Part shown: positions 1-64,000 of the stretch, piece after piece
How positions within the stretch are numbered: the first letter of the stretch is position 1
Layout: each line of letters starts with the position of its first letter
DNA from: Boswellia sacra
Taxonomy: Eukaryota > Streptophyta > Magnoliopsida > Sapindales > Burseraceae
Direction of reading: 5' to 3'
Assembly (NCBI GenBank): GCA_013180625.2
Contig: SNVD02005050.1
Span: 154,180 to 218,179 of the forward strand
DNA length: 64,000 nucleotides
The notes under the pieces: generated by a model
Told to the model about the DNA's origin: nothing
Database searches by the model: none
Seen by the model: only the letters and a program-made list of their open reading frames with translations
Program-made: the position numbers and the translations under genes

Positions 1-1812
1 AAAGGGATAAGCATGATTAGATCCTCGGTGATGACATGGCTGTGGATCGACCCGTTGTCATCCCACGTGTAGATGACTTTACTAGGGTAAACCTGAAGAT
101 CACTGATCACATGACCAATTGGAGCAGCTAGGGTAGCTGAAGATGCTGGAGGAGAGGTGGCTACTGAGCCACTATAGAAAGAGAAGCTGAAGTACTTGTA
201 CCTGAAGAGGAGGCTCTCGATCCCTTCCCACGACGAACAGAATAACTACATGGGTGACTAGACACTGCTAGAGGATGAAGAATGTCAACAGTAGATCAGC
301 TGGGCCTGGTATACAATAAGGCAGCTCAAGCCCATTTGACATAAGGAGTCGATCTCAATGGGAACTCGATTGTACTTAAGTGAAACCCAATCGTGTAGAC
401 CAATACCTTTGGCTCCATAGCCAAGTCGGCTGAAGCAATGAGAAAAACCGGTGGCAGAGGAGGAACCAAATAGTGTGTTGGGCCCTTAAACCAATCGCAT
501 ATGCGATCACCCAGCCACCATCATGTTGTTCATGCAAGGAAGGAAGATGCAATAGAAATTGAAAGGGGTAGCAATTCATATAGCTGTAGACTAGTTCTCC
601 TCGAGTCCCTACCACTCATAATAAATCTGCAAAAAACTAAAAAAGGCAAGGTAAGAATATCGTATAAATGAAATATTGGCAATAATTTCTTTGTTACCTT
701 GTCCCAGGTCAACATGTAAATGTAATCACAAAAGAAGTCTAGCTCTTGAGATCTCTCGATCTCCTCACGGCGTGCAACCTACCGCTTCATCCGAGGGAAA
801 GAATAATCCTTAGTAGCAGGAAGAGAAGATAGTAGAACTCCCAACTCATATGCCCACATCTATTATGGGTGATACAGAATCAGAAAAGGGAGTCATAACG
901 ATAAAACACGAAGGTATCAGAAAGAAAGAAGTTATCTCAATAAGTGCAGCAAATCTAGGAACCCTGACAATGCCTCGACAAGCTTGATCTAAGCCAAAAT
1001 ATAAGTGACCGAGAGCAACGCGACCCTAGTCAAAATATTTCACTGGATCAAGATCTTGGAGGGTAGGAAGTAAAGTCAAAGCCATGGTGTTTGACGTATT
1101 GGAGAAGAGCGTCATACCCAATAGATAAACTATGAAGTTGCGAGCATACCGATCCACCTCGACAGGAGTCAGTTGGACCTATGTTTCCAATATTCATGCA
1201 AGGGAGCATATCGAATAGAAACATTATTCTTGACCTTCACCCTACACCCAAGAAGATCTTGGATTAATTTATGTTGATCCACTGAGTTCGTAATATTGAT
1301 ATTAATAGGAATTGGATCACCATCGCATTGAAGGTCGGTCAAGGCGACAATGTCCAAAGGCATAATAGTCATCTCACCGAGCGAAAGATGGAATGTGTGG
1401 GCCGTATCCATCCACCTCTCCCACAAAGTGGCTAATACCCGACGATCAGTGTACCATTGAGCATGCAGAAGACAAGTGATGAACTCATATTAACCAGTAT
1501 CAATGATCCTTCTCTTTACTGCATCATTCTCTATATCTAAGAACCAACTACGGGCTCTAGAAAATGCCCCACACATCATGTTCTTATGATGGTCCTAAAG
1601 CAAGAAATTGAAGTCTCTACATGAATGCAAGCCTAAATACATTTGAAAAAAATAGTAAAGGCAAGATATGAAGAGACTAAGTATCGGATTTATTATGTGC
1701 AAAGCCATGTCATAGACAGTTGGCACTCCTTGTCTCTTCAGAGACCCCTCAATGTTGATTTCTAGACCAGATTAGACTCGTTTAGGCCAAGGTGGATTGG
1801 ATGACCTACCAT
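1..1812 (-). pseudogene. Plant-mobile-domain (PMD, MAIN-like) antisense gene, degenerate
   Basis: Read on the minus strand, a start codon at 1812 opens MVGHPIHLGLNES, which parallels the start of the gene at 16600 (MADHQVHLNLNE). The best-preserved part is 1169-1426. It reads HTFHLSLGEMTIMPLDIVAL, the conserved core of the plant mobile domain shared by MAIN-LIKE proteins and several transposons. A putative intron lies near 1570-1700, in the same place as in the 16.6 kb copy (acceptor context catgtag before agacttc). Stops and frameshifts interrupt the rest, so it is a pseudogene. PMD proteins are linked to silencing and transposon biology; what this copy did inside a retrotransposon is unknown. 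Its position and antisense direction match the gene at 16600-18729, which supports an element-borne rather than a host locus. Confidence 0.6.
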
Positions 1813-1929
1813 TAGAAAGAAGAAGTTTAGACGAACATGTAAGAAAAAACAGGAAGCGAATCGGATGAAAAACGAAAAAGTTAGGCACGAATGAACACCC
1901 GAATGGAGGAATGGGCTTTATAGAAACCC

Positions 1930-2150
1930 CTAACCGCCGACCGGCAGTCAGATAGCTGGGCGGATATTGACCAACTGCCAGGCGATAGTTAGATAGCTAG
2001 GAAAGAGAGAAAAAGAAAAAGAAAGAAAGAAAAAAAAAGAAAAAGAAACACAAAAAAGGAAAAAAGAAAGAAAGAAAGAGCCAAAAAAAAAAAAGAGAAA
2101 AACAAGAAAAATAGAGAGAAAAGAAGAGAAAAAGAGGAGGATCTTAAGAC
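1930..2150 (-). promoter_or_regulatory. Putative promoter of the antisense PMD gene: pyrimidine tract plus GGCGGCTATCTGA-like repeats
   Basis: Read on the minus strand, about 140 bases of almost pure pyrimidine (1999-2140) are followed by degenerate copies of a motif such as cgcccagctatctgac. A TATA-like tctataaagccc then lies about 110 bases before the PMD start. The same motif occurs upstream of the TATA box in family-B LTRs (8236-8330, 49530-49650). Promoter function is inferred from this position and likeness. The long Phe/Ser-rich reading frames across the tract are composition artefacts. Confidence 0.4.
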
Positions 2151-2569
2151 ACTTCCAAATGGAATCGGTGACAATTACTTGATAATGACAGTGGTTTAAC
2201 AACTCATAAGGAAAGAAGAGCAACCTTAGTTGATAGAATCTTCAATTGGAATCACATGGAAGAATTCCTCCAGATACTAAAAAGCAATCTGTAGAAGAAC
2301 ACACGAAACAAGGTAAAAATTTGAATTAATTTTTACATCATCAAGAAATTTTTTTTAATTTTGCAGGAACTTGCAAAAACAAATTTTTCATGTTAGGATA
2401 GATGTTTTATTAGTGGGCCAAAAATGTTGGAGATTATTTTCAACACAAAATACATTGTGCTATTTATAGTTGACTGTAACTATTAAATTATATAACCTTT
2501 CTATGCATACGTGATGATCCTTTAGTTGCACACTTTACTTTGTGATTCATCGCTACGTATTGTGTTTAG

Positions 2570-3520
2570 GCCACCAAATACCTCTCAGTTGCAGGATTTG
2601 GTGCCAAGTTGCTTGGAGTTTTTGGAAATGGCATGGTGCAGTCTTTTATTGATGCAAGTACCTTAGTTCCATCAGGTAAGCATGAAAAATCATGTGCCAT
2701 GGTAGGATCCGTGATGTATTTTTATGAAATTATTTGCTACTTGCACTTTTATGGGCTATGGGCTGCTTGTTTAGATTTCTTTTTTCTCTCTCAGTAATTT
2801 ATTATCTATTGAGCAAAGTAGGCTTTCAATGGTTTATAGGCGGAAACATCTAAACTAGCTACAGCCTTCTTGCAATTTCATCTATAAATAAAATCAACCC
2901 TTACAATTTGGTGCTTTTACTTTCTTTTTGAGAGCTTAATATTCCTCTTAATTGTATAGTTCTTATTGAACTTGCCTTTAATTTTATTTAGAAACCTTTT
3001 ACTAACTTCCTCATCTATTTATAAGTGTCTTATTTCAATTGACTGAATAAGAACTAGAACACAAAAATTGTTCTCATGCAATTCAAGTATTTAAATTCAA
3101 GTTTGTCAGTGACCTCGTACCTCTCTACTGACATGGTTTTAATCCATTCTCATTCCTTGGCAGACATGAGAAATCCAAAGCTTGCTGCTAAAATTGCAAA
3201 ACAACTGCACAAATTCCATCAAGTGGAAATTCCAGGTTCTAAAGAACCTCAGTTATGGAATGATATCTCCAAGTTTTTTTAGAAAGGTTCGCTTCTGATT
3301 TATGATTAGGCAGCCATCATAAATAAAACGGTCTAAATTCCTTTCAATTGTTTGTCACTGTTTTTGAATTAAATGTCTTTCATAGCATGTTATTGATATC
3401 TTGTCTGAGTTGCCTCCTCTTGTTACAGCATCTACTCTTAAATTTGATGATATTGAGAAGCAAAGGATATATGAGAAAATTTCATTCAAGGAAATTCAAA
3501 AAGAAGTTGCTGAGCTCAAG
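2570..3520 (+). pseudogene. Ethanolamine kinase gene fragment (three exons)
   Basis: Three exons with canonical splice sites are visible: 2570-2675 (acceptor tttag, donor gtaag), 3164 to about 3286 (acceptor ttggcag), and 3429-3520 (acceptor gttacag, donor gtaatc). They encode pieces such as AGFGAKLLGVFGNGMVQSF, KQLHKFHQVEIPGSKEPQLW and KFDDIEKQRIYEKISF. These are characteristic of the N-terminal half of plant ethanolamine kinase, which phosphorylates ethanolamine in phosphatidylethanolamine synthesis. The C-terminal half with the catalytic choline-kinase motifs is absent. The second exon ends in a stop (ttttttag) where the family has a Glu codon. Introns are kept, so the capture was at DNA level. 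It lies inside the CACTA remnant and cannot make a working kinase. Confidence 0.8.
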
Positions 3521-3880
3521 GTAATCTCTGTGTGTCTTGAGCCTGTAATTTTTCTAAAGTTTGTTTTCATTAACGTATTTAGTGGAATTTTTCTGAAGTT
3601 GGTTTATAAAAATCTCTTTGTGTGTAACTGATGAGAGATCATGTGGAAAATATTCTGCTAATTGATTGTATCCTGATTTTTTTTTTTGGAATGAGGGAAA
3701 AAACTTGCTGTTTATGCTGTTGGGACGAGCTATTAATTCTGATTTGTTTGAATATTTTGTTTTCGGATGATCTTTTAGTCTGGGTAGTACGACTGGATTT
3801 TGCATTAGAGTGTAGCATTTGTTCGCATGAAGATTGAGTAGTAGAGGTTGTGCTGAGAGATTGGAAGCTATAAAAGAAAA

Positions 3881-4020
3881 ATGTCTTCTGCAAACAAGGC
3901 TGACCGGAAGGCAACCTTAGAGGCAGCCTCATGTATGTTCAATGTTGTCACGTTTGTTGGGATTATCATTGTCAATAAAGCTTTGATGGCTAATTATGGT
4001 TTTAGTTTTGGTACATCCTT
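3881..4020 (+). pseudogene. Nucleotide-sugar/triose-phosphate translocator family, first-exon fragment
   Basis: An ATG at 3881 opens [20 protein letters not shown], followed by [20 protein letters not shown]. This is the N-terminus and first membrane helix of a plant nucleotide-sugar or sugar-phosphate transporter of the TPT/NST family (Golgi or plastid membrane antiporters). Homology ends soon after GFSFGTS, about residue 46. The later helices and the substrate-binding region are absent. The reading frame continues into low-complexity Phe-rich sequence that is not part of the family. It is one of several unrelated exons in a row inside the CACTA remnant. The subfamily cannot be settled from so short a piece. 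Confidence 0.6.
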
Positions 4021-4113
4021 GAAACTTTATTTTCCACAAAATTTTTTTATCATTTTTTTCTGTTGCATTACTCTTTATTTTATTGTTTTTTATTTTCGCT
4101 CCAATGGTTTAGT

Positions 4114-5255
4114 GTCTGTCCTTCATTTTGTTGAATTAATATCTTTTTCTGCCCACACATTACAACTTAAAGTTTAGTTGTTCTTATTTATTCTTTAGCA
4201 TTACAATGATTTGGTCCTTCGGGTAGATGTCAAATGGTATTGGGAGACCTTATTTCTTATAGTTTTGTACATGTTTTTTGCTGATACTCGTGAGATTGCA
4301 GAAGCCTCCTTCATTCCTTCAGATTAAGTTCTCTTGGCTGCGGTGTTCACTAATTGAAATCTGTTTTATCAAAGTCAATCTTAAGGTTGCATCTGTTTTT
4401 GTTAATAAGTGAAAATCCCTTTCACATTTATTAGATTTGCTTTTATCCTATACTCACTCTGTTCGCTTTATTCCTTTGCTATGTCAATAATGCCTTTATT
4501 TTTGCTTCTTTATTTGAATCGGCTGTGTGGTCTGCTTATCTTATTAATCTATTAAGTATAATTTTCTATAGCAAAGCAAGAGAGCATCCAGATCAGTAGA
4601 ATAGTATTTCTTGACTATGATTATATGTGTAAAGCTAGATGTTCAAGTTTTAGTATCTGATGACAGCATATATTTGCATTAAGTAGATGTTCATATCTGT
4701 TTCTGAGTGTAATTTTTTTTTTTGCTGATAAATTTTGCTTCTAATTAATTAAGCTTCTTCATTAAAAAAGAGGAGAGATATTTTAATCTCATGGTGTCAG
4801 GTTTAAATCTGAAACTTATATGGTTCTGATGTGCTACCATTCTTTGAGGATTTTAACATGATGCTTAATTACTCCCGTGTTGTTTGAATGGACTGTCTTC
4901 TGAAGTTTGCATCTCTTGCTAGATTTTTGTAATTTATTTTTGTGATTACATAGGTGTCATACTTAATGAATTCCTATTTGGGTACATTGAACCCCTATGC
5001 TTTACTGGGTATTTCGATTTGCTAGCATTTTCGGATCCTGATGTGCTTTGATCTACCAAACAGTTTAAGGAGGCAACATATTCTGAGGCTGTCATTCTTT
5101 CCACTACTGCTGATGATTTGGTCCTTTGGGCAGATGTCCAATGGTCTTGGGAGACCTTATTTCTTATGGTTTTGTACATGTTTTTTGCTGATGATTTATT
5201 CATTTTGCTGAATTAATATCTTTTTCTGCCCTCACATTACAACTTAAAGTTTAGA
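4114..5255. repeat. Swapped pair of duplicated segments inside the CACTA remnant
   Basis: Two blocks each occur twice, in opposite order. Block 1 (ttgaattaatatctttttct and onward, to acttaaagtttag) is at about 4128-4180 and 5203-5255. Block 2 (gatttggtccttcgggtaga and onward, to ttttttgctgat) is at about 4206-4287 and 5113-5190. In the first copy block 1 precedes block 2; in the second it follows. This suggests duplication plus rearrangement. Between them, 4290-5100, I recognise no gene. Confidence 0.6.
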
Positions 5256-6482
5256 GCTCCAATGGTTTAGAGCTCCAATGGTTTGTGGCTGAGTCTTTGG
5301 CATGATGCTTTTTCATTTCTAATCTAGAGTTATACTTCAACGTTCTGCATCAATGAATAGAGTTAGAAAAGAGTATCTAACTTGCTTAGAAGGTCTTAAT
5401 TTTTTGAACTTAAGGAAGATTTTGTAAAGCATTAGCTTGTAGAATTCCAATTGAAGCTTGACTCAATTCTCTGTTTTTTTCTTTTTCTTTGTTATTGAAT
5501 TCTTTTCATGGGTAAGAAACTTTTTTCATTACTCTATTAGCCTTCATCTTGAATATTCCTTCCCACTAGTATCTTCAGAAGCTCTCCTATTTATTTTCAG
5601 CCTTTAAACACAAAAAATTGGCAACCTTGACTGAACAGGTCCATAAATCAATAGTTGCTGATATGAGTAACGCAGAAACTTTCTGGTCAGAATTTAAAAA
5701 ATATAATCCTTTTATGTCAAATTAATATATGATGTTTTAGTTTTTTTTTCTTTTGAGTAGGGGAATTATTGGAGACATTTTACTTAAATCATTTGATTAG
5801 TTCTCTTTCAATTTATTGGTACTTTATTAGGAATTATGATCAATTTCAAAAGTAAGGTTGAGAGGTTTGAAAGTCAAAATAAGTACTGCTAGGAACATGT
5901 ATGCATCGCAACAGTTTGCTACAATCACATGATACTTAATAATTTGCAAAGATACTAAGAACTGTCATCCAGTGATGTATACCATACAATTATGGAAAAT
6001 TACCAAGTTCTTTTGTCTGCTGTGTTGTCATAGTTCTCCCTTGCACAAAAACCCTTCCTTGCTCTTGATAAACTCAAATTATTGTTGCTTCTGTCGTCAT
6101 CCATCAGATTCCAAGTACCTTGATCAATGCTTCCAATCGGGGGATCGAATTGATTATGGATAAAATAAAATATATAGAATATATTAGAAAATAGAATCTC
6201 CATCAGTGCAATGCCCTGAGCACTAATCTTTTGGTGAATATCCATGTATTTCAAAACTTTTATTCTATGATTCATATGTATAAATCTTCTTTGACTTCTA
6301 CATCAATTGATTTTCATTTTTGTTTTGAGTGGAAGAATGGGTATAGGGATGACATTGATACTAGTTCAAAGTATATTATCTGGTGAATGTGTATGACAGA
6401 TCATGTGTAGGGTGTGTGCCTGTATGATTGATAACTATGGATTGTATATATTCCCTCTTGATGATTTGTCTTTTCTTGCAAG
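5256..6482. other. Intergenic/intron-like AT-rich stretch of the CACTA remnant
   Basis: No gene is recognised. The sequence has the T-rich composition of plant introns. A short open stretch at 5628-5690 (gcaaccttgactgaacag and onward) could be a further exon of a captured gene, but I cannot identify it. Confidence 0.4.
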
Positions 6483-6729
6483 TATTCTAGCTTGTTTGGA
6501 TGGATACATGAATACTGCAATGGAGCAAACAGAAGAATACGTGAATGGCCAGCTGAAAAATAAGTATGGTGATGCGTTCATTCGAGGAAATAATGGTACT
6601 AGTTATAGCATTATATTATTGTCATTACAAGTAATAATCATTTGTTCTAGCAATAATTGGGTGTTTCATTTCTTTTATGCAGTTATCTATGTTAGCACAT
6701 CAAAGAGGACATTAGCAAATGGGGCTTAA
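6483..6729 (+). pseudogene. LSM6: LSM6 (U6 snRNA-associated Sm-like protein) 3' gene fragment
   Basis: The exon at 6483-6595 encodes ILACLDGYMNTAMEQTEEYV followed by NGQLKNKYGDAFIRGNN. After a short intron (donor at 6596, acceptor atgcag ending at 6682), the exon at 6683-6729 encodes VIYVSTSKRTLANGA and a stop. Together these are the C-terminal half of LSM6, a subunit of the LSm1-7 (mRNA decay) and LSm2-8 (U6 snRNA, splicing) rings. It includes most of the Sm1/Sm2 fold and the natural C-terminus. The first exon(s), with the start codon and the GKPVVVKL-type strand, are missing. Splice sites and phase are intact, so this is a genomic fragment caught by the CACTA element. It is unlikely to be functional alone. 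Confidence 0.85.
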
Positions 6730-7034
6730 TTTCCATTGCAATTTTATTGTTCATCAGCAGTTAAGCTTTTGCTAATTAGTTTGTTTCCATAATCATATGA
6801 ATAATTTTGGAAGTAAGAATGTAGTGGTAACCTGTCCAACTTGTCAAAATAGTAAGACTTTTTTTTGAGTATTCAGTGTATGGTATGGGATGAAGTGTCA
6901 AATGCTTGATTTTAAAGGCAACTAGAATACGACGATTCTGTTCGTTAGCGTTTTTGGCTGAGTTGATGATTCTAAACGATTCTGTTCGTTCGTTAGTGTC
7001 AAATGTTTGATAATATGTTTTTGACTGAGTTGCA
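6730..7034. repeat. Spacer with a short imperfect direct repeat
   Basis: No gene. Two near-identical stretches, about 6935-6966 and 6977-7034, share gattctgttcgtt and then tttttg(g/a)ctgagttg. The second runs into the splice acceptor of the next exon, so the local duplication may be a by-product of fragment capture. Confidence 0.5.
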
Positions 7035-7284
7035 GGTAAGGATATGGGAAATACCTGTCCTCGACAAGTTGCAATATCTGCACAGCCTCTTGTATGCTGT
7101 GTTTCCTGTGATTAAGCAGATCCAACAGATACAGTGCTATGAAGTGGAACTGGAAAAAAAGCTTCGTGGTAAAAAACTCAATTATTGAATTTTTCTGCAT
7201 ATAACACTTGCGCATAATTTGACAATTTTGCAACTATTTTCCAGGCAATGAAATTGAACTTGTTAGGGCAAAATTGAATGCATG
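7035..7284 (+). pseudogene. JMJ25/IBM1-like lysine demethylase gene fragment (two exons)
   Basis: The exon at 7035 to about 7168 (acceptor gttgcag, donor gtaaaa) encodes VLDKLQYLHSLLYAVFPVIK and QIQQIQCYEVELEKKLR. The exon from 7245 (acceptor ttccag) continues GNEIELVRAKLNA before a TGA. Phase is preserved across the splice (cgt g / gc aat). This matches the region just before the Cys-rich zinc-finger part of plant JmjC histone H3K9 demethylases of the JMJ25/IBM1 group. The zinc finger and the JmjC catalytic domain are absent, so it is only a fragment. It is the fourth unrelated gene piece inside the CACTA remnant. The family is assigned from remembered similarity; the exact paralogue is uncertain. 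Confidence 0.65.
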
Positions 7285-7984
7285 AATTTTAATATGGACA
7301 GAAATGCTTCTTACTTCTGAGTTCTTAAAATATGCACTTCAGAATTAGTCTTTTTAATTTTAATATGGATAGAAATGCTTCTTACTGCACGTACACATGC
7401 AATGTTTTATTGCCAAGAATGATGCTAGAAATTTTGGTGTTTCTCACTATGAAAAATTTGCTGCAGTGAATGCTCAGCTTGATGATTCACTTTAATGTTT
7501 TTCTGTAGATCATGGACCAGTAAAATAATTTTCTTCTCAAGCATATATCATGTGGCTATCTGTGAGTCAAAAAAGTACAAGTTACTGAAGTTTGTTGTGA
7601 ATAATCACCATTTTTTAGCATAGATTCTCTAGGAAATTTATGTGACAGTAATGCTTTATTTATCATTTCCTTACTCATTTATGTTTGTATAAGAGTTTAT
7701 CTCCAATGGAATTAGGTATGAAATCTCATGTACTAATTCATGTTTTTAATCTGGTTACCTCTGAATTACAAATTATCTTTACCACTAGTTGCAATAACTG
7801 ATTTGTCATAATGGCAAATATTGTGTTGCTAATTGCTTACAAAAAAAGTTCATTTAACATTCCAAATTATTATCTTATTTTACTTTTATTGGAAACTTAG
7901 GAGTTTTATGAGAAATTTATTTAATGTGACAAATGATACAAATTATGAATTTTTAAAATTTTTTAAAATACTTATTTTATATAT
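7285..7984. other. AT-rich interior of the CACTA remnant, no gene recognised
   Basis: No coding homology is seen. The phrase taatatggacagaaatgctt occurs twice with one difference (about 7291 and 7360), a small local duplication. The rest is intron-like AT-rich sequence. Confidence 0.4.
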
Positions 7985-8232
7985 TAATTTTTTTTAAATA
8001 CTTGGCGGTTAAAAACTGTCAAGTATATTTTTTTTTAATTTTTAGACCCATTATACTTGGCGGTCTTCGACCGCCAAGTATAGTCATAATCATATTTGGC
8101 ACTTTGACCGACCGCCAAATATAGTCAAATTGATTATATTTGGCGGTGCCATTGGTGGCGCTTTTAAGACCGCCAAATATATACATATTTGACGGTCAAA
8201 GACTGCCAAATATGATCATTTTTCTTGTAGTG
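7985..8232 (-). repeat. CACTA right terminus with subterminal repeats
   Basis: Multiple direct and inverted copies of a short core (tacttggcggt / accgccaagta and tatttggcggt / accgccaaatat) cover 8000-8210. They end in ttttcttgtagtg, the inverted CACTACAAGAAAA terminus. Subterminal arrays of this kind are where En/Spm-type transposase binds. At least four hairpin-forming pairs are visible. Confidence 0.85.
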
Positions 8233-9890
8233 AGAAATTGACCGATCGGCCATCAGATAGCCGCCCAGCTATTGGCCAATGGTCAGGTATCCATCAAATG
8301 GTCGCCCGACTATCTGGAGATGGTCGTCTGACCCTCTTTGGTTTATTTTCAAAAGTTGGCTTGAAAAACTTCCTTTTTCATCTTTATGCCTATCCTATAT
8401 AAACCCATCCCTCTCACTTTGCAATTCACACCAATTGTCGAATACAATAATCTCTTTCTCCCTCTGGAATATACGATCAAGAATTTGAGAAGTCTTTTCC
8501 AATATACTTTTTTAGGCATTCTATTGCTCTAAACCCATAAAGGGTGCATCTTCAGAACATAATTCTTTCCTCCATCCTATTTTCTATTTTATTTTTCTTG
8601 CTTAGAAAAAGCATGTTTAGGGTTTTACTTTTATGCTTAGGAGCATTACTAGGGCTATTATGAATTGTTCTAACCCAATTTATTTTGCAAGATGGATAAG
8701 CATGTTGAGGTAAGTCCGTAAACTTTCTTTTCTCAGAATCATGCTAGGAAAACTTACTTACTTTGATGAATGATAGGAACTAGCATAGAATTGGTAAAAT
8801 TACTATTTTGCCCTTGAATGCTATGATTGGTGATTGTTTGAATTAGGCTAGGATATGCCATGAATGATATGTTAGTCTAGAAATACCATGAATATTTGAT
8901 GTGAATTATGCTAGAATAGCTATAGGTGGAATTACCATTATAGAATTTATCAAAATCTAGGCTAGAATACCATGATATTAGATTATGACTTTGTTTGATC
9001 GTTTATGAATGTATCATGATTAGAAGTGTGTATGATGCCATGAAGTTATGGTGGACTCACATTTATGGGGAGGGACCATCACTTAGAAAAAATATTCTAA
9101 TACATGAATGTATGGAATGTTTTATTTTTATTGTTGAATAACAAATGTTGTAATCCTCTCCCCTTCCCCTATGAATGACAAAAATGTAATCTATTCTCCT
9201 CCCTCTTTCTTTGTACGAATATACAACCGTCATTGATTAAATAATCACCTCAAATGCTTAACAAAGATAAAAATGAAAATGTGTGCATAAAATGAACAAT
9301 GCTAAGCGGACTAAGTAACATCATGAGCTATTCCTATTTGGTATTTCTCAAGTGGAGGCTAGATTCATATCGGGATGAGTTGAAAGGCTCGTACCTAACT
9401 TCCCGAACCCATCTCTGAATGGATGAAGGTGGTTTAGGTCCCGAAGCAAGGGATCGGATTGCCCCCATTCATTCCTAATTGAATAATTGGGTGGCGACTC
9501 CTTTCTCCAGACTTGCCCATGACTCTTTTATGTTCCCTTAAGTCTCGAAAAAGGCTTTAACACAGTGTTGTGGTTGTAAACGCTCTAGCAGGATGATAGC
9601 CTTGTTCACACAATGTAAGTTATTTTTATTTGGTATACCAAAGTCGAGACCAGATTTTGATCTAGGTGAGGTGAATAGCTCGTACCTCAGTTCTCGTACC
9701 CATCTCTGAGGGGATAAGGGTAGTTTAGGTGCTGAAGTGAGGGATCGGATTGCCCCCATCCATTCCAAATTGAATAAATAGGTCGTAACTCCATTTCTCT
9801 GGACATGCCTATAGCTCGTTGTGTTCCCTTCTGACTCAAAAGAGGTGTTGTGGTCGCAAACGCTCTGGCGAGATGAAAGCTCAATTCATA
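8233..9890 (+). repeat. Family-B LTR (plus strand), 5' part lost to the CACTA element
   Basis: It aligns with the LTRs at 11702-13654, 28190-30094 and 48028-49986. It starts inside U3 at agaaattg, where the CACTA element ends. The first roughly 340 bases of the LTR (starting TGTAGACA in other copies) are absent. It contains the degenerate U3 repeats (8240-8330), a TATA box tatataaa at 8396-8403, and ends ...gctcaattcata, directly before a primer-binding site. It serves as 5' LTR for the gag remnant downstream. It reads as untranslated LTR with no gene. Confidence 0.8.
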
Positions 9891-9891
9891 G

Positions 9892-9909
9892 TGGCGACTC
9901 CACTAGGGA
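9892..9909 (+). other. Primer-binding site of the plus-strand family-B element
   Basis: tggcgactccactaggga lies one base after the LTR end. It starts with the obligatory TGG, complementary to a tRNA CCA end. It matches the PBS type used by Tat/Ogre-lineage elements, which is usually assigned to tRNA-Arg (assignment from memory). Confidence 0.75.
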
Positions 9910-10679
9910 TAAGAGAAGTTGATTTCAATTGGGATAACAAGTTATAGTCCTTTATGTTGATAGTTTGAGTCCTTGCATCACTATACTTTACACACAATGA
10001 GTTTAGACTACCTAAATTAGTCGTGTGGTATTGGCATGCGAAGTTTTTGACTCTATTGGCCCTTTAGATGACTCATGTTTATGTCACCACTTTTGAGCAC
10101 GTATCATTGAATTGGTATAAAAAGAGACCGACTCAAGGAGACATCTCTTACTCGAAGGAACCCAAACCATCGGACCCTTAAAACTTAAGCTCATATAGAT
10201 GAATCTAGAAATTTTCAATAGGATAATGTCTTAAACGCATGTCGAAATGCATGTCCATGGATGTAAATTTGACATGATTGCAATAATGTCGACTCAAACC
10301 TCATGGAACCATGAACGGATTCCATGTGTCAAATAAACCCATAAGAACAAAATGGGGGTATGTGCCACGAGTTAAGGTCATTATGACATTGAGAGCCATG
10401 TTATGATAATCATGAAGAATCCAACATCAAATTGAATGTTAGAATTAGGAGAAAGAATCTCACATTCTGACATTCCATCATGGTGACTAGGGAATGAGGC
10501 TAAAAATCCTAAGAAAAGAGACTTGACCTCACATGTGTAGGAGGAATAAAGTTGGAAGATTGAAAGTCTTTCTATGTCCTTGTATAAGTGTGTATCATAT
10601 CATGCATACATGCATGCATGTATGGCATTAACACCTCTGTTTTGCAACCATTATAGCTTAGGTTAGACAATGTGGTCGT
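9910..10679 (+). other. Untranslated leader of the plus-strand family-B element
   Basis: No reading frame of note. It matches, in the opposite orientation, the leader at 27430-28165, including the region around atgcatgcatgtatgg just before gag. It likely held packaging signals. Confidence 0.6.
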
Positions 10680-11701
10680 TTGAGAAGACAAGAGGAACCA
10701 ATCGCCGAAATGGCCGTATCCAACAACAACAATCAAGAGATGGTCCAATTAAAAGCTGATGTGACCGCACTCCAACAACAAATGTCCTAACTCATTGAAG
10801 CTCTACAAAATGGGCCTAATCATATGAACCAGCCTCTACTTAAGGTAATGGTGGTGATAAGGGTTAAACTAGCCAATTTAGAGATAAGGGGAAAGGCCTA
10901 GACAACTAAGAAGAGCACAAATCAGTCAGGTAATTAGCCAAGGACATGGAGAAGGTCCAATCTCTCTTGAAGAAGAAGGGTGTAAGCGGGGTCGAAGACG
11001 TAGATGACATTTTTATCATTGGAGACAATGATTTGTCATCAAAATTTTGCATGCCAGATTTGGCCAAGTTCAATAGAGAGGGCAATTTGAAGACACATCT
11101 AAGATAGTATGTTTCTATCATTACCACCACTCTTTCGACAAAAGAGTATATCTTGAAGTATTTCATGCTATCCTTAGATAGTATGGTACCATGATTTGCC
11201 CAAGAGAGTCTGGCAAGATTGGGAAGAACTATCGAAGCAATTTTTGGAGCAGTGTTATCATTATACCCAACTAGGGGTAACCTTGAGGGATTTGCAGACA
11301 ATTAGACAAAAGCTCAATGAGACCTTTTTTGAGTACTTGGTTCATTTGAGGGCCAAAGCTACCAAGATGACCACAAGGCCTATGGAGAAGGACTAGGTTT
11401 GAATGTTGATCAATGGGGCCTATTCTTTTATTAGGGATAGGCTTACAGGCTTTCCCATCAAGACTTGTAAAGGCTTGTATGCTTTGGCTATTCAAATAGA
11501 AGATTTGGAGGCCAAATAGAAGAGGAATAACAACTACCCTAGAGAAATCAAGTGCAGTATGACAAAACCTACAAGTCAGATGACGAAGATGCAGAAGAAC
11601 ATCAAATAAGGAAGTTTAGTCAATTGGAATAACCCTTATTTGAAGTATTTGAGGAGCTCTGTGCCCAATTTGTGTTGTTGCCATTAACACAAAAGCTTTC
11701 A
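10680..11701 (+). pseudogene. Tat-type gag, broken (plus-strand family-B element)
   Basis: The N-terminal part reads EMAVSNNNNQEMVQLKADV then TALQQQMS, with a stop where the sister copy at about 27300 (minus) is open. The retrotransposon-gag core is seen at 11196-11396 (RVWQDWEELSKQFLEQCYHY, then LRDLQTIRQKLNETFFEYL). Further stops follow. The frame is cut at 11701 by the inverted family-B element. A later gag piece with the CCHC-like HQQIGH...C motif resumes at 46022, beyond the whole nested stack. Gag would form the virus-like particle. Several stops and frameshifts make it non-functional. Confidence 0.7.
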
Positions 11702-13654
11702 CATGAATGAAGCTTTCATCCCACTAGAGCGTTTACGACCATGATACAGTGTCAAAGTCTCTTTCAAAACTCAAGGGAACACAAACAAGCCATGGGCACA
11801 TCTGGAGAAATAGGGTCGCCACCCAATTCTTCAAATTGGGAATGAATAGAAGCGATCCGATTCCTCAATTCAAGACCTAAACTACCTTCATCCCTTCAAA
11901 GACGGGTCCGGGAAGTTAGGTACGAGCCACTCACCTCACCCGGATCAAAATCAAGCCTCAAGTAGGTTATACCAAATTAGAATAGCTCATGCTGTTACAT
12001 AATCCACTTTAGTTCTTCATTTTATGTGCACATTCCATTTAATCTTAATTAGACATGTGAGGTGATTATTCAATCAAATATTAGTTGAATACTCATCCAT
12101 AGAAAGAGGGAAAATAGTAGAGTTACATTTCTGTCAAACATGGGGGAGGGGGAAAAGGATTACATCGCTTTCTTCTTCAACAATAAAATAAATTCTATAA
12201 AATATGAATTCATCCACAATAGAAATTCAAATATTAAACACAATGGTCCATTAACCCAATAGATGAAGAATTTCTCCCCACCATATGTGAGTCTATTCAA
12301 CATCTATCAAACCTTTACAAGCATATTCTTACATTCATTTGGGCATTAATTCTAAGTAATGGTCATTCACCATCAATGTGAGTGCTCCATCATTTCATGG
12401 CAATCATACAACAACACTTCTAACATGATACATTCATAAAATATTCATACATTCGAAAATCAAACTAAGCCATAATCTAGTATCATAGCATTGTAGCCTA
12501 GAATTGATAATTCTATTATGACATTCTACCTATTGCTACTTAAGCATAATTCGTATTAATTCACATGATCATGGTATTTCTAGCCTAAACATGGTTATCA
12601 TAGCATATTCTAGCCTAATCATGGCATTTCTAGCATAATTCAAACAATTGAAATCAAACAAGGCTCTTGAAGCCTAATCCAAGCATTTAAGGGGCAATAT
12701 GATAATTCTTATCTATTTTATGTTATTTTATGGCATATATTAAAGCAATTATAAGTTCTTCTATCATGATTCTAATAATGTGCTCCTAAGCATGATTCTA
12801 AGCATTCGTAAGAAAAATAAACTCATAAACATGTTTCTAATAAAGAAAGAAAAGCGGACTTACCTCGACATGCTTATCCATCTCGCAACATATAAGGGTT
12901 AGAATAATTCATAATAACCCTTAAACATGCTTCTAAGCATAAAAATAAATCCTAAACTTGTTTATTCTAAGCATAAATAAACCTAAACATGCTTGATTCT
13001 AAACAAGAAAAATAAAGAAGAAAATAGGAGGGAAAAGCGAGAATTGCTGTCAAGACATATCCTTTCCAGGTTTAGAGCAATATAAAACACCAAAAAAATA
13101 GTAGACTAGAAAGGACTCCTTGGAATTCTCACAAGTGTGTCCCAGAGGGAGAGAGAGAGAGAATTTCTGGATGTTGATATGTGTTGCAAAGTGAGGAAGA
13201 GGGTGTTTATATAGGAGAAGTTTGAAAGTGAAAAAGAAAGTTGAGAAGCAAAAACGAAAGGTCCTAATAAAAATTTTCAATTTCCATTCACACAATAGCC
13301 GAGTGGCTGTTTGCACTCCGAAGCTTTTCATTTTGCAATTTGGCAATGAAGTCCCTTTTGACCTTTATCTATTCGATCATACATAACTTCTTGAACTCAA
13401 CTTCGATTTGTGATCTGTAAATTAAAAAAAAAAAACTAGACATCTGTAGCTTTCCAAGGGTACATGACTCATCAATAGAATCGTTCTAGAGCAATTTTTA
13501 TGATTTTTTTGAAGTCTCATGTCAGTTTTCAAGATCATTTGTCAATTCCTTCTCACCCTCTTCCTCTTCAGCTTCTAAGCGCATTTCGATCACTTTTTTT
13601 TTGCTCGACATTCATCTTTATTTCATCATTGAGCCTCAAAATTTAGTGTCTATA
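11702..13654 (-). repeat. 3' LTR of the family-B element
   Basis: It starts (plus coordinates) catgaatgaagctttcatcc and ends ...aaatttagtgtctata, the inverse of the LTR ends TGTAGACA...TTCACA in other copies. A TATA-like stretch on the minus strand lies near 13207. The U3 repeat zone (around 13290) is more decayed than in other copies. No gene. Confidence 0.8.
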
Positions 13655-13789
13655 TGTTGCCCGTTGATTTGGAGAGGTTTGTAAGACACAAAGGTCAATA
13701 AAGTACTCTTGGTTCAGCTTTCCTTATTCCATCTTGACCTCTTTGCCTTCATCTTCATCCCGTCAGACTTCTTACTATCTCCTTCGCTC

Positions 13790-14350
13790 CTTCTACTTCT
13801 ACAAAAGGTGTGCCCACTCAAAGGCTAATGCGGCCATCAAAGGGCTAAGGTGTGCCTATTCAAGGGTTAGTGTGCCCATCTAAGGGCTATGGTGTACCCA
13901 TTTAAGGGCTAGTGTGCCCATCTAAAGGCTAAGGTGCCCATTTAAGGGTGGGTGTGCCCATTCAAGGGTTGAAGTGCCCATTCAAGGGCTAGAAAGCATC
14001 CTTATGATGCTTACGATGAGACACTCTTCAGTGCACCTACTTTTTAGGGCTTCTAATACTCTTCAATGCACCTACTTCCTAGGGTTTGGTAACACTATTT
14101 GGTGCACCTATTCTAAGGGCTTTAAACATTCTTAAGTACACCTACTTCTTACGGTTTTCAACACTCTTTAATGTGTCTATTCTAATGGCTTAAAATACTA
14201 TTTAGTGTGCCTATTCTAATGGCTTAAAACACTTTTAAGTGCACCTACTTCTTAGTGTTTTCAACACTCTTCAGTGTGCCTCTTCTTAGGGCCTATGCCT
14301 ATTTTAAAGGATTAAAACACTCTTAAGTGCACATACTTCTTAGCGTTTCC
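13790..14350. repeat. Two adjoining tandem arrays in the family-B 3' region
   Basis: 13800-13995 is an array of about nine degenerate units of 20-24 bases of the type gtgcccattcaagggctaa. 14020-14345 is a second array of longer units containing acactcttcagtgcacctac and ttcttagggtttt. The same pair of arrays, in the same order, occurs at 50140-50420 and 50445-50765 in another family-B copy, so they belong to the element. They are non-coding by frame inspection. Confidence 0.75.
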
Positions 14351-14445
14351 TTCTAATGCATGCCCATTGGGTAAACTTCTATCATGCACTGCTTTATGGT
14401 CTTTAGACCTTCTCATTCTTTGTGCCTTTGGCTTAACATTCTTTA

Positions 14446-15821
14446 TAGAGGTGTGCACGGGTCGAGTCAGGTCGAGTTTTGACAAATCTGACTCAACCTG
14501 ATGCACCTTCGAGTTTGAAGATTTTAACCCATCATCAGGTTTTACCAAAAAGAAACCAGATGTTAACCCGCCGCTATAGATTGGATCAGGTTATCAGGTT
14601 AGTAGGGTTGCGAAACAAAATAAGAGACAATAAGATATACAAAAGTTTTATCAAATTCCATAATCAAATAATTCACCTTAAAATGTAAACCACATCAGGA
14701 CAACATTAAAAAGACTCTAAACAACAAGAAGTTCAATAAAGATGAAAAATTATTTCACATTGGCATAACAGCATCCATAAATTAATCATAAACAAATTGC
14801 AATTAGAAAAAAAACCGATCAATTTGCATAAAAACTTAGAACTGATAAACGCCTTAAATTCAGAACTGAAAGCATGAAACTACAACACAATTCAAGTTAA
14901 TTCATTCTCTGCTGCAATAGAGAGAACTTGTGCACACACTATAAAATAAAAAATCTAATGCTAACTTAAGTTTTGAACCCACTAACCTTGAACATTCCCT
15001 TCAAAAATCTAACACATGAAATAGATGGAAAATCCCACCAATTGTATGAACAAATCAAACAACAACACTAACGCTAATTCATAAACTAAGAATGATATCA
15101 AAAGCATCTTGGAATTCTATTGAACACGGAAGGAACCTTCTTGCCAGATTCAAGATTGGAGATCGGAGATTGGAGATAGGAGATTAGAGATTAGAGAGGA
15201 CATTCAAGAGGAGGTGGTCGTGAGTGTGAGACGTTGGATGCGCATAACGAGCACGATAGAGGAGAGTAGAGGCGATAAGCCATGATGATACAATCTTGGA
15301 GCGGAGAGGAGATTAGATAGTAGATTCAAGAGGAGGTGGCCATGAGCGAGAGACATTGGACACACGTCACGAGTAAGATAGAGAAGAGTAGGAGCAATAA
15401 GCTACAATGGTGCGCTCTTGGAATGGAGTTGCGACGATGACACTGCAAAGTGCAAATGTAGGTGAAGGTAGAGGACACTACAAATAGAGGTGAAGGTAGA
15501 GGCGGCTAGTGTTTATTTGAAGAAGACGTAGATTTAGGTTAGGTTTGTATTAGGGCTTGTGAAGAGGATATGTTTAAACTTATGTAGCTGATTTAATGCG
15601 ATAGAATCTACACTAACGTAATGCTTTTAACTAATGTTAGGTTGACATGTTTTAAATTTTTTTATATAATAGATTATCAGGTCGGGTTATATTGGATTAT
15701 TATAAAAGAACCCGATTTAAAACCTGAACTCAATGAAATGGCTAGTTTAAACCCGATTTCGGTTTTTGAATAATATAACCCGATAAAGCCCGTTCGGGTC
15801 GGGGAAAAATGAACACCCTTA
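14446..15821. mobile_element. Non-autonomous hAT-like element with 8 bp target duplication
   Basis: The termini tagaggtgtgcacgggtc and (inverted) taagggtgttcatttttccc share TA-GGTGT-CA. Subterminal GC-rich cgggt/acccg words are typical of this hAT group. It is flanked by attcttta (14438-14445) and attcttca (15822-15829), an 8 bp duplication with one change. The other family-B copy has an empty site, aagtattcttcattcatc, near 50859, which confirms the insertion. At 1,376 bp with no transposase frame it is non-autonomous. The interior holds only short repeats such as gattggagat around 15165-15195. Confidence 0.85.
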
Positions 15822-15829
15822 ATTCTTCA

Positions 15830-16599
15830 TACCTCTTTCTATATCTTCACACATTGCATTTACTGGGTTTCGTGCCCTTCTTTCGAGTATTCTTCATTCT
15901 ATTCTTGATTTCGTTAGTCCATTGAGGGAAAATTCCTTATTCGCTATGCTTGAACATTCTTTGTTCTTGATCTCTTAAAATTTTGCATTCATAAGACTCT
16001 TCACTGGGGAATTCTTGTCATGCTGTTGATTCTTCAACTTTTTAGGGATTCTACCATTGTCTTTGCAAATTCTTGCAAAATATCAAAGATCTCTTGATGA
16101 TTTCAAATTAACTCAAAGCTGTTAGGTTGATCGATTTATTTTTCAACAAACTACTTCCTAGTATCGGGAGGAATTCTTCCATGTGGTTTCGATCGAAGAT
16201 TCTATTAACTAATGTTACTCTTTTTTCCTTATTAGTTGCTAAATTATTGCCATGGCTATGTACTTGTCACCGGTTCGTTCGAAAATTCCTTTGATCTTAA
16301 GGTCAATGTAGAATTTCTATTCGCTTTTCTTTTTTCTTTTTCTCTCTCTTCTTTCGTCTTTTCTCTCTTCTTTTTTTTCTTTTTTCTTTCTTTCTTTCAT
16401 TTTTTTCTCTTTTTTACATTTTTGCCCCTAATTAAAAGGATAGTAATAACTGCCTAATAGTTTGATTGTCGATCGATGGTCAGGGACCTATACACATCAT
16501 TTTCATCTTCCCTTCGCTTTATTAGTGTGTACCTTCTTCGTTCTTCATCCTATTAACTATGGTTTTCTCCTATGTGCTCATCTCGACTTCCCTTTTCCA
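15830..16599 (+). promoter_or_regulatory. Upstream region and putative promoter of the antisense PMD gene
   Basis: It matches the region before the PMD genes at 2385-1930 (minus) and 50870-51391 (plus). After general homology it has a pyrimidine tract (about 16318-16432), then decayed U3-like repeats (aactgcctaatagtttgatt; atcgatggtcaggg), then the ATG at 16600. Regulatory role inferred by comparison. Confidence 0.4.
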
Positions 16600-18729
16600 A
16601 TGGCAGATCATCAAGTCCATCTTAACTTGAATGAGAGAGTCTTCATTTGGAAACCGACATTAAAGGGTCTCTTGAAAGATCAAGAGGTGGTCGTTGTCAT
16701 GATGTGGATTCCCACAAGATCACCCAGGTATGCATTCTTCTTCATTCTTTAGTTTTTCCATTTTCCATGAAATTTCTTGGCATGTACTCATGTAGAGACT
16801 TCCATTTCTTGCCTTAGGATTTCCATGAGAACAAGATGTGTAGGTCATTTTTCAAACCTGACACTTGGTTCTTCAAAAAAAAAAATGATGCCATTAGGAA
16901 GAGGATTGCTGATACCGGCTTCTATGAGTTCATTACTTGTCTTGCACATGCTCCTTGGTACACCAATTGTTGGGTTCTAGTTGCTTTATGTGAGAGGTAG
17001 ATAGACACGACTGAAACTTTTCATCTTCTGGTTGGCAAGATGACTATCACACCAATCGATATGGTCGCTCTGACTAGCCTTCCATATGGTGGGGAGGTCA
17101 TAAAAATTGATGCTTGTATCGTATGTTTGAGGCATAAGCAAAATTTTGATTCACCCACTTCTTGGGTACAATGTGAAGATCAAGGGCAACGCCGTGATTC
17201 GATATATTGTATTGTATGAGTATCGAAGCAGGAGATTAAACCTTGACTTCAACTGAGATGGATCAATATGCATATACTTTCATCTTGTATTTGCTCGGTT
17301 CGACGCTTTTTGTTAATGCTCTGAACACTACCTCCCTAACTTTGCTTCCTGCCCTCTAAGATCTCGATCAAGTGAGGACTTTTGACTGGGGCTGTGCTGC
17401 TTTAGCCAACTGTGCTTCGGTTTCGACTGTGCTTGTCAAGGCATTTTCGTGATTACTAGTTTTGCTTTGCTTCTTGAGGAAATTTCTTTCCCATTCTACA
17501 CCTTCGTGTTTTGTTTATATGAATTCTATTTCTGATTTTGTCTTAACAGATGTGGGCCTATGAGTTAGGCATCCTACCTCCCCTACTTTCTGCTTGTCAG
17601 GATTTTTCTTTTCCATGGATGAAGAGGTGGGCTGCACGTCGTGCAGAGCTCAAGAGATCTTTTGAGTTGGACTTCTTTTGTGATTACATCAACACGATGA
17701 CTTAGGACAAGGTAAAAGACATTTTAGTTAGTATTTCATCTACATTAAAATCTTACCTTATTTCTATTCTTCGCAGATTCGTTCTAAGTGGTAGGGGCCC
17801 CAAGAGGGCTGGCCAACTACTGTAAGAGTTGCCTCTTTAATCGTGTACTACCAGATCCTTCTCCTATGCTTTAATAGCATGATGTGGTATTTAGGTGACT
17901 ATATCTTGGATTAGTTTGAAGGCCTAGAGCATCATTTGATTCCTCCGTCTTTACCAGTTTTGATGATAGATACAGCTGACTTGGCTATGAAGCCAAATGT
18001 GTCAGATTTCATGGTTGGGATTCACGTGAGCGAGGTTGAGTTCCTAGTGGTGATAGTTTCTTATACTGAGTACGCTCGAGCCCCATTGCTTTATACTAGG
18101 CTAGGCGATTTGCTGATGAGAATCCTCATCCACCTGCCAATTCCAGTCATGCTAGTAGCGCTTTTACACGTTATATGAAGAGATATAGGGTTTCTTCTTT
18201 TAGTACTAGCACATCTACTTCTTTTGCTACCACTACTAAATAGCCATGTTCACCTCTAGCCCTTACAGCCACTCGAGCTATTCTAATCGATCACGTGATT
18301 GGCGACCTTTAGGCCTACCCCAGCAATGTAGTCTACCCGTGGGATGCTAGTGGAGAGATTAGTAGTCATGTGATCGTTGAGGATCCGACCATGCCAGTTC
18401 CTTTCATTCCTCCTGATACCACTCTGGTAAGTCTTCTGACTATTTATTCGTTAACCTTCTTGTGATTCTTCAAATATTTGTTAATCAAATGCAATACAAG
18501 TACCACAATCTTCCATGGAGCATCTATTTTGAGTGCAAACTACTTGTCATGGGTATGTCTTGTAGATGTCTCGCTAGTATCGGGTAAAACACTACTCTTT
18601 GCTTCATGTATGCATGATTTTCTATCTTAATAGTTTTTTTTTTAACTATATGCTTCTTGCTTGGATTAGGCAAGTAGTCAAGAGAATGCTCGTTTAATGC
18701 TCGATGATGATGATAATGGTGATGAGTAA
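16600..18729 (+). pseudogene. Plant-mobile-domain (PMD) gene, antisense within the retrotransposon
   Basis: The start at 16600 gives MADHQVHLNLNERVFIWKPT. The PMD core at about 17010-17110 reads TFHLLVGKMTITPIDMVALT, matching the minus-strand copy at 1169-1426 residue for residue at the key GxMT...D.VAL positions. Probable introns are 16728-16795 (gtatgc...catgtag) and 18427-18669 (gtaagt...gattag). The C-terminal exon ends in an acidic run, DDDNGDE, before a stop at about 18729. Internal stops and frameshifts show decay. It runs opposite to gag-pol, so an intron can persist through element copying. Extra antisense ORFs are known in some Tat elements. Their role is not established, and PMD ancestry links them to MAIN-like genes. 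Confidence 0.6.
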
Positions 18730-18959
18730 GGACTGCCACCACTAGCTTCTTTCATGATTTCTTTTGTTTATCTAGCTTCCATAAACTTTCATGATGTACA
18801 ATCAAAGAAATAGTCATGTAAACAAATTTTTGGAGACTTAGTTAAAATTTTCTATTTTTTAGCTTCATGCATTATGTATATTTTGATCAATCTTCATCCA
18901 AATTTGTTCAAATTTGTTTCTACATCATCATTTATTCAATTTTAAATAAAACTACAAAA

Positions 18960-19250
18960 TATGAAAGTCATGCGCTCGAAGTCGCTTGTCAATACACATC
19001 TCGGAAGTAGAAAAACATGTGAAAGGTGGGGTGGTGGGCTACTTACCCTAATAACTGTCAGGTAACCATTAGACCGTCAGGCCTCTATCAAACTGCTGGG
19101 TAGTTATCAAACCACTGGGTGACCATTATGCAACTGTCGAGTAGCGGTTAGGCAGTTAGTCGATAGTTCTTTGATTACCTCTCGGTGGTGCCCCCTTTTC
19201 TTGCCATTTTTGCTTCGTTTTCTGCACTATTTAAATGCTACTCCTCTCCG
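18960..19250 (+). promoter_or_regulatory. Putative promoter of the second antisense gene: U3-like repeats and TATA box
   Basis: About six degenerate units such as aactgtcaggtaaccatta and aaccactgggtgaccatta fill 19050-19165. They are followed by a TATA-like ctatttaaatgc at about 19227 and pyrimidine-rich leader. The motif and spacing resemble the U3 of the element's own LTRs and the region before the PMD gene. Function is inferred. Confidence 0.4.
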
Positions 19251-19399
19251 TTGCTCCTTTACACTCTTTCACATATCTTCTTCTTATTTCTTAAGTTTTC
19301 TTTCATTCTTTTTCAATGCTTCATCACTCCTTTTAACATATCTGAACCTTGTCTCAAGATTCTCCAGCTTCTCTTGAAGCTTCTAAAGGATGATGACTA

Positions 19400-20842
19400 G
19401 AAGTGGCTCAAACTAGCGGTCTCTAATATTTAAAATTTCTTCAACATGTGAGGCTTGACATCCCTTTTCTCAAGGACTACACCAACTTCTAGGATTATCA
19501 TGATCATGTGTTTTGCTTCAATGGACAAGAGCCTTGCCCTTTGTGTGAGGAATTCTTCGCCATACTTGGTTGTCATTCATCTAATTTGGAGAACATCATT
19601 CTGCCTATTGTTGAGACACCATCAATGTCTGATCTTGCCATTTTCTTCAACTTTCTAATTTCTACCATGGGTCACACAAGAGATGGTAGAGTAAAACTGT
19701 CTTCCATCATCCCTTTACTTGAGATGATGGATGGGATCTCATTCGGCTGGCTTTGCCTTCCTCAGTTCTTCTTTTTTGCATAATTTCTACTAGTCTCGCT
19801 AGATGGTCTTAGTGACCCACATCTTGTGACCATCATTCCTCAGATGAGCCATAGTTTCATAATAGCTCCGTTGATTTAGGCTAAGACATTAATCAGACTG
19901 GATTGCATTAGGATGGATTTGAGTAAAAGATTCAGTGGCAGTCTTCTATTCCTTTAAGTATTTTTTGTTTATCCTTTGACTTTTGCCTAAGTCACCCTTT
20001 TAGGTTTTCGAATTTAAAGGTTTTTTTTTAGCTCCAATTTTTGCCTAAGCTGCCATTTCGGGTTTATAACTTAGCGAGCTCACCCTAACCTTTGCCTGAG
20101 CCACCTTTTTTGGTTTTTCAACTCATCAGGCTTTTCTTTCTTCTTGCCTTAACTTTTGCCTAAGTTGTCCTTTTAGGTTTTCAACTTAGTGGGCTTGCTT
20201 TAATTTTTTCCTAAGTTGCCTTTTTGGGTTTTCAACCTAGTGGGCTTGCCTTAATTTTTACCTAAGCCACCTTTTCAGGTTTTCGACTTAGTAGGCTTTT
20301 TTTCCTTTGCCATAACTTTTGTCTAAGCTGCCCTATTGGGTTTTCAACTTAGTAGGCTTTTTCTCTCTTTTTTTTCCTAATTTTTTTGTTGCTTCTTTTC
20401 AAATTTGGCTATAAGATATGCTTTCCAATCTAGCACTACCTAAGGGAGATATTTCCCATTACAATCCTTGACTTCATATGAGGAGGAGACTTGAGAGGTG
20501 TTCTTCATAGGTCAACCGGTTTCAAGTCATTCCTGACACTCAGATTTGCTGGCACTGTCCATGGTTGAGGACGGAGCATGTGACAGTTGAGACATATATC
20601 GTATGCGTTCCTTTAGCAGATTTCACCCACAATTCATTCTATGATCCTGCTAGACTGTGTCGATGGTATGGAATTAAGCAAAGGAACGTGGATTTACCAA
20701 CTACTTTTGGTCTCGGGAGACTATTTGCTCGTTATCTAGAGCATGTAAAAGATTCTTGGTCGTATCAAACCATCGAGAGGGATTTGTTCCATGACCTTAA
20801 TTTTGAGACAGATGATCGATGCAAGGATTGGGTGATGACCTA
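19400..20842 (+). pseudogene. Second antisense gene of the family-B element (PMD/DUF7745-like, tentative)
   Basis: Open stretches include 19508-19783 (EPCPLCEEFFAILGCHSSNL, then SDLAIFFNFLISTMG) and 20565-20843 (TVETYIVCVPLADFTHNSFY, then DPARLCRWYGIKQR). The E-EFFAILG segment, and the distant Y-P-R-x-R-(Q/W)-(F/Y)-G-(L/I) segment, resemble the N-terminal and C-terminal parts of DUF7745/PMD-type proteins that are common near plant retroelements. This is remembered similarity and not firm. A tandem repeat (19965-20365) lies between them, possibly in an intron. Stops elsewhere mark it as a pseudogene. It shares strand with the PMD gene upstream and is antisense to pol. Confidence 0.4.
19965..20365. 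repeat. Tandem repeat of about 57 bp units
   Basis: Seven degenerate units carry the pattern ttttgcctaagttgcccttt, then tgggttttcaacttagtggg, with the core gcctaag near 19985, 20045, 20093, 20156, 20210, 20261 and 20322. It lies between the two recognisable parts of the second antisense gene. No protein homology recognised. Confidence 0.75.
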
Positions 20843-21119
20843 ATCCTGCTATTCGAGCCAGGTAGTGGCGTGAGCGATATGACGAGCATATTCGTAGCCC
20901 AGTAAAGGTGCAGAACGACATTGATAGTTTCATTATTAGCTTATATGTTAGATGTTTTCCTTTTATCATCATGCAAAAATAATAAGACATCTCAAAAGCA
21001 TATTTGTTTTCAAATAATTTCATTTCATTGATAAAAGAACCATTGTTTGTTCTTCAAATAATATGTGCACAATGAGACAACTCCTGTCATTAATTAGCCA
21101 TTTCTGGTTTTTTTGATTA

Positions 21120-22200
21120 ATTATTTTTCTCTCACACTTTTTCTCTTTTTTTTTTGTACATAGTATTTCCTCAGCCTATCCATGTTGATGCAGTAAGTGA
21201 AATCATTTCCTTCCATATCTAATAGGATGACAGCTCCGTTGAACATGACCTTCATCACAATAAATAGGCCTTCCCAGTTGGGCTTGAACTTCCCTCTCGG
21301 ACAAAAAACTATTAGTCTGGTCTGTTTAAGGACCAATTCCCCTTCTTTGAACTTCCTTGCCTTTATTCTCTTGTTAAAGGCTGGAACGACCTGTTTCTGG
21401 TATAACTGCATGTGATATCTGGCCTTCATTCTTTTTCATCAATCAAGGCCAATTTTTCACATCTATTATGAACCCACTCCCCTTAAGATATTTTTGCTTC
21501 CATCAAAACTCTCGCTAATCTCATTTCTATCTCAATTGGTAGGACCACTTTTGAACCATACACCAATGAGAAGCAAGTCATGCCCGTTGAGCTCCTACGT
21601 GTTGTCCAATCTCTATATATCTACACTATTTTGGCCAACATCTTCTTGATTTTTTATTGGCTACTTCTATTGCTTCATTTGCTTGTGGCCAATATGGAGA
21701 CAACTTATGGTGTTCAATCCTATATTTTATCAAATAAGGCTTTAGGTTGAACCTTGAAATGAGCCCCATTGTCAATCATAACGTGGCACTCTAAATTTGT
21801 ATATGATGTTTTTCTCAATAAACTTCGCTATCTACTTTGCTCCCAGTATACTGTAGGACTCAGCTTCTGTAGGACTCAGCTTCTATCCTTGTAGCTTCAA
21901 GGGTGGCTGGTGAATCAAGTTTTCATTGATTTGGCACTAGTGACATCTCTACACAAATTGGACATAATCTATCTCCATGGCCAGTCAATAAAAGCCTTAT
22001 CTCATTATCTTCTTTGTGAGCATTAGTCCATTCATGTGTGGTCTGCATACACCACTATAGATTTCCTCCATGAACCTTCTAGCTTCTTTCTCATTGACAC
22101 ACCTCAATTGCATCCCTTTTGCCATTCTCTTGTACATTACTCTTTGATGAAAGTTAAATTATTGGGCCAACCTTTGTAGTACAGCCCCATATTTGTCGCT
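21120..22200 (-). pseudogene. Integrase region of the family-B pol, decayed
   Basis: On the minus strand the C-terminal part (21121-21429) reads YQKQVVPAFNKRIKARKF, KEGELVLKQTRL, then RGKFKPNWEGLFIVMKVM and LDMEGNDFTYCINMDRLRKY. This is the typical end of plant Ty3/gypsy integrase, a DNA-binding SH3-like fold. The catalytic core lies upstream (to about 22200) but is broken by many stops; a stretch around 21790-21740 matches the usual DNGxxF core region. Integrase would insert the element cDNA. No chromodomain is evident, as expected for Tat. It adjoins the antisense gene region, so pol ends at about 21120. Confidence 0.7.
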
Positions 22201-22204
22201 AGCC

Positions 22205-22765
22205 TTATCTGGCAGAGTATCTCTTCAAGTCATAGAACCATGGCTTCTCATCCACTTTATCCTTCATTACATGGGGTTCGATGTAATAAGGTCCCCATGC
22301 TTGCGATATCACTATTGGTATCACCAGTAACTCTTGAGTACTCACCCAAACTGATGTCGAAGAAGCCAAAGAATCTGCCATCTTATTCTCATTTCTAGGT
22401 AGATGGGTGATGGGGCACTGCTTGAACCTCCCAATTAACCTTCTAATATGCTCAAGGTACGTTTTCAACCTTCCTTCTTGTAGATCCCAATCTTTATTGG
22501 CTTGTGAGATGAGTAGTTTTGAATCTCCCAACACTTCTATTTCATCAATACCTATCACAATCACAACTTCCAAACCAAAGGCACAGGCTTTGTATTCAAC
22601 CATGTTGATGTGGCTCCAACTTCCACCTTCTTAGCGAATGGAATGACTTTTTCAGTTGGTGAGACCAGAATAACTCCTATTCTAGCACTATTTCTATTGA
22701 AAGCTCCATCAAAGAACATTCTCTATCCCACTACCGAGATTACCCCTAAATGTTCATCTGGGAAA
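22205..22765 (-). pseudogene. Second (archaeal-type) RNase H domain of pol
   Basis: The minus strand from about 22765 carries an FDGA start. It continues with ARIGVILVSPTEKVIPFA, then EYKACAFGLEVVIVIGID, EVLGDSKLLISQANKDWDLQ and PRNENKMADSLASSTSV. The order D...E...D...(N)xxAD fits an RNase H fold of the archaeal type that sits between the normal RNase H and integrase. That arrangement is a hallmark of the Tat/Ogre lineage. A frameshift near 22605 and stops upstream show decay. This is the best single support for the lineage call. Confidence 0.75.
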
Positions 22766-22869
22766 TCTAACTCCCATGGTTCATTATCGTTGACCGGATT
22801 CATGGCAAAAAACTCTGCTACTACTCTTCTTGTCACCATCTTTATGGTGACATACTCAATGTCAAATTC

Positions 22870-24313
22870 TGACAACTAAACCAACCATCTTGCTAGCTTC
22901 TCCACCAATGATGGCACTTTGTAAAGATACTTCATTGGATCCTTGTTCAAGATATACTTAATTTTATAAGACCGAAAATAATGTCTTAACTTCTCCGAGA
23001 GTTAGACCATGCCTAAGTATGTTTTATCCATGTAGCCATACTTTGTCTCGTACGACAACAACTTTTCGCTAAGGTAATAGATGGCATGCTTTACACCATT
23101 CTCATCTTCTTGTGCTAGCATAGCACTGATGGTATTCTCTCCAAGAGCCAAATAAAGAATCAAATTTTGGCCAGGTCTCGACGGTCTTATGACTAGCAGT
23201 TTCTGCTAGTACTTCTTAATCTTCTCAAGTGCCTTTTGGCACTAATCATTCCACTCTACCAGTTGATCCTTCTTTAGAAGCCTGAAGATTAGTGTACAAA
23301 CTGTTATCAATTTGGCAATGAATCGACCGAAATAATGGATCTTCACAAAAAACCCTCAGTCTTGGGTGATGACATCTCTGTAATTACCTTAACCTTGTCT
23401 AGATCTAGCTCTATACCTTTCTTGCCAACTAGAAACCCCAACAGCTTCCCTGAGGCGACTCCAAAGATACACTTCTTTGGATTTAGCTGTAGCTTGTGCT
23501 TCTTCACCCTTTTTAAGAATCTATCTAAAGCTTTAAAATAACCTTCTTGAGTCTCAAATTTCACCATCATGTCATTCACATAGACTTCTACCTCCTTATG
23601 GATCATGTCGTGAAACAGTGTCGTCATCATTCGTTGATAAGTTGCCCCTGCATTCTTCAGCCTAAAGGGCATCGCCCTATAATAGTAGGTTCCCTATTCG
23701 ATAATGAAGGTCCTTTTCATCTTGTCTTCATTGACTGGTTGTACCCCAAAAACCCATCTGTAAAAGAAAACATCACACTAGCGGTGGCACTGTCCACTAA
23801 CATATCAATGTGAGGCAAAGAAAAATCATCCTTTGGTGAGGCCTTCTTCAAGTCTCGGTTGTCAACACACATTCGAATTCTTCCATTCTTCTTTGGCATT
23901 GGCACGATGTTGGCTAATCATTTCAGATACCTCACCACATCTAGAAACTTGGCGTCAATCTGCTTGAAAACTTCTTACTTGATTTTGTGAGCCTATTCTG
24001 TCCTCAACCTTCTCAACTTCTGCTTGACTGGCTTCATGTACGAATATGTTGGAATCATATGCCCAACGATGCTTTTATTGATTCCAAGCATATCATCATA
24101 GGACCAGACAAAGACTTCTTCACGTTTCTTTAATAATTTTTCAAATCTCCCTCTCTTCAGGGGTTGTATCAAGTGCAATGCATATGTTCTTGAGTTTTTC
24201 AATTGTACCAAGATTAATGTCATGAGTTTGAATGGTGTGAATGTCAAATATGCTAGTGAAATGCAAATTATGATACACACTGCCATTGGGAAAGACATCA
24301 TACAAGTAAGCAA
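22870..24313 (-). pseudogene. Reverse transcriptase and first RNase H of pol, decayed
   Basis: On the minus strand 24313-23993 has FVWSYDDMLGINKSIVGHMI and KPVKQKLRRLRTE, the usual lead-in to RT. 23905-23717 has IRMCVDNRDLKKASPKDDF and FTDGFLGYNQ (usual FMDGFSGYNQ). 23672-23343 has MPFRLKNAGATYQRMMTTLF and YVNDMMVK. In the YxDD catalytic motif the first Asp is Asn, which would inactivate the enzyme. The RNase H part (23330-22870) is recognisable but riddled with stops. RT would copy element RNA into cDNA. The order matches Ty3/gypsy pol. Confidence 0.75.
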
Positions 24314-24322
24314 ATTGCTTCT

Positions 24323-25357
24323 TTATTGCATTAAGTTTTGAGACATAGACAATTCCTCTGCTTCAAAGAGGTTGGGCGCAAATACATCCTTGTAAAATAC
24401 GTCTTTGATTCCTTCCTTGATAAAGGCGGCAAGGTCGATAGACGGGTCCATTGGCGATGCTTGATCTTGAGGCTTCTTCTCCTTGATGGTGATCTTCTCC
24501 ATTTTCTCAACCAAGTCATTCCCCTTAAAGATTCCTACTTGAAAGATGTCCTTCAAGATTTTGAATTTGAGCTTTCGCATTCCCTTGAAAACCCATGGTT
24601 TGGCAGCTCCCACATGCTTCATATCTCAAGCCTTGACAAACTTGATGAACCTCCCATTCTCGGGCTCAAAGTCTTCTTCTTCTCAATTGGACACATATCT
24701 AAAAACTCTCATAGAAGTTTGGCCTTTAAAGTCTGGAGGGATGGTAAACCACGTCTATTCCTCCCAAGCCCAGTTCTTGGCAAATAGCTTTATTTTTTCA
24801 TTATCCCAGTGATAATTAGGCTAACTTCGTCAATCATGGCTATGTGAAAACCTCCTATGTAAGGTATTTCTCTAACCTTCATATTTAAAGCAACTGGTGC
24901 AATAGTTGAGGTAGCGTGAATGGTCACAACCTCCCCATCCATGTTGAAACTGATCTTCTGATACAAGGCGGAAGGAACTCTACCAAGTGGATGGAACCAT
25001 ACTCGTCCCAACAAAGCAGCGAAAGTGACTCGAATGTCAAGAGCCGTATTCATTGACTTTGTACTTGTTTAATATCTTCATAAGCATGACATTGATGGTG
25101 AAGACATCATCCACCATGATACAAGGAGATGTCTTTCCACCAATCTCAATAGTGATGAATAATGGCTTGTCATGATTCCATCCTTTGAAGGGTAGATCAT
25201 CAGCAGTAAAGGTGAATACAACCTTCTCATTTACCCTTTTGGGTGCTCCTCCGATAACGATGACCAAAATTTCATTTGTAGCAGTAGCCATTGATATTTC
25301 CAACTCCACCAAAGCCTTTGCCATGGCTTCTCCATGCTTTTGGGATGATATCAACAA
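24323..25357 (-). pseudogene. Aspartic protease and linker region of pol, decayed
   Basis: Minus-strand frames 25357-25037 and 25053-24790 overlap and differ in frame. They read TADDLPFKGWNHDKPLFITI, CIMVDDVFTINVMLMKILNK, LLGRVWFHPLGRVPSALYQK and ISFNMDGEVVTIHA. This is the retropepsin layout of Tat elements, with the flap-following ILGRPW-type motif. The active-site D-[ST]-G is changed to DDV, so it is inactive. 24622-24323 is an unplaced linker (LAAFIKEGIKDVFYKDVFAP) before RT. Protease would process Gag-Pol. Confidence 0.65.
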
Positions 25358-25378
25358 ATCCTAAATGCTAGCATTCGC

Positions 25379-27410
25379 TTAGGTCTTCTTTAATTGCTTG
25401 ATGAGTTGGTCTTCTTCTTCCTTGGTAACTTCTTTGCCCTTCTCGATAGTCTTCTCAGTTGTTCTCTCCTTCTCCTTGTCATTGTAAAATCTCCCATTGT
25501 TTGTCACTCCTTGGACATTTTCATACTCACCCCTAAGTGTTTCTCCCTTAACTTTCGTTTCCTCTTCTTCATCACTACTAAAGTTAGCCCAAAAGTTTGA
25601 AAAGTTATTGACTTTAGGAATCTCATCCCATATTCTCATAACTCTCACTTCTTGGCACCTTCTTAGAACGCTCTCTTTTCTCATAAGACTCTCAACTCAC
25701 TTCTCGTTCCTAGCTTTGCTACCTTTTTCACCTTAAGTCTTCTAGGTGGTTGGCCTCTTCTAGCCCCTTTTTGGCAAAGGCTTTCATTGGCATGGACTTT
25801 TCCTTGGCAGATGCTTCTTTGTTATCTACCTCAACTTCCTCTTTATCTACTTTTTTTCGTTCTTCTTCCTCATGGTCACTGAGCCATACAAATTTGGGTT
25901 CTAAGCTTTGCTTGACTCCTTTTACTACAATGTTAGTTCATCCACCCTTTTTAGTGAACATTTAGGTTGCCAAAGGAATGGACTCATTTTCCACCCTCTC
26001 AATGATCTCATTGGGCTTGGGATCTTCAACCTTGGGCTTATTCTTTGTGGCCACCTTTCTAGTAAACCTTTCTTATTGCTCAAGCTTGGACTTCACTCGT
26101 CTCTTGGCTTTCTCGGCCCCGCTAGATGTATTCTCCTCGAAAGAATTTATGACTTGCTCTTCAGAGAAACCCGACCCAATCATGTTGGTCATTGGAGGAG
26201 GTACTCGATTGTAATTGGGTAGTGGAATGCTCCTCATGTTGGGCTTGCGCGCCTTTGTGTTAGGAATCTGGCCCTTGTCGATCAAGTCTTGAATCTCATG
26301 TAAAGAAGAGTGTAATCGTTGATCTTGTGTCCAGTCACTTGGTGGAATTCACATCTCTTATGATATTTCCAATTCCTAGGCAATGTCTGTAAGATACCTT
26401 CGGAGCTAAATCTTGCAAAGATCTTTGATAATGCTCTTCCCAAACCACTGAACGTCCTTTGTTGGGCTACTGCTTTCACCTCAACATTCATTGTGTTAGA
26501 TCCACTAGCTTAGTGGTACTACCCCTAATTTTTTCTAAGGTAACTATTACTACTTTTCTACCTGGACTCCAAATCTTCTATTTAGATACCTGAATCATAC
26601 AAATCTTCAAAGGCTTTTATTGGAAAGCCCACCAGTCCATCACTGATGAAGGCATGGGCTCCATTGATTACTATGTAGACTTTGTCCTTCTCCGTGGGCC
26701 TGGTGGTTATCTTGGCAGCCTTGGTCCTCTAACGGACTAGATACTTTGAGAAGGTCTCGTTGGGTTTCTGACACGTCGTATCCAAATCTCTCAAGGTTAC
26801 CCCAATTGGATATTGTGGCGATATTGCTCCACAAATTGCTCGGATAGCTCCTCCCAATCTTTTCAAACTCTCTTAGGGAGGTCATGGTACCACACGACCA
26901 CATGATCTCCTAGGCACAGCATGAGGTACTTCGATATGTGCTCCTTTGACAAAGGAGTGGTGACCATGACAACTGCATACTATCGTAAGTGTGTCTTTGA
27001 ATTACCCTCTCCATTAAATTTGGGCAAGTTTAGTAGGTGAAATTTTGGTCACTGATCATTGTCCTCAATAAGAAGGGTATCATTTAGGTCTTTGACCCCT
27101 TTTAACCCCATCTTCTTTAAGAGTGATTAGACCTTCTACATGTCCTTGGCCAACGGCTTGATCGATTTGGGCTCTTCTTGATTGATTAGGCTTTTCCCCT
27201 AACTCTGCCTTGGCTAATCTCACCATCACTACCATCACCTTTGGTTGGTGATTGGTTAATGCGGTAGGGTCTATTCTGTAGAGCTTCAATAATTTGGGCC
27301 ATTTGTTGTTGGAGCGCGATGATGTCAACACTCATTTGAATCATCTCGTTATTGTTGTTAGGTGCGGCCATTTCGACAATTAGTTCTTCTTGCCTTGTCA
27401 AATGACCATA
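25379..27410 (-). pseudogene. Gag of the family-B element, decayed
   Basis: The N-terminus at about 27401 reads MTRQEELIVEMAAPNNNNEM, then ALQQQMAQIIEALQNRPYRI, parallel to the plus-strand gag at 10690. The core (26903-26640) is recognisable at DNA level but frameshifted. 26491-26282 has FSGLGRALSKIFARFSSEG and a knuckle-like CEFHQVTGHKINDY, with the last Cys missing. 25684-25379 is a charged, coiled-coil-like tail (KERTTEKTIEKGKEVTKEEE). Gag would package the element RNA. Several stops and shifts make it a pseudogene. Confidence 0.65.
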
Positions 27411-27429
27411 TCGTCTAACCCAAGCTATG

Positions 27430-28165
27430 ATGGCTGCAAAACAAAAGTGTTAATGCCATGCATGCATGCTTATATGCATGATATGATGCATACTCATACA
27501 AGGGCATAGAGACACTTATAGCCTTTCAACCTTATCTCTCCCACACACGTAAAGTCGACTCTCTGTTCTTAGGTTCTTTGGCCTGATAACCAAATCATCA
27601 TCATAGGATATGGGAATGCGAGATTCTTTCACCTAATTCTGGCAAACATGTTAATGTTGAATTCTCCATGATTATCATAACACGGCTTCTAAACGTCATT
27701 ATAACTCTAGCTTGTGCCACATGTCCCCATACTGTTCTTATGGGTGATTTAACATATGGCATTCGTTCATGATTTTATGAGTTCATGTCGATGTTATTCT
27801 AGTCATGGTAATTTATATTCGTAGACATGCATTTCAACATGGGTTTTGGATGTTCATCATATTAGAAATTTCTAGAGTCGTCTATATGGGCTTGAGCCTC
27901 AAGGGTCCAATGGTCTGGGCTGCTTCAAGCGAGAGATGTCCCTTTAGGCTAAGCTATTTTTATACCAATTCAATGGCATGTGCTCAAAGGTGGTGACGCC
28001 AACATGAGTCATCTAGGGGTCGGATGGAGTCAAAGACTTTTCATGCCAATACCACATGACTAGTTCAGGCAGTTTGTGCTTATTGTGTGCAAAAGTGTTA
28101 TGATGCAAGGACTCATTATACCAACATGAGGCATTAGAATTTGGTATCCTACCAGAATCAACTTC
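27430..28165 (-). other. Untranslated leader of the family-B element
   Basis: It matches the leader at 9910-10679 in opposite orientation, including the stretch with atgcatgcatgcttatatgc next to gag. No gene. Confidence 0.6.
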
Positions 28166-28170
28166 TCTTA

Positions 28171-28188
28171 TTCCCAATGGAGTCACCA
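28171..28188 (-). other. Primer-binding site of the family-B element
   Basis: On the minus strand it reads tggtgactccattgggaa, one base after the LTR end. It is the same PBS type as at 9892 with a few substitutions. Confidence 0.7.
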
Positions 28189-28189
28189 C

Positions 28190-30094
28190 TATGAATGGAG
28201 CTTTTATCATGCTAGAGTGTTTGTGATCGCGACAGTATGTCAAAGCCTCTTTTGAGACTCAAGAGAACATAAATGAGCCATGGGCACGTCTAGAGAAATA
28301 GAGTCACCACCCAAGTCATCGATTGGGAATGAATAAGGGTAATCCGATCCCTCACTTTAGGACCTAAACTACTCTTATCCATTCAAATATGGGTTTAGGA
28401 AGTTAGATACGAGCCACTTGCCTCGCCCGAATCAAAATACAACCTCTATTAAGGTATACCAAATTAGAATAGCTCATGTTGTTACATAGTCTACTTAAGT
28501 TCTTCATTTTATTCACACATTCCATTTCATCTACATTAGACATATGAGGTGATTATTCAATCAAATAACAGTTGTATATCATCCATAGAAAGAAGGGGGA
28601 GAATAGAGTTGCATTTCCATCAAACATAGGAGAAAGGAAAGAGGATTACATTCTTCTTCAACAATAAAATAAATTTTATAAAATATACATTCATCCACAA
28701 TACATATTCAAATGTTAAACACAAATGGTCCATTCGAGACCTAATAGATGATGAATTCCTCATCACCATATGTGAGTCTATTCAACATCTATCAATCCTC
28801 TACAAGTATATTCTTACATTCAATTGGGCATTTATTCTAAGTAATGGTTTCTTACCATCAATGTGAGTCCACCATCACTTTGTAAGAATCATACAACAAC
28901 ACTTCTAACATGATACATTCATAAAATATTCAGACATTCAAAAATCAAATTGAGCCATAATATAGAATCATGGCATTCTAGCCTTGATTTGATAATTCTA
29001 TCATGTCATTCTACCTATTGTTATTCCAGCATAATTCATATTAATTTACATTATCATGGCATATTCTATCATAATCATAGCATTTCTAGCCTAATTCAAA
29101 CAATTGAAATCAAACAAGGCCTTCAAGCGTAATCCAAGCATTCAAGGGCAATATGATAATTCTTACCTACTCAATGCCATTTCCTAGCATATATCAAAGC
29201 AATTATAAGTTCTACTATTATGATTCTAATCATGTGCTCCTAAACATGATTCTAAGCATTCGCAAAGAAAATAAACTCTTAAACATGTTTCTAATAAAGA
29301 AAAGAGAGAAGACTTACCTCGACACTCTTATCGATCTCGCAAAATAAATAGGGGTTAGAATAATTCATAATAACCCCTAAACATGCTTCTTAGCAAACAA
29401 AAAAAAAAAAACCTAAACATGCTTATTCTAAGCATAAATAAACATAAACATGCTTAATTCTAAGCAAGAAAATTAAAGAACAAAATAGGAGGGAGAAGAG
29501 ATAACTACTCTCAGGATGTATCCTTTCAAGGTTTGGAGCAATATAAAACGCTGAAAAAATATTATTCAAGAAAGGACTCCTTCAAATTCTCACAAGTCTG
29601 TCCTAGAGAGAGAGAGGATTTTTTTATGTTGATGTGTGTTACAAAGTGAGGAGGAGGGTGTTTATATAAGAAAAGTTGAAAGTGAAAAGGAAGTTGAGCA
29701 AAAATGGAAGGTCCCAATCAAAGATTTCCATTTCCATTGACACAACAACCGGGCATGCACTCTGAACCTTTCTATTCTGCAATTTTGTAGAGTAGTCCCT
29801 TCTGACCTTCATATGTTCGATCGCATATAATTTTTCAAATTCTACTCTGATTTGTGATCCATAAATTTCTACTAAAACTAGACATTTGTAGCTTCGTAAT
29901 GGTGTATGACTTATCAATAAAATCATGCTAGATTAATTTCTGTGAATTTTTTAATTCACGTGTCAGTTTTTAAGACCTTTCGTCAATTTCTTGTCACTCC
30001 TTTCCTCTTCAGCTTCCAAGAGCATTTTGGTCTCTTCTTTCGCTAGACACTCATCTTCATTTCATCATTGAGCCTAAAAAATTCAATGTCTACA
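28190..30094 (-). repeat. 5' LTR of the family-B element
   Basis: The minus-strand LTR runs from tgtagacattgaattttt (30094) to ...gataaaagctccattcata (28190). A TATA-like tatataa lies near 29660. It is collinear with the 3' LTR at 11702-13654 but visibly diverged by substitutions and small indels, which points to an old insertion. The promoter and polyadenylation signals for the element would lie here. Confidence 0.8.
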
Positions 30095-30639
30095 CTATAC
30101 AAGACCCATGGCCAGCTAGGGATGGCAATTCATGTCATGCGTACCAACCCATTTAATTATTCATGTCAAGGCATAAAACATGGATTTGACACGGTTATTA
30201 AACATGTCACTCATATGTTGTAATCATGTCATATTTAGCTCACATAATTTACTTAATTCTTTAACCTAATTATGTATAATATATCATATCCTATATATTT
30301 ATATCAATTAAAATTATTTTTAGAATATAAATATTTTTAAGTATAAAAAAATTATTAAAATCATCATAATTTACCTTATAATGCAAAATTTTTCAGTTTT
30401 ATAATATATATGTTGGAAGTAGGTAAAAATTCATATCATTAAATGAGCTTGCATGTTAATGATTGACAAGATATATTTAACTACTTATGTCATTAAACGG
30501 GTTGGCGTTCTGAACACCCTCAACACGATTTCAACCCATTTATTAATCGTGTATCGTGTTCATCTACTCGAAACAACACCCACACACAATCCTTACCTAA
30601 CGACCCGGCTCTTGGGCCGACAGGGTTCGGGTTACTGAG

Positions 30640-31735
30640 ACAAACACTAGATTTCATCTTGACTCAATAGCCCGGAAGGTTCCAGGTTCGATTCTTGAGC
30701 TTCCTGATGATTTACTTGATGATGCGGGGGCTGATTGGTTGCGCTGTATTGTGAGATTTTTTTCGGGGTATACTATGCCTTTCCATGTTGCAAGTTCCAT
30801 TGCTATGCGTGCATGGAAGTCTAGTGCTTTGGAGGATGTCCGCTCTATTGGGACGGGTTTCTTGATATTCAAATTTAGAACGGTTGAGGAGGTTCATGAT
30901 ATTTTAGAAAGAGGGTCTTGGATGTTTGATGGGAAGCACATCATTCTGCAACAACAGAATCCTCATTTTTCTTTTGATCAGAGTAGGATTACCAAGATCC
31001 CAGTCTAGGTTCGATTGCATGGACTACCATTTCCATTATGGTCAGCTAAAGCACTTAGTGCTGTTTCTAGTATGGTTGGTCGACCATTATCATGTGACAG
31101 GATGACTTATGAGCACACTCGGTTATCTTATGCCAGGGTTTGTGTTGAGATAGATGCGGACCATTCTCCAATGCAGGACTTTGAGATCCGGTGTAAACTA
31201 TCTTTTGAACCTATCAAGATCAGAGTGGAATATGAATGGAAACCAAAACGTTGCTCCAAGTGTTGTTTATTTGGCCATACCTGTCCTGTGCCTATCGTGC
31301 ATTCTTCTTCTAGAGAGGCCGAGGCACCAGATACTACTATAGCCCTTGTCTTACGAGACAATGGGAAGACGGATGACCCTTCTATTGCAGCAGCAGTCCA
31401 TATTGAGACTGGTTAGGATCCGGGTATTACTACAGACGTAACTCCAGCTCTGCAAGACAAAAGTAAACTTACTGCCACTGGCTCGGGTTCTGAGTCTACT
31501 TCTGATTCTGATTCACTATCTCCTATTGAGGATCACTAGGATCAGATTTTGAAGGGCTCTTCTATCCCAATAGTTGATTCTGATCCTTCAGGGATTGCTC
31601 ATTCAGAAAAGTTTATTGCTCCGGATCCTCCTGCTTCCATTGAGATGGCTTCAGACGGTCGACCACCTACTGGTAAGGCAAAAAAAGGTCATAATAAGAA
31701 GGGTGGCTATGGGGGTAAAGGGGGCATGCGCCCCT
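30640..31735 (+). pseudogene. LINE ORF1 (nucleic-acid-binding protein), broken
   Basis: The frame reads FRTVEEVHDILERGSWMFDG and LHGLPFPLWSAKALSAVSSM, then a zinc knuckle CSKCCLFGHTC near 31250-31283, and a Ser/Asp-rich then Lys/Gly-rich tail (KKGGYGGKGG) to the stop at about 31735. This is the DUF4283-plus-zinc-knuckle layout of plant L1 ORF1 proteins, which coat LINE RNA. In-frame stops at about 31006 (TAG) and near 31415 and 31538 break it. A methionine before 30739 is not clear. ORF2 starts about 40 bases further on. Confidence 0.7.
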
Positions 31736-31776
31736 GATGATTTCTTTATTGAGTTCTGAGATTTTTCCAGCTTCCT

Positions 31777-33425
31777 ATGATAGGAAGTTGGAATATTAGA
31801 GGCCTTAATGGCTTCTCTATGCAGCAGGCAGTTAAAAACTGGATTTCTAAGTATTCTTTGGGTTTGATTGGTCTCTTGGAGACTAAGGTTAATCAGCAAT
31901 GCCTTGCTTCAGTTGTTTCGGATATTTGTCCTTCTTGGAAGTTCTTATCCAATGCCACTGAGTTAATTGCTTATAGAGTTTTGGCGTGTTGGGATCCTAC
32001 TTTGTATAGTTTGAGTGATCTACAACTTTCTCCACAGTGGATCGTTTGTCGAGCTACCAGATTATTAGATGGGGTTTCTTTTGGTCTTATTTTTGTTTAT
32101 GGTTCTAATGATCCGGGTGTTCGTCGACAGTTGTGGGACTTTATCAGAGCTCAGTCCATGGTTTTTGGTGACTTACCTTGGTTGGCATTGGGTGATTTTA
32201 ATGCGATTTTACGCTGTTCGGATAGAGCTGGTGGGGATCAGGCTTGGCGCAGTTACATGGATGATTTTGGACAGTGTGCTCATGATGCAGCGTTGATCAG
32301 GGTAGCATCTTTTGGGCTTCGGTATACTTGGCATAATGGGCAGTAGGGAGATGGTACTATTCTTAGAACTCTTTATTGGAGTTTTGGTAGTGCTTTATGG
32401 TTCTTGACTTGGCCAAATACAACTTCTAAAGTTCTTCCATGAGATGCTTCTAATCACAGTGCTTTGGTTATCAGGTTTGGAGATCAACGTAGGCAGACCT
32501 CCAGTCCCTTTAAATTTTTGAACTTTTGGGTTGACCGAGAGGATTTCTTGGAGATTGTTCAGAGAATATGGTCTATACCTATAGATGGGGATTCTATGTT
32601 TTGAGTCACATAGAAATTGGGTTTGTTGAAACGTGAGTTTAAGACTTTCCATGCCAAGGCTTCTAGTCACATCTCTCGTAGGGTCATTGAGGCTAGGGCT
32701 CAGTAGGCCGCAGCTCAGGCTGCTCTGGATGAGAGCCCTTATTCCCCAGATTGTATTTTGGTTGAAAGGGATTTTGCTAAGCACTATTCTCCATTATGCA
32801 GGGACGAGGAGGCTTTCTTTCGGCAGCGATCAAGGATCCAATGGCTCTCTTTGGGGGATCAGAATACCAAGTTCTTTCACAAGTCTCTGATCCATAGACA
32901 GGTCAGGAATCGGATTCATTAGCTTGAGGATGAGGATCGTACTATCGTTACAGATCGAGGTGACTTAGGTCATCTGGCTGTAAGGTATTTTCAGAAAGTG
33001 GTTACAGCTCCTTCTCGACCTTCTATTGTAGATGCTTCTCGGGTTTTCTCTGGAAGAGTTTCTGAGGAGATGCTGCCTTCTTTGGTGTGCCCTTTTACTG
33101 ATGATGAGATCAGGTCAGCTTTATTCTCGATTCCCGATGATAAAGCTCCAAGGCCGGATGGGTACACCTCTCTGTTCTTGAAAAGGGCTTGGGACATTAT
33201 TAGTTTTGAGTTTAAGGCTGTTGTGCACTACTTCTTTGCGACTTGTCGGATGCCGAAGTGTGTTAATGCAACTAGGGTTGCCTTGGTCCCCAAGGTTGAG
33301 ACTCCGAGGACTATGAGTGACTTTCGACCAATCTCTTGCTGTAATGTACTCTACAAGTGCATCTCCAAAGTGATTATGAATAGGTTTAAACCAGTTTTAC
33401 CTGATGTAATTGATTCTATTTCGGT
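31777..33425 (+). pseudogene. LINE ORF2, N-terminal part: endonuclease and start of reverse transcriptase
   Basis: The ATG at 31777 opens MIGSWNIRGLNGFSMQQAVK. Endonuclease (APE) motifs SWNIRGLN, LLETKV and ALGDFNAIL are present, so the DNA-nicking domain is well preserved. Stops follow at 32344 (TAG), 32440, 32602 and 32704. RT begins with PDGYTSLFLKRAWDIISFEF and continues FRPISCCNVLYKCISKVIMN. The frame ends at about 33425, where LOG-element sequence starts. The rest of ORF2 is at 43866-45681. This enzyme would nick DNA and prime LINE copying. Confidence 0.8.
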
Positions 33426-33488
33426 TTAGTTTTATTTCATATTATCGTAGTTGCTCGAGGACTAGCAAAGTCTAAGTGTGGAGGAATT
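33411..33488 (+). other. Extra piece of LOG-element 3' end (with polypurine tract) upstream of its left LTR
   Basis: gattctatttcggtttagtt and the following 60 bases match 42380-42452, the last internal segment before the right LTR. They include the polypurine tract gtgtggaggaatt (gtgtgggggaatt on the right). A normal insertion would have LINE sequence directly next to the LTR. The junction with the LINE lies within a shared TTGATTCT.TTTC. Confidence 0.8.
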
Positions 33489-34900
33489 TGGTAAGTGTCT
33501 ATTTATATATCATTTTCATATCAATTCGTCCATGTTTCGTTGCTATATTCCTTGGTATTTTTACGTTTTTGTGTGGTTTCGATATTTGTAGGAGTTTTGG
33601 AGCAACTTGCACAAAAATGGAGTAAAACACTTCATTTTTACCTTTGCTAGTCAACCATATTCTCGAATTTAATTGTATTGATATACAATGAACCCGATGA
33701 CATATTATATACCGTTGGAAAGCTCTCGAAGTCTATTTTCTGGAGAAATTTATGGTTTATAAATCCATTCAGTGTACCAAAAGTTGTAATCAAAACAGTG
33801 TGAGAAGTATAGAAATGTAATTCCACAAATCACTGTAGCATGTATAATACGGGACACTGTAGCAGGTTATTGTAGCAGAGTATTTAAACACATTTTAGGG
33901 TTTTATTTTCATAACTTGAAGGGAGGAGAACGTGGTGGAGGCTTCAGCTCTGGAATTCTTTAATCTCCTGGAGTTCTTGAAGGAGAAAGGAAGCTTGGAA
34001 AGAGGAAGAACTACAATCCAAAGAGAATTACATCAAATTTGCTAAGTTTTTCCCTTCCCTTTCATTTTCTGGAATGTCTCCATGTTATATTGTATTTACC
34101 ACGTTCTTAAACATGTGTAACTGAATCTGAATTGGTTGAGGGTGATTTCAAAGCCCCTGATATGGTTTTTGTAAGTTGATTGTGCAAGAAGTTGTTATCC
34201 AATTCTCTAATTGAATTTGCTTGTATTTTCCTATATCTAATGCTTATGATTGCTTGCTGGATTGTATTTCGAATGACCAACTGAATATAATCTAGTTGTT
34301 GTTTATTGCTAGACTAGAAATCTTGATCCGTAATTGTCTTGAATTTCTAATCCTTAGTAGCAAAATTGTGATCAGAGATTGCAATTGGAGAATACAACCT
34401 AAGTTAAATAATCCGAGCTTGTGTGTTTATTGCTTAGATCAACCTATCTTTCTTATCATAATGCATCCATTGAATTAAATTTAGAGAGCTTGTTCTAGGT
34501 TGTTTAATGGATAGAGATTAAATAAAGAGCCTGTTTTATTTAACAACAAAGTAAGGAAAGATTGGGATAACAGAGCTTGTTGTTATCTACGGTTGATAAT
34601 TTCAATGGTGTAATTGGATGACAATTCTACAATTAATTCGCAAATCCATATCTTGTGGTAGAGAGGGATCTCTTAACCAGGTTACTCTCATTGATTTTTC
34701 ACTCTATTTTACTTTGTGTTGTTTTATTGGGCATTTACATTAATATTTCATTTAGTTAATCCATCAACAAAACCCCCCCATTTATCTATTGTTGCTGTAA
34801 AATAACAAATTCAATTAGAATCAATCCTCGTGGGAACGATATCTTACTTATCACTTTATTACTTGTGCGACTAGTATACTTGCTAGTTTCGAACGCATCA
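33489..34900 (+). repeat. Left LTR of LOG element copy 1, with promoter motifs
   Basis: It begins tggtaagtgtct (TGATAAGTGTCT elsewhere) and ends gaacgcatca. Three near copies of cactgtagca (33831-33840, 33855-33864, 33868-33877) stand directly before a TATA-like tatttaaa (33881-33888). The same arrangement occurs in every LTR of the family. No gene. Confidence 0.9.
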
Positions 34901-34906
34901 AGTTTT

Positions 34907-34924
34907 TGGCGCCGTTGCCGGGGA
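34907..34924 (+). other. Primer-binding site of LOG element copy 1
   Basis: tggcgccgttgccgggga lies six bases after the LTR end. It is the tRNA-Asp-type PBS common in Athila and related plant Ty3/gypsy elements (assignment from memory). Confidence 0.85.
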
Positions 34925-35013
34925 TTGATTTTCTAATCGATTTGTTATTTTGTTTTCATTGTTGATTCATATTTTCTTTGTTTTTCTTTTCTGATTGTTT
35001 GTGTTTAGACAAC

Positions 35014-37030
35014 ATGGCAGTAAACTTCTATCAATTCGGTAGCAGATTTGAGCCACAACTACCATGGAGAGTAAATGAGGTAAGCACTTCGAACATTGAA
35101 CAACAACTTTTTGAGTTAACTTCTCTCGCGGAAAACATGGTTGTGGAACATATGCAGAAATCTTATGCATTTAAGGTATATTCTACCATGGAGCATCCAA
35201 TCGACATGTATCCAACTTTGCAAGGAGATATGGAACAAGCCAATGCCGTGAATGGATTTTCAGGACAACAAGGCAATGGTATAATCCCTTCTCTAACACT
35301 TACAATGCTAGATGGGAAGATCACCCTAATTTCAGTTACTGGAATCATCAACCAATCGTCCCAGATGCCATACCAAATCAACTACAAGGTTTTAATCAAC
35401 CTAGAGTGCAGCAACCATTTCAAATGCAACCACCACCAATGCCACAACCAGCACCACAACCAGCTGCAGAAAACTCAGGTATGTCACTCCAGGATATTGT
35501 TAATGCACTTGCCACTAACACTATGCAATTCCAGCGGGAAACTGGGGCAAGTATCCAAAACTTGGCAAATCAAATGGGACAATTGGCTACTAGCATGAGC
35601 AAATTCGAGGGCCAAGACTCAGAAAAATTATCTTCTCAAACGTTGATCAATCCAAGAGAGAATGCTTGTATGATAACTTTGCAAAATGGAGAGCAATTAG
35701 ATGTCCTGCCAAAGAAATCACAAACTGATGAAGAAGATGACACCACTTCCACCATGAACAAGACATCATCCTCTAAGGTATGTCTTAAAACTGCTATTCC
35801 TTCTTATGTTACTCCTCCACTTTTTCCTAGCAGATTGACAAAATTGAAGAAGGAGGAACAAGAACAAGAAATCCTGGAAACTTCTCGTAAAATCGAGATA
35901 AATATACCACTTCTGGATGCTACCGAGCAAGTACCTTGTTACACAAAATGTCTCAAGGAGTTATGCACCAACAAGAGAAATTTAAAAGGGAATGAGAAAG
36001 TAAGTATAGGGGAAAATGTTTCAATTGTACTACAAAGAAAAATTCCTCCGAAATGCAATGATCCAGGTACGGTCACCATTCCACGCACCATTGGTAAAAC
36101 CAAGTTTGAAAGAGCTATGTTAGATTTAGGAGCATCTATTAATGTCATGCCATTTATTTATGCTTCTTTAAATCTTGGACCTTTTGCGAAAACTGGTATT
36201 ACCATTCAGTTTGCTGATCATTTTAATGCGTATCCCAAAAGAGTTGTGGAAGATGTGCTTGTGCAGGTGAATCAATTGGTTTTCCCAGCAGACTTCTATG
36301 TCCTTAAAATAGAGGATGAGACATCTCCTAATCCAACACCGATTCTTTTAGGGAGACCATTCTCAAAAACTGCTAGAACAAAGATTGATGTTCATGATGG
36401 CACTCTCACCATAGAGTTTGATGGCAAGGTTATCCGTTTCAATATTTGTGAGGCAATGAGGTACCCTAGTGACTTACATTCTGTTTTTGCAGTTGACGTT
36501 ATTGATTATTTGCCACAACAATGTTTTGAGTTAACTCGCAAGAATGGATTGGAAATGGCTATTAGTGAGGACATAGGGACAGAAAATTCCAAAGAACCAA
36601 GAAGGTTGATATAAGTGTCCAAAGAAATGGAGGAAGCTATGGCATGCTTAGATGAGACTATAGCTATAATCACAAACAGGTATGATGTTTCGTACATTGA
36701 ATTGCCTTTATCTAATGAGAAACTTCTTCCTTCTGTGATGAAAGCCAATACCTTGGAGCTTAAGCTACTTCCGGATTATTTGAGGCATGTGTTTTTGGGT
36801 GAGAATGATTCTTTGCCAGTTATAATAGAAATGGGCCTTGCACCATACAAGAAGAGAAACTCGTCCAAGTACTTAGAGATCACAAAATAACTATTGGGTG
36901 GACGATTGCTAACATCCAAGGCCCAGCCATATGCATGCAAGAATTCTTGTTGGAAAAAGGATCCAAGCCCACTAGAGAAGCACAGCGGAGATTGGACCCT
37001 CCCATGATGGAACCAAAGTCAGGCTGAGGA
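35014..37030 (+). pseudogene. Gag C-terminal part, protease and RT lead-in of LOG element copy 1
   Basis: The ATG at 35014 gives MAVNFYQFGSRFEPQLPWRV, an N-terminus not typical of gag. The capsid core is missing. After a frameshift near 35265 the frame 35406-36614 has a Pro/Gln-rich stretch, SLQDIVNALATNTMQFQRET, and a protease with an intact-looking active site LDLGASINVMP and ILLGRPFSKTARTKIDVHDG. A stop replaces a Gln codon at about 36612. 36615-36890 is the conserved linker (KANTLELKLLPDYLRHVFLG), and 36890-37020 keeps the first RT residues (EAQRRLDPPMM) before homology ends. So protease remains but RT is deleted exactly at its start. Confidence 0.8.
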
Positions 37031-37471
37031 TGTTAAACCAAGCGCTTATTGGGAGGCAACCCAATGTTTTTGAAAAATAAATAAAAAAAGAAAAAGAAAA
37101 ATAAAATGAGGTAATAATGATCGATTTTTGTGTCTCGAGGAGATTCCTTTCGTAGGCCATCAAATTGATCAGGTTTTATCTCTTTTTGCCATCTGTCTTA
37201 TTTGTTTTTTATATTTTTTTACTTGTTTTTGACTTTTGTTTGCTATTGTGTTGTTATCTCTTTTATGTGTCTTTAGTTTCGTTTCTGCTCTTTTTTTCCT
37301 TCCTTTTGTTTAATTTTGATTATTCCGTACTTTGAATTCATTTGTGCAACAGCTTGAGGAAACATCCAAACGGGAGCTGAAGTCATTGCTCGAAGGTTTG
37401 AAACGTGCATATCTTGGAGAAAAACAAACTCAATTGCATTATCGGCAATAGCTCTCCTTTTCTCCTCTTCA
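37031..37471 (+). other. Post-pol spacer of LOG element copy 1
   Basis: It starts with ccaagcgcttattgggaggc, the gggaggcaaccc-type sequence that usually follows the end of pol in this group. Low-complexity A/G and T-rich DNA follows. 37350-37455 has a short open piece (QLEETSKRELKSLLEGLKRA) of unclear origin. It is collinear with 56590-57030 in copy 2. Confidence 0.5.
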
Positions 37472-39466
37472 ATGGATGCCGATATCTTTGTGTCAAACCT
37501 TCGTAAATATTTCCCTTCACTTCTGATGCGTTCGAAACTAGCAAGTATACTAGTCGCACAAGTAATAAAGTGATAAGTAAGATATCGTTCCCACGAGGAT
37601 TGATTCTAATTGAATTTGTTATTTCCAGCAACAATAAACTAAACAGGGGGGATTTTTGTTGATTGATTAACTTGATGAAATAAGAATGCAAGTAAAGAAT
37701 AACAAAACAGAAAGTAAATTTGAATGAAAAATCAATGGGAGAAAGCTGGTTAAGGGATCCTTCTCTACCACAGATATGGATTTGCGAAGTAATTCTAGAA
37801 TTGTCATCTAATTACAGCATTGAAGTTATCAACCGTAGATAATAACAAGCTCTATTACCCCAATCTTTCCTTACTTGTTGTTAAATAAAACAAGCTCTTT
37901 ATTTAATCTCTATCCATTAAACAACCTAGAACAAGCTCTCTGAGTTTAATTCAATGGATGCATTATGATAAGAAAGATAGGTTGATCTAAGCAATAAACA
38001 CACAAGCTCGGATTATTTAACTTAGGTATATTCTCCAATTGTAATCTCTGATCACAATTTTGCTACTAATGATTAGAAATTCAAGACAATTACGGATCAA
38101 GATTTCTAGTCTAGCAATAAATCAATACCAGATTATATTCAGTTGGCCACTCAAATACAATCAGCAAGCAATCATAAGCATTAAATATGGGAGAATACAA
38201 GCAACTTCATTAGAGAATTGGATAACAATTCCTTACACAATCAACTTACAAAAACCATATCAGGGGCTTTGAAATCACCCTCAACCAATTCATAGTCAGT
38301 TACACATGTTTAAGAACGTGGTAAATACAATACAACATGGAGACATTCCAGAAAATGAAAGGGAAGGGAAAAAACTTAGCAAATTTGATGTAATTCTCTT
38401 TGGATTGTAGTTCTTCCTCTTTCCAAGCTTCCTTTCTCCTTCAAGAACTCCAGGAGATGAAAGAATTCTAGAGCTGCAGCCTCCACCACGTTCTCCCCTC
38501 TTCAAGTTATGAAAATAAACCCTAAAATGTGTTTAAATATTCTGCTACAGTAACCTGCTACAGTGTCCCGTATTATACATGCTACAGTGATTTGTGGAAT
38601 TACATTTCTATACTTCTCACACTGTTTTGATTACAACTTTTGGTACACTGAATGGATTTATAAACCGTAAATTTCTCCAGAAATTAGACTTCGAGATCTT
38701 TCCAACGGTATATAACATGTCATCGGGTTCATTGTATATCAATACAATTAAATCCGAGAAGATCACTGACTAGCAGAGGTGAAAATGAAGGTTTTTACTC
38801 CATTTTTGTGCAAGTTGCTCCAAAACTCCTACAAACATCAAAACCACACAAAAACATAAAAATACCAAGGAATATAGCAAAGAAACATGGACGAATTGAT
38901 ATAAAAGTAATACATAAATAGACACCTATCAACTTCCTCAAAATGCTGTGTATAAAATTTATAAAGTGCGGATGACTAGACTTTGGGTGTTGATGCTCCT
39001 AAATGTGCCTGCGGATATCCGATGGTTTATCGAAGCCAAGGTAAGATTGTCCGGTGAGCCTGATATTAACCTAGCAAAATACATGCCTGGTCTAGGAAAG
39101 AGCTACTACGCCAATAGGAAAAGAGCAAAAAGGTTACAAGCATGTTATAAATGTGCTAGATGGAATTGTAACCAGACTTGTCGTTCATTAGGTTTTGTGT
39201 CCAGAAATAGAGAAGATAAACTGTTATTTATTAAGAATGGTCTAAGTAATGAGTCGCTGGATAATGTTTTATTAAATCTTGAGTCACATTCTTGTGGACT
39301 TGTCCAGCGTGAATTGCTTAATCTATGGACATAATTTCGTGATGAATTGCAGTGTTATAGTCTAGGGAATCTGACTAAAAACGACCCTGTTTGCCAGTTT
39401 ATAAGAAACTGGATGGGAAGCAAATCCCCGACTCATAGAAGGCGTTTCAGCCGTTACTGGACGTAA
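37472..39466 (+). pseudogene. Cys-rich ORF of LOG element copy 1, split by a solo LTR
   Basis: The start at 37472 and first 16 codons are followed by the solo LTR with its duplicated target (37519-38936), then the frame resumes from about 38937. It contains basic KSYYANRKRAKRLQACYKCA and a CX2CX4CX3C cluster near 39130-39180. A TAA at 39332 stands where copy 2 has a Gln codon. The frame then continues to 39466, ending in a basic SPTHRRRFSRYWT. The likely C-terminus therefore differs from that of copy 2, which has a one-base insertion there. See the copy at 56033-56587 for likely identity. It is dead in this copy. Confidence 0.7.
37524..38931 (-). repeat. Solo LTR of family A nested in the Cys-rich ORF
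   Basis: It is a complete minus-strand LTR (tgatgcgttcg ... acacctatca, 1,408 bp) flanked by acttc at 37519-37523 and 38932-38936. Copy 2 has the unbroken site (in sense, cccttcacttcctcaaaa), so the insertion and its 5 bp duplication are proven by comparison. Recombination between LTRs of a full insertion would leave this. Confidence 0.95.
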
Positions 39467-39660
39467 AACCAGAGGAAGATGTGAGCCACAATCACAACTA
39501 CTTGTATATTTGAATGTGTGTTGTTGTTGTCGAATTTTATTTCTTTATTGTTTCGTTTGATCTGATTATCAATGTTGTTTTTGTGTTGTTGTTGTTTGTT
39601 GATTTTGTTTGTTTTAATTTCAAGTTTTCTTTTTGACAAACCATATGACTACCCCATGAC

Positions 39661-39840
39661 ATAAGCACACGTGGGAGACAAGTGTGGAGGTTTTGTCAAC
39701 CTCCACTGAAAGTATATCTTTACTTTTCATGCTTCACGTGGGAGACAAGTGTGTAGGTTTTGTCAAACCTCGCTGAAAGCATATCTAATTTTTTCAAATC
39801 TTAGGGCGATAAATCTGCATCGAGCAACCCCCATCGAAAT
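39661..39840 (+). repeat. Tandem G-box/hairpin units (two plus a partial), copy 1
   Basis: Units of about 67 bp each hold CACGTGGGAGACAAGTGT (G-boxes at 39668-39673 and 39735-39740). A hairpin follows: gtggaggtt-ttgtc-aacctccac at 39684-39706, then gtgtaggttttgtcaaacctcgc at 39751-39773. A final partial unit ends near 39840. Copy 2 has three full units. The array stands between the Cys-rich ORF and LOG. G-boxes are common plant promoter elements, so it could be a promoter or an RNA structure. Both are inference. Confidence 0.75.
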
Positions 39841-39991
39841 TATGTCCCCATATGTCAAATTTGAGAGTTTTATGTGTGTATATATCCATTCTCCATATTT
39901 TCAAATGTCATTATTATAACCTGTCTTGCACTTGAAAGCATACTACCTAACGTGCATCATTGCCTTACACAAGGTTAGAGCACTTGTAAAA

Positions 39992-40642
39992 ATGGAGAAA
40001 ACACCAATTCGGCGATTCCAAAATATATGCGTATTTTGTGGATCGCAATTTGGTAAAGATGGAGAGTTTACAACATCAGCTCTTGATCTTGGTAGGACAT
40101 TAGCTGCGAGGGGTATTCATTTGATTTATGGAGGGGGTAGTCTTGGGTTAATGGGTTGTGTGTCGATAGTTGCATCCCTATGAGGGAGCAAAGTTCTTGA
40201 CATTATCCCTAAACCATTAGCTGTACGAGATATCGTAGGCAACACAATCGGGGAAGAGTTACAGGTCTCTAGCATGCATGAGCATATTGCACATATGGTT
40301 GTTAAGTCCGATGCATTTATAGCTTTGCCTGGTGGTTATGGTACATTAGAGGAGATATTTCAAATCACCTCTTAGGCACAGCTAAACATCCATAAGAAAC
40401 CCATTGGTTTGTTAAATGTCAATAATTTTTTTGATGGTTTGTTGTCCTTTCTTGATCAAGCTGTAGAAAAAAACTTAATCTCACCGTCGGCGAGGCAAAT
40501 CTTGGTTACAGCTTCAACTGCAGTGGAGTTAATTGATAAACTTTAAGAATTCGTCTATTCGCCTGATCCAACAACGGCTCGGATAGATTGGTTTGAAGAA
40601 GGCAATAAAAGGCGTATACTGGATTTAACGCTCCATCTGTAA
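39992..40642 (+). pseudogene. LOG: LONELY GUY (LOG) cytokinin-activating enzyme, captured copy 1
   Basis: LOG enzymes (cytokinin riboside 5'-monophosphate phosphoribohydrolase, cytosol/nucleus) release the active cytokinin base from its nucleotide. The frame is 216 codons plus stop, the family's usual length, with no intron and no frameshift. Motifs: CVFCGSQFGKDGEF near the N-terminus, LIYGGGSLGLMG, SDAFIALPGGYGTLEE (residues 113-121 for PGGYGTLEE), and GLLNVNNFFDGLLSFLDQAV. Three in-frame stops kill it: TGA at 40181, TAG at 40373, TAA at 40544. All three are sense codons in copy 2. The Arg of the MHxR motif, a catalytic residue in the family, is His here (MHEHIAHM). Host LOG genes have several introns, so this came from spliced RNA. 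Neighbours are the hairpin array and the element's 3' region. Confidence 0.9.
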
Positions 40643-42452
40643 TCTCTATCTATTGGTTTGCTTCGTTTTTGTTTACTTTCGTTTTAGGTGTTTATTTGAG
40701 ATTTTTCATGTTATTTCTTTTGAGTTTTTTTCAGGTTATTTCTTTCGCCCCAGGTAATATTTTATAATCGTGGCTTTTAGAGTGGCGGCTTAAAAAGTTC
40801 AATTCCTCTTGAAATGCATTCTGGATCTCTTCAATCCATAATGGCTGAATAAGGAGGCTAACTTCTAACTTTTTAGACCCATTCTAACTGACTTGTTTTT
40901 GTTTGCTGGCTTGTTGGACTTTGTTCTTTTATGAGTAAGTTTAGTTTTGTGTAATTTAGAGTTGTTGTGTGTTTTTGTCTTTATCAGTTTCGATTCGAAA
41001 AAAAAAAAACATTGTGGAAAAACTTGAGAATGGCAGAATATGGGGTTTCCTTAACTCTTGAAACGCATTCTCTCTAAATAAATCTGTAGTTTGTTTATTT
41101 CATGTTGTTTGAAGTGTCTTGTTTCTTGTTTTGTTCTTTCATAATATACATTTCAAGCATACAGATCCATGCATCATTTATCATTTTCCAAGAGTTATTC
41201 TTAATTCAATCATTGCCTTATCATTGACCCACAACATTGAGCACCGAGCCATTATCACTGAGTTATTTGTTTACTTAGAGAAGGTTTATGCAATTTAAGT
41301 GTTTGTTCAGATTTCAATGAATTCTAGAACCTGTTTGATGGTACTCGAGGTGAAATCCTAGACTGTGCAATATTGGGGAAATGATTTAGGCCATCTTTGG
41401 ACCGTTTGAGCCTTAATAGCCAACCTTGATTGAAATTGATCCTTAGTTACCCTTTTGAGCCTTTGTAAGCCTTTGTTAACTCACTAAAAAGATTTCCTAA
41501 CCCCAAATGATTTTTTTTTTCAAACAGTTTGTCCCTTACCTATGAGCATGTAGATCATTCACGATGACATTTTGAATTATGTTCTGGTTTTGGGAAGTCA
41601 GAGGAGGTTGGATAGTGCCATGAGCAATGCAAGTGAGTTTTATTATGTTTGTAAAAAAAAAAAAAGAAAAAAAACAATCTGTACTTATCTTTCACGTACT
41701 TAAACATTGAGGACAATGTGCTATTTAAGTGTGGGGAAGGGGAATTGCAGTTAAAGAAAAAAAAAGAAGAAAAAGATATCTATACCCTTGGGTGTTCTTA
41801 AAAAGAATGAAACAACAAAGTGTGGAGGTGTAGTTTCTTTTGTTTTCTTAAAAAAAAAAAGAGAAAAAAAGAAAAAAAAAGATTGAGTGTTCCAAATAAG
41901 TTTGGGAGAGTAACCTGGTGAATTGAAATAAAGTTGTGTTATAGGGTTGACTCTATATAATCTTGAATGATTTATATGTTTGTGGGTGATTTGAGCCAAA
42001 TTATTATACTTTATCATACCTTCACCCAAGCCAAACGTTACAAGCTTAATAAAGTCCTACTGGATCCTTGGTATTGTGCATGTCTACATTAGTGGAGAGT
42101 GACTTGAAAAGCAGGCCTATGGAGTTCGTTTATACACACATCTTTACTATTAAATATGATTCATTTTTATGCATAAATTCGTCCGGGTTACAAGTGATCA
42201 GGTGAGAATGGCTCTACACACACACACTTGAGGAATTGAAGTGAAGCGAAACTAATCTTTGAGATAAAATTCTTGATCAAGTGCATTATTTTGAAGTTTT
42301 CCTTGGGTTATAATTAATTACAATCTTTGAGGCTTATTTGCAAGATGAAGCATTTGTATGTTTTAATTTTTTGTTGATTCTGTTTCGGTTTAGTTTTATT
42401 TCACATTGTCGTAGTTGCTCGAGGACTAGCAACGTCTAAGTGTGGGGGAATT
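40643..42452 (+). other. 3' region and polypurine tract of LOG element copy 1
   Basis: About 1.8 kb with no gene. It has A-runs, the phrase ttaagtgtggggaaggggaa (about 41725), and gtgtgggggaatt as polypurine tract directly before the right LTR. Parts (41330-42300) resemble the relic at 46420-47120, so this 3' region is shared across related Ty3/gypsy families. Confidence 0.7.
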
Positions 42453-43865
42453 TGATAAGTGTCTATTTATATATCATTTTCATATCAATTCGTCCATGTT
42501 TCTTTGCTATATTCCTTGGTATTTTTTATGTTTTTGTGTGGTTTTGATGTTTGTAGGAGTTTTGGAGCAACTTGCACAAAAATGGAGTACAACCCTTCAT
42601 TTTCACCTCTGCTAGTCAACCATCTTCTCGGATTTAATTGTATTGATATACAATGAACCCGATGACATATTATATACCGTTGGAAAGCTCTCGAAGTCTA
42701 TTTTTCTGGAGAAATTTACGGTTTATTAATCCATTCAGTGTACCAAAAGTTGTAATCAAAACAGTGTGAGAAGTATAGAAATGTAATTCCACAAATCACT
42801 GTATCATGTATAATACGGGACACTGTAGCAGGTTACTGTAGCAGAGTATTTAAACACATTTTAGGGTTTTATTTTCATAACTTGAAGAGGGAAGAACGTG
42901 GAGGAGGCTGCAGCTCTGGAATTCTTTCATCTCCTGGAGTTCTTGATGGAGAAAGGAAGCTTGGAAAGAGGAAGAACTGCAATCCAAAGAGAATTACATC
43001 AAATTTGCTAAGTTTTTCCCTTCCCTTTCATTTTCTGGAATGTCTCCATGTCGTATTGTATTTACCACGTTCTTAAACATGTGTAACTGAATCTGAATTG
43101 GTTGAGGGTGATTTCAAAGCCCCTGATATGGTTTTTGTAGTTGATTGTGCAAGAAGTTGTTATCCAATTCTCTAATTGAATTTGCTTGTATTTTCCTATA
43201 TCTAATGCTTATGATTGCTTGCTGGATTATATTTTGAATGGCCAACTGAATATAATCTGGTTGTTCTCTATTGCTAGACTAGAAATCTTGATCCGTAATT
43301 GTCTTGAATTTCTAATCCTTAGTAGCAAAATTGTGATCAGAGATTGCAATTGGAGAACACAACCTAAGTTAAATATTCCGAGCTTGTGTGTTTATTGCTT
43401 AGATCAACCTATCTTTCTTATCGTAATGCCTCCATTGAATTATATTTAGAGAGCTTGTTCTAGGTTGTTTAATGGATAGAGATTAAATAAAGAGCCTGTT
43501 TTATTTAACAACAAAGTAATGAAAGATCGGGATAACAGAGCTTGTTGTTATCTACGGTTGATAATTTCAATGGTGTAATTGGATGACAATTCTACAATTA
43601 ATTCGCAAATCCATATCTTGTGGTAGAGAAGGATCTCTTAACCAGGTTACTCTCTTTGATTTTTCACTCTATTTTACTTTGTGCTGTTTTATTATGCATT
43701 TACATTAATATTTCATTTAGTTAATCCATCAACAAAGCCTCCCTATTTATCTATTGTTGCTATAAAATAACAAATTCAATTAGAATCAATCCTCGTGAGA
43801 ACGATATCTTACTTATCACTTTATTAATTGTGCGACTAGTATACTTGCTAGTTTCGAACGCATCA
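42453..43865 (+). repeat. Right LTR of LOG element copy 1
   Basis: It runs tgataagtgtct ... gaacgcatca, 1,413 bp, closely matching the left LTR with scattered substitutions and small indels. It is directly followed by LINE ORF2 sequence (ggggttaagg). Confidence 0.9.
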
Positions 43866-45681
43866 TGGGGTTAAGGACGATCGATATTCCAGAGTGTATG
43901 GTTCGATGGATCGCGACGTGCATGTCTTCTGCACATTTCTCTATTGCTTTAAATGGAGAGTTTCATGGTTTTTTTCCCACCTCCAGAGGAGTTCGACAGG
44001 GTGATCCGCTGTCACCATACTTTTGTGTGTTGGCAATGGAGGGTTTGAATGGTATTCTTCGGGAGGCTTCTCAGAGGCCTGGTTTTCGATATCATTGGAG
44101 ATGTCAGCAGGTCTCTCTCACTCATCTTTGTTTTACAGATGATCTGATGGTTTTTTGTAGGGCAGATGCGGGCTCTGTTAGTCTAGTTCGTAATGCTTTG
44201 CAGAAGTTTGCAAAGCTCTCTGGTTTAGTAACGACTTCTGCCAAGAGTCATGTATTCTTTTCTGGAGTCAATGATGAGGACCGAATTATGTTGTAGGCCA
44301 TCTTGGGTTTTCAGGTGGGGAGTCTGCCAGTTAGATATTTAGAAGTGCCTCTGATTAGTACCAGATTGCGCTCTTCAGATTGTACTCCATTGATAGAACG
44401 AATTCTATCGAGGGTCAGGTTATGGACATCTGCTATGTTGACTTATGCTGGCCGTCTTCAGTTAATCAAGTCGGTACTTTTTTCCATACAGGTCTATTGG
44501 TCATCCATATTCATATTGTCGGCAACTATGGTGCAAAAGATTGAGGGTATTCTGGCTGCTTTCCTGTGGAGAGAGACCTCTTTGTCTCGTTCTGGGGCCA
44601 AAGTAGCTTGGGATTCGGTTTGCTATCAGTTAAAGGAAGGAGGATTGGGAATTAAGCGAGTGAAGGAATGGAATCAGGCCGCTATTCTAAAGCATGTTTG
44701 GAGACTTATTTCTGATAAGTCCTCCACATGGTCTTCTTGGGTTCATAAAGTACTCCTTCAGGGCCGCTCGTTTTGGTAGGTTCGAGTTACTTCTGGAGCG
44801 TCCTGGTTTTAAAGGAAGATTTTGCACAGTCGAGATTAGTGTAGGGATAAATTTATCTCTTGTATTGGAGATGGTCGTGACACCTCACTTTGGTAGGATT
44901 ACTGGTTGCCACAAGGGCCTCTTTGTGATTTGTTTTCTTTCAGAAATCTTTCATCTACAGGTCTTCCCTCAGATGCCAAGGTCTCCGCTATTATTCAGAA
45001 TAGGGATTAGACTTTTCCTGATGGTGGATCGGCCCTTGGACGAATTTGGGACACTATCAGCTTCCGGCCTATGATGGGGACCCCTGATCGTATTGTTTGG
45101 AAGGGCCACACCTCTGGAGTTTTCTCCATTGCCTCAGCATGGGAGTTTTTACCGAGTAGACGAGTCGTGAATTCATTTCATCATCTTCTTTAGTTCCTGG
45201 CCATATTCCAAGACACTCTTTTATTCTTTGGCTTGCCTCCTTGGGTCGTCTTCGTACTATGGATCAATTACAGCGTCATGGCATGTTATCCTCTTCGGGC
45301 TGTGTTCTCTGTGCCTCAGCAAATGAGACTCATGAGCATCTTTTCTTTAGATGTCCTTTCTTGTCTTCTGTATGGGAGGAGATTACAGCTAAGACTCTCA
45401 ATGTTTGGCCATCTTATGATTTGCTCACTCTACTTCATTGGGCTTCTCTTCATCTTCAGGGTAGAAAGAATTTTGAGCATATCCTTACACGTTTGGTCTT
45501 TTCTGCCACAATTTATTTTCTATGGTATGAGAGGAATGATCCTGTGTATCAGCAGCGTCGTTGGACTTGTTGTCAGGTGATTGATGAGATTTTTACCTTG
45601 GTTCGCTCTCGGCTTCTAACCTTGGAGGCCAAGTATGTGATCACTCCTCAACTTCGTGCCATATGGGGTCTTCATCATTAG
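43866..45681 (+). pseudogene. LINE ORF2, C-terminal part: reverse transcriptase and zf-RVT region
   Basis: RT continues with TSRGVRQGDPLSPYFCVLAM and the catalytic HLCFTDDLMVF, whose two Asp residues are intact. A stop follows at about 44295, then YLEVPLISTRLRSSDCTPLI and VYWSSIFILSATMVQKIEGI, a stop at 44777 and frameshifts near 44780-45240. The zf-RVT-like segment GCVLCASANETHEHLFFRCP is near 45300-45360, ending at 45681. A roughly 60-residue piece between the two halves of RT is missing, so this LINE could not be restored just by removing the LOG element. 45682-45960 is its 3' untranslated end with the A run. Confidence 0.8.
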
Positions 45682-46021
45682 TTTGTTTTCTTTGACTTTA
45701 TTTTGCTAGATTGGGCTAATATGCCCTTTTGTTTTTATTGTTTGAGTGATCTTGGCTATGTTGTGGTTGGTTTTGGGCCTATGAACAATCGTTTTGTCTG
45801 GGGCCTTTGGCTTTTATTCTGTTTATTCGTTTGAAGCCTTTGGGCTTTGTTATTTCCTTTTGGACTTGTGAGCACTAAATACTCTTCTTGGGGTATGCCC
45901 CTCGTAATATTGTACTATCTTTTTTCTTTTTATGTGAATAGTAATTTTTTCAAAAAAAAAGTGTATTGTGTTCGTTTCGTATTCGGGTCGTCTTCATATG
46001 TCGTGCAAATTACCACCCCTA

Positions 46022-46160
46022 CAACTAGTCAACCATAAGCGTCACGAATATTTGATTTCCAGCAACAAATTGGCCATATTACTAATAAGTGCCACCGCCT
46101 TCGACATGAGATACAAGACCTGATCGACAATGAAAGAATTCCCGCCCTAGAGATTTGAAA
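46022..46160 (+). pseudogene. Gag fragment with zinc-knuckle-like motif (Tat type)
   Basis: The frame reads IFDFQQQIGHITNKCHRLRH followed by EIQDLIDNERIPALE, the gag segment around the nucleic-acid-binding motif in Tat elements. The first Cys is Asp here. It probably continues the gag cut at 11701, the nested stack lying in between. 30095-30116 would be the bit between the two insertions. That link is inferred. Confidence 0.55.
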
Positions 46161-48027
46161 TGCTATTTTGATGTTTGAACTCAAAATATATGAGTTGTGT
46201 GTTCTTCTGATGATTGTTGATCAAATCAAGATACTCATTGGAAATAAATCTTTGGTAATACATAAGATATTTGTTATTTGCATGCTTGACACTTTTTGCT
46301 TGATGATTTTCGTTCTTGATTTCTTCAACATTTGAGTATAGTAGCCATGAATATGGAACTATTTATCACTTAAATAAGCTTTATGTGAATAAAGCTTTGT
46401 GTTAAGATCTCATAAGACTTTAGAACCCACTCAATCACCACTCGAGGTGAAATCCTATGCTTCACAACATGAGGGAAGTGATTTAGGCATTCTCTGGATC
46501 GATTGAGCCTTTCAAGCCCACCTATGCTTACTTCATTGTCCCTAGTGTACCTATTGAGCCTAATCAAGCCTTTTCTTCGTCAAACCGCAAAAATTATCCT
46601 AACACTAAAAAAAGCATACGAATATTCTAGAAAAAAAAGCATTGAGAGCCATACTTTAACAAAAGGAATTTGAGAAGTTTTCTGAAATTTTGAGCTCGAA
46701 GAAGAAAAAGAAGAAAAAGAAAAAGAAAAAAGAAAAGAAAAGTGTTGATCCCATTGCTTATAATGTTTAGTGGTGTCGCCACTCAAAATCAACAGCAAAG
46801 CACACGTGGTGGATGAAGACTTAAAGTTTAGAGGTGTAGCCATTCAAAATTGAAACAAACATGGTGATGAAAATGAGTTGATGCTCTCAATTAAAACCTA
46901 TAATGGTTGTATGACTATGAGGAAGTTAACCTTATAATTTCCCTATCATGCCTTGACCCAAGCTTGAGATTACAAGCTTGATAAAGCCCTAATGATCCTT
47001 GATGTTGTGGGCTTATTTTAGTCCTTCTATCTTTAGAGATTGATCAATAGTTTCTAGTTGCCTAAAGCTATCCAAGTCTTAACAAGTGAAGTATGATTGG
47101 CTATACACACGCATGAAGAATCTTGAGTGAAGCAATTATGCTGGCATTAGCATCGAAATTATGAATAGTGACGTGTCAATGCATTAGCTTTGAGCTATCA
47201 AATTTGAGAAATATTTGACGAATTCAAATGTGAATCAAATTGATGCATAGCTCACATTTAGCATTCCAAGTTATTAAGGATATTAAGTGTGTTGAAAGCA
47301 AGTTAAGAGGAAGAAAATCTGCTAACAGTTTCCATCACAGAAGCTAACCTTGCCACCGACGGTGAAGAAGCAAGATTTATGGAAGAAGTTAGCCATTTCA
47401 TTTAGCATGGATGTCTAAAAAGAAGCAAGAATAATACCTTTAAAGTTAGATGAAGAAATTCCCTAAGATAGTACTAAATTCTCTATAAAGGCGGCAAAGA
47501 ATTGCCTAATCATCTTGAGAAAAGAAAAGAAACAAGGGGTAAAGAATTGCCCTAACCATCTTGGAAATCATGGCAGATGGAATTTTCTCAATCATCTTGG
47601 TGACTATTCGCTAAAAAATGGTGCTTAAAATAGGTAGACTGACTATTCGCTAGAAGATTCTTTTGAGCATTCTAAGATTCATTACACGAGTTCGCTATAC
47701 CAAAAGTCTCCCCTTGCTCACCACTGAGTAATCCTTAATATCCTTTTATAAGAAGAACAAGTTGGCTTGAAGTCAATCCAAACCCTCAATGATGGCCTAG
47801 CCCAAGAGGCATACACGTTTAGCATAAGCATAGAGCATGCATACATGAAGCATAAATTATTTTCTTGCAGAAAGCATAATCCAAAACAAAGCAAAGTCTA
47901 TAAGTGATTGGGTTTTGTAGAATCCCAATACAGTATGAAATATTGGGGTTACTACAAAAGAAATGAGCTCAACACCTAGAGGAATAGAAACAGCATGATG
48001 TGCGAGTCAGTCCCAATGAGACCTAAT
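46161..48027. other. Retroelement relic, no gene recognised
   Basis: 46420-47120 shares phrases and order with the LOG-element 3' region (ctcgaggtgaaatcctatgc; agtgatttaggca; acaagcttgataaagccct), so it is the 3' part of a related Ty3/gypsy family. 46675-46745 is an A/G tract. 47330-48027 is unidentified and might be that family's LTR. No reliable reading frame. Confidence 0.5.
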
Positions 48028-49986
48028 TGTAAACGGGGCTTTCATCCCGCCAGAGCGTTTGCGACCACAACACTATGTCAAAGCCTCTTTTAATACTTAA
48101 GGGAACACAAATGAGCCATGGACACATCTGGAGAAAAGAGTTGCCACCCAATTATTCAATTAGGAATGAATAGGGGCAATCCAATCCCTCGTTTCGGGAC
48201 TTAAACTACCATCATCCCTTCCGAGATAGGTTTAGGAAATTAGGTACGAGTCCTTCAACCCACTCGGATGTAAATCTGACCTTCATTTGAGAAATATCAA
48301 ATAGAAATATCACGTATTGTTACCCAGTTCACTTAGCGTTGTTCGTTTTATGCACACACTTCCTTTTTATCTTTGTTAGGCATGTGAGATGATTACAAAG
48401 AAAGAGGGAGGAGAATGGATTACATTTTCTTTCAAACATGGGGGAATGGGAGAGGATTACAACAATTGTTATTCAATAAAAAAGTAAATTCTATATCTGA
48501 TCCATACAATCCATCGTATATATCATAGATATTCAAGGCGAGACTCGATAGATAATGAATTCCTCACCATCATTTGTGAGTCTATTTAATGTCTATCAAG
48601 TCTCAACATACATATTCATTTTATTCAAGTATTCATTCTAAGTGATGGTCCCTCACCATCAATATGAGTCCATTGTCACTTCATGGCGTGATACAATCAC
48701 ACTTTTAATCATGATATATTCATACATTCATAAACAATCAAACAAAGCCATAATCTAATATCATGGCATTCTAGCCTAGATTTTGATAAATTCTACCATG
48801 GCAATTCTACCTATAGATATTCTAGCATAATTCATATCAAGTATCATAACATTTCTAGCCTAAAACATGATTCTCATGGCATATTCTAGCCTAATTTATA
48901 GCATTCATGACATATTCTAGTCTAATTCAAACATCCAACATCAATCATGGTGTTCAAGGGCAAAACAATAATTCTTACCTATTCTATGCTATTTCCTAGC
49001 ATTCATCAAAGAAAATAAATTTTCCTATCATGATTCTAATCATGTGCTCTTAAGCATGATTCTATACATGTTCTCCTAATATGATTCTAAGCATTCGCAA
49101 AGAAAATAAATTCCTAAGCATGATTCTAAAAAAGGAAGGATTGTGGACTTACCTCAACATGCTTATCCATCTTGCAAAACAAATTGGGTTAGAACAATTC
49201 ATAATAACCCTAAACATGGTCCTAAGCATAAAATAAAACCCTAGTCATGCTTTTTCTAGCCAAGAAAGTAAAAGAAAGAATAGGAGGGAGGAGAGAATTT
49301 TGCTCTCAAGATGTACCCTTTCCAGGTCTAGAGCTATAGAACTCCTAAAAATAATAATTATACTAGAAAAGACTTCTCAAATTCTTGAGCTTGGCTCTAA
49401 GAGGGAGAAGAGATGATTGTATTCGAGAATCGGTGTGTATTACAAAGTGAGAGGAAGGGGGTTTATATAGTAAAGGGGTGCATACGAAAAAGGAAGTTTT
49501 TCAAGCTAACTTCTGAAAATAACCGAACAAGGGTCCGGCGACCATCTGATGGACGCCCAGCCATTAGCCAATGGTTGGGTGGCTATCAAATGGTTGGGCG
49601 GCTATCTTGGATTGTCAGGCGGCTATCTGATGGTCAATCGATCAATTTCTCGTAGCCCCTTTCCAGTTTTGTTATCCTTCGATGTAGTCCTTTCCAACCT
49701 TCATCCCTTCAATCATGCATAACTTTTCAAGTTCAACTTTGATTCATGATCTGTAAATTTCTAAAAAAAACTAGACATTCATAGCTTCGTAACGGTATGT
49801 GACTTATCATAAGATTCCTTTTGGATTAGTTATTGTGATTTTTCAAAGGTATGTGTTAGTTTTCAAGGCCTTTCACCAACTTCTTCTTACCCTTCTCTTC
49901 TTCACTCTCACGGGCATTTTGGTCATTCTATTTGCTCAACATTCATCTTCATTTTATCATCGAGCCTCAAAAATTTAGTGTCTATA
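48028..49986 (-). repeat. Family-B LTR (minus strand), complete
   Basis: It begins (plus coordinates) tgtaaacggggctttcatcc and ends tttagtgtctata. On the minus strand it has clear U3 repeats at 49530-49650 (ggcggctatctgatggtca and variants) and a TATA-like tatataaa near 49460. It is followed on the right by family-B 3' internal sequence, so it is the 3' LTR of a truncated minus-strand copy. Confidence 0.8.
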
Positions 49987-51391
49987 GCTTACCCATACTT
50001 TGGAGTATGTTTGTGAGACAAAAAATTTGATAAAGTACTCTTACTTCGTCTTTCTTTCTTCTGTCTCAACATCCTCGGCTTTGTCCTCCTTCTTTCAGAC
50101 TTTCTCATCATCTCTCTCTCTTCTTCTATTCCCATAAAAAGGTGCACCAATTCGAGTGTTAATATGCCCTTCTAAGGACTGATGTACCCGTTCAAGGGCT
50201 AATGTGCCTATCTAAGGGCGGATGTGCTCATTCAAGGGCCGATATACCTATCCAAGGGTGGATATGCCTATCTAAGGCGGGTGCGCCCATTCAAAGGCTG
50301 AGGTGCCCTTCCAAAGGTCAACATGCCTATCTAAGGTGAGTGTGCCCATCTAAGGGCAGATGTGCCCATTCAAGGGCTAATATGCCCATGTAAGGGCAGA
50401 TGTACCCATTCAAGGGTGAGGAAGCATCCTTATGAGCTTATTATAAATCACTCTTCGGTGCACCTACCTCTTAAGGTTTCTAACACTCTTTCGTGCACCT
50501 ACCTTTTAGGGTCTGGTAACACTCTTCTATGCGCCTATTCTAAGGGTTTCAAATACTCTTAATGCACCTACTTCTTAGGGTTTTCAACACTCTTCAGTGA
50601 GCCTCTTCTTAGGGATTGTGCCGTTTCTAAGGGCTTAAAACATTCTTAAGTGCACCTACTTCTTAGGATTTTCAACACTCTTCAGTGCGCCTCTTCTTAG
50701 GGCTTGTGTCTGTTTTAAGGGCTTAAAATAGTCTTAAGTGAACCTAGTTCTTAGGGTTTCCTTCTAATGCATGCCTATCGAGAAAACTTCTATCATGCAC
50801 TGTTTTATGGTCTTCAGACCTTCTTATTCTTTGAGCCTTCAACTAAGTATTCTTCATTCATCTTTGATCTCTTCAGATTTTGCATTTGTTAGGTTTCATG
50901 TCCCTCTTCTGAGTATTCTTCATGCTTCCTTAGTCTACTGTAGATTTCGTATTCAATGGGTTTCATGCCAAAGCTTCTATTCCTGATTCCTTTCAATCCA
51001 CTGGGGAAAATCTTTTGATTTATCATGTTCTAACATTCTCCATTCTTGGCTTCTCTTGCATTCACCATTCTCTTCACTAGGGAGTTCTAGATTCTTGGAC
51101 TTATTATGGATTCTTCCATTTGTTTTTGCAAGTTGCTGGAGAATTCAAAAATTTCTTGATGATGCAAAATCAATTCAAATTTTTACCTCATTTGTTGTGT
51201 TCTTCAACAAATTACTTTCTAGTTTTTTTTAGCAATTCTTCCATGTGATTCTAATTGAAGATTCTATTAACTAAGGTTGGTCTTCTTTCCTTGTGAGTCG
51301 CTAAATCGTTGTATGGTCAAGCATTAGTCACTGATTTCATCATAAATGTCTTATGGTCGATGAGGAATTTCTTTTTTTCTCTTTTTCTCTT
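49987..51391 (-). mobile_element. 3' internal region of a truncated family-B element
   Basis: It is collinear with 13655-16430 without the hAT-like insertion. It holds the short-unit array at 50140-50420, the longer-unit array at 50445-50765, and the PMD upstream region ending in the pyrimidine tract at 51368-51391. There the LOG element begins. The PMD gene itself is absent. No gene. Confidence 0.7.
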
Positions 51392-52802
51392 TGATGCGTT
51401 CGAAACTAGCAAGTATACTAGTCGCACAAGTAATAAAGTGATAAGTAAGATATCGTTCCCACGAGGATTGATTCTAATTGAATTTGTTATTTCCAGCAAC
51501 AATAAACTAAACAGGGGGGATTTTTGTTGAATGATTTACTAAATGAAATAAGAATGCAAGTAAAGAATAACAAAACAGAAAGTAAATTTGAATGAAAAAT
51601 CAATGAGAGAAAGCTGGTTAAGGGATCCTTCTCTACCACAAGATATGGATTTGCGAATTAATTGTAGAATTGTCATCTAATTACAGCATTGAAGTTATCA
51701 ACCGTAGATAATAACAAGCTCTATTACCCCAATCTTTCCTTACTTTGTTGTTAAATAAAACAAGCTCTTTATTTAATCTCTATCCATTAAACAACCTAGA
51801 ACAAGCTCTCTGAGTTTAATTCAATGGATGCATTATGATAAGAAAGATAGGTTGATCTAAGCAATAAACACACAAGCTCGGATTATTTAACTTAGGTTAT
51901 ATTCTCCAATTGTAATCTCTGATCACAATTTTGCTACTAATGATTAGAAATTCAAGACAATTACGGATCAAGATTTCTAGTCTAGCAATAAATCACAACC
52001 AGATTATATTCAGTTGGCCACTCAAATACAATCAGCAAGCAATCATAAGCATTAAATATGGGAGAATACAAGCAACTTCAATTAGAGAATTGGATAACAA
52101 TTCCTTACACAATCAACTTACAAAAACCATATCAGGGGCTTTGAAATCACCCTCAACCAATTCAGATTCAGTTACACATGTTTAAGAACGTGGTAAATAC
52201 AATACAACATGGAGACATTCCAGAAAATGAAAGGGAAGGGAAAAACTTAGCAAATTTGATGTAATTCTCTTTGGATTGTAGTTCTTCCTCTTTCCAAGCT
52301 TCCTTTCTCCTTCAAGAACTCCAAGAGATGAAAGAATTCCAGAGCTGCAGCCTCCACCACGTTCTCCCCTCTTCAAGTTATGAAAATAAAACCCTAAAAT
52401 GTGTTTAAATACTCTGCTACAGTGACTTGCTACAGTGCTCCGTATTATACATGCTACAGTGCTTGTGGAATTATATTTCTATACATCTCACACTGTTTTG
52501 ATTACAACTTTTGGTACACTGAATGGATTTATAAACCGTAAATTTCTCCAGAAAATAGACTTCGAGAGCTTTCCAACGGTATATAACATGTCGTCGGGTT
52601 CATTGTATATCAATACAATTAAATCCGAGAAGATCAGTGACTAGCAGAGGTGAAAATGAAGGGTTTTACTCCATTTTTGTGCAAGTTGCTCCAAAACTCC
52701 TACAAACATGAAAACCACACAAAAACATAAAAATACCAAGGAATATAGCAAAGAAACATGGACTAATTGATATAAAAGTAATACATAAATAGACACCTAT
52801 CA
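51392..52802 (-). repeat. 3' LTR of LOG element copy 2
   Basis: It runs tgatgcgttcgaaac ... acacctatca. It is followed by aattcccccacac, the inverted polypurine tract (52803-52816). Confidence 0.9.
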
Positions 52803-54776
52803 AATTCCCCCACACTTAGACTTTGCTAGTCCTCGAGCAACTAAAATGATACGAAACAAAACTAAACCGAAACAGAATCAACAAAAATTAAAACACACAA
52901 ATGCTTCAACTTGCAAATAGGCCTCAAAGATTGTACTTAATTATAACCCAAGGAAAACTTCAAAATAATGCACTTGATCAAGAATTTCATCTCAAAGATT
53001 AGTTTCGCTTCACTTCAATTCCTCAAGTGTGTGTGTGTAGAGCCATTCTCACCTAATCACTTGTAACCCGGATGAGTTTATGCATAAAAAATGAATCATA
53101 TTTAATATTGAAGATGTGTGTATAAATGAACTCCATAGGCCTGCTTTTCAAGTCACTCTCCACTAATGTAGACATGCACAACACCAAGGATCAAGTAGGA
53201 CTTTATTAAGCTTGTAACGTTTGGCTTGGGTGAAGGTATGATAAAGGATAATAATTTGGCTCAAATCACCCACAAACACATAAATCATTCAAGACTATGT
53301 AGAGCTCAACCCTATAACACAACTTCATTTCAATTCACCAGGTTACTCCCCCAAACTTATTTAGAACACTCAATCTTTTTTTTTTTTTTTTTTGCAGAAA
53401 ACAAAAGAAAACTACACCCCCACACTTTGTTGTTTCATTCTTTTTAAGAACACTTAAGGGTATAGATCTCTTATTCTTCTTTTTTTCTCTTTTTTTTTCT
53501 TCTTTTTTTTTTATTACACTTCCCCTCCCCCACACTTAAACAACACATTGTCCTCAATGTGTAAGTGCGTGGATGATAAGTACAGATTGTTTTTTTTTTC
53601 TGTTTTCCTTTTTTTTTATTTAAACACAATAGAACTCACTTGTATTGCTCATGACACATCCCAACCTCCTCTAACTTCCCAAAACCAGAACATAGCTCAA
53701 AATTTAATTGTGAATGATCTACATGCTCATAGGTAAGGGATAAACTGTTTGGAATAAATTCATTTGAAGTTAGGAAATCTTTTAGTGAGTTAACAAAGAA
53801 AAAGGCTTACAAAGGCTCAAAGGGGTAACTAGGGATCAATTTCAGTCAAGGTTGGCTATTAAGGCTCAAACGGTCCAAAGATGGCCTAAATCATTTCCCC
53901 AATGTTGCACAGTCTAGGATTTCGCCTCGAGTGACCATCAAACAAGTTCTAGAATTCATTGAAATCTGAAGAAACATTTAAATTACATAAACTTTCTCTA
54001 AGTGAACAAATAACTCAGTGATAATAGCTCAGTGCTCAATGTTGCGCAAGGAATCAAAAGCAAAGCGAAAACCAATAAACATTTCAAGCACACAGATCCA
54101 TGCATCATTTATCATTTTCCAAGAGTTATTCTTAATTCAATCATTATCTTATCATCGACCCAAAAATGCAAGAAAAGAGGTACGTGGCATTGTTACACCT
54201 GAGTCAAGATTGTATATTTCAACAATCCTTAGGACCAGTAGCCCGCAGACTTAAGGTTTCCAGCCTATATACCTTTATTATGAAAGAACAAAACAAGAAA
54301 CAAGACACTTCAAACAACATGAAATAAACAAACTACAGAGTTATTGAGAGAGAATGCGTTTCAAGAGTTAAGAAAACCCCATATTCTGCCATTCTCAGGT
54401 TTTTCCACAATTGTTTTTTTGAAATCAAAACTGATAAAGATAAAAACACATAACAACTCTAAATTACGCAAAACTAAACTCACTCATAAAATAACAAAGT
54501 TCAACAAGTCAGCAAACAAAAACAAGTTAGTTAGAATGGGTCTAAAAAGTTTAGAAGTTAGCCTCCTTATTCAGCCATTATGGATTGAAGAGATCCAGAA
54601 TGCGTTTCAAGAGAACTTGAACTTTTTAAGCCACCACTCTAAAAACCGAGATTAGAAAATATTACCTGGGACGAAAGAAATAACCTGAAAAAGCTCAAAA
54701 GAAACGACATGAAAAATCTCAAATAAACACACTAAAAAGAAAGCAAACAAAAACGAAGCAAACCAGCAAATAGAGA
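52803..54776 (-). other. 3' region of LOG element copy 2
   Basis: It is collinear with 40643-42452. It contains T-runs (53380-53395, 53480-53512) and no credible gene. Reading frames here are composition-driven. Confidence 0.7.
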
Positions 54777-55424
54777 TTACAGATGGAGTGTTAAATCCAG
54801 TTGACGCCTCTTATTGCCTTCTCCAAACCAATCAATCCGAGCTGTTGTTGGATCAGGCGAATAGACGAATTCTTGTAGTTTGTCAATTAACTCCCCTGCC
54901 GTTGAAGCTGTAACAAGGATTTGCCTCGCTGATGGTGAGATAAAATTTTTTTCTACAGCTTGATCAAGAAAGGACAACAAACCATCAAAAAAATTATTGA
55001 CATTTAACAAACCAATGGGTTTTGATGGATGTTTAGCTGTGCCCAAGAGGTGATTTGAAATATCTCCTCTAATGTACCATAACCACCCGGCAAAGCTATA
55101 AATGCATCAGACTTAACAACCATATGTGCAATACGCTCATGCATACTAGAGACCTGTAACTCTTCCCTGATTGTGTTGCCTACGATATCTCGTACAGCTA
55201 ATGGTTTAGGGATAATGCCGAGAACTTTGCTCCCTCCTAGGGATGCAGCTGTGACACACACCCCATTAACCCAAGACTACCCCCTCCATAAATCAAATTA
55301 ATACCCCTCGCAGCTAATGTCCTACCAAGATCAAGAGCTGCTGTGGTAAACTCTCCATCTTTACCAAATTGCGATCCGCAAAATATGCATATATTGCGGA
55401 ATCCCGAATTGGTGTTTTCTCCAT
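54777..55424 (-). pseudogene. LOG: LONELY GUY (LOG) cytokinin-activating enzyme, captured copy 2
   Basis: Start codon at 55424 (minus), same as copy 1. Total span is 648 bp against 651 in copy 1. The difference is three separate one-base deletions: near codon 8, just after LMGCVS, and within the NIHxxP segment. Each shifts the frame. Between them all family motifs are seen: LIYGGGSLGLMG, GGSKVLGIIPKPLAVRDI, MHERIAHM with the catalytic-type Arg kept, FIALPGGYGTLEEIFQITSW, and GLLNVNNFFDGLLSFLDQAV. The codons that are stops in copy 1 read Gly, Trp and Gln here. So the two copies decayed independently from a shared, probably intact, ancestor. No introns. The product as it stands would be truncated and inactive. 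Confidence 0.9.
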
Positions 55425-55559
55425 TTCTACAAGTGCTCTAATCTTGTGTAAGACACGTTAGATATATGCTTTTCAATTGCAAGACAGGTTATGGAATGAC
55501 ATATGAAAATATGCAGAATGTATATATACACCCATAAAACTCTCAAATTTTGACACATG

Positions 55560-55812
55560 GGGACATACTTTCGGTGGGGGTTGCTCGATGCAGATTTATC
55601 GCCCCAAGATTTGAAAAAATGAGATATGCTTTCGGCGAGGTTTGACAAAACCTACACACTTGTCTCCCACGTGAAGCATGGAAAATGGAGATACACTTTC
55701 GGCGGGGGTTGACAAAACCCCCACACTTGTCTCCCACGTGAAGCATAAAAAATAGAGATCCACTTTCGGTGGAGGTTGACAAAACCTCCACACTTGTCTC
55801 CCACGTGTACTT
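55560..55812 (-). repeat. Tandem G-box/hairpin units (three plus a partial), copy 2
   Basis: CACGTG occurs at 55668-55673, 55735-55740 and 55802-55807. Each unit also holds an inverted repeat: gtggaggttgacaaaacctccac (the 20-base core at 55770-55789), the g-rich version at 55702-55724, and a third at about 55635-55657. Stem changes are paired: GGAGG with CCTCC in one, GGGGG with CCCCC in another. It lies upstream of LOG in the LOG direction, as in copy 1, with one more unit. Confidence 0.75.
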
Positions 55813-56032
55813 ATGCCATAGGGTAGTCATATGGTTTGTCAAAAAGAAAACTTGAAATTAAAACAAACAAAATCAACAAACAACAACAACACAAAAACAA
55901 CATTGATAATCAGATCAAACGAAACAAGAAAAAAAATTCTACAACAACAACACACATTCAAATATACAAGTAGTTGTGATTGTGGCTCACATCTTCCTCT
56001 GGTTTTACGTCCAGTAACGGCTGAAACGCCTT

Positions 56033-56587
56033 CTATGAGTCGGGGATTTGCTTCCCATCCAGTTTTCTTATAAACTGGCAAACAGGGTCGTTTTTAGTCA
56101 GATTCCCTAGACTATAACACTGCAATTCATCACGAAATTGTGTCCATAGATTAAGCAATTCACGCTGAACAAGTCCACAAGAATGTGACTCGAGAGTTAA
56201 CAAAACATTATCCAGCGACTCATTACTCAAACCATTCTTAATAAATGAAAGTTTATCTTCTCTATTCCTGGACGCAAAACCTAATGAACGACAAGTCTGG
56301 TTACAATTCCATCTAGCACATTTATAACATACTTGTAACCTTTTCGCTCTTCGCCTCTTGGCGTAGTAGCTCTTTCCTAGACCAGGCATGTATTTTGCGA
56401 GATTAATGTCCGGCTCACCGGACAATCTCACCTTGGCTTCGATAAGCCATCGGATATCAGCAGGGACATTTAGGAGCATCAATGCCCAAAGTCTAGTCAT
56501 CCGTACTTTATAAATTTTAAACACAGCATTTTGAGGAAGTGAAGGGAAATATTTACGAAGGTTCGATAGAAAGATATCAGCATCCAT
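56033..56587 (-). CDS. Cys-rich basic ORF of the LOG element (184 residues), intact in this copy
   Basis: An uninterrupted frame from ATG at 56587 gives MDADIFLSNLRKYFPSLPQN, a middle with IRWLIEAKVRLSGEPDINLA, a basic block GKSYYAKRRRAKRLQ, a CX2CX4CX3C cluster (VCYKCARWNCNQTCRSL, about residues 86-98), and an acidic/hydrophobic C-terminal half. I do not recognise it with certainty. The basic block followed by a Cys cluster and an FIKNGLS-like segment recalls the small cysteine-rich nucleic-acid-binding proteins of some flexuous plant RNA viruses (carla/viti type), but it is longer and the Cys spacing differs. It could equally be a captured host gene. A one-base insertion near the end changes the C-terminus relative to copy 1. 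Not an Athila gag or pol part. Confidence 0.55.
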   Translation of the reverse strand: MDADIFLSNLRKYFPSLPQNAVFKIYKVRMTRLWALMLLNVPADIRWLIEAKVRLSGEPDINLAKYMPGLGKSYYAKRRRAKRLQVCYKCARWNCNQTCRSLGFASRNREDKLSFIKNGLSNESLDNVLLTLESHSCGLVQRELLNLWTQFRDELQCYSLGNLTKNDPVCQFIRKLDGKQIPDS

Positions 56588-57118
56588 TGAAGAGAAGAAA
56601 AGGAGAGATATTACCGATAATGCGATTGAGTTTGTTCTTCTCCCAGATATGCACGTTTCAAACCTTCGAACAATGGCTTCAACTCCCGTTTGAATGTTTC
56701 CTCAAGCTGTTGCACAACTGAACTCGAAGCACGGAATAATCAAATTAAACACAAGAAAAGAAAAGAAAAGAGCGGAAACGAAACTAAAGACACATAAAAG
56801 AGATAAAACACAATAGCAAACAAAAGTCAAAAACAAGTAAAAAATATAAAAACGAATAAGACAGATGGCAAAGAGAGATAAAACCTGATCAATTTGATGG
56901 CCTATGAAAGAAATCTCCTCGAGACAAAAAAATCGATCATTATTACCTCATTTTATTTTTCTTTTCTTCTTTTTTTATTTTTCAAAAACATTGGGTTGCC
57001 TACCAATAAGCGCTTGGTTTAACGTCCCTACAGCCCGAACGTTTGGGCCATCATGGGAGGATCCAATTTCGTTGTGTTCTCTAACTGGGGCTTGGATCCC
57101 TCTTCTAACCAAGATACG

Positions 57119-57601
57119 TCAAGCATATGATGGCCTTGGGATGTCAACAATTGTCCACTCAATAGTATTTTGTGCTCTGTAAGTCTCGGACGAGTTGCTC
57201 GTCTTGTATTCGTGCAAAGGCCACATTACTTTTTTTAACTGGCAAAGTATCATTCTCACCCAAAATCCATGATTCAAATGATCTGGAAGTGACTTAAGCT
57301 CCAAGGTATTGGCTTTCATCACAAAAAGAAGAAGTTTCTCATTAGATAAAGGCAATTCAATGTACGAAACATCATACCTATTGGTGGTGATAGCTATAGT
57401 CTCATCCAAGCTTGTCACAGCTTCCTCCACTTCTTTAGACACTTGTATCAGCTTTCTTGGTTCTTTGAAACTTTCTATCCTTATGTGTTCACTAATAGCA
57501 ACATCGACTCCATTCTTGCGAGTTAACTCAAAACATTGTTGTGGCAAATAATCAATAACGTCACCTGCAAAAACCAGAATTGTCAGTCATTAGAGTACTC
57601 A

Positions 57602-57660
<59 letters not shown>

Positions 57661-59102
57661 CCCCCCCCCCCCCCCCCCCCATCAAAAATATAAAACACCT
57701 CACCTTGCCATAAACTCTATGGTCAGAGTGCCATCATGAACATCAATCTTGGTTCTAGCAGTTTTCAAGAATGGTCTCTCTAAAAGAATCGGTGTTGGAT
57801 TAGGGGATGTCTCATCCTCTATTTCAAGGACATAGAAGTTTGCTAGGAAAACCAATTGATTCACCTGCACAAGCACATCTTCCACAACACTTTTGGTAAG
57901 TTGAATGGTAATATCAGTTTCCGCAAAAGGTCCAAGATTTAAAGAAGCATAAATAGAATATGGCATGATGTTAATAAATGCTTCTAAATCTAACGTAGCT
58001 CTTTCAAACTTAGTTTTACCAATGGTGCATGTAATGGTGAACGTACCTGAATCTTTGTATTTCGAAGGAATTTTTCTTTGTAAAACAGTTGAAACATTTC
58101 CCCCACACTTACCTTCTCATTTTCTTTCAACTTTCTCTTGTTGATGCATAACTCCTTGAGAAATTTTGCATAACGAGGTAATTGCTTGATAGCATCCAGA
58201 AGTGGTATATTTACCTCGATCTTGCGAAAAGTTTCCAAGATTTCCTGTTCTTGTTCCTTCTTCTTCGATTTTACGAATCTACTAGGAAAAGGTGGAGGAG
58301 AAACATATGAAGGAATGAGGGTTATAGGATTTACCTGAGAAGTCAATGTTTTGTTCATGGTGGAAGTGGTGTCATCTCCTTCATCAGTTTGTGATTTCCT
58401 TGGCAAGATATCTAATTGCTCTCCACCTTGCGAAGTTATCGCACTAACAGTCTCTCCTGGATTGATCACCGCTTGAGAAGATAATTTTTCTAAGTCTTGG
58501 CCCTCAAATTTGCTCATGCTAATAGCCAATTGTCCTATTTGATTTGCCAAGTTTTGGATACTTGCCCCAGTTTCCTGCTGGAATTGCATTGTGTTAGTGG
58601 CAAGTGCATTAACAATATCTTCGAGAGACATACCTGAGTTTTGCGAAGCTGGTTGCGGTGCTGGATGTGGCATTGGTGGTGGTTGCATTTGAAATGGTTG
58701 CTGCACTCTAGGTTGATTGAAACTTTGTGGCCGATTTAGTATCACATTTGGAGTGATTGGTTGATGATTCCAGTAACTGAAATTATGTTGATCTTCCCAT
58801 CCAGCATTGTAAGAGCTAGAGAAAGGATCATACCATTGCCTCGTTTGTCCTGGAAATCCACCCATGGCATTGGCTTGTTCCATATATTCTTCTTGTAAAG
58901 TTGGATACATATCGATTGGATGCTCCATCGTAGAATATATCCCACATTCAAAAGATTTTTGCATATCTCCTACAGCCATGTTTTCCACAAGAGAGGTTAG
59001 CTCAGAAAGTTGTTGTTCAATGTTCGGAGTGCTTACCTCATTCACTCTCCATGGTATTTGTGGCTCAAATCCGCTACTGAATTGATAGAAGTTTACTGCC
59101 AT
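57119..59102 (-). pseudogene. Gag C-terminal part, protease and RT lead-in of LOG element copy 2
   Basis: From ATG at 59102 a long frame runs to 57990. It has MAVNFYQFSSGFEPQIPWRV, WYDPFSSSYNAGWEDQHNFS, SLEDIVNALATNTMQFQQET and IPLLDAIKQLPRYAKFLKEL. A frameshift separates the protease, where the active site reads LDLEAFINIMP (DLGAS in copy 1), so catalysis is lost. 57966-57700 continues VVEDVLVQVNQLVFLANFYV to KIDVHDGTLTIEF. A poly-A/poly-G tract then interrupts. 57547-57119 is the linker (KANTLELKSLPDHLNHGF). RT is missing as in copy 1. Confidence 0.8.
57600..57681. repeat. Homopolymer tract: about 58 T-rich then 21 C
   Basis: On the minus strand it is G-run then A-run. It lies where copy 1 reads gaggcaatgaggtaccctag (about 36450-36470). 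It breaks the protease frame. It may be a true slippage expansion or a sequencing/assembly artefact. Confidence 0.8.
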
Positions 59103-59192
59103 GTTGTCTAAACACAAATAATCAGAAAAGAAAAACAAAGAAAATATGAATCAACAATGAAAACAAAATAACAAATCGATTAGAAAATCAAT

Positions 59193-59210
59193 CCCCGGCA
59201 ACGGCGCCAA
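59193..59210 (-). other. Primer-binding site of LOG element copy 2
   Basis: On the minus strand it is tggcgccgttgccgggga, identical to copy 1, six bases from the LTR end. Confidence 0.85.
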
Positions 59211-59216
59211 AAACTT

Positions 59217-60625
59217 GATGCGTTCGAAACTAGCAAGTATAATAGTCGCACAAGTAATAAAGTGATAAGTAAGATATCGTTCCCACGAGGATTGATTCTA
59301 ATGGAATTTGTTATTTCCAGCAACAATAAACTAAACAGGGGGGATTTTTGTTGAATGCTTACTAAATGAAATAAGAATGCAAGTAAAGAATAACAAAACA
59401 GAAAGTAAATTTGAATGAAAAATCAATGGGAGAAAGCTGGTTAAGGGATCCTTCTATACCACAAGATATGGATTTGCGAATTAATTGTAGAATTGTCATC
59501 TAATTACAGCATTGAAGTTATCAACCGTAGATAACAACAAGCTCTGTTATCCCAATATTTCCTTACTTTGTTGTTAAATAAAATAGGCTCTTTACTTAAT
59601 CTCTATCCATTAAACAACCTAGAACAAGCTCTCTAAATTAATTCAATGGATGCATTACGAAAAGAAAGACAGGTTGATCTAAGCAATAAACACACAAGCT
59701 CGGATTATTTAACTTAGGTTATATTCTCCAATTGCAATCTCTGATCACAATTTTGATACTAATGATTAGAAATTCAAGACAATTACGGATCAAGATTTCT
59801 AGTCTAGCAATAAATCACAACCAGATTATATTCAGTTGGCCACTCAAATACAATCAGCAAGCAATCATAAGCATTAAATATGGGAGAATACAAGCAACTT
59901 CAATTAGAGGATTGGATAACAATTCCTTACACAATCAACTTACAAAAACCATATCAGGGGCTTTGAAATCAACCTCAACCAATACAGATTCAGTTACACA
60001 TGTTTAAGAACGTGGTAAATACAATACAACATGGAGACATTCCAGAAAATGAAAGGAAAGGGAAAAACTTAGCAAATTTGATGTAGTTCTCTTTGGATTG
60101 TAGTTCTTCCTCTTTCCAAGCTTCCTTTCTCCTTCAAGAACTCCAAGAGATGAAAGAATTCCAGAGCTGCAGCCTCTACCACGTTATCCCCTCTTCAAGT
60201 TATGAAAATAAAACCCTAAAATGTGTTTAAATACTCTGCTACAGTGACTTGCTACAGTGCCCCGGATTATACATGCTACAGTGACTTGTGGAATTATATT
60301 TCTATACATCTCACACTGTTTTGATTACAACTTTTGGTACACTGAATGGATTTATAAACCGTAAATTTCTCCAGAAAATAGACTTCGAGAGCTTTCCAAC
60401 GGTATATAACATGTCATTGGGTTCATTGTATATCAATACAATTATATCCGAGAAGATCACTGACTAGCAGAGGTGAAAATGAAGGGTTTTACTCCATTTT
60501 TGTGCAAGTTGCTCCAAAACTCCTACAAACATCAAAACCACACAAAAACATAAAAATACCAAGGAATATAGCAAAGAAACATGGACGAATTGATATAAAA
60601 GTAATACATAAATAGACACCTATCA
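59217..60625 (-). repeat. 5' LTR of LOG element copy 2
   Basis: It runs tgatgcgttcg ... acacctatca. It has the same three ctacagt-type motifs (60239-60285) next to the TATA-like box on the minus strand. It is close to the 3' LTR and to the solo LTR at 37524. Confidence 0.9.
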
Positions 60626-62219
60626 ACAGTCGCCTGGTAGTTTGCTCACAGCCGCCGGCTATTGGTCATGTATTTTTGGAATTTTTCGATTAAGATCTTC
60701 CTTTTTTGTTTCTTTACTTCCTTTTTCAGCTTCACCCCTTCTCTATATAAATAGCCCCTTTCTCACTTTGCAAGACACACTAATTATTCAGAATAATCAT
60801 CTCTTCTCCTTCTTAAAGACACACTCGAGAACTGAAGAAATCTTTTCCAGTTTAAAGTTTTTTTAAGCGTTTTATTGCTTTAAACCTAGAAAGAGTACAT
60901 CTTGAGAGCAGTCCTCTCTTCTCCCTCCTATTTTCTTGTTTACTTTTCTTGCTTAGAATTAAGCATAATAAGGTTTTATTCAGCTTAGAATAAGCATGTT
61001 TAGGATTTAATTTGATGCTTAGAAGCATGCAAGGGTTATTAAGAATTGTTCTAACCCTTGTTTGTTTTGCGAGATGGATAAACGTGTTAAGATAAGTCCA
61101 CTTTCCCTTCTTTATTAGTAATATGTCTAGGAGTTTAATTTTCTTTATGAATGCCTAGAAACATGTTTAGGAGCACATGATTAGAATCACAATATGAGAA
61201 GTTATAATTGCTTTGGCATATGTTAGGAAATAGCATAGAATAGGTAAGAATTACCATATTACCCCTTGAATGCTTGGATTGGGCTGGAAGAGCGTTGTTT
61301 GATTTCAATTGTTTGAATTAGGCTAGAAATGCCATGATAACACGAATTAATATGAATTATACTAGAATAGCAATAGGTAGAATGCCATGATAGAATTATC
61401 AAATTTAGGTCGAAGTGCCATGATTCTAGATTATGGCTTTGTTTAATCGATTTATGAATGTATGAATGTACCATGAATATATTATGATTAGAATGATGCC
61501 ATGAAGTGATGATGGACTCACATTGATGGTGAGGGACCATCACTAAGAATGATAGATGTATGTATGAATATGCATGTAAAGGTTTCATAAACATAGAATA
61601 GACTCACATATGGTGGTAAGGAATTCCTTATTTATCGAATCTCGCATTGATTGATTATATTAAAGATGTGATTTACATGAATATGCTATGATTTGTATGA
61701 ATGAAAGAATGAATATATGAAGTGTTAGAAGTAGAATTTACTTTATTATTGACAAGCAATGTAATCCTCTCCCCTATCCCCCATGTTTGAAGGAAATGTA
61801 ATCCATCTCCTCCATCTTTCTATGTACGAATATACAACTGCTATGATTGAATAATCACCTCACATGTCTAAATGAAGATAAAAATGGCATTTTTGCATAA
61901 AATTAACAACTTAAATGGACTGTATGTTAATATGAGATATTGTTATTTGGTATACCCCAGTGGAGACCAAATTTTGATCCAGGCAGATCGAATGACTCGT
62001 ACCTAACTTTTTGAACCCATCTCTAAAGAGATTAGGGTACTTTAGGTCCTAAAGCGAGGGATTGGATTGCCCTCATTCATTTCCAATTTAATAATTAGGT
62101 AGCAACTCCATTTCTCCAAACATGCCCATGGCTCATTTATGTTCGCTTAAGTCTCGGAAGAGGCTTTGACATAGTGTCGTGGTCATAAACGTGCTAGCAA
62201 GATGAAAGCCCCGTTCATT
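60626..62219 (+). repeat. Family-B LTR (plus strand), 5' part missing
   Basis: It starts in the U3 repeat zone (cagtcgcctggtagtttgct; agccgccggctattggtc). It has the TATA box ctatataaat near 60746 and ends agatgaaagccccgttcatt. The first part of U3 was lost at the junction with the LOG element. No gene, and no PBS follows, so it is a solo or truncated LTR. Confidence 0.75.
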
Positions 62220-62468
62220 CTATCTTAATGAAGAGGTTTATGTTGAACAACCTAAGGGATTTGTTGATCCTAAAATATCTTGATTTTATGGGTAAGCTTC
62301 ATAAGGCATTGTATGGTTTGAAACAAGCTCTTAGAGCTTGGTATGAGAGATTAACCAGCTTCTTAATATAAAGATGATATACTAGAGGAAGTAATGATAA
62401 GACTTTATTTATTAAACATGTTTTGGTTCCACTAGTAAAGTCAAAGCTAATGAGTTTGTTGAGCTAAT
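62220..62468 (+). pseudogene. Ty1/copia reverse transcriptase fragment
   Basis: The frame reads LNEEVYVEQPKGFVDPKIS, a stop, then GKLHKALYGLKQALRAWYER and LTSFL. EVYxEQPxGF and LxKALYGLKQAxRAWYxR are signature copia RT segments. It is only about 80 codons long with stops, caught between two family-B LTR pieces. The catalytic YVDD is not included. Confidence 0.85.
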
Positions 62469-64000
62469 TGTGAACGAGGCCTTCATCCTGCCAGAGCAGT
62501 TGCGACTACGACACTGTGTCAAAACCTCTTTTGAGACTTAAGAGAACACAAACAAGTCATGGGCACGTCCAAATAAATGGAGTCACCAACCAATTATTTA
62601 ATTAGGAATGATTAGGGGCAATCTGATCCCTTACTTCAAGACCTAGACTACCCTCATCCCTTCAGAAATGAGTTCGAAAAGTTAGGTACGAGTTGTTCAA
62701 CCTGCCCAGATCAAAATCTATGCTCCACTATGGTATACCAAATATAAATATCTCATATTGACATACAGTCCACTTAAGTTGTTGGTATTATGCACACATT
62801 CTATTTTATCTTCATTTAGACATGTGAGATTATTATCCAATCATTGCAGTTGTATATTCATACATATAAAGAGGGAGAGAATAGAATTACATTTTCATCA
62901 AACATGGGCAAAAGGGAGGAGGATTACATTGCTTTGTTCTTCAATAATAAAATAAATTCTATAAAGAATACATTCATCCAATTATAAGTGATGGTCCCTC
63001 ACCATCAATGTGAGTCTACCACCACTTCATGGCATCATACAATAACACTTCTAAACATGGTATATTCGTAACATATTCACCTATTCATAAATCAATTAAT
63101 TCAATACAAAGCTATAATCTAGTATCATGGCATTCTAGCCTAGATTTGACAATTGTATTATGGTAATTCTACCATATTGCTATTCTAGCGCAATTCATAT
63201 TACCATGGCATTTCTAGCCTAAACATTATTATCATGGCATATTCTAGCCTAATCATGGCTTTTATAGCCTAACTCAAACAATTGAAGTCAAACAACGCTT
63301 TTCTAGCCCAATCACAGCATTCAAGGGGTAATATGGTAATTCTTACCTATTGCTATTTCCTAGCATATATCAAAGCAAATATAAATTCTCCTAGCATGAT
63401 TCTAATCATGTGCTCTTAAGCATGATTCTAGACATTTGCTCCTAAGCATGATTTTAAGCATTCGTGAAGAAAATAAATTCCTGAACATGTTCCTAATAAA
63501 GAAGGGAAAGCGGACTTACCTTGACACGCTTATCTGTCTCGCAAAATAAACAAAAGGATTAAACAATTCATAAACTCCTAAACATGCTTTTAAGCATTAG
63601 ATTAAATCGTAAACATGCTTATTCTAAGCAAAATAAACCCTAATCATGCTTAATTCTAAGCAAGAAAAGTAAACGAGAAAATAGGAGGGAGAAGACATGA
63701 CTGCTCTCAAGCCTTTCCAAGTTTAGAGCAATAGAACGCCTAAAAATCTTTAAACTAGAAAAAACTTCTCGAATTCTCGAGCGTGTCTTTAAGAGAAAGA
63801 AGATATGATTATTCTCAATAATCGATATGTCTTGGAAAGTGAGCCAATAAGGGGTTTATATAGTTAAGGGCTGGAATTGAAAAAGGAAGCAAAATCCAAA
63901 AAAAGGAAGGTTTTAAACGAAATTTTTCAAAATTATGGGGCCAACAGCTATGCTACTGTTGGCAAATCGTCAAGCGCCTGTCTGATAGTCGGACGGCTGT
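62469..64000 (-). repeat. Family-B LTR (minus strand), cut by the window end
   Basis: It begins tgtgaacgaggccttcatcc (plus coordinates) and is collinear with 48028-49560. A TATA-like tatat is near 63860 on the minus strand, and the U3 repeats start at about 63945 (caagcgcctgtctgatagtc). The rest lies beyond the window. Confidence 0.75.

Follow-up and report, generated by a model that had tools for sequence, protein, structure and literature searches.

LTR retrotransposons of Boswellia sacra that carry a LOG frame beside a virus-like zinc-finger frame

Two LOG-bearing elements in the window

We analysed a window of 64,000 nucleotides from the Boswellia sacra genome (assembly GCA_013180625.2, contig SNVD02005050.1, positions 154,180 to 218,179); coordinates below are those of the window. 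It contains two LTR retrotransposons on opposite strands, both with LTRs of 1.4 kb and both lacking reverse transcriptase (RT) and integrase. Each has a remnant of gag-protease, a frame resembling viral nucleic-acid-binding proteins (hereafter NABP) and a LOG-family sequence. We presume from their motifs that they belong to the Athila lineage. The features are as follows.

Element 1
About 33410-33488, directly before the 5' LTR: remnant, the 3' internal end of another copy with its PPT
33489..34900, plus strand: 5' LTR
34907..34923, plus strand: PBS, TGGCGCCGTTGCCGGGG, which we take to be of the tRNA-Asp type
35175..36614, plus strand: gag-protease remnant frame, 479 codons from stop to stop
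37472..37523, plus strand: start of the NABP-like frame, broken off here; counterpart of the start of 56036-56587
37524..38931, minus strand: solo LTR, an antisense insertion in the NABP-like frame, with ACTTC on either side
38932..39430, plus strand: remainder of the NABP-like frame (residues 17-182; 90% identity with element 2)
39668..39800, plus strand: tandem pair of short-hairpin units in the NABP-LOG interval
39992..40642, plus strand: LOG copy 1 (PF03641), 216 codons with three in-frame stops, pseudogene
42438..42452, plus strand: PPT
42453..43865, plus strand: 3' LTR

Element 2
59216..60625, minus strand: 5' LTR
59193..59209, minus strand: PBS, TGGCGCCGTTGCCGGGG
57119..59150, minus strand: gag-protease remnant, spread over three separate frames
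56033..56701, minus strand: NABP-like open frame, 222 codons, first Met at 56587
55630..55810, minus strand: three hairpin units in tandem, in the NABP-LOG interval
54777..55424, minus strand: LOG copy 2, pseudogene, fragmented over several frames by small indels
52803..52817, minus strand: PPT
51392..52802, minus strand: 3' LTR

Element 1 is a compound structure, in that its 5' LTR follows the 3' end of a different copy. The LTRs of each element differ little from each other (K2P of 0.036 in element 1 and 0.025 in element 2), and both insertions are therefore fairly recent. We saw no target duplication at element 2, where the flanks read CTCTT and ACAGT. The gag-protease frame of element 1 had no Pfam match of its own; a related frame elsewhere in the genome (L043:3805-5868) matched Asp_protease_2 weakly (E 6e-4), under the Pfam cut-off.

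The initial annotation of the window described a full-length, intronless LOG gene inside an LTR retrotransposon at 39992-40642, and a second one in an element of the same layout at 54777-55424. The elements, with their LTRs, PBS and PPT, are as described, and the first LOG is indeed intronless and 216 codons long. The three stops in copy 1 and the frameshifts in copy 2 nevertheless rule out an intact LOG in the window. What the initial annotation overlooked is that the cargo is, to judge from profile matches, a two-gene cassette with a virus-like second gene.

The tandem units between NABP and LOG combine a short hairpin, GTGGAGGTT-TTGTC-AACCTCCAC, with a CACGTG box. We counted 103 of them, spread over 50 of 71 sources, a set in which some loci overlap. 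The common types show paired changes (GGAGG/CCTCC versus GGGGG/CCCCC), which hints at a conserved RNA or DNA hairpin; other units pair worse, with a mean of 5.5 of 8 pairs.

Other repeats surround the two elements. A LINE with DUF4283, endonuclease, RVT_1 and zf-RVT matches (plus strand, 30601-33426 and 43799-45678) is divided by element 1. Further retroelement remnants lie on the minus strand at 22205-22630 and 23505-23908, with an RVT_3 RNase-H-like frame and a weak match to the RT of the pol-bearing locus L042 described below. Another repeat family is present in three to four diverged copies, approximately 61-87% alike, at about 11835-13155, 28322-29616, 48635-49188 and 62601-63709.

Copies, linkage and relatives in the host genome

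We searched the host assembly (639 Mb in 7,431 contigs) with exact protein motifs. Such counts overlook mutated copies and may be inflated by duplicated haplotypes, which are possible among the contigs; two of the loci that we extracted (L052 and L053) hold the same frame, and the 27 full LOGs represent 26 distinct sequences. With these provisos, the element LOG motif MHERIAHM, in all its codons, was found at 3,908 sites, the canonical plant LOG motif MH(Q/E)RKAEM at 15 and the NABP finger motif at 3,540, each with no site for the reversed-pattern control. The element motif thus exceeds the host's canonical one about 260 to 1. The multiplication of a LOG-bearing Athila-like element, as put forward in the initial annotation, is borne out by these numbers. 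Introns in the LOG, or its presence at a single host locus, had been named there as evidence that would speak against capture and spread. Neither was found, as the LOG is intronless and lies inside an Athila-like element that multiplied.

The two cargo frames travel together. In the contig stretch where the lists of NABP and LOG places overlap, 56 of the 88 listed NABP sites were followed on the same strand by a LOG, at a distance of 1,112-1,348 bp downstream; no site showed a wrong arrangement. LOG was present in 26 of the 30 loci selected by NABP. Two of the four misses stop before the LOG position (L019, L036) and two lack LOG (L023, L027); L023 is cut upstream of NABP yet extends past the LOG position, and is a true miss. 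Conversely, NABP was present in 26 of the 28 loci selected by LOG (absent from L001 and L068).

Many copies are open, and many others have decayed. Searches with At2g37210 and PF03641 gave, respectively, 143 and 150 matches without a stop among 150 scored, shares that are biased because only the best-scoring copies of 13,090 and 10,198 candidates were scored. When loci were selected by the other gene, LOG was open in four of the 20 with a full LOG, and NABP in eight of the 23 with a full NABP.

The window elements have a pol-bearing sibling (L041/L042), with an LTR 89% like that of the window. It encodes, in this order, a gag-like frame, a protease-side region, RVT_1, RNaseH (RT_RNaseH), the integrase core (rve), NABP and LOG; L042 thereby has the RT-RNaseH-integrase order of Gypsy elements. 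The gag-like frame is 35% identical over 135 residues to a frame of the locus L040 that matches Retrotrans_gag. The pol of this sibling is split over three frames, which makes it a defective copy too, and none of the loci examined held an intact autonomous element. The initial annotation had called the LOG carrier non-autonomous. This applies to the window copies, which lack pol, but not to the carrier as a whole, since the sibling with RT, RNaseH and integrase has the same NABP and LOG.

Among the 30 NABP-selected loci, the region shortly upstream was the protease-side region in 22, integrase in six and neither in two. In 13 of the 22 pol-less loci the protease-side region is followed by the first 31 residues of an RT frame of the L042 type. 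Because this RT start was retained, the pol-less elements, those of the window included, have the appearance of pol-bearing elements that underwent an internal deletion.

We also found a second family (L039/L040). Its LTRs are 98% alike mutually, have CTCTC on either side and gave no match to the window LTR. The PBS TGGCGCCGTTGCCGGGG adjoins the second-family LTR as it does both window 5' LTRs. Besides a gag of its own, this family has NABP and LOG frames that are both open and are 67% and 68% identical, respectively, to their window-type counterparts. No RT or integrase domain was detected in the second-family frames scanned, and no tandem hairpin unit was found in L039/L040. Between gag and NABP, L040 has a frame of 360 codons (814-1893, minus strand) with a hydrophobic run near its end; it had no Pfam match, and is possibly env-like or a protease remnant.

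The cargo frames: relatives, pocket residues and selection

The open NABP frame of element 2 matched Viral_NABP (PF05515, E 2.2e-10) and Carla_C4 (PF01623, E 4.4e-5), both above the cut-off. The PF05515 match spans profile positions 111-224 of 227. The divergent NABP of the second family also passed both cut-offs. PF05515 was confirmed in all 150 scored among 6,948 host-genome candidates, and in none of 14 control genomes, of which the named ones are prokaryotes. The frame has an AKRRRAKR-type basic patch and a finger, CX2CX4CX3C, with four cysteines that are invariant in alignments of five and seven frames; 37 further frames were selected by the finger motif itself, and are uninformative on this invariance.

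Relatives in these two Pfam families include the cysteine-rich nucleic-acid-binding proteins of carlaviruses, allexiviruses and mandariviruses. Suppression of RNA silencing is reported for these viral proteins, one of which acts as a transcription factor that causes hyperplasia (PMC12172455). Carlavirus-type proteins, as presented there, and the NABP frame have in common the two profiles, the basic patch and the four-cysteine finger. The NABP frame differs from the viral proteins in being encoded by a retrotransposon at high copy number, and its silencing suppression is putative. IMG/VR gave no viral relative of the NABP frame, PHROGs and the PDB gave no match to it, and its AlphaFold model is poor (pLDDT 49). 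Viral homology is therefore suggested here by the profile matches.

LOG copy 1 matched PF03641 with an E-value of 2.6e-33, and its best solved relative is At2g37210 (E 8e-62), which we take to be AtLOG3. The element LOG scored above the curated cut-offs of PF03641 and TIGR00730. It reached 115 and 113.8 bits with the NCBIfam equivalog NF058542, below the cut-off of 300, which authentic plant LOGs may or may not pass. The predicted fold (mean pLDDT 70) had plant LOG structures as top matches (2a33, E 1e-18). At2g37210, the protein of 2a33, is 52% identical to the element LOG and shares its fold, the PGGxGTxEE motif and the catalytic Arg and Glu. The element LOG differs from such plant LOGs in that it is intronless, lies within an element and has the pocket Lys and Glu replaced. 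No viral relative of the element LOG was confirmed in IMG/VR.

The pocket residues can be read against the LOG of Corynebacterium glutamicum. In the published structure of that enzyme, the prenyl pocket consists of Met96, His97, Lys100, Glu125 and Trp129, and Lys100 belongs to both the adenine and the prenyl pockets; activity was almost lost when AMP-site or catalytic residues were changed to Ala (PMC4979012). Residues R98 and E121 of the element LOG, which by motif correspond to the catalytic Arg99 and Glu122 of C. glutamicum, are invariant. Both families keep the Met, His and Trp of the pocket and lack the full set, having replaced Lys and Glu. In a survey of 44 frames, some places being counted twice in overlapping loci, the Lys100 position was Ile in 38, Met in three and Ser in one of the 42 readable frames, and the Glu125 position was Gln in all 44. 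The Lys version of the motif, MHERKAHM, has a single site in the host genome. The element LOG is predicted to free a base from a nucleotide 5'-monophosphate. As two residues of the cytokinin pocket are replaced, its substrate is uncertain, and cytokinin as its product is a guess.

Both genes appear to have been kept by selection although most of their copies decay, as judged from substitution patterns between and within families. Between the families, dN/dS was 0.187 for LOG (bootstrap 0.094-0.269) and 0.145 for NABP (bootstrap 0.065-0.258, with 273 of 300 resamples usable). Within the main family, each gene was analysed in 24 loci picked by the other gene. LOG had 339 synonymous, 325 non-synonymous and 14 stop differences (457, 1406 and 81 possible; pN/pS about 0.31), distributed over the codon positions as 170/135/373. 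NABP had 74, 65 and three (359, 1205 and 92 possible; pN/pS about 0.26). A 3' noncoding control read in an arbitrary phase gave 278/344/422, a weaker bias than that of LOG. Some young copy pairs have dN/dS near 1 (1.04 for LOG in L004-L007, 1.03 for NABP in L002-L005), as decay after insertion would give. If LOG had been captured twice, its between-family dN/dS could partly reflect host history; a single capture is favoured by the gene order and pocket changes common to both families. Since dS between the families exceeds 1, the age of the cassette can be given as "old" at most.

Origin, possible roles and meaning of the cargo

The gene order, copy number, linkage, pol-bearing sibling, second family and synonymous excess are observations, and we favour, with some reserve, one account of them: that an Athila-like lineage captured a virus-type zinc-finger gene and an intronless LOG, whose products are predicted to act on the host as accessory proteins. 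The source of the zinc-finger protein would be an RNA virus resembling betaflexiviruses or alphaflexiviruses; like its viral kin, the protein would bind nucleic acid, and either dampen RNA silencing or serve as a transcription factor. The LOG would derive from a spliced host mRNA and would act on a nucleotide 5'-monophosphate, freeing its base in a single step; the first-guess substrate is a cytokinin precursor. Both proteins would be made by the element for its own spread, through dampened silencing and a growth-promoting, cell-division state. The pol-less deletion derivatives would spread using the enzymes of pol-bearing siblings.

A bolder version of this account, which we regard as tentative, takes the pair as a portable host-manipulation cassette, i.e., a virus-derived silencing suppressor or transcription factor with a captured and retuned LOG, selected across families with divergent LTRs. 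Several observations speak against the favoured account: both window LOGs are dead, most copies not picked on the tested gene are not open, the pocket is changed, the NF058542 cut-off is missed, some young pairs have dN/dS near 1, the pol of the sibling is broken and the viral homology is one of profiles. If the bolder version were true, these elements would be an endogenous counterpart of the hormone-gene cassettes of plant pathogens, and division together with lowered silencing could give the element access to the germline.

The same pocket changes could instead mean that the element LOG is a relative with a changed substrate, cleaving some other nucleotide 5'-monophosphate than the cytokinin precursor, for example in nucleotide supply for reverse transcription or in host nucleotide signalling. 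We consider this possible, if doubtful. It would fit the retention of the catalytic Arg and Glu and of the Met, His and Trp beside the change of Lys to Ile or Met and of Glu to Gln in both families, the 3,908 sites of the Ile motif against one with Lys, and the low dN/dS, by which the altered protein would still be selected. The rest of the fold resembles plant LOGs, however, and the reading is drawn from sequence. That LOG and NABP are idle passengers, caught once and amplified, with a low dN/dS that precedes capture or comes from a few intact masters, is improbable in our view. Such a history would account for the 16 of 20 LOGs that are not open in NABP-selected loci, the two dead window LOGs and the young pairs near 1. 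It sits poorly with a second family of unmatched LTRs that retains both frames in the same order, with a synonymous excess within the family in samples not picked on the tested gene, and with the numerous open copies.

Two other alternatives concern the origin of the frames. The zinc finger might be non-viral, a protein born in the element or taken from the host, whose basic patch and four cysteines make it look like Viral_NABP. The profile nature of the evidence, the lack of a viral relative in IMG/VR and the poor AlphaFold model are in its favour, but two Pfam families were passed, the PF05515 match extends beyond the finger and the divergent family matches too, so that we hold a non-viral origin to be unlikely. 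Ordinary host LOG genes lying between LTRs by chance are refuted: nothing besides the two places in the window suggests them, and they would leave unexplained the 3,908 sites, the fixed spacing of NABP and LOG and the 143 of 150 scored At2g37210 matches without stop or intron.

The initial annotation knew of no described family dedicated to LOG. Steinbauerova et al. are said to have found, in 2011, two Athila-like elements with similarity to LOGL4. A LOG-family domain has in any case already been published in Gypsy elements of Citrus sinensis and C. clementina, and of Populus when a filter was dropped, according to PMC9289625, which cites Steinbauerova et al. The Citrus and Populus LOG/YgdH elements of that text resemble ours in having a LOG-family domain in an Athila-like Ty3/Gypsy element, and L041/L042 match the reported type, with the LOG domain in an RT-bearing Gypsy element. 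The section on these elements describes the extra domain, and mentions neither an NABP frame nor a number of copies, a test for selection or altered pocket residues; its consensuses are RT-based, so that pol-less copies like those of the window fall outside it (PMC9289625). Its Phalaenopsis Gypsy element with an AlkB m6A demethylase is a further parallel, being an LTR element that took up an enzyme and retained it while replicating repeatedly, and AlkB domains occur in plant RNA viruses too (PMC9289625). That element is of the Tat/Ogre type and has one enzyme with activity in vitro, whereas two cargo genes of predicted function are present here. Additional ORFs of plant LTR retrotransposons, as described in PMC7264820 and PMC11728184, are likewise extra frames beside gag-pol; they are mostly of unknown origin, whereas both cargo frames here have recognisable relatives.

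In the open-access titles and beginnings of abstracts listed we found no report of an NABP-type protein in a retrotransposon or of NABP paired with LOG. "Viral NABP" and PF05515 had no match in the open-access literature searched, PF01623 matched two papers, on glyoxalases by title, and term searches in PMC7145672 and PMC11593424 gave nothing on LOG in elements. Within the open-access listings and main texts covered, we have seen no report of a virus-type gene beside LOG, of such elements in these numbers, of both genes being under selection or of an altered pocket, and these appear to be new.

Extra genes are common in plant retrotransposons, but for most of them neither an origin nor a role can be recognised. 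In the present elements, a recognisable hormone-linked gene and a recognisable virus-like gene are joined, number in the thousands and seem to be maintained by selection. For annotation this is a warning, because most LOG-like matches in such a genome are genes of elements. The elements are also a source of LOG proteins in which the cytokinin pocket has been altered by nature. They make it testable whether plant retrotransposons carry genes that change their host, as viruses and gall-forming bacteria do.
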